Part shown: one piece after another, positions 1-21,027 of the stretch
Layout: each line of letters opens with the position of its first letter
Numbering within the stretch: the stretch's first letter is position 1
From: a virus
Reading direction: 5' to 3' (one strand)
DNA: 21,027 nucleotides
Virus record (IMG/VR): IMGVR_UViG_3300024346_007492
Coordinates: 1-21,027 of that record
The notes under the pieces: generated by a model
Told to the model about the DNA's origin: nothing
The model's database searches: none
What the model saw: the letters and a program-made list of their open reading frames with translations, nothing else
Program-made: the position numbers and the translations under genes

Positions 1-27
1 ATTTAATAATTTCATTTACAAAGTAAT

Positions 28-816
28 ATGAAAGATGTAGATTTAATATTATCAAATGATATATTTGTAAATAAATCATATACAAATAAAAAATTAAAAA
101 CATTAGCAACCGATGTTTTTAATGATGGTTCTATTGTATATGATATGAATGAACACGGATATCGTTCTAACTCATTAAAAGATAAATCTGATTACAATAT
201 ATTGACATTGGGTTGTTCTTGGACTATGGGTATTGGTGTTAAAAATGAAAACATCTGGCCATCACAACTACGAAATAGAATTGGAAAAGGAACGTTATTT
301 AATTATGGTAACTACGGAGTATCTACTTCATTTATAGCAAAAACTTTTCATAAATTTATATCATCTCAATTTACACCCGATGTTACATTTATAATGTGGC
401 CTGGGTTTAGTAGACGAGATTATGTAAAGGAAGATGGTTCATTTAAAAAAGTTGGTGGATTTAGACCGGCACACTCCAATGACATAGTTTGGAAAAACGA
501 TGATGAAGATTTAATGTTCATTCAGTTACGAAATGATTATCAGGACTTAATGATATTTTGGGAAGCATATATCTTTGTAGAAACAATTGCAAAACTTCAC
601 AATATAAAAGTATATCATACGGTTGCTGGATATTATTATGATGTATTTAAAGAATTACAACCATATTTAAAATCTACTATAAATCCAAACACATTTTTTG
701 AACCAAACGATTGTTATAGAAATGATGCATTGGGAAGAGATTGTGAACATCCTGGCGAAAACTGGCATATTCAATTTGCTAATTCATTTTATGAGTTTAT
801 AAAAGATAAGTTATGA
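28..816 (+). CDS. SGNH/GDSL-like hydrolase
   Basis: 262 residues. The N-terminal part carries a nucleophile block GCSWTMG (Ser64) after a hydrophobic beta strand, a second block around Asn96-Gly97 (NYGVS), and a C-terminal block DCEHP with Asp238 and His241, the order expected of the SGNH/GDSL hydrolase fold. Such enzymes add or remove acyl groups, often acetyl, on sugars and glycans. There is no signal peptide, so a cytoplasmic or virion role is likely. Its TGA stop overlaps the next start (ATGA), so it is translationally coupled to the glycosyltransferase-like gene, which suggests that it edits an acyl group on the same glycan. The upstream flank is only 27 bases, so the promoter and any earlier genes lie outside the window. 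The fold assignment is from motifs only and the substrate is unknown. Confidence 0.66.
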   Translation: MKDVDLILSNDIFVNKSYTNKKLKTLATDVFNDGSIVYDMNEHGYRSNSLKDKSDYNILTLGCSWTMGIGVKNENIWPSQLRNRIGKGTLFNYGNYGVSTSFIAKTFHKFISSQFTPDVTFIMWPGFSRRDYVKEDGSFKKVGGFRPAHSNDIVWKNDDEDLMFIQLRNDYQDLMIFWEAYIFVETIAKLHNIKVYHTVAGYYYDVFKELQPYLKSTINPNTFFEPNDCYRNDALGRDCEHPGENWHIQFANSFYEFIKDKL

Positions 817-1514
817 GAATAGCATTTTTAGTAAGTGGTATGTATAGGGAGTTTGATTTTTTAGCAAAATCTTTAGAAGAACAAAATCTTACAAAATACG
901 ATTTTTATATGTCTACTTGGAGTAGTTCAAATCAAAAATATAAAGATTCCGAATTGTATAAAAAATTTGTTGTAACTCCAAATATGATTACGGATTATAT
1001 ACCAAACTGTATTTATGAAATTTTAGATGAATTAGAACTATTTCCAGAAGAAACTCCAAATTCAAATAAAATGATATTTCATTGGAAAAATTCTTTTAAA
1101 TTAATGGTAGATTCCGGCAAAGAATATGATTTAATATGCTTGATTAGACCCGATTTATCTTTTGAAACTCTTGCTAAAGGATATATTTTAAGTGATTCTT
1201 TAACCGATGTGGATGATTGGGAGTTTGATAGAAATACATTATATTCCAATGAATTATTACGAATTCGTAAATCAAATAATTCTGAAATGGATTTAACCTA
1301 TGTTGCGGATGACTTATTTTTTTGTGGTAGTAGAAAAATAATGGGAAGATTTATTAATGGTTTACCAAATCCATTTACTACACATAAGTGGATTCCACAT
1401 GTTACTTTGGGAAATTATTTATTTAAAAATGGATTAATCACAAATGATATACATCCATTTCATAATTGCCATGTAGTTAGACCCAAAGTTAAAGGACTAA
1501 TTCAAATAATATAG
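813..1514 (+). CDS. Putative glycosyltransferase-like protein (RPD family), copy 1
   Basis: 233 residues. It begins with a beta strand and SG motif (IAFLVSGMYREF), has a STW motif at residues 34-36, and an IRPDL motif at 111-115. The same three landmarks (FSGQIR, HTW, IRPDF) occur in the same order in the protein at 5164-5892, so the two are divergent paralogues. This pattern is typical of small GT-A-like proteins in surface-glycan loci, where the acidic RPD region could bind a metal or nucleotide sugar, but no family name is certain. It overlaps the upstream SGNH gene by four bases and its 3' end overlaps the convergent E1-beta-like gene by 18 bases, so there is no room for a terminator between them. 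Function as a sugar transferase is an inference from context. Confidence 0.55.
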   Translation: MRIAFLVSGMYREFDFLAKSLEEQNLTKYDFYMSTWSSSNQKYKDSELYKKFVVTPNMITDYIPNCIYEILDELELFPEETPNSNKMIFHWKNSFKLMVDSGKEYDLICLIRPDLSFETLAKGYILSDSLTDVDDWEFDRNTLYSNELLRIRKSNNSEMDLTYVADDLFFCGSRKIMGRFINGLPNPFTTHKWIPHVTLGNYLFKNGLITNDIHPFHNCHVVRPKVKGLIQII

Positions 1515-2045
1515 TTCTGGGTATTCTACGATTACACTTATTCCACCCAACTCATACGCATTTCTATAAACTGATTCAATATCATCGTGTTTAAGTAAAT
1601 CATAAAATTGAATATTAGGACAGAGAGATTTAAATTCATCGAAATAGTTTCCTCTATGTTGGTGGCCTGGGTCCAGAGGTTTATCACTACCTTTTCCAAC
1701 TCTTATAATCATATTCGGTTTCCAATTACCCATACTCATTAACCCAATCTTATCTACGTGATTTACTAATTGGTTTGTTGCACATATTAAGAAATCCCAA
1801 CGAGGATAGAATGTGATAACAAACTTTCCAGCCATCGCCATACCCAAACTCATACCCATTTGGGATTCTTCCATAACAGGTACTTCAATTAATTTATCAA
1901 TTGGTACTCCACTAATAGTGGTACTCATTGGATTTCCTTGCCATTTGACTTGTTGACCTATGAATATTGTATTTTGTTTATCTCCCAAATAATTCATTGA
2001 ATTTACCAATGCATCTTTGTATGGAGTATATTCCGGTGTGCTCAT
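1497..2045 (-). CDS. Transketolase pyrimidine-binding-domain protein (TPP enzyme E1-beta-like)
   Basis: 182 residues. The segment VPVMEESQMGMSLGMAMAG (residues 55-73) matches the start of the pyrimidine-binding domain of E1-beta subunits and transketolases, with Glu59 in the place of the conserved glutamate that activates thiamine diphosphate. NQLVNHVDKIG (91-101) also fits E1-beta proteins. Usual E1-beta subunits are about 325 residues. This one stops near the end of the pyrimidine domain and lacks the C-terminal transketolase domain. It is the last gene of the leftward operon, one base after the dehydratase stop (TAATATG). The partner E1-alpha-like chain is two genes upstream, so the two halves are separated by a dehydratase. 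Probably it forms a heterodimer that acts on an activated sugar or a 2-oxoacid. The reaction is unknown. Confidence 0.72.
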   Translation of the reverse strand: MSTPEYTPYKDALVNSMNYLGDKQNTIFIGQQVKWQGNPMSTTISGVPIDKLIEVPVMEESQMGMSLGMAMAGKFVITFYPRWDFLICATNQLVNHVDKIGLMSMGNWKPNMIIRVGKGSDKPLDPGHQHRGNYFDEFKSLCPNIQFYDLLKHDDIESVYRNAYELGGISVIVEYPELYYLN

Positions 2046-2046
2046 A

Positions 2047-3057
2047 TTATCTATTTAAAAACTTTCTACCTAATTTAATTTTATTTCTCCAATACTCCAA
2101 TAAATCATCCATCGTTTTTTCAAAAGGAATTTCAACTTCCCATCCCGTATGATTTCTGAATTTAGTAGTGTTTGGTATTTGTAAATCAGCATCAATAGGT
2201 CTTAATCTACTAACATCTGTAACTATTTCTATATTTTGTGTAGTGGATTTACTTAATAAGTAATTAAGCATATCGGATATCTTACAAGTGTATGTACCAC
2301 CTATATTATAATACTGACCTCCTATTGGGTTAATTGTTACTAACATATAGTAAGCTCTAACCGCATCTCTAACATCGGCATATGTTCTAAGTGATTCCAA
2401 ATTACCAACATATATTTTAGGTTCTTGCATTCCCGCTTCAATCATTGCAATTTGTTTAGCAAATGTTGATTCAGAAAATACATCACCTCTTCTCGGACCA
2501 GTATGTGTAAACATACGTGTTGTCATCACACACATACCAAATGCTTCAGCGTAATATCTACCAATTAAATCCGTACCAACCTTAGATATAGCATATGGAG
2601 ATGCTGGATGAAAATTACATTCTTCATCAATTGGTAGTTTATCTTTTGGAACTTTACCAAATACTTCAGATGAAGAACAAATATGAATTACCGAATTTTT
2701 ATAATCTGAATTTCTTAATGCTTCTAATAAGTTAGTTGTACCTAATATATTAGTATTCAATGTTTCATTAGGAGCGGTAAAGCTAGTTTGTGGATAAGAT
2801 TGTGCAGCTAAATGAAATACATAGTTTGGTTTTGAAATGTTTACAGCATTAATCATAGATGCCAAATCATTCAAATCACCATATATCAATTGAATTCTAT
2901 CCTTTTTATTAATTCTATCAGATAAGTGTTCTATATTTTCCAAGTTATCATTCCATCTACAAAATCCATAGATTTCCCAATCCGTATTTTCTAATAGAAA
3001 ATCGGCTAAATGAGAACCAACCATTCCTGCTATACCTGTAATTAAAACACTACCCAT
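2047..3057 (-). CDS. GDP-mannose 4,6-dehydratase-like SDR enzyme
   Basis: 336 residues from the chosen start. An extended short-chain dehydrogenase/reductase: Rossmann motif TGIAGMVG at residues 7-14, catalytic SSSEVFG at 128-134 and YAISK (Tyr155, Lys159), then the stretch FTHTGPRRG, which resembles the FNHTGPRRG of GDP-mannose 4,6-dehydratases and GDP-4-keto-6-deoxymannose reductases, and a C-terminal RPIDAD segment. It probably converts a GDP-hexose to its 4-keto-6-deoxy form in the cytoplasm. An in-frame ATG 84 bases further upstream exists, but the start at 3057 puts the Rossmann fold at the N-terminus and has a good ribosome site (ACAGGAAA directly before ATG). It overlaps the E1-alpha-like gene by 16 bases. 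The exact substrate (GDP-mannose or a relative) is not proven. Confidence 0.83.
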   Translation of the reverse strand: MGSVLITGIAGMVGSHLADFLLENTDWEIYGFCRWNDNLENIEHLSDRINKKDRIQLIYGDLNDLASMINAVNISKPNYVFHLAAQSYPQTSFTAPNETLNTNILGTTNLLEALRNSDYKNSVIHICSSSEVFGKVPKDKLPIDEECNFHPASPYAISKVGTDLIGRYYAEAFGMCVMTTRMFTHTGPRRGDVFSESTFAKQIAMIEAGMQEPKIYVGNLESLRTYADVRDAVRAYYMLVTINPIGGQYYNIGGTYTCKISDMLNYLLSKSTTQNIEIVTDVSRLRPIDADLQIPNTTKFRNHTGWEVEIPFEKTMDDLLEYWRNKIKLGRKFLNR

Positions 3058-3674
3058 TTTCCTGTTCCGTAATGCGGCCATTTTTTTTCGTATGAATACC
3101 AAATAACATCGGTTGGAATATCTCTCTTTACGCCATTCCACGTTTCATCTGTTGGTGTGTTTGTTGATACCCCATTATCTTCTACAACAAATTGAATTGG
3201 TAAATTATATCTTTGTGCATATTTGTGCATTTCATAAAATCCACCCGTTTCAAATGCCATATCTCCAATAAAACACCAAACCTTATCATTTTTATTTTCT
3301 ACTTTGTTAACCATAGCAACTCCAACAGCTATTGGTATAATTGCACCAACTATTGCTGATGAGTAGAATTTTTGTTCTTTATTTACAATCGTAATACTTC
3401 TACCTGCTAATATTTCTTCCTCTAACCATTTGGGGTCAATCCCTTTAATCAATGCATGATAATGAGAACGCCAAGTTGAAAATACCCAATCACTTGGTTT
3501 AATTCGTTTACCAATTTCAATTAATTCATCTTCATTACCACCGCTAAGATGCACCGGGCCTTGTATTCTACCGGCTTCCCAATGGTCTGCTATTAATCTT
3601 TCAAACTTTATTAAATCATCCTTTGTATATTGAGCTTCTCTTACAATTGGATGTGCTTTTAAATAATGTATCAT
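3042..3674 (-). CDS. Thiamine-diphosphate-binding dehydrogenase E1-alpha-like protein
   Basis: 210 residues. The TPP-binding signature is clear: GDMAFETG (residues 137-144) and, about 30 residues on, EDNGVS with Asn167, as in the GDx(25-30)N motif of E1-alpha subunits. STWRSHYHALIKG (66-78) resembles the conserved RxHxhxLxxG segment. Usual E1-alpha proteins have 320-400 residues. This one lacks much of the C-terminal region. Its start codon overlaps the RmlC-like stop as ATGA, and its end overlaps the dehydratase by 16 bases. No E2 lipoyl acyltransferase or E3 is present, so it is unlikely to serve a pyruvate-dehydrogenase complex. A C-C bond-forming or cleaving step on a sugar is more likely. 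Together with the gene at 1497-2045 it forms a split TPP enzyme. Confidence 0.76.
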   Translation of the reverse strand: MIHYLKAHPIVREAQYTKDDLIKFERLIADHWEAGRIQGPVHLSGGNEDELIEIGKRIKPSDWVFSTWRSHYHALIKGIDPKWLEEEILAGRSITIVNKEQKFYSSAIVGAIIPIAVGVAMVNKVENKNDKVWCFIGDMAFETGGFYEMHKYAQRYNLPIQFVVEDNGVSTNTPTDETWNGVKRDIPTDVIWYSYEKKWPHYGTGKWVVF

Positions 3675-4219
3675 CTATCTTTTGTTTGGAGTATTGGATT
3701 TGAAGTAGGCCATTCAATTTGATATTCCGGGTCATTCCATTTAACAACTTTATGTTCAGGCGAATCAACATAGCTACCATTGTATATCATTGTATAATGA
3801 AACATACAATCGGTTAATGCGTAATGTCCATTTACAAACCCCGGTGGAACTAATACTTGATTACGAGTTCGTTCGGATATGATGAATGATTCCCAATCAC
3901 CAAAAGTAGGGCTGGCTTCTCTTACATCTAATACTACTAAATAAATATCACCAACTACCGCTTGTACTAATTTCCAAGTCTTATCATCTCCATGCAATCC
4001 TCTTAATACACCTTTATATGAACGTGAAAATCTACTATGAATAGAAAGTTCTTCCTTATCATAGTGAATTTGATTCATAGCTGGATGTTCTTCCGAATGA
4101 AATGTTGTAAATATCTCACCTCTATACTCTCTAAATATAGATGGCTGATATGATGGAACTTCGAATCCAAATTTTTTAGATGGAGTTACTACGAACTCAT
4201 CCCACTTATTGTAACTCAT
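3671..4219 (-). CDS. RmlC-like sugar-nucleotide 3,5-epimerase
   Basis: 182 residues from the ATG at 4219. A cupin of the dTDP-4-dehydrorhamnose 3,5-epimerase family: GVLRGLHGDD contains the catalytic histidine (His76), followed by KLVQAVVGDIY, DVREASPTFGDW, VPPGFVNGHYAL (about residues 125-136) and a WNDPEYQIEWP ending typical of RmlC. It would epimerise C3 and/or C5 of a 4-keto-6-deoxy sugar nucleotide. With a GDP-mannose 4,6-dehydratase-like gene downstream, its substrate may be a GDP sugar rather than dTDP. A longer reading from a GTG at 4291 would add 24 residues outside the family pattern, so ATG 4219 is preferred. It also places a TATATTTAT box 15 nt upstream. First gene of the leftward operon. 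Confidence 0.83.
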   Translation of the reverse strand: MSYNKWDEFVVTPSKKFGFEVPSYQPSIFREYRGEIFTTFHSEEHPAMNQIHYDKEELSIHSRFSRSYKGVLRGLHGDDKTWKLVQAVVGDIYLVVLDVREASPTFGDWESFIISERTRNQVLVPPGFVNGHYALTDCMFHYTMIYNGSYVDSPEHKVVKWNDPEYQIEWPTSNPILQTKDR

Positions 4220-4232
4220 TGTATAAACTTTT

Positions 4233-4245
4233 AAATAAATATACG
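4233..4245 (-). promoter_or_regulatory. TATATTTAT box, candidate promoter of the leftward sugar operon
   Basis: On the minus strand the sequence is CGTATATTTATTT, ending 15 nt before the ATG at 4219. The same core with the same CG before it stands upstream of the gene at 19263, and closely similar boxes precede 9909 and 16949. I see no clear -33 element here. The box is one base from the Bacteroidota -7 consensus TAnnTTTG. Promoter function is an inference. Confidence 0.4.
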
Positions 4246-4260
4246 ATTTATAAATAATTT

Positions 4261-4269
4261 TATATTTAT
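4261..4269 (+). promoter_or_regulatory. TATATTTAT box, candidate promoter of the gene at 4305
   Basis: Exact copy of the recurring TATATTTAT core, 35 nt before the ATG at 4305. With the minus-strand box at 4233-4245 it makes a divergent promoter region in the 85 bases between the leftward and rightward genes. The spacing to the start codon is longer than in the other copies, and a T4-late-type TATAAATA also lies at 4249-4256, so the true element is uncertain. Confidence 0.3.
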
Positions 4270-4304
4270 TGGAGAACATATGTTCAACCACAAAAATTAA
4301 TATT

Positions 4305-5066
4305 ATGATAGGACTAATTGAAGATGGAAAAAAAGTTCCATTTATTTCACTGGAAAAATTTATAGATGACGCTAAATTACAAGCTGCATTAGAAGAAATG
4401 GAAGCTTATAGAGTTAAGCAAGATACTGAAGGTGCTGAAGTATTTGTTGGATACAATGGATTCGATTGGAATATCGATGATTCATTCCAACAAAGACAAA
4501 AGGAAGCATTGCCATTAACAATGGAATATATCAAATTATTTTGTAAAGAAAGTGTACCATTTAATATTAGATACTCTCCTGCAGATGTAAATATTGTATT
4601 ATTACACCAAGATTGGCAACCTAAATTAGAAAACCTTACAGCAGTAAATTCTTTACCATTGAATTATAAAGATTTATTGGATGGTGGTTCAATTCATAAC
4701 ATATTACTTGAAAAAGAAGGATTTAAAATTGTTGAAACCGAAGAAGAAGCAAATCCAATTTATAATGGATTAGATTTAGATTTTGCAGCAGTTATTAAAG
4801 CTGAGCAAGGTGATAACTACGATGATTATATAAAAAATACTTATAAATTACATTTAATCGTATCACCTGAAAAATCATTATTCATTTATGATAACGTAGA
4901 TGATGTTATCCACAATATTGATTGTAGAGCAACTGTATTCAATGCTAGAGATTACCATGATTCACCGGCTAATAGCCACGGAATTAGTATTCAATTTCCA
5001 ATGAATCCATTTGAATTTAACGATGATGTTAAATCTCATTGTGGATTAGATACTCCAATGATATAA
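4305..5066 (+). CDS. Unidentified protein, possible double-stranded beta-helix oxygenase
   Basis: 253 residues from ATG 4305. A longer reading from a TTG at 4269 is possible but would start inside the promoter-like box, so it is not preferred. I do not recognise a family with confidence. The C-terminal third reads as alternating beta strands: KLHLIV at 181-186, then FNARDYHDS at 212-220 and HGISIQFPM, a pattern that recalls the last strands of cupin or 2-oxoglutarate oxygenase folds, in which His/Asp and an Arg bind iron and cosubstrate. The upstream HxD/E pair needed for iron is not clear. The gene stands alone between a divergent promoter region and a strong terminator, so it is probably a monocistronic unit with its own expression level. 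Confidence 0.55.
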   Translation: MIGLIEDGKKVPFISLEKFIDDAKLQAALEEMEAYRVKQDTEGAEVFVGYNGFDWNIDDSFQQRQKEALPLTMEYIKLFCKESVPFNIRYSPADVNIVLLHQDWQPKLENLTAVNSLPLNYKDLLDGGSIHNILLEKEGFKIVETEEEANPIYNGLDLDFAAVIKAEQGDNYDDYIKNTYKLHLIVSPEKSLFIYDNVDDVIHNIDCRATVFNARDYHDSPANSHGISIQFPMNPFEFNDDVKSHCGLDTPMI

Positions 5067-5081
5067 TAAACTTATTTATTT

Positions 5082-5116
5082 AAAAAATACTCACTAATTT
5101 GGTGGGTATTTTTTTT
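5082..5116 (+). terminator. Rho-independent terminator
   Basis: A-rich arm plus TACTCAC at 5082-5094 pairs with GTGGGTATTTTTT at 5102-5114 (13 pairs, one G-U), across a 7-nt loop TAATTTG, and continues into a run of eight T. It lies 16 bases after the stop of the gene at 4305-5066 and separates it from the next glycan unit. It is the only strong terminator visible in the window. Confidence 0.85.
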
Positions 5117-5126
5117 GTCCAAAATA

Positions 5127-5158
5127 TTTGGAAAATTGTAAAAAATATCGTAATTTAG
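5127..5158 (+). promoter_or_regulatory. Weak candidate Bacteroidota-type promoter after the terminator
   Basis: TTTG at 5127-5130, 20 nt, then TAATTTAG at 5151-5158, one base from the TAnnTTTG consensus. The spacing is the same as in the stronger promoter before the portal. Some promoter is expected here because a terminator lies directly upstream. The start codon follows after only five bases, which would give an almost leaderless transcript, so the call is weak. Confidence 0.25.
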
Positions 5159-5163
5159 TAAGT

Positions 5164-5892
5164 ATGAAAATAGCATTATGCTTTAGCGGTCAAATTAGAA
5201 CCGGTGTTTTAACATCTAAAAATATTTTAAATTTTATAGGTGATATGATTGATGAGTGTGATATATTCGTTCATACGTGGGATAGTATAACTCAAACTTC
5301 ATCCGATTTGAGTATAGCTGGTGTTCCTTCAATTGAATCGGATTCTCTATTTGAACAATTTTCAGATATATGGCAGCCTAAGAAAATGATAATTGAAAAT
5401 TATCAAAAATGGGTAAATGGGAATATACAAATAGAACCATTATTCCATTCTATTATGGAATGCAATAGGCTAAAAAAAGAAACAGGCAATTATTATGATT
5501 TTACTATAAAAATAAGACCTGATTTTATTTATAATCCATCATATCGATTAAGAGATGAATTGGAATTAATACTAAAATCGGATTATGAAAATACAATATA
5601 CACTTTGGATTTTACAAATTCTATGATTCATAATAAATTTGAAGATGTTCTTTGGATTGCAAAAACTGATATATTTGATATAGCTGTAAATTATTATTTT
5701 GAAAGATTACTAAACAACCAATCGGATTGGCAAATAGAAATGGCTAAGTTTTTAACTAAAAATAATATAACGTATAGAGGATTATTTAGTGGCAATCAAG
5801 GAGCACCATACAGATGGTATGACTTAAATGAAAAATGTAGAAATATTGAAGATTACGAAAGCGAGTGGTTGGGAATAAAAAATTTCTTATAA
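5164..5892 (+). CDS. Putative glycosyltransferase-like protein (RPD family), copy 2
   Basis: 242 residues from ATG 5164. The frame is open to a start at 5128, but the extra 12 residues precede the conserved first strand and add no family feature. It shares with the protein at 813-1514 an N-terminal strand with SG (MKIALCFSGQIRTG), an HTW motif (residues 37-39) and an IRPDF motif (117-121). The N-terminus is closer than copy 1 to the CFSGQxR opening seen in many surface-glycan cluster proteins. A sugar-transfer role is inferred from this and from neighbouring sugar-activation genes. No transmembrane segment is seen. It opens the rightward transcription unit after the terminator, followed 22 bases later by the large fusion enzyme. 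Confidence 0.57.
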   Translation: MKIALCFSGQIRTGVLTSKNILNFIGDMIDECDIFVHTWDSITQTSSDLSIAGVPSIESDSLFEQFSDIWQPKKMIIENYQKWVNGNIQIEPLFHSIMECNRLKKETGNYYDFTIKIRPDFIYNPSYRLRDELELILKSDYENTIYTLDFTNSMIHNKFEDVLWIAKTDIFDIAVNYYFERLLNNQSDWQIEMAKFLTKNNITYRGLFSGNQGAPYRWYDLNEKCRNIEDYESEWLGIKNFL

Positions 5893-5914
5893 TTATATTA
5901 AATAGGTTACAAAT

Positions 5915-7822
5915 ATGAAAACAATAATAAAACCTTGGGGAAAGGAAGAATGGTTAGAATTAAATGATGCATATTGTTATAAACGAATATACATCAATGC
6001 AGGTTACAAAACCTCATATCAATATCATAATTTGAAAAGAGAAACAAATTTCATTATATCAGGAGAAGCTGAAATTTGGTTAGAAAACGATGAAGGTGTA
6101 GTTGAAAAGAAAATTATGAAAGCCGGTGAATACTTCAATGTTACACCTCCCAAAAAACATAGAGTTATTGCACTAACCGATATTATCTTACAAGAAGTAT
6201 CAACTCCCGAAGTAGATGATGTTATTAGAATTGATGATGAATTTGCAAGAGCAAATGGTAAAATAGAAGGCGAACATCAAACACCTGCCGTATTAATATT
6301 GGCAGCTGGATTAGGAACTCGATTGGGAAATCTAACCAAAGAAATCAATAAGGCTTTACTACCAATTAACAATCGTGCAATTATTTCACATATAATTGAT
6401 AAGTTTCCAAAAGAATATGAATTTATCATAGCAATTGGTTATAAAGGAGATTCAGTTAGAGAATATTGTGAATTGGCTTTTCCAACACATAAATTTACTT
6501 TTGTAGAAATTGATAATGTAGATGGATACGCTTCGGGTCCAGGCTATTCGGCATTACAATGTAAATCTTATCTACAAAGACCATTTTATATAGCAACTTG
6601 TGATTGTTTAATAGATTCGCCAATGCCACACTTAGATGGTAATTGGTTGGGAATACACCCGACATCATATCCTGAAAAATATTCAACTGTACAATTAAGT
6701 GGAAATGATATCATCCGTTATTCTAATAAAAATGAGAACGGATATGATATGGCATTTATAGGATTGGCTGGAATATGGGATTATGGGGTGTTTTGGGAGC
6801 AATTGGAGGATAATATCGTAGAAGGTGAAATAGTATCAGCATTTAAAACTCCATCGAACTACCCTACCTTTAAAGCAAAAAAATTGAAATGGTTGGATAC
6901 CGGTAATTTAGATGATTTGAATAAAACTAAAGAATACCTAAATGATAAGCCACTTTCTTTACAAAAGGATAATTCGGAAATAACATATAAAGAAGGTAAT
7001 GCATTTATAAAATTTACTCCAAATAAATCAGTATTAGATAACCGAATTATTAGAGCTAAAGAATTAGGAAATAAAATACCTGATAACTTCAAATATACTA
7101 ATAACTTTATATCATATAAATGGCAAGAAGGAAGTACATTATATGAAATCGATATGTTTGAAGTATATGTTAAGTTTTTGGAAGAACTAAAATCTAACAT
7201 ATCAACTCAATCACCAAATTCAGTTGAACATATTAAGAAATTTTATGTAGATAAAACAAATGAACGTTTGAATTTATTTATAAATAAAAATAATATAAAT
7301 TACTATGTAGAAAGCCATAATATAAATGGTATAGATTATCCATCTATGGAATCTATATTTTCTAAAATAGATTTTAAACAATTTGAATCAAACCCGTTTT
7401 ATCCGGCATTTCACGGTGATTTACAATTTGATAATATTGTATATAATTTAGGACAAAGGAAATTTACATATATTGATTGGAGAGAATCATTTGGTGGATA
7501 TACGAATGGTGGAGATATTTACTATGATTTAGCAAAAATGTATGGTGGATGTATTATACCATATGATAAAATGAAAAACGAAGATAATATTACATTCGTT
7601 CAAGGTGATTATTCTGTAACATATTCTTATAGTGTATCTTCGGATTTAACAAAATTCAAAGATGTGTATGAAGAATGGATAATAAATAATGGATTCGATT
7701 TAAACAAAGTTAAATTACTAACTGCTATTATATTTTTAAATATGTCACCATTACATGATGATAAATTTTCAAAAATGTTATGGTATAAATCAATAGAAAT
7801 GCTATATGATTACAATAAATAG
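5915..7822 (+). CDS. Cupin / sugar nucleotidyltransferase / APH-type kinase fusion
   Basis: 635 residues with three domains. Residues 1-120: a cupin like the C-terminal part of type II mannose-6-phosphate isomerases, starting KPWGKEEW, with SYQYHNLKRETNFIISGEAE and a GEYFNVTPPKKHRV segment. Residues 124-345: a sugar-phosphate nucleotidyltransferase with LAAGLGTRLGNLTKEINKAL (129-148, Lys146), a central TCDCLID and WLDTGNLDDL (326-335). Residues 350-635: an aminoglycoside/choline kinase-like domain with HGDLQFDN (His500, Asp502, Asn507), IDWRE (Asp521) and GDIYYDLAK (Asp538). Kinase plus nucleotidyltransferase suggests phosphorylation of a free sugar or alcohol followed by activation to an NDP form, as in AmgK/MurU or LicA/LicC pairs, but in one chain. 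The substrate is unknown. The end overlaps the next gene by 17 bases. Confidence 0.82.
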   Translation: MKTIIKPWGKEEWLELNDAYCYKRIYINAGYKTSYQYHNLKRETNFIISGEAEIWLENDEGVVEKKIMKAGEYFNVTPPKKHRVIALTDIILQEVSTPEVDDVIRIDDEFARANGKIEGEHQTPAVLILAAGLGTRLGNLTKEINKALLPINNRAIISHIIDKFPKEYEFIIAIGYKGDSVREYCELAFPTHKFTFVEIDNVDGYASGPGYSALQCKSYLQRPFYIATCDCLIDSPMPHLDGNWLGIHPTSYPEKYSTVQLSGNDIIRYSNKNENGYDMAFIGLAGIWDYGVFWEQLEDNIVEGEIVSAFKTPSNYPTFKAKKLKWLDTGNLDDLNKTKEYLNDKPLSLQKDNSEITYKEGNAFIKFTPNKSVLDNRIIRAKELGNKIPDNFKYTNNFISYKWQEGSTLYEIDMFEVYVKFLEELKSNISTQSPNSVEHIKKFYVDKTNERLNLFINKNNINYYVESHNINGIDYPSMESIFSKIDFKQFESNPFYPAFHGDLQFDNIVYNLGQRKFTYIDWRESFGGYTNGGDIYYDLAKMYGGCIIPYDKMKNEDNITFVQGDYSVTYSYSVSSDLTKFKDVYEEWIINNGFDLNKVKLLTAIIFLNMSPLHDDKFSKMLWYKSIEMLYDYNK

Positions 7823-8450
7823 AGATACAAAAATATATGGTTCTTTAAGCGAAAGAGCTGGTAGTATGGGATGTAAATTCTTTAATACGGCATTTGAAAG
7901 ACATGGCATAAATTCAGTATATAAATCGTTTTCAGTAAATAATATATCAAAGGCGCTTATATCCGCACAATACTTAGGATTTTCTGGTTGCGCAATATCA
8001 ATGCCATTTAAAGTTACTGCATTCAGTTTAATGGATGAAGTAGATAATGCGGCTAAAAAAGTAGGTAATATCAATACTGTTTTAATGACTTCGGATACGA
8101 TGATTGGTTATAATACCGATTACTATGCCGCATTAAAGCTTATAACCCATTATAACAAAGGATTTGATACTTTATATGTTTTAGGTAATGGTGGATTAGC
8201 AGCATCGGTTAAAGTGGCTGCGAGTGAATTGGGATTGAGTGTTGAAAATATTGTTAGGGATAATTGGGATACATTATATACATTAAAAAATAAATTTATT
8301 TTCAATTGTACACCGCTTACAATAGTAACAGATTCAACAAACACATATGTAGATTGTTTAGTTGAAAGTGAAAGTGGGACTATGTTACATAGAGAACAAG
8401 CTAAACATCAATTTAAAATATACACAGGCATAGATTATGAAAACACCTAA
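7806..8450 (+). CDS. Shikimate dehydrogenase (AroE)-like protein
   Basis: 214 residues, shorter than usual AroE (about 270) but with all landmarks in order: TKIYGSLSERAG at the start, GCAISMPFK with Lys69 in the place of the catalytic lysine, NINTVL (88-93), GYNTDYYAA with Asp105, the nucleotide-binding loop VLGNGGLAASV (125-135), FNCTPL for the usual NxTPxG, and a C-terminal MLHREQAKHQFKIYTG that fits the MLxxQxxxQFxxWTG ending. It should bind NAD(P) and oxidise or reduce a hydroxyl on a ring or sugar-like substrate. The usual N-terminal SxS substrate-binding serines are only partly kept (SLSERAG), so shikimate may not be the substrate. It overlaps the genes on both sides (17 and 14 bases) and lies in a sugar-activation run. 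Confidence 0.75.
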   Translation: MITINRDTKIYGSLSERAGSMGCKFFNTAFERHGINSVYKSFSVNNISKALISAQYLGFSGCAISMPFKVTAFSLMDEVDNAAKKVGNINTVLMTSDTMIGYNTDYYAALKLITHYNKGFDTLYVLGNGGLAASVKVAASELGLSVENIVRDNWDTLYTLKNKFIFNCTPLTIVTDSTNTYVDCLVESESGTMLHREQAKHQFKIYTGIDYENT

Positions 8451-9378
8451 ATACTTTATATGTCCAATGTCTAAGCAAATTGTAGATTCTGTATTGGAAT
8501 TACAATCTGATAGATTTGGATTATTACCAACTCGAAGGCAAATCGATTTTGATGGAGGATATGTAAATGGATGGGATACTACTACATTTCATAAATATGT
8601 CAGAAGCAAAAGTGATGTTGTTTTGGAAAGAGACCACTCCGGTCCAAACCAAGGAAAAATTGAAGATGATGGATTTCTATCATATGTTAATGATGCAAAA
8701 TATTTTGATATAATTCATATTGACCCTTGGAAAATTGTAGTAGATGATAAATCGATTGGTATAGCTCAAACATTCGATACTATGAATTATCTATATCATA
8801 TAAATCCTAATTTAAAATATGAAATTTTAACCGAAGAAGCAATTATTCGTATTGAAGATTTTGAGTTGAATAGTATATTAACATTTTTAAATGATAATTT
8901 AAAAGAAGAAATATTTTCAAATATAGAATTTGTTGTAATACAATCTGGTGTTGGATTAGATTTAGTTAATATGAAAAATTCAGGCAAATTTAATTTACAA
9001 AGATTAAAATCTATGGTTGAAATTTGTAAACGATTTGATAAAAAAACCAAAGAGCATAATGGTGATTATTTAACCAATGAGGAATTAGAAATTAGATTTA
9101 ATTCAGGCGTTGATAGCTTAAATATAGGACCTGAAATTGCACAAATACAAACATTAACATATTTAGAACATATGAGTGAAAACCAAATTGATGAATTTTA
9201 TCAAATTTGTTTCGATTCTAAAAAATGGGAAAAATGGGTTAAGAGTGATTTTGATATAAATGATAAACGTAAATTAATACAAGTATGTGGGCATTATTGT
9301 TACGATTTATATGAATTACCAAACATCGATTCAGTCATAAAAGAAAATATACAAAATAAATTAAATAGTTTACCATAA
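8437..9378 (+). CDS. GatZ/KbaZ-like TIM-barrel protein
   Basis: 313 residues. Motifs recall the non-catalytic subunit family of class II tagatose-bisphosphate aldolases: LPTRRQIDFDGG near residue 30, ERDHSGPNQG (64-73, for the GGDHLGPN pattern), IIHIDPWK (92-99), EHNGDYL (206-212, for HGTDYQ) and NIGPEIAQIQT (229-239, for VGPALTFA). An aldolase-type barrel acting on a sugar phosphate, or an accessory to one, is the best reading. No GatY/KbaY catalytic partner is in the window, so it may act alone on another substrate. It overlaps the AroE-like gene by 14 bases and its stop shares one base with the next start (TAATG), so it belongs to the same translated run. Confidence 0.56.
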   Translation: MKTPKYFICPMSKQIVDSVLELQSDRFGLLPTRRQIDFDGGYVNGWDTTTFHKYVRSKSDVVLERDHSGPNQGKIEDDGFLSYVNDAKYFDIIHIDPWKIVVDDKSIGIAQTFDTMNYLYHINPNLKYEILTEEAIIRIEDFELNSILTFLNDNLKEEIFSNIEFVVIQSGVGLDLVNMKNSGKFNLQRLKSMVEICKRFDKKTKEHNGDYLTNEELEIRFNSGVDSLNIGPEIAQIQTLTYLEHMSENQIDEFYQICFDSKKWEKWVKSDFDINDKRKLIQVCGHYCYDLYELPNIDSVIKENIQNKLNSLP

Positions 9379-9746
9379 TGAGTAATAAAAAAATATTAGC
9401 ATTTGATTTGGATGATACACTATGTTTTCGTCCAAAAGAAAAGGAATCATTGGGAATAGATAAGTACCATTATTGTGAACCAATACAAGAAATGATAGAT
9501 TTATCAAACTCTTTATACGATAAAGGACACATAATATATATTTATACCGCAAGAGGTATGCATACATTGAATGGAGATGTTAAGGAAATCTACTCAAAGT
9601 TATATGATATAACATTGAATAGTTTAGAAAAATGGGGTGTAAAGCATAACGGATTATATATGGGTAAAATACATTATGATTTACTTATAGATGATAAAGC
9701 AATGGGATTAGATGAAGCAAAAATAAAATTAAAACAATTATTATGA
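9378..9746 (+). CDS. Small HAD-family phosphatase
   Basis: 122 residues. The HAD motif I is FDLDDTL with Asp10 and Asp12, motif II is the Thr57 of TARG, and motif III/IV is seen as Lys97 followed by LLIDDKA with Asp105-Asp106. There is no cap domain, as in small capsule- and LPS-locus phosphatases (KdsC or HAD-IIIC-like proteins), which usually dephosphorylate a sugar phosphate. It starts inside the previous stop (TAATG) and its own stop overlaps the next ATG (ATGA). The context suggests that it removes a phosphate from an intermediate made by the kinase, AroE-like and GatZ-like genes upstream. Confidence 0.8.
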   Translation: MSNKKILAFDLDDTLCFRPKEKESLGIDKYHYCEPIQEMIDLSNSLYDKGHIIYIYTARGMHTLNGDVKEIYSKLYDITLNSLEKWGVKHNGLYMGKIHYDLLIDDKAMGLDEAKIKLKQLL

Positions 9747-9868
9747 AAAACTGGCCAATAATTTCCTTCTTTGTAAAGTTATACGAAGAACGAAAAAGAA
9801 AAAAAAGATTTAAGAAAAAATTAGAAGAACTTAAAAAAAGAGACCCATTTATCTACAAAAGTTTCTAA
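9743..9868 (+). CDS. Small basic protein, 41 residues
   Basis: Starts with MKNWPIISFFVKLYEERKRK, has a short hydrophobic N-terminus (residues 4-13) followed by a strongly basic amphipathic stretch of Lys, Arg and Glu (residues 15-33), and ends in RDPFIYKSF. The ATG overlaps the HAD stop (ATGA), as expected for a translated gene, and the frame has no other use. It could sit at a membrane or bind nucleic acid, but I do not recognise it. It closes the glycan transcription unit, 40 bases before the large precursor gene. Confidence 0.55.
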   Translation: MKNWPIISFFVKLYEERKRKKRFKKKLEELKKRDPFIYKSF

Positions 9869-9881
9869 TCTTTAATAAAAA

Positions 9882-9894
9882 GATATTTATATAT
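9882..9894 (+). promoter_or_regulatory. TATATTTAT-like box upstream of the large precursor gene
   Basis: GATATTTATATAT, one base from the recurring TATATTTATAT, ending about 15 nt before the GTG start at 9909. Between the two lies AGGGGAT, a ribosome-binding site that fixes this unusual start codon. I see no convincing -33 element at the expected distance. Candidate promoter for late or virion genes. Confidence 0.38.
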
Positions 9895-9908
9895 AAAAAT
9901 AGGGGATA

Positions 9909-12900
9909 GTGGATAAACCAATAGTTAAAAAAACAATAGTAGTATATTCAGGCCGTTTTCAACCTTTTCACAAGGGACATTACGCTGCGTATCAAAAATT
10001 AGTGTCAAAATTTGGCGTTAACAATGTTTACATTGGTACATCGGATAAAAGCGATGGTGGTAAATCTCCATTTACTTTTAAAGAAAAAGTTGTAATAATG
10101 GGTAAAATGTTTGGAATCCCTCCAAGCAAAATAGTACAAGTATCAAACCCATATGCACCAAAAGAAATACTTTCCAAATTCGATGGTAAAACAACGGCAT
10201 ACATTGCGGCTGTCGGTGATAAGGATGCTAGTAGATTAGCAGGTAAATACTTTAAGCCATATAATGGTAAAACGGGATATGGTTACGATGAGATTGGTTA
10301 TACTTATATAATACCATCTGAATCAAATCCAATTAGCGGAACTGATGTAAGAAAATGGTTGAGCTCGGATGATGCTGAAAAATTATTCTTAAAAGCATAT
10401 CCAAAATTCGATAAAGAAATTTTTAAAATGATAACCAACAAACTAATTAAAGAGGAACTTGCGACAGGCTATCCATCTAAAGAAGATGTTAAGAAAATAC
10501 AAAAGAAAAATGATGCGATTCGTTCAGTAGCAACTACCGATGATTCGTATGTGTATGACCCGATAGCTGAACAAATTGCAAAATTAATATCCGAAACTGA
10601 TAGTTTTATAGATGAGTATTTCTTAGAAGAAGAGCCAAATCCTGTAATGGATAAGGAAATTAATTACACTGCAGCTGATGGTAAAAAGAAAAAAATTACT
10701 GTTAGGGGAGCGTTACGATTACCAAAAGACCACGAAGCACATATTCAAGCAACTAAATTAGTTGGACCTGATGACGCACCGGCTAACGAACCAAAGGGTA
10801 AAGCGGCAACTCAATCAGCAAAACCCGCTGAACCTGGACAACCTGTTAAGAAAGACCAAACGGCGCAAGGTAAAGTTGATAAAGAAAAAGGTGGAGCAGC
10901 TGATACGCCGGAAGCACCAAATCCTCAAAAATTAAAAGGAGCAGAATTAAAATCAGATGCAGAAGATAGAGTTTCAAAAGAAAGAAAAGCTGAAGAGTTA
11001 AAAACTGCATTAGACAATGAAATTAAAGATTTAAATAAAGATGAACAAGAGTTCATTCAAAATGGAGAACATAAGCAAGGTTCTAAATTTATGAACTCTT
11101 TGAAAGATGGTATAAAAAAAGTAGCTGATACCAAAGTTGTTAAAGCAATTGGACACGTTTTACAACATAAAGGTGAAATGATAAAAGGCGCTTGGGATGG
11201 ACATAAAGCATTAGCTAGTGGGCAAAAGATTGGTTCTACTAAAAATAAAGAAACCGGCGAATGGGAATACTCCGATGAAAAAAGAAAAGAGCAAGTACAT
11301 CATATAAAACATTTTTATAAAGATTTAGGTCTTTTAGTTGCTAGTGTTGCATTGGGTGGTGGATTAGCCGCTGGTGCTAAAGCAATAGCAGGTGGAGCAG
11401 GTTTAGGTGGAGCGGCATCTGCAACAGCAAGTGGTGCAGTTGGGGCATTTACTCACGGAGTAGGTGGTTTTGCCGCACACTTAGGTAAAGATGCCATTAA
11501 ACACGTTGCATTGGAATCTATGGGTATGGGTGGTACGCAAGCCGCTCTTGGTGGAGCTGGATTGGCAGGTGCAACGATGGGATTATTAGAAATACGTTCC
11601 CTAATTACCGAAGAAGAAGAAATGAATTCTGAAAAATATATTCAGAATATAATAAATAAAATGGCAGAAAAAATGGAAACATTTGAAATGTCAGATGAGC
11701 AATTATTGCAATCCATTAAATCATATAAACAAAGCAAAAATTTCGGAGATTTAGTTAAAGAAGATGTAAATGTTGATGTTGATAATGGTGATACTGTTTT
11801 AATGGGTAAATTCAAAAATAAGAAAGTACAAATTAAAAGTATTGGAAAAGATGACCACGGAATGCCAACAATTAATGGTAAACAAGCTACAACGTTCAGA
11901 ACCCTAAGTGAAATCCAAAAAGGATTTTTTAAAGGTAAAATGAAAATTGGTGGACAGCCCGTTGAAGTAGAAGTTGAATTGATTGGTGTTGATAATAAAA
12001 ATAGAGATTTTGTTACAAAGGTAGTTGGTGTTGATAAAAAATATCAGAGTAAATTACCGATAGGTTCTACATTACCTATACCAGCTAGAGTATTTAGACA
12101 CGGAGGTTGGGTAAAAATAAAAGTACCATCCGCATTTAACGAAGTGGGAGTTGGTGATTGGCATTTCAAAGCAATTATGAAATTGTGGGATAGAGCTAGT
12201 TCATTTGGTAGAAAGAAAATTGGAGCAGCAGTTTGTGCAAATCCAAACGCTAATAGGAGAGAAGTAGAAAGAGAATTGAGAAATAGTGATTATGAAGAAA
12301 TAACCGATGCTTCTGTTAAACTAGGATTACTAAAAGAAGAAATGCCAGCTACTCCACAAAAAAAAAGTAAAGGTAGAGTTATAGGTGAATTTATAAAATT
12401 TGCAAAAGATAGATTACGTTTAATAGGTTTACCATTTAATATTAAATTGGTAAAAGATGGTGAGTTTGCTACAACATTTAAATCATTTGGTGGATACGAC
12501 CCGGTTAATAATGATATATTTGTATATGTTACCAATAGAAGTACTCCGGATATCCTAAGAACATTGGCACACGAATTAGTTCATCTTAAACAAAGACAAG
12601 ATGGATACATTGGTGGACCAGAAGATGGAGCAACAGGCTCTGATGTTGAGAATGAAGCAAATGCAGCAGCTGGAATTTTATTAAGAGATTTTGGTAAACT
12701 TAATGGAAATATTTACGAATCAAAAGAAATTATAACGGAAGGTGGGGCATATGGACATATGAACCATCCATTTGATATTTCGATGAACCTTACATTTAGC
12801 GATTTAAAAAAAATTATTAATAATGCGTTAGATGGTAAGTTGGGAGTTGTTAGAGAAAAAACCGATGGACAGGCATTAGCAATCAGTTGGAAAAATGGTA

Positions 12901-13937
12901 AATTAATTGCGGCTCGTAACAAATCACATTTAGCAAATGGTGGAGCAAACGCTTTAGATATGAGTGCATTGGCATCTAAGTTTGCCGGAAGAGGTGAATT
13001 GAGTGATGCATATAATTTCGCAATGAGAGATTTATCAACTGCTATTAATGGATTGGGTGAATCTGAAAAGAAAAGTATATTCAAAGATGGTTCAGCATTT
13101 TGTAACTTAGAAGTAATCTATCCACAAAATGCAAATGTGATTCCTTATGGACAATCTTTATTAGTATTTCATAATGTAGTTGAATACGATGAAAAAGGTA
13201 ATGCAGTTGGAAGTGTAAGGGGTGCCGAAAGTAAATTAGCATCTATGATTAAACAAATAAATGCACACGTACAATCACAATATACATTGCAAGGCCCTCC
13301 AATTACAAAACTTCCAAAAGATGAAAAGTTAAGTTCTCAAAAAGGAAAATTTAATAGTATGTTATCTAAACTACAATCTGAATTTGGTTTATCCGATAAA
13401 GATGGTGTAGCTGAATATCATTACGCTTGGTGGATGAAATTTGTTAATAATTCTAAAAAGAATTTAACAAAATTAGAAAAAGAAGGATTGGCAAGAAGAT
13501 GGGCATTTGATAATAAATCTTTTGGTATTAAATCTATAACTGATGAAGATGCTAGAAAATGGGCAGATGGTGTAGATAAGGATGCTAAAGATAAAATAAT
13601 GAAAGGCAACGTTCGTAAATTTGAAGATATCTTTTTAGGAGTTGGAGCAGAAGTATTATCATTTATGAGTTCAGTATTAACGGCTCAGCCTGATAAGGCA
13701 TTACAATCCATTAGAGCATCATTAGAATCATCGATATCCGATATCAAAAGTGGTGGTAGTGTAGCTCAAATAAAGAGATTGGAAAAGGAATTAGCTAGAT
13801 TAAATGCTATTGGCGGATTTGAAAAATTAGTTCCAAATGAGGGATTGGTATTTTTCTATAAAGGTAACACATATAAATTAACAGGAACATTTGCTCCTTT
13901 AAATCAAATTTTAGGAATTTTTAAGTTTGGGAGATAA
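9909..13937 (+). CDS. Giant multidomain virion precursor: nucleotidyltransferase, metallopeptidase and ligase-like domains
   Basis: 1342 residues, GTG start preceded by AGGGGAT. Residues 1-180: a HIGH-type nucleotidyltransferase (NMN adenylyl/cytidylyltransferase fold) with SGRFQPFHKGH (14-24) and ISGTDVRKW (142-150). Residues 250-470: charged linker. Residues 472-565: Gly/Ala-rich and hydrophobic, possibly membrane-active. Residues 566-806: helical part, then a small beta module (MGKFKNKKVQIKSIG). Residues 811-940: a zinc metallopeptidase with HELVH (His888, Glu889, His892) and a likely third ligand Glu914 or Glu916. Residues 945-1342: ligase-like, with KTDG (984-987) as nucleotidyl-lysine motif, NLEVIYP near 1067, EGLV (1311-1314) and YKLTG (1322-1326). 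Sequences LIKE (182), LITE (568), LLKE (810) and IITE (944) separate the parts and look like T4-type prohead-protease sites. I infer a packaged precursor. The roles of the released enzymes are unknown. Confidence 0.72.
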   Translation: MDKPIVKKTIVVYSGRFQPFHKGHYAAYQKLVSKFGVNNVYIGTSDKSDGGKSPFTFKEKVVIMGKMFGIPPSKIVQVSNPYAPKEILSKFDGKTTAYIAAVGDKDASRLAGKYFKPYNGKTGYGYDEIGYTYIIPSESNPISGTDVRKWLSSDDAEKLFLKAYPKFDKEIFKMITNKLIKEELATGYPSKEDVKKIQKKNDAIRSVATTDDSYVYDPIAEQIAKLISETDSFIDEYFLEEEPNPVMDKEINYTAADGKKKKITVRGALRLPKDHEAHIQATKLVGPDDAPANEPKGKAATQSAKPAEPGQPVKKDQTAQGKVDKEKGGAADTPEAPNPQKLKGAELKSDAEDRVSKERKAEELKTALDNEIKDLNKDEQEFIQNGEHKQGSKFMNSLKDGIKKVADTKVVKAIGHVLQHKGEMIKGAWDGHKALASGQKIGSTKNKETGEWEYSDEKRKEQVHHIKHFYKDLGLLVASVALGGGLAAGAKAIAGGAGLGGAASATASGAVGAFTHGVGGFAAHLGKDAIKHVALESMGMGGTQAALGGAGLAGATMGLLEIRSLITEEEEMNSEKYIQNIINKMAEKMETFEMSDEQLLQSIKSYKQSKNFGDLVKEDVNVDVDNGDTVLMGKFKNKKVQIKSIGKDDHGMPTINGKQATTFRTLSEIQKGFFKGKMKIGGQPVEVEVELIGVDNKNRDFVTKVVGVDKKYQSKLPIGSTLPIPARVFRHGGWVKIKVPSAFNEVGVGDWHFKAIMKLWDRASSFGRKKIGAAVCANPNANRREVERELRNSDYEEITDASVKLGLLKEEMPATPQKKSKGRVIGEFIKFAKDRLRLIGLPFNIKLVKDGEFATTFKSFGGYDPVNNDIFVYVTNRSTPDILRTLAHELVHLKQRQDGYIGGPEDGATGSDVENEANAAAGILLRDFGKLNGNIYESKEIITEGGAYGHMNHPFDISMNLTFSDLKKIINNALDGKLGVVREKTDGQALAISWKNGKLIAARNKSHLANGGANALDMSALASKFAGRGELSDAYNFAMRDLSTAINGLGESEKKSIFKDGSAFCNLEVIYPQNANVIPYGQSLLVFHNVVEYDEKGNAVGSVRGAESKLASMIKQINAHVQSQYTLQGPPITKLPKDEKLSSQKGKFNSMLSKLQSEFGLSDKDGVAEYHYAWWMKFVNNSKKNLTKLEKEGLARRWAFDNKSFGIKSITDEDARKWADGVDKDAKDKIMKGNVRKFEDIFLGVGAEVLSFMSSVLTAQPDKALQSIRASLESSISDIKSGGSVAQIKRLEKELARLNAIGGFEKLVPNEGLVFFYKGNTYKLTGTFAPLNQILGIFKFGR

Positions 13938-13938
13938 A

Positions 13939-13960
13939 TTATATATATATGTATATATAA
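13939..13960. repeat. AT-only inverted repeat
   Basis: TTATATATA (13939-13947) and TATATATAA (13952-13960) are perfect inverted copies around TATG, just after the stop of the large precursor gene and 21 nt before the next start. The stem has no G-C pairs and no T-run after it, so it is a poor terminator. Its right half (GTATATATAA) could instead be a variant of the TATATTTAT box. Low-complexity chance is possible. Confidence 0.35.
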
Positions 13961-13981
13961 AAGGTTATAAATAAATAAAAT

Positions 13982-14650
13982 ATGGCAAAGAGAAAAAGCT
14001 TTGAAGAAAAAAATAATTACATTCATCCGACTCGTAAACTAATTATAGATACGGTATTTGGTAGGACGGATGAAAATCAAAAAACATTTGGTTACGAAAA
14101 AGAAACTGACAAACAAAGAGAAGTTGGTGAAACGTGGGTAGATGCGGATGGAAAAGAATGGGAACAAAAAGAAGGTTATAAGATAACAGTTTCCCAAATG
14201 GATGAGGTTAGACAATATTTAGATAAATTAAATAATTGTCAATCCGAAAATTGCGATACTATAAAATATAGTAACGCAGATAAGAAACTAATTCGTAAAA
14301 CGGGAATGTGTGTAACTTGTTTAAGAAAGTTTGAGCAAGGATTAAAAGATGATGGAACGTATCCATTTTATGAAGATTATAAAATAACTAATAATCAATT
14401 ATCATATGTTATTGATTTGAAAGCTCAATTCGAAGAAGGATTAAGAGCAGTATCACAAACAATGGAATTTATCAATGAAGATGGTAGTATTCAAAAATGG
14501 CATTATGATATTGATGTTGAAAAAGTAAAAGAAGATTTACAAAATGATATTGATGGTGCAACCGAAGCAATTGAAGCTCTGTTGGAAAGGAAAGCAGCAT
14601 TAGAAGATAAGTTACGAGAATTAAATCATTCAGAGCTTATAAAAAATTAA
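13982..14650 (+). CDS. Unidentified Cys4 protein with C-terminal coiled coil
   Basis: 222 residues. It has four cysteines in two pairs, Cys86/Cys91 and Cys110/Cys113 (CVTC), consistent with one structural zinc site, and a charged coiled coil at about residues 176-218. The N-terminus is basic (MAKRKSFEEKNNY). I do not recognise a family. It lies two genes before the large terminase, the position where many phages have the small terminase subunit. A coiled coil would suit an oligomeric terminase small subunit, but there is no helix-turn-helix that I can identify, so this is only a possibility. Four bases separate it from the next ATG. Confidence 0.55.
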   Translation: MAKRKSFEEKNNYIHPTRKLIIDTVFGRTDENQKTFGYEKETDKQREVGETWVDADGKEWEQKEGYKITVSQMDEVRQYLDKLNNCQSENCDTIKYSNADKKLIRKTGMCVTCLRKFEQGLKDDGTYPFYEDYKITNNQLSYVIDLKAQFEEGLRAVSQTMEFINEDGSIQKWHYDIDVEKVKEDLQNDIDGATEAIEALLERKAALEDKLRELNHSELIKN

Positions 14651-14654
14651 AATT

Positions 14655-14813
14655 ATGAAAAAATTATTGAATTTTAAAAACATTGCTATTGTAGCATTGA
14701 TTGTGTATGTATTATTACAATGGTTTAACCCAGGTGGAGTTATGCCAGGCGGAAGAACTATCAGAATTGATGGTAAAAATATGAAATTATCAAACATGAT
14801 ATTGATACGTTAG
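14655..14813 (+). pseudogene. Membrane-anchor N-terminal fragment of a frame-broken gene
   Basis: 52 residues: MKKLLNF, a single transmembrane helix (about residues 9-24, IAIVALIVYVLLQWF), then NPGGVMPGGRTIRIDGK. After residue 41 the frame runs on for 11 residues and stops at TAG. The adjacent frame opens immediately at base 14777 (a TAA ends at 14776) and continues as KYEIIKHDIDTLEVV to 15304. One extra A in the run at 14775-14779 would join the two as DGKKYEIIKHD, which reads as natural protein. The two pieces are therefore most simply one gene (about 216 residues) interrupted by a one-base loss, real or from sequencing. Confidence 0.6.
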
Positions 14814-15304
14814 AAGTAGTTAAAACAAAAGTAGTAACTAAAAAAGGCGATGATATCTATCACGAAACAATCGTAGAAAAAGAAGTAATCATTCCTACAA
14901 TAATTGATACCGCAGCATTATTAAAAGATTACTATTCAAAAGTATTATACAAAGATGTATTAATATTGCCTGATTCATTAGGAACAGTTGCTATTACCGA
15001 TACTATTTCACAAAACAAAATTTTAGGTAGAACTTTCAATGCAAGTGTAAAAGAAAGAACTATTAAAGAAACTATGATAGTTAAAGAGCCAGCAAAAACA
15101 CAATTATATTATGGTTTAAATGGTGGATTTAATAAAGCTGATTTAGTTTCTGCTGTTGGTGCAGGATTAATTTTAAAAACTAAAAAAGATAAAATATATC
15201 AATTTACATTGGGAGTAAATAATAGAACTACTGATGGAACAACCGGTTCATTTTCTCCATATGTAGGATTTGGTACTTATTGGAAAATAAAAGTTAAAAA
15301 ATAA
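14777..15304 (+). pseudogene. C-terminal fragment of the same gene: extracytoplasmic beta-rich domain
   Basis: 175 residues in the frame one base behind the fragment at 14655. It starts KYEIIKHDIDTLEVVKTKVV, continues with a Lys/Glu/Thr-rich stretch, and ends in alternating hydrophobic strands, YYGLNGGFNKADLV through SPYVGFGTYWKIKV, like short outer-surface beta proteins. The only start-like codon in this frame is a TTG at 14966, which would cut the conserved-looking KHDIDT region, so independent translation is unlikely. The stop overlaps the terminase ATG by one base. With the N-terminal anchor it would be a single-pass membrane protein with its bulk outside the cytoplasm, perhaps for lysis or superinfection exclusion. 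No family is recognised. Confidence 0.58.
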
Positions 15305-16914
15305 TGAGTGTACAAGGGCAACCTAAAAAAACACTAAAAGAAATCATCTCCGATGAGTATAAGAAGTGTGCGTTAGACCCGATATACTTTATGAAAAAGT
15401 ATTGTGTCATTCAACACCCTACTCGTGGAAAAATTCCATTTCATCTATATCCTTTTCAGGAAAATTGTTTAGATGATTTTAAAGATAATAGATTCAATAT
15501 TATTCTTAAATCCCGCCAATTAGGTTTATCAACCCTATCGGCGGGCTTTATACTTTGGAAGATGATATTCAACCAAGACTTCAATGCGTTGGTTATTGCA
15601 ACTAAAGTAACTGTTGCAAAGAACTTAGTAGAGAAGGTTAGGGTTATGCACGATTTACTTCCTATTTGGTTAAGAGATGGTTCAACGGCGGCATCCGAAG
15701 ATAATAAACTATCACTTAAATTAAAGAATGGTTCGCAAGTAAAAGCAATCGCATCTTCACCTGATGCAGGACGTTCGGAAGCCCTATCCCTATTAGTTGT
15801 GGATGAGGCTGCATTCATTAGAGATATCGATGATATTTGGTTATCAGCACAATCAACTCTATCAACGGGTGGTAGTGCAATTATTCTTTCTACACCAAAT
15901 GGTGTGGGTAACTTCTTTCATAAAACTTGGGTAGCCGGTGAAGCGGGGCAAAATGGATTCAATTGTATTAATCTACATTGGACTGTACACCCTGAAAGAA
16001 ATCAAGCATGGAGGGATGAGCAAACTCGAATCTTAGGAGCAAAAGGAGCATCGCAAGAATGTGATTGTGACTTTATCGGTTCGGGTGATACTGTAATCGA
16101 CCCGGCATTATTAACTTGGTATAAGGAAACATATGTAATGGAACCTGTTGAAAAGAGAGGTTTCGATGGAAATCTTTGGATATGGGAACATCCTAATTAC
16201 AATAGACAATATATGATATCTGCCGACGTGGCGAGAGGCGATGGTACGGATTATTCTACGTGTCAAATAATTGATATAGAAGATTCATCGCAAGTTGGAG
16301 AATATAGAGGAAAGATAGATACAAAAGATTTTGGTAATTTTTTAACTGCATTATCAACCGAATATAATAACGCATTATTAGTAATTGAAAATGCTAACGT
16401 TGGTTGGGCTACAATTCAGCAAGTAATCAATAGGGGATATCCTAATTTATTCTATATGAGTAATGATTTACAATATGTGGATACCGAAAGACAAATGAGT
16501 AACAAATATTATAGAGAAGAAAGAAGTATGGTTGCTGGATTTTCTACGACATCCAAAACTCGTCCTCTTATCATTTCAGCATTAGATAACTATATGAAGG
16601 ATAAAGATATCTTAATTCGTTCTAATAGATTGATAGATGAATTATTTACATTCATTTGGAATGGTGGTAGAGCAGAAGCTATGAAGGGATACAATGATGA
16701 CTTAACAATGGCATTAGGTATTGGATTGTGGGTTCGTAATACCGCACTTCGTTTAAGACAAGAGGGAATAGATTTGACAAAGAGTATGTTAAACTCAACT
16801 ACGATACATAATGATACGGGTGTTTATGCTGCAAATTGGCAAAATCAAAAAAATCCATACGAAATGCATTTAGGAAAAGGGGAAACCGAAAACCTAACTT
16901 GGTTGCTAAAGTAA
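15304..16914 (+). CDS. terL: Terminase large subunit (T4 gp17-like)
   Basis: 536 residues, the ATP-driven motor and nuclease of DNA packaging. N-terminal ATPase: PFHLYPFQ adenine-binding motif (45-52), Walker A KSRQLGLST (69-77), Walker B LLVVDE (163-168), coupling motif STPNG (196-200). C-terminal nuclease: SADVARGDGTDYS with Asp308, VIENANVGW with Glu362, and YNDDLTMAL with Asp465/Asp466, the three acidic metal-binding positions. The form of the Walker A (lacking the usual GK) and the nuclease motifs are those of T4-like terminases. It starts on the last base of the preceding stop. Its product works with the portal encoded at 17489-19216. Confidence 0.95.
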   Translation: MSVQGQPKKTLKEIISDEYKKCALDPIYFMKKYCVIQHPTRGKIPFHLYPFQENCLDDFKDNRFNIILKSRQLGLSTLSAGFILWKMIFNQDFNALVIATKVTVAKNLVEKVRVMHDLLPIWLRDGSTAASEDNKLSLKLKNGSQVKAIASSPDAGRSEALSLLVVDEAAFIRDIDDIWLSAQSTLSTGGSAIILSTPNGVGNFFHKTWVAGEAGQNGFNCINLHWTVHPERNQAWRDEQTRILGAKGASQECDCDFIGSGDTVIDPALLTWYKETYVMEPVEKRGFDGNLWIWEHPNYNRQYMISADVARGDGTDYSTCQIIDIEDSSQVGEYRGKIDTKDFGNFLTALSTEYNNALLVIENANVGWATIQQVINRGYPNLFYMSNDLQYVDTERQMSNKYYREERSMVAGFSTTSKTRPLIISALDNYMKDKDILIRSNRLIDELFTFIWNGGRAEAMKGYNDDLTMALGIGLWVRNTALRLRQEGIDLTKSMLNSTTIHNDTGVYAANWQNQKNPYEMHLGKGETENLTWLLK

Positions 16915-16931
16915 TTTTTATATATTTATAT
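16899..16931 (+). promoter_or_regulatory. TATATTTATAT promoter-like box with TTG element
   Basis: TTG at 16899-16901, 19 nt, then TATATTTATAT at 16921-16931, 17 nt before the ATG at 16949. This is the best copy of the recurring box and the only one with a Bacteroidota-like -33 TTG at proper distance. The TTG lies inside the end of the terminase gene. It would start a unit of the CWKGY protein and perhaps the portal. Confidence 0.42.
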
Positions 16932-16948
16932 GTTGAAACTATTATAAT

Positions 16949-17431
16949 ATGAAGCTAATAAATCTAATTCCACTAAAAGAAATGGAAAATCCTTGTTGGA
17001 AAGGATATGAAATGGTAGGTACTAAGGATAAAAATGGTAAAGAAGTACCAAATTGTGTTCCTATTAAAGAAGAAACAACTGATAATGAATATGATGAATT
17101 AGATGTTGAGCCTGAAGAAATTGAAGATTTCATTGAATTTCTAAAAGCGTACAAAAATACTTTAGCTGAAGCAAATTGTAATTGTGTATATGAAGCAGAA
17201 TATCAGGGTAGAAACGTACAATTGGGTAAACCAATGCAAGGTGATATTAAAAAATTCAAAGTATATGTAAAGAACCCAGCAGGCAATGTTGTTAAGGTAA
17301 ACTTTGGGCAGAAAGGGATGAAAATTAGAAAATCAAATCCTGCGGCTAGAAAATCATTTAGAGCAAGAATGAATTGTGATAATCCAGGTCCAAGACACAA
17401 AGCAAACTATTGGAGTTGCAGAAAATGGTAA
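16949..17431 (+). CDS. CWKGY-motif small phage protein, possible head core component
   Basis: 160 residues. The N-terminus NPCWKGYEMVGTKDKNGKEV followed by PNCVP (residues 14-36) is a module I know from many T4-like marine phage proteins. The C-terminal part has FKVYVKNPAGNVVKVNFG and ends KSFRARMNCDNPGPRHKANY then WSCRKW, another recurrent module with paired cysteines. Between them is an acidic stretch (residues 41-66). Two short tags of LKE and IKE form stand at 9-11 and 39-41, as in the giant protein at 9909-13937. It lies between terminase and portal and has its own TATATTTATAT box. Structural or scaffold role is inferred from position. The biochemical function is unknown. Confidence 0.65.
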   Translation: MKLINLIPLKEMENPCWKGYEMVGTKDKNGKEVPNCVPIKEETTDNEYDELDVEPEEIEDFIEFLKAYKNTLAEANCNCVYEAEYQGRNVQLGKPMQGDIKKFKVYVKNPAGNVVKVNFGQKGMKIRKSNPAARKSFRARMNCDNPGPRHKANYWSCRKW

Positions 17432-17435
17432 TTAA

Positions 17436-17467
17436 TTTGTTAATATCAAATAATTTCCATATCTTTG
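17436..17467 (+). promoter_or_regulatory. Bacteroidota-type promoter upstream of the portal gene
   Basis: TTTG (17436-17439), a 20-nt spacer, and TATCTTTG (17460-17467), which matches the Bacteroidota primary-sigma consensus TTTG / TAnnTTTG exactly, with the start codon 21 nt further on. The intervening bases are AT-rich without a Shine-Dalgarno site, also common in that phylum. It is the main sequence evidence for the host group. Confidence 0.6.
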
Positions 17468-17488
17468 AATTAAAATATAAAATAATAA

Positions 17489-19216
17489 ATGGCAACAGAT
17501 AAATCATTTTTCGGTAGGTTACAAAAACTATTTTCAACTAATACAATAGTTCGTAAAACAAAACAAGGTATCAAAGTAATAGATACCGATGAGTATCAAG
17601 GATTAACAACAAATCTAATAGATAGGTACATGCGTATGAAAACTCCACAATATAGTGGTGGTTTGATAGAATCCGCAATGGCTTATCAACAAGTTAGAAT
17701 TGATTTGTTTAGAGATTATGATGGAATGGATAATGACCCAATTTTATCATCAGCATTAGATATTTACGCAGATGAAGCAACCGTAAAGAATGAATTAGGC
17801 GATGTACTTAAAATAAATTGTGCAAACGAAAATACAAAAGAAATTCTTAGAAATCTTTTTTATGATATTTTAAATATTGAATTTAATCTATGGCCTTGGA
17901 GTAGAAACTTAGTAAAATATGGTGATTTCTTTTTACATTTAGAAATAGCTGAAGAATTGGGTATCGTAGGTGTACAACCTTTATCGGTATATGAAACATC
18001 TCGAGTTGAAGGGTTTGATGCACAAAATCCACAAAGAGTTAAATTCGTATATGCACCATATCAGAATCCAAATAGTGCAATGGTAACGGCTTCTTCAAAA
18101 AGAGAATTTGAAAACTACGAAATAGCTCACTTCCGTTTATATTCCGATTCAAACTTCCTACCTTACGGAAAATCTATGATTGAAGGTGGTAGAAGAGTTT
18201 GGAAACAATTAATGTTAATGGAAGATGCGATGTTAATCCATCGTATTATGAGAGCACCTGAAAAGAGAATATTTAAAGTGGATGTTGGCAATATTCCACC
18301 AACTGAAGTTGATAACTACATGCAAAAAATTATCAACTCATCTAAAAAAGTTCCTTTCTTAGACCAAGCTACGGGTGAATATAACTTAAAATACAATATT
18401 CAAAACTTAATTGAAGATTATTATATGCCAGTTCGTGGTAGTGATAATGGTACTTCAATCGACACCCTAAAAGGTTTAGAATATAATATGATTGATGATA
18501 TCAACTACTTAAAAGGTAAGTTGATGGCTGCATTAAAAATACCAAAAGCATTTTTAGGATACGAAGAAGATGTTAGTGGTAAAGCTACATTGGCAGCACA
18601 AGATGTTAGATTTGCAAAAACAATAGAAAGAATTCAGAAAGTATTGGTATCGGAATTAACTAAGATAGCAATTGTTCACTTATATGCACAAGGATTAGAT
18701 GGTGAGGATGAATTAGATTTTCAATTAGAATTAACAATACCATCTAAAATTTATGAGCAAGAGAAAGTTGAATTATATACATCTAAAATAGCATTAATTC
18801 AACAAATGCAACAAACTAAAATGTTCTCTAAAAAATGGATGTACGATGCTATTATGGATATGACTCCTGAAGAGCAAGATGAGTTAACAGTAGATGTTAT
18901 CGAAGATACAAAACAAACATTCCGTTTAACATCAATTGAAACACAAGGTGTTGACCCGGCAAAAGAAACCGGAGCAGGAGAACCAACCAATGTAGAAGAA
19001 GAAATTCAAAAAATAAAAGAAGAATTGGAGGAAGAAGGTAAAGTTGGTAGACCAAAAGATGTTGTTAGATATGGCAAAGATGACCATCATTTAGGAAGAG
19101 ACCCGTTAGGAATTAAAACTTTAAAGCAAAAAGCTCAGAGAGAATCTAAGGAAATATTTAAAGATATGATGGGTAACAAAAAGACTATTTTAATGGAAGA
19201 TTTGGATAAAAAGTAA
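17489..19216 (+). CDS. Portal vertex protein (T4 gp20-like)
   Basis: 575 residues, close to the usual length of T4-like portals (about 520-560). The middle part matches the family: WPWSRNLVKYGDFFLHLEI, IAHFRLYSDSNFLPYGKSMI, then HRIMRAPEKRIFKVDVGNIP, and GLEYNMIDDINYLKGKLMAA followed by KIPKAFLGYE, typical of the gp20 clip and stem. It forms the dodecameric ring through which DNA enters and on which the head is built. The C-terminal tail (about residue 490 on) is acidic with IKEELEEEGKVGRPKD and a GKDDHHLGRDPLG segment, longer than usual. The ATG has a Bacteroidota-type promoter 21-50 nt upstream and no Shine-Dalgarno sequence. Confidence 0.93.
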   Translation: MATDKSFFGRLQKLFSTNTIVRKTKQGIKVIDTDEYQGLTTNLIDRYMRMKTPQYSGGLIESAMAYQQVRIDLFRDYDGMDNDPILSSALDIYADEATVKNELGDVLKINCANENTKEILRNLFYDILNIEFNLWPWSRNLVKYGDFFLHLEIAEELGIVGVQPLSVYETSRVEGFDAQNPQRVKFVYAPYQNPNSAMVTASSKREFENYEIAHFRLYSDSNFLPYGKSMIEGGRRVWKQLMLMEDAMLIHRIMRAPEKRIFKVDVGNIPPTEVDNYMQKIINSSKKVPFLDQATGEYNLKYNIQNLIEDYYMPVRGSDNGTSIDTLKGLEYNMIDDINYLKGKLMAALKIPKAFLGYEEDVSGKATLAAQDVRFAKTIERIQKVLVSELTKIAIVHLYAQGLDGEDELDFQLELTIPSKIYEQEKVELYTSKIALIQQMQQTKMFSKKWMYDAIMDMTPEEQDELTVDVIEDTKQTFRLTSIETQGVDPAKETGAGEPTNVEEEIQKIKEELEEEGKVGRPKDVVRYGKDDHHLGRDPLGIKTLKQKAQRESKEIFKDMMGNKKTILMEDLDKK

Positions 19217-19230
19217 TAATCCACAATAAA

Positions 19231-19243
19231 CGTATATTTATAT
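19231..19243 (+). promoter_or_regulatory. TATATTTATAT box upstream of the gene at 19263
   Basis: CGTATATTTATAT, with the core TATATTTAT preceded by the same CG as the minus-strand box at 4233-4245, and 19 nt before the ATG. No -33 element at normal spacing is visible (nearest TTTG is 28 nt away). Candidate phage promoter. Confidence 0.4.
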
Positions 19244-19262
19244 CAGAGAAATTACACAATTA

Positions 19263-20138
19263 ATGAAAAATATTAAGCACTCGAAATTTAAAAACACAGG
19301 ATTCATTTTTGAATTGCTAGTTAGACAGATTACATCTGAAATCATGTCTGGCAAACAAAATTCAAAAGCTGAAAAGATATTGCAAGAATATTTTTCAGGC
19401 AAAAAAGAACTTTCAAAAGAATTGAAATTATATCAGTATTTGATTAATGAAAAATATAATTCAGAAAACAAGGCTGAAAAATTCGTTGAAACCGTATGTG
19501 AAGCTCGTAAAAGATTAGATGAGCAAAAGCTTATGAAGGAAAAATATAATTTAATAAAAGAAATAAAGGAAGCTTATGATATAGATGAGTTTACTAAATC
19601 TTCAATTTCAAATTATAAAAACTTAGCTTCCATTTATAAAGTATTTGAAGCAACTATTGCAAAAGAATCATTCGAACCAAAAGATATCGTTAATTCTAAA
19701 TTTACTATTGTTGAGAATATGATTAACTCTTCGATTGAAAATAAAGATAAAAAATTAAATGATAGAGTTTTTGAAGAATACAAAAAGCAAGATGAAGAAG
19801 TTAGAATGCTATCATACAAAATGTTAGTAGAAAATTTTAATAAAAAATATAATAACTTATCAGCTGGACAAAAGAATTTACTTAAAGAGTATATTAATAA
19901 TATTAATAATACAGGTAAATTAAAAGAATATGTTAATGAAGAGGTTAATACTTTATCTGAAGGATTAAAAGAAGTTGGTTCTAAAATTTCTGATAAAGTT
20001 ACAAAAATTAAATTAGCTGAAACTATTTCTAATATTAGAAAAATTAAATCAGTTAAGAAATTAAGAGAATCTCATTTGTCTGCATTAATGATGAGTTACG
20101 AATTATTAAAAGAATTAAAAGAAAGTTTAAATAAATAA
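19263..20138 (+). CDS. Unidentified Lys/Glu-rich helical protein of the head region
   Basis: 291 residues, almost wholly alpha-helical in appearance, rich in Lys, Glu and Asn, without cysteine-rich or catalytic motifs apart from a single Cys near residue 80. It starts MKNIKHSKFKNTGFIFELLV and ends in a helical tail KKLRESHLSALMMSYELLKE. The position after the portal is where T4-like phages keep prohead core and scaffold genes (gp67, gp68, gp21, gp22), and charged helical composition suits a core or scaffold protein, but I cannot name it. It has its own TATATTTATAT box, and the next gene follows two bases after its stop. Confidence 0.68.
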   Translation: MKNIKHSKFKNTGFIFELLVRQITSEIMSGKQNSKAEKILQEYFSGKKELSKELKLYQYLINEKYNSENKAEKFVETVCEARKRLDEQKLMKEKYNLIKEIKEAYDIDEFTKSSISNYKNLASIYKVFEATIAKESFEPKDIVNSKFTIVENMINSSIENKDKKLNDRVFEEYKKQDEEVRMLSYKMLVENFNKKYNNLSAGQKNLLKEYINNINNTGKLKEYVNEEVNTLSEGLKEVGSKISDKVTKIKLAETISNIRKIKSVKKLRESHLSALMMSYELLKELKESLNK

Positions 20139-20140
20139 AA

Positions 20141-20410
20141 ATGACAAATTATAGAATTTTTAACGCAAAAGAATATACAGCAGGACAATCTGGTTCATTA
20201 GAAAGAGTATGGGGAGTAATGAGAGGTTCAGCAATTTGTTCAGGTTCAATAACATTGGAAGGTGTTGTTGATAATAACCTAAGTGGTACAATCGCACAAA
20301 CAAATAACCATACTACTTTAAAATTAGAACACTTAGCAGTAGGAGAGCCAGTTCCTTGTTATGTTAGAAGTATTACAGTAACATCTGGTAATGCATATTT
20401 ATTAGCATAA
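20141..20410 (+). CDS. Small beta-rich protein, possible virion decoration
   Basis: 89 residues. Composition is rich in Gly, Ser, Thr and Val, with few charges, and the pattern of short alternating strands (GSITLEGVVDNNLSGTIAQ, then PCYVRSITVTSGNAYLLA) suggests a compact beta barrel of the kind seen in head decoration or neck proteins. Two cysteines (near 33 and 73) are present. It lies two bases after the previous stop and 11 bases before the next start, inside the head-gene run. No family recognised. The role is a guess from composition and position. Confidence 0.58.
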   Translation: MTNYRIFNAKEYTAGQSGSLERVWGVMRGSAICSGSITLEGVVDNNLSGTIAQTNNHTTLKLEHLAVGEPVPCYVRSITVTSGNAYLLA

Positions 20411-20421
20411 TAAAGAAAAAA

Positions 20422-21027
20422 ATGCCAGCACAATCCAAAGCACAACAAAAATTTATGGGAATGGTTCATGCTACTCAAAAGGGTGATATGAAATCTCCAT
20501 CTCCAGAAGTTAGTAAAGCAGCAGACTCAATGAGTGATAAAGATGCTAAAGATTTTGCATCAACATCTCATAAAGGGTTGCCTGATAAAATAAAAGAAAT
20601 GGTATTGGCTGAATTACGTTCAGTAAGAGCCATTCAAACGGATTACGCTAAAACGTTAGATGCTATTCAGCAAAACTTAGAAGGATATAAAAAATCTAAA
20701 GGAACTCCAAACGAAAATCAATATGTACAAAAACTTAAAGCACTAACTGCACAAAAGAAAAAACTTTCTGCAGAATTGGATGCTAAAGTTGGTGATATGT
20801 ATAAAGATGCCGAATTGAAAGTGGATGAAATGAATGTTACTGGCAATGTACAAGGATATGGTACACCACATGCATTTGGTAAAGGTGAGGATGAAAAAAC
20901 TAAAGGTAAAAGACAAGCTGATTTAACAGGATATAGTGTAGTTAAAGAAGGTAAATACTATGTAACCTATAACAAAGGTAGAGGACAGGGTAAGGGGTTG
21001 GAAAAAGAATTTGATAAAAAAACATTT
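20422..21027 (+). CDS. DUF3008-like protein with downstream modules, cut by the window end
   Basis: 202 codons open to the edge, ATG at 20422. The N-terminus MPAQSKAQQKFMGMVHATQK, followed by SPEVSKAADSMSDKDAKDFA and STSHKGLP, is the DUF3008 pattern found in many T4-like phages. After LPDKIKEMVLAELRSVRA the chain turns to a helical coiled region (residues 60-135), then a module NVTGNVQGYGTPHAFGKG and SVVKEGKYYVTYNKGRGQGK. The IKE after the first module recalls the tags that separate domains in the precursor at 9909-13937. The C-terminal part is missing. A virion or head-core role is inferred from the neighbours. Confidence 0.68.
   Translation, partial: MPAQSKAQQKFMGMVHATQKGDMKSPSPEVSKAADSMSDKDAKDFASTSHKGLPDKIKEMVLAELRSVRAIQTDYAKTLDAIQQNLEGYKKSKGTPNENQYVQKLKALTAQKKKLSAELDAKVGDMYKDAELKVDEMNVTGNVQGYGTPHAFGKGEDEKTKGKRQADLTGYSVVKEGKYYVTYNKGRGQGKGLEKEFDKKTF

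What the first reader, a model, noticed from the sequence alone, without database searches (positions are those of the whole stretch)
9909..13937. Possible protease-processed precursor: [L/I]-x-E sites lie exactly at domain borders
In the 1342-residue protein, LIKE ends at residue 182 (end of the nucleotidyltransferase), LITE at 568 (end of the Gly/Ala-rich hydrophobic part), LLKE at 810 (before the metallopeptidase) and IITE at 944 (before the ligase-like domain). LISE at 229 is a further match. T4 gp21 cuts head proteins after [L/I]-x-E. Cutting here would release four or five separate proteins, each one domain. A phage polyprotein made to be packaged and matured in the capsid would be unusual. 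Caution: the motif is short and the protein is rich in Glu.
Basis: partly seen in the sequence, partly recalled or inferred. Interest (0 to 1): 0.85.

Follow-up and report, generated by a model that had tools for sequence, protein, structure and literature searches.

The report
Phage cargo polyprotein with protease tags
A virus of bacteria seems to make many small enzymes as one long chain, with cut sites for its own capsid protease at the joins, so that a mixture of separate proteins could be freed inside the virus head and delivered into the next cell.

Summary
The 1342-residue ORF and the named sites are real. By count alone [L/I]xE is at chance (13 against 12.2). Homologues make the case. 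50 proteins with both end modules show 26 module arrangements. For 10 modules (picked from 22 after seeing flanks), 76 of 79 distinct left contexts have Glu at the border and 66 of 79 have [LIVMF]xE (background 5%); two wider scans give Glu in 38 of 38 and 37 of 37. Codons vary, so selection acts on protein. Breakpoints elsewhere in three genomes show no excess. A gp21-family (S77) protease lies 7-10 kb downstream in 12 of 16 contigs and in a 99.98% identical sister contig; the capsid protein has LLDE|A in 7 of 7. 18 of 50 lack the metallopeptidase module yet keep the tag before the ligase, so self-cutting is not the general mechanism. In cyanophages, solo relatives of two modules (NMNAT with a T4-like targeting peptide; DUF3008) are reported or labelled as virion proteins. 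Best reading: cargo polyprotein packaged in the prohead and cut there. Cleavage is not shown. About 8-9 products, not 4-5; site 229 is doubtful; this clade lacks an N-terminal tag.

The parts
9909..13937 (+). 1342-aa modular polyprotein ORF
   Evidence: 50 relatives with both end modules, 26 arrangements
9909..10454 (+). Module 1 (residues 1-182): nucleotidyltransferase of the NMN-adenylyltransferase type, ends in LIKE
   Evidence: phrog_395 9e-13; PF01467 in 21 of 21 aligned members; nearest solved structures are NMN adenylyltransferases, E 7.5e-7 over part of the module
10443..10454 (+). Tag LIKE (182)
   Evidence: in other clades the module after it differs and the tag is KLNE, KINE or CINE
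10455..10631 (+). Spacer residues 183-241 with YDPIAE, LISE (229) and LEE (241); 241 is the better border
10632..11612 (+). Residues 242-568: small TAADGK domain, Ala/Pro-rich linker, Gly/Ala-rich hydrophobic part; ends in LLE (561) and LITE (568)
11601..11612 (+). Tag LITE (568)
11613..11762 (+). Residues 569-618: helical module, ends in LVKE
11751..11762 (+). Tag LVKE (618)
   Evidence: the module after it has Glu at the border in 14 of 14 distinct contexts and 37 of 37 in the wider scan
11763..11912 (+). Residues 619-668: small module DxNVDVDxGD...GMPTINGKxATTFR, found in 61 proteins here, ends in TLSE
11901..11912 (+). Tag TLSE (668)
   Evidence: the module after it has the tag in 5 of 8 distinct contexts at the tested place
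11913..12143 (+). Residues 669-745: GKMKIGG module, ends in AFNE
12132..12143 (+). Tag AFNE (745)
   Evidence: the module after it has Glu at the border in 10 of 10 distinct contexts, [LIVMF]xE in 8
12144..12338 (+). Residues 746-810: DWHFK helical module, ends in LLKE; also the C-terminal part of a 172-aa head-cluster ORF in L011 and L019
   Evidence: 62% identity over 78 residues in L011
12327..12338 (+). Tag LLKE (810)
12339..12719 (+). Residues 811-937: zincin-type metallopeptidase module, HELVH at 12570-12584, ends in IYE
   Evidence: phrog_87 3e-4; HExxH pattern in 45 of 46 modules; alignment; its place in the order differs between relatives
12729..12740 (+). Tag IITE (944) before the ligase-like module
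   Evidence: [LIVMF]xE in 21 of 21 distinct contexts
12741..13934 (+). Residues 945-1342: nucleic-acid-ligase-like module with KTDG at 12858-12869
   Evidence: alignment; model pLDDT 81.5; of the 15 best Foldseek rows 13 are RNA ligases and 2 are one putative ATP-dependent DNA ligase, but E is 0.1-0.5
16949..17431 (+). Second modular tagged head-cluster protein: MKLINLIPLKE | CWKGYE module ... PIKE | ... KVYVKNP module
   Evidence: both modules are fused to the NTase in phage Melnitz
20422..21027 (+). Third modular tagged protein (starts with DUF3008; runs off the window); modules change after VVKE in relatives
   Evidence: Pfam DUF3008 5e-7; a DUF3008 relative, 77% identical over 56 residues, is labelled virion protein in phage S-SCSM1
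17489..19216 (+). T4-type portal protein gp20 (context: head cluster)
   Evidence: PF07230 1e-72
15304..16914 (+). Large terminase (context)

Best explanation
The ORF is a cargo polyprotein of a T4-like phage. It is made with the head genes and taken into the prohead. There the prohead protease (gp21 family, S77) cuts after the Glu of [LIVMF]-x-E tags that mark the module borders. This frees about eight or nine small proteins, among them an NMNAT-like enzyme, a zinc metallopeptidase and a ligase-like enzyme, which stay with the DNA and enter the next cell. Modules move between phages and between genes as cassettes bounded by tags. Shown: the tags, their tracking of module borders, conservation at protein rather than DNA level, the protease gene, the same tag in the capsid protein, and virion detection or labelling of solo relatives of two modules in other phages. 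Inferred: uptake, cleavage, injection and the function of each piece.
For: 26 module arrangements among 50 proteins with both end modules. Border Glu in 76 of 79 and [LIVMF]xE in 66 of 79 distinct left contexts of 10 modules, background 5.1% (these 10 of 22 modules were picked). Wider scans, best 80 loci each and partly the same contigs: Glu within five positions of the border in 38 of 38 and 37 of 37 contexts, strict motif 26 of 38 and 27 of 37. Breakpoint test: [LI]xE near 220 of 759 breakpoints against 119+-10 at random, z 10.2; [LI]xD z -0.3, [LI]xG 0.3; other xxE classes z 2.8-5.7. Rest of three genomes: no excess, z -0.3, 206 breakpoints. P3 uses 12 different codons. Within module cores [LI]xE is rare: 74 against 174 expected over eight modules, while [LI]xD is 210 against 211 (sums; homologous copies are not independent). 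S77 protease in 12 of 16 contigs; the 4 misses end 2.3-5.4 kb past the gene; protease in sister contig L005, PF03420 1.5e-29. Capsid protein has LLDE|A in 7 of 7 loci where a T4-like propeptide would end (inferred). T4 Alt is cut by gp21 at ITE-6 and LTE-619 (PMC5694885, passages). Solo relatives carry T4-IP-like N-termini: MKSFLQFLKE|A (S-SCSM1), MKKFSAFLTE|A (S-RIM8); T4 ipII and ipIII have MKTYQEFIAE|A. NMNAT-like or cytidylyltransferase proteins reported in virions of S-SCSM1, S-SZBM1, S-CREM2 (passages).
Against: No proteomics was found for this phage or a close relative, so neither cleavage nor packaging is shown. The window protein and its clade start MDKPIVKK-like with no N-terminal targeting tag. 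Raw [LI]xE count is at chance. In the 3-genome test the head region itself shows no excess (24 of 70 breakpoints, z 0.0; small and mixed set). Strict [LIVMF]xE fails in 13 of 79 contexts, 12 of 38 and 11... see counts 26 of 38 and 27 of 37, though Glu is present in nearly all. In one search other Glu patterns and [LI]xN, [LI]xK also show weaker excess. A loose N-terminal tag count in one 245-kb relative shows no excess. Some [LIVF]xE lie inside modules (59, 827, 983, 1092) and would have to be shielded. The authors of two of the three virion proteomes (S-CREM2, S-SCSM1) note that such enzymes might be carried over from infected cells.
Confidence: 0.77

Rival explanations
1. An ordinary multi-domain (polyvalent) protein that acts uncut. 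The tag-like joints are only linkers or sites where recombination joins modules.
For: Polyvalent proteins with varied domain architectures are known, and some are transferred whole (PMC5512222, passages). No cleavage data here.
Against: Linkers need no fixed Glu with a hydrophobic P3 and a free P2. Codons at the joints vary, so there is no shared DNA joint. The same motif lies in the capsid protein and ends the targeting-like peptides of solo relatives. Module cores hold fewer [LI]xE than expected.
Confidence: 0.12
2. A prohead core protein like T4 gp22 or gp67: cut at many tags so that the pieces leave the head, with no delivery of enzymes.
For: T4 core proteins are cut into pieces by gp21 and most pieces leave (PMC7411985 and PMC5694885, passages). 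The ORF before the capsid gene, in scaffold position, is also full of tags.
Against: Modules keep enzyme motifs (HExxH in 45 of 46; invariant KTDG in 30 of 30). Solo relatives of two modules are reported or labelled as proteins of mature virions.
Confidence: 0.07
3. Self-processing by the embedded zinc metallopeptidase, as proposed for phage P1 DdrB.
For: The module is present with HExxH, and the idea is in print for polyvalent proteins.
Against: 18 of 50 proteins have no detected metallopeptidase module and all 18 keep [LIVMF]xE before the ligase. Window ORFs 16949 and 20422, and one relative of each, are tagged but have no match to the metallopeptidase profile. Zincins are not known for Glu-specific P1 cutting (recalled).
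Confidence: 0.03
4. Chance: a Glu-rich protein with a short motif.
For: Raw count is at chance in the window protein.
Against: with controls; rest-of-genome control flat.
Confidence: 0.01

Closest known systems
T4 internal proteins IPI-III and Alt, cut by prohead protease gp21
   Same: S77 protease in the head cluster, cut after a Glu with hydrophobic P3, N-terminal targeting-like peptides in solo relatives and in some clades, proteins delivered with DNA (delivery inferred here)
   Different: T4 proteins lose one or two propeptides and remain one protein; here the tags separate many modules of one chain, and the window clade has no N-terminal tag
Polyvalent proteins of phages and conjugative elements (Iyer et al. 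2017, PMC5512222)
   Same: Many enzyme domains in one chain, varied architectures, metallopeptidase module, in relatives a ParB-like module with a hit to a PLxRFG protein, genes near portal and terminase, predicted packaging
   Different: There release is ascribed to embedded peptidases or does not occur (passages); here the release sites look like those of the head protease and occur at borders also without the peptidase module
phiKZ-type and SPN3US head proteins with long propeptides (protease S80)
   Same: Several prohead-protease cuts per protein in ejection proteins, after A-x-E or S-x-E (passages)
   Different: There propeptides are removed; no interchangeable enzyme cassettes in the passages I read
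Gag/Gag-Pol and other eukaryotic virus polyproteins (recalled)
   Same: Analogy only: chain packaged and cut during particle maturation
   Different: No homology; protease is a separate gene here

Membership tests
T4 gp21 substrate (internal/ejection protein) | S77 prohead protease encoded by the phage | tested here: met
   12 of 16 contigs; L005 17729-18319. The window itself ends before the gene.
T4 gp21 substrate (internal/ejection protein) | [L/I]xE cleavage motif at the expected places | tested here: met
   Border tags; same motif in the capsid protein
T4 gp21 substrate (internal/ejection protein) | N-terminal capsid targeting sequence ending in a cut site | tested here: not met
   Window clade starts MDKPIVKK-like. 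Other clades have one (e.g. MNELSQFLVESILLE). So it is not filed as an IP-type protein; it may still be processed like one.
T4 gp21 substrate (internal/ejection protein) | Observed cleavage and presence in virions | not testable with these tools
   Published or labelled virion detection exists only for solo relatives of two modules
Polyvalent protein | Several unrelated enzyme and other domains in one chain encoded by a mobile element | tested here: met
   NTase, metallopeptidase, ligase-like and small modules
Polyvalent protein | Domains drawn from the published polyvalent domain pool | tested here: inconclusive
   Zincin HExxH module and, in relatives, a ParB-like module with a tblastn hit to a PLxRFG protein (3e-6); no comparison with the published alignments
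RNA ligase (C-terminal module) | KxDG nucleotidyl site and ligase fold | tested here: inconclusive
   KTDG invariant in 30 rows; of the 15 best Foldseek rows 13 are RNA ligases and 2 a putative DNA ligase, E 0.1-0.5, TM 0.15-0.25; best VIA Z 4.9, shared with Lon protease rows
NMN adenylyltransferase (N-terminal module) | GRFQPFHxGH and ISGTxxR motifs (recalled as typical), similarity to NadM | tested here: inconclusive
   PDB profile hit to archaeal NMNAT 7.5e-7 over positions 9-70 of the module profile only; NCBIfam far below the curated cut-off; activity not tested

The most novel reading that the evidence does not exclude
A plug-in delivery system: T4-like freshwater and marine phages keep several tagged polyproteins in the head cluster, into which any small effector can be inserted between two prohead-protease sites. 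The capsid protease acts as the general release step, so one gene loads a changing mixture of separate effectors into each virion. Modules often have a Met right after the tag, as if former genes were captured. This would be a phage counterpart of maturation polyproteins and a general rule for finding injected phage effectors.
Probability: 0.62. Interest if true: 0.88.

Novelty: new variant of a known kind. Interest (0 to 1): 0.78.

Why it matters
If true, prohead maturation in T4-like phages is also a release step for packaged enzyme mixtures, and the tag gives a simple sequence rule to look for injected effectors among the many unknown phage proteins. It would unite T4 internal proteins and polyvalent proteins, and help explain why NMNAT-like enzymes turn up in cyanophage virions. 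It can be tested at once by re-searching virion mass-spectrometry data for neo-N-termini.

Tried and rejected
Counting [LI]xE in the window protein alone: at chance, so it is no evidence. Loose N-terminal tag count over a 245-kb relative: no excess (108 of 294 genes against 102 of 270 in an internal stretch); only a narrow MI[KR]LxxLLxE family stands out by eye. Head-region breakpoints in three genomes: no excess (24 of 70, z 0.0). Structure model of residues 570-944: pLDDT 50, unusable. Ligase module against PDB by sequence: only weak ribosomal-protein hits that I take for chance; metallopeptidase profile: no peptidase among four weak hits. PADLOC: two weak hits in six proteins, none convincing. 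Rejected: chance, and self-cutting by the metallopeptidase as a general mechanism. Papers: no text holds Mel-JY01; four papers hold polyprotein, prohead protease and phage together, of which I searched two for terms (PMC5512222, PMC7689252) and saw nothing of this kind; one search found none; the ten listed (of 443) hold 'phage polyprotein' zero times. So 'not described' rests in one open-access library. I read passages of ten papers, no whole paper. Selections: 10 of 22 modules were counted; hits starting late in a profile, too near a protein start, or with similar left flanks were dropped before counting. The 26 arrangements are lists of detected modules, so missed detections may add some; 34 of the 50 proteins were in the non-redundant set.
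Full report
WHAT IS THERE. The window is a 21-kb virus record with a T4-type head cluster: large terminase 15304-16914 and portal 17489-19216 (PF07230, 1e-72). Upstream lies one open frame of 1342 codons, 9909-13937. Alone they prove little: [LI]xE occurs 13 times against 12.2 expected by shuffling.

HOMOLOGUES. A scan of viral contigs gave 275 stretches encoding relatives; the best 80 (75 loci) were kept. BLAST of their ORFs showed that the order of the parts is not fixed: the metallopeptidase lies after the DVD-type small module in the window, but before it in L033, L035, L046 and L052, among others. With 22 module profiles, 50 proteins holding both end modules fall into 26 arrangements of detected modules (missed detections may add some, and 34 of the 50 are in the non-redundant set). 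The N-terminal nucleotidyltransferase and the C-terminal ligase-like module stay; what lies between is exchanged.

TAGS FOLLOW THE BORDERS. In the flanks a Glu stands just before many modules whatever the module to the left. For 10 modules, chosen from the 22 after seeing that table, I kept only distinct left contexts: 76 of 79 have Glu at the border and 66 of 79 have [LIVMF]xE, against 5.1% per position in the same proteins. Two of these modules were then sought more widely (the best 80 loci of each, some from contigs already seen). Glu lies within five positions of the border in 38 of 38 and 37 of 37 distinct contexts; the strict motif in 26 of 38 and 27 of 37. A test without chosen modules points the same way: of 759 homology breakpoints in 47 non-redundant proteins, 220 have [LI]xE within 10 residues, against 119+-10 in shifted controls (z 10.2). 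[LI]xD, [LI]xG and [LI]xT show nothing; [KR]xE, [DE]xE, [ST]xE, [GA]xE, [LI]xN, [LI]xK and E-x-[LI] show weaker excess, z 2.8 to 5.7. Breakpoints elsewhere in three large relatives show no excess (35 of 206, z -0.3). The small mixed head-region set of the same three genomes shows none either (24 of 70, z 0.0); I take it as uninformative, not as support.

CONSERVED AS PROTEIN. At the 66 counted tags P1 is GAA or GAG and P3 uses twelve codons; the frequent S[VI]NE tag is written with twelve codon strings. P2 is free. In 13 near-colinear sequences, the window's included, P1 and P3 mostly stay while P2 changes at 229, 568, 668 and 944, and also at a few other sites. Inside module cores [LI]xE is rarer than expected (74 against 174 summed over eight modules; [LI]xD 210 against 211, E-x-[LI] 307 against 174; sums), although copies of one module are not independent.

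THE PROTEASE. Peptidase_S77 (gp21 family) is found in 12 of 16 related contigs, 7 to 10 kb downstream on the same strand. The other four end 2.3 to 5.4 kb past the polyprotein (coordinates). L005 is 99.975% identical to window 4152-20140 and has the gene at 17729-18319. The capsid protein of relatives has LLDE|A in 7 of 7 loci, where a T4-like propeptide would end (inferred). In T4, gp21 cuts Alt after ITE-6 and LTE-619, and removes propeptides from the capsid and internal proteins (PMC5694885, passages). T4 ipII and ipIII start MKTYQEFIAE|A.

SAME SYSTEM, OTHER GENES. ORF 16949-17431 and ORF 20422-21027 have relatives in which modules come and go at VNE, INE, VKE and LKE joints. One 87-residue module is shared by the two families (L028 and L068, 69% identity). 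Modules also cross between genes: the ParB-like module inside the polyproteins of L038 and L049 is a separate gene with an N-terminal tag in the 245-kb relative (53-62% identity); the CWKGYE and KVYVKNP modules of ORF 16949 are fused to the nucleotidyltransferase in Methylophilales phage Melnitz; Flavobacterium phage immuto carries DUF5661 and the SPADIEF-type module, with tags, in a separate gene.

VIRION EVIDENCE FROM RELATIVES. Papers on cyanophages S-CREM2, S-SZBM1 and S-SCSM1 report NMNAT-like or cytidylyltransferase proteins in CsCl-purified virions (passages of PMC10665884, PMC9146016, PMC9602691); the authors of the first and third warn of possible carry-over. In the S-SCSM1 record the NMNAT and a second protein are labelled virion protein. 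The NMNAT begins MKSFLQFLKE|A and matches the profile of module 1 (E 3e-7). The second is a DUF3008 protein (3.5e-7), 77% identical to the start of window ORF 20422.

FUNCTION OF MODULES. Module 1 is closest to NMN adenylyltransferases. Residues 811-937 are a zincin-type module (HExxH in 45 of 46). The C-terminal module has an invariant KTDG and a model of fair confidence; of its 15 best Foldseek rows 13 are RNA ligases and 2 are a putative DNA ligase, but at weak scores, and the VIA list mixes ligases with unrelated chains. So ligase-like is as far as I go. One module of relatives matches T4 RegB weakly (3e-4, below cut-off).

MECHANISM. Most likely: uptake into the prohead, cutting by the S77 protease after the tag Glu, release of about eight or nine proteins, ejection with DNA. 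The metallopeptidase is not needed: 18 of 50 proteins show no such module and keep the tag before the ligase. Weak points: no cleavage data, no N-terminal targeting tag in the window clade, and strict-motif exceptions. How the tagless clade would enter the prohead is unexplained.

VERDICT. Known parts (gp21 substrates, polyvalent proteins) are joined in a way I did not find described, hence a new variant of a known kind.

Noticed in passing
20141-20410 and L005 about 15990-16120: Window and L005 are 99.975% identical over 15,990 bases, then diverge sharply near 20140 (85% over 20311-20949), right before a small ORF: probably a recent recombination joint inside the head cluster.
   Followed up: no
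9378-9746: ORF directly upstream of the polyprotein with matches to phrog_1238 (named phosphoheptose isomerase, 3e-26) and phrog_415 (polynucleotide kinase, 7e-14); by eye a HAD-type phosphatase. With a ligase-like module it could hint at RNA end repair.
   Followed up: no
L166, L146, L153; window 16949-17431: Many modules begin with Met right after the tag Glu (E|MAKSDLD, E|MENPCWKGYEM), as if former separate genes had been captured behind a tag.
   Followed up: no
L308:2296-3717 (HSTV-1 gene 13): The CWxGYxxxG...VPNCVP module lies inside the annotated head maturation protease of the haloarchaeal tailed virus HSTV-1.
   Followed up: partly
L040:12896-13189 and relatives: The SPADIEF module weakly matches T4 endoribonuclease RegB (PF10715, 3e-4, below cut-off): possibly a packaged RNase.
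   Followed up: partly
L307:1598-2830 (HTVC008M gp127), L305:1354-2250 (S-RIM8 gp183): Marine relatives have a different protein with a KWDG site near or next to the NTase gene; no significant match to the window ligase profile.
   Followed up: partly
1497-8450: Upstream genes look by eye like nucleotide-sugar and sugar-nucleotidyltransferase genes on both strands (from the translations; not searched).
   Followed up: no
14966-15304: Short ORF with only a weak PHROG match (phrog_25644, 0.004) between the polyprotein and the terminase.
   Followed up: no
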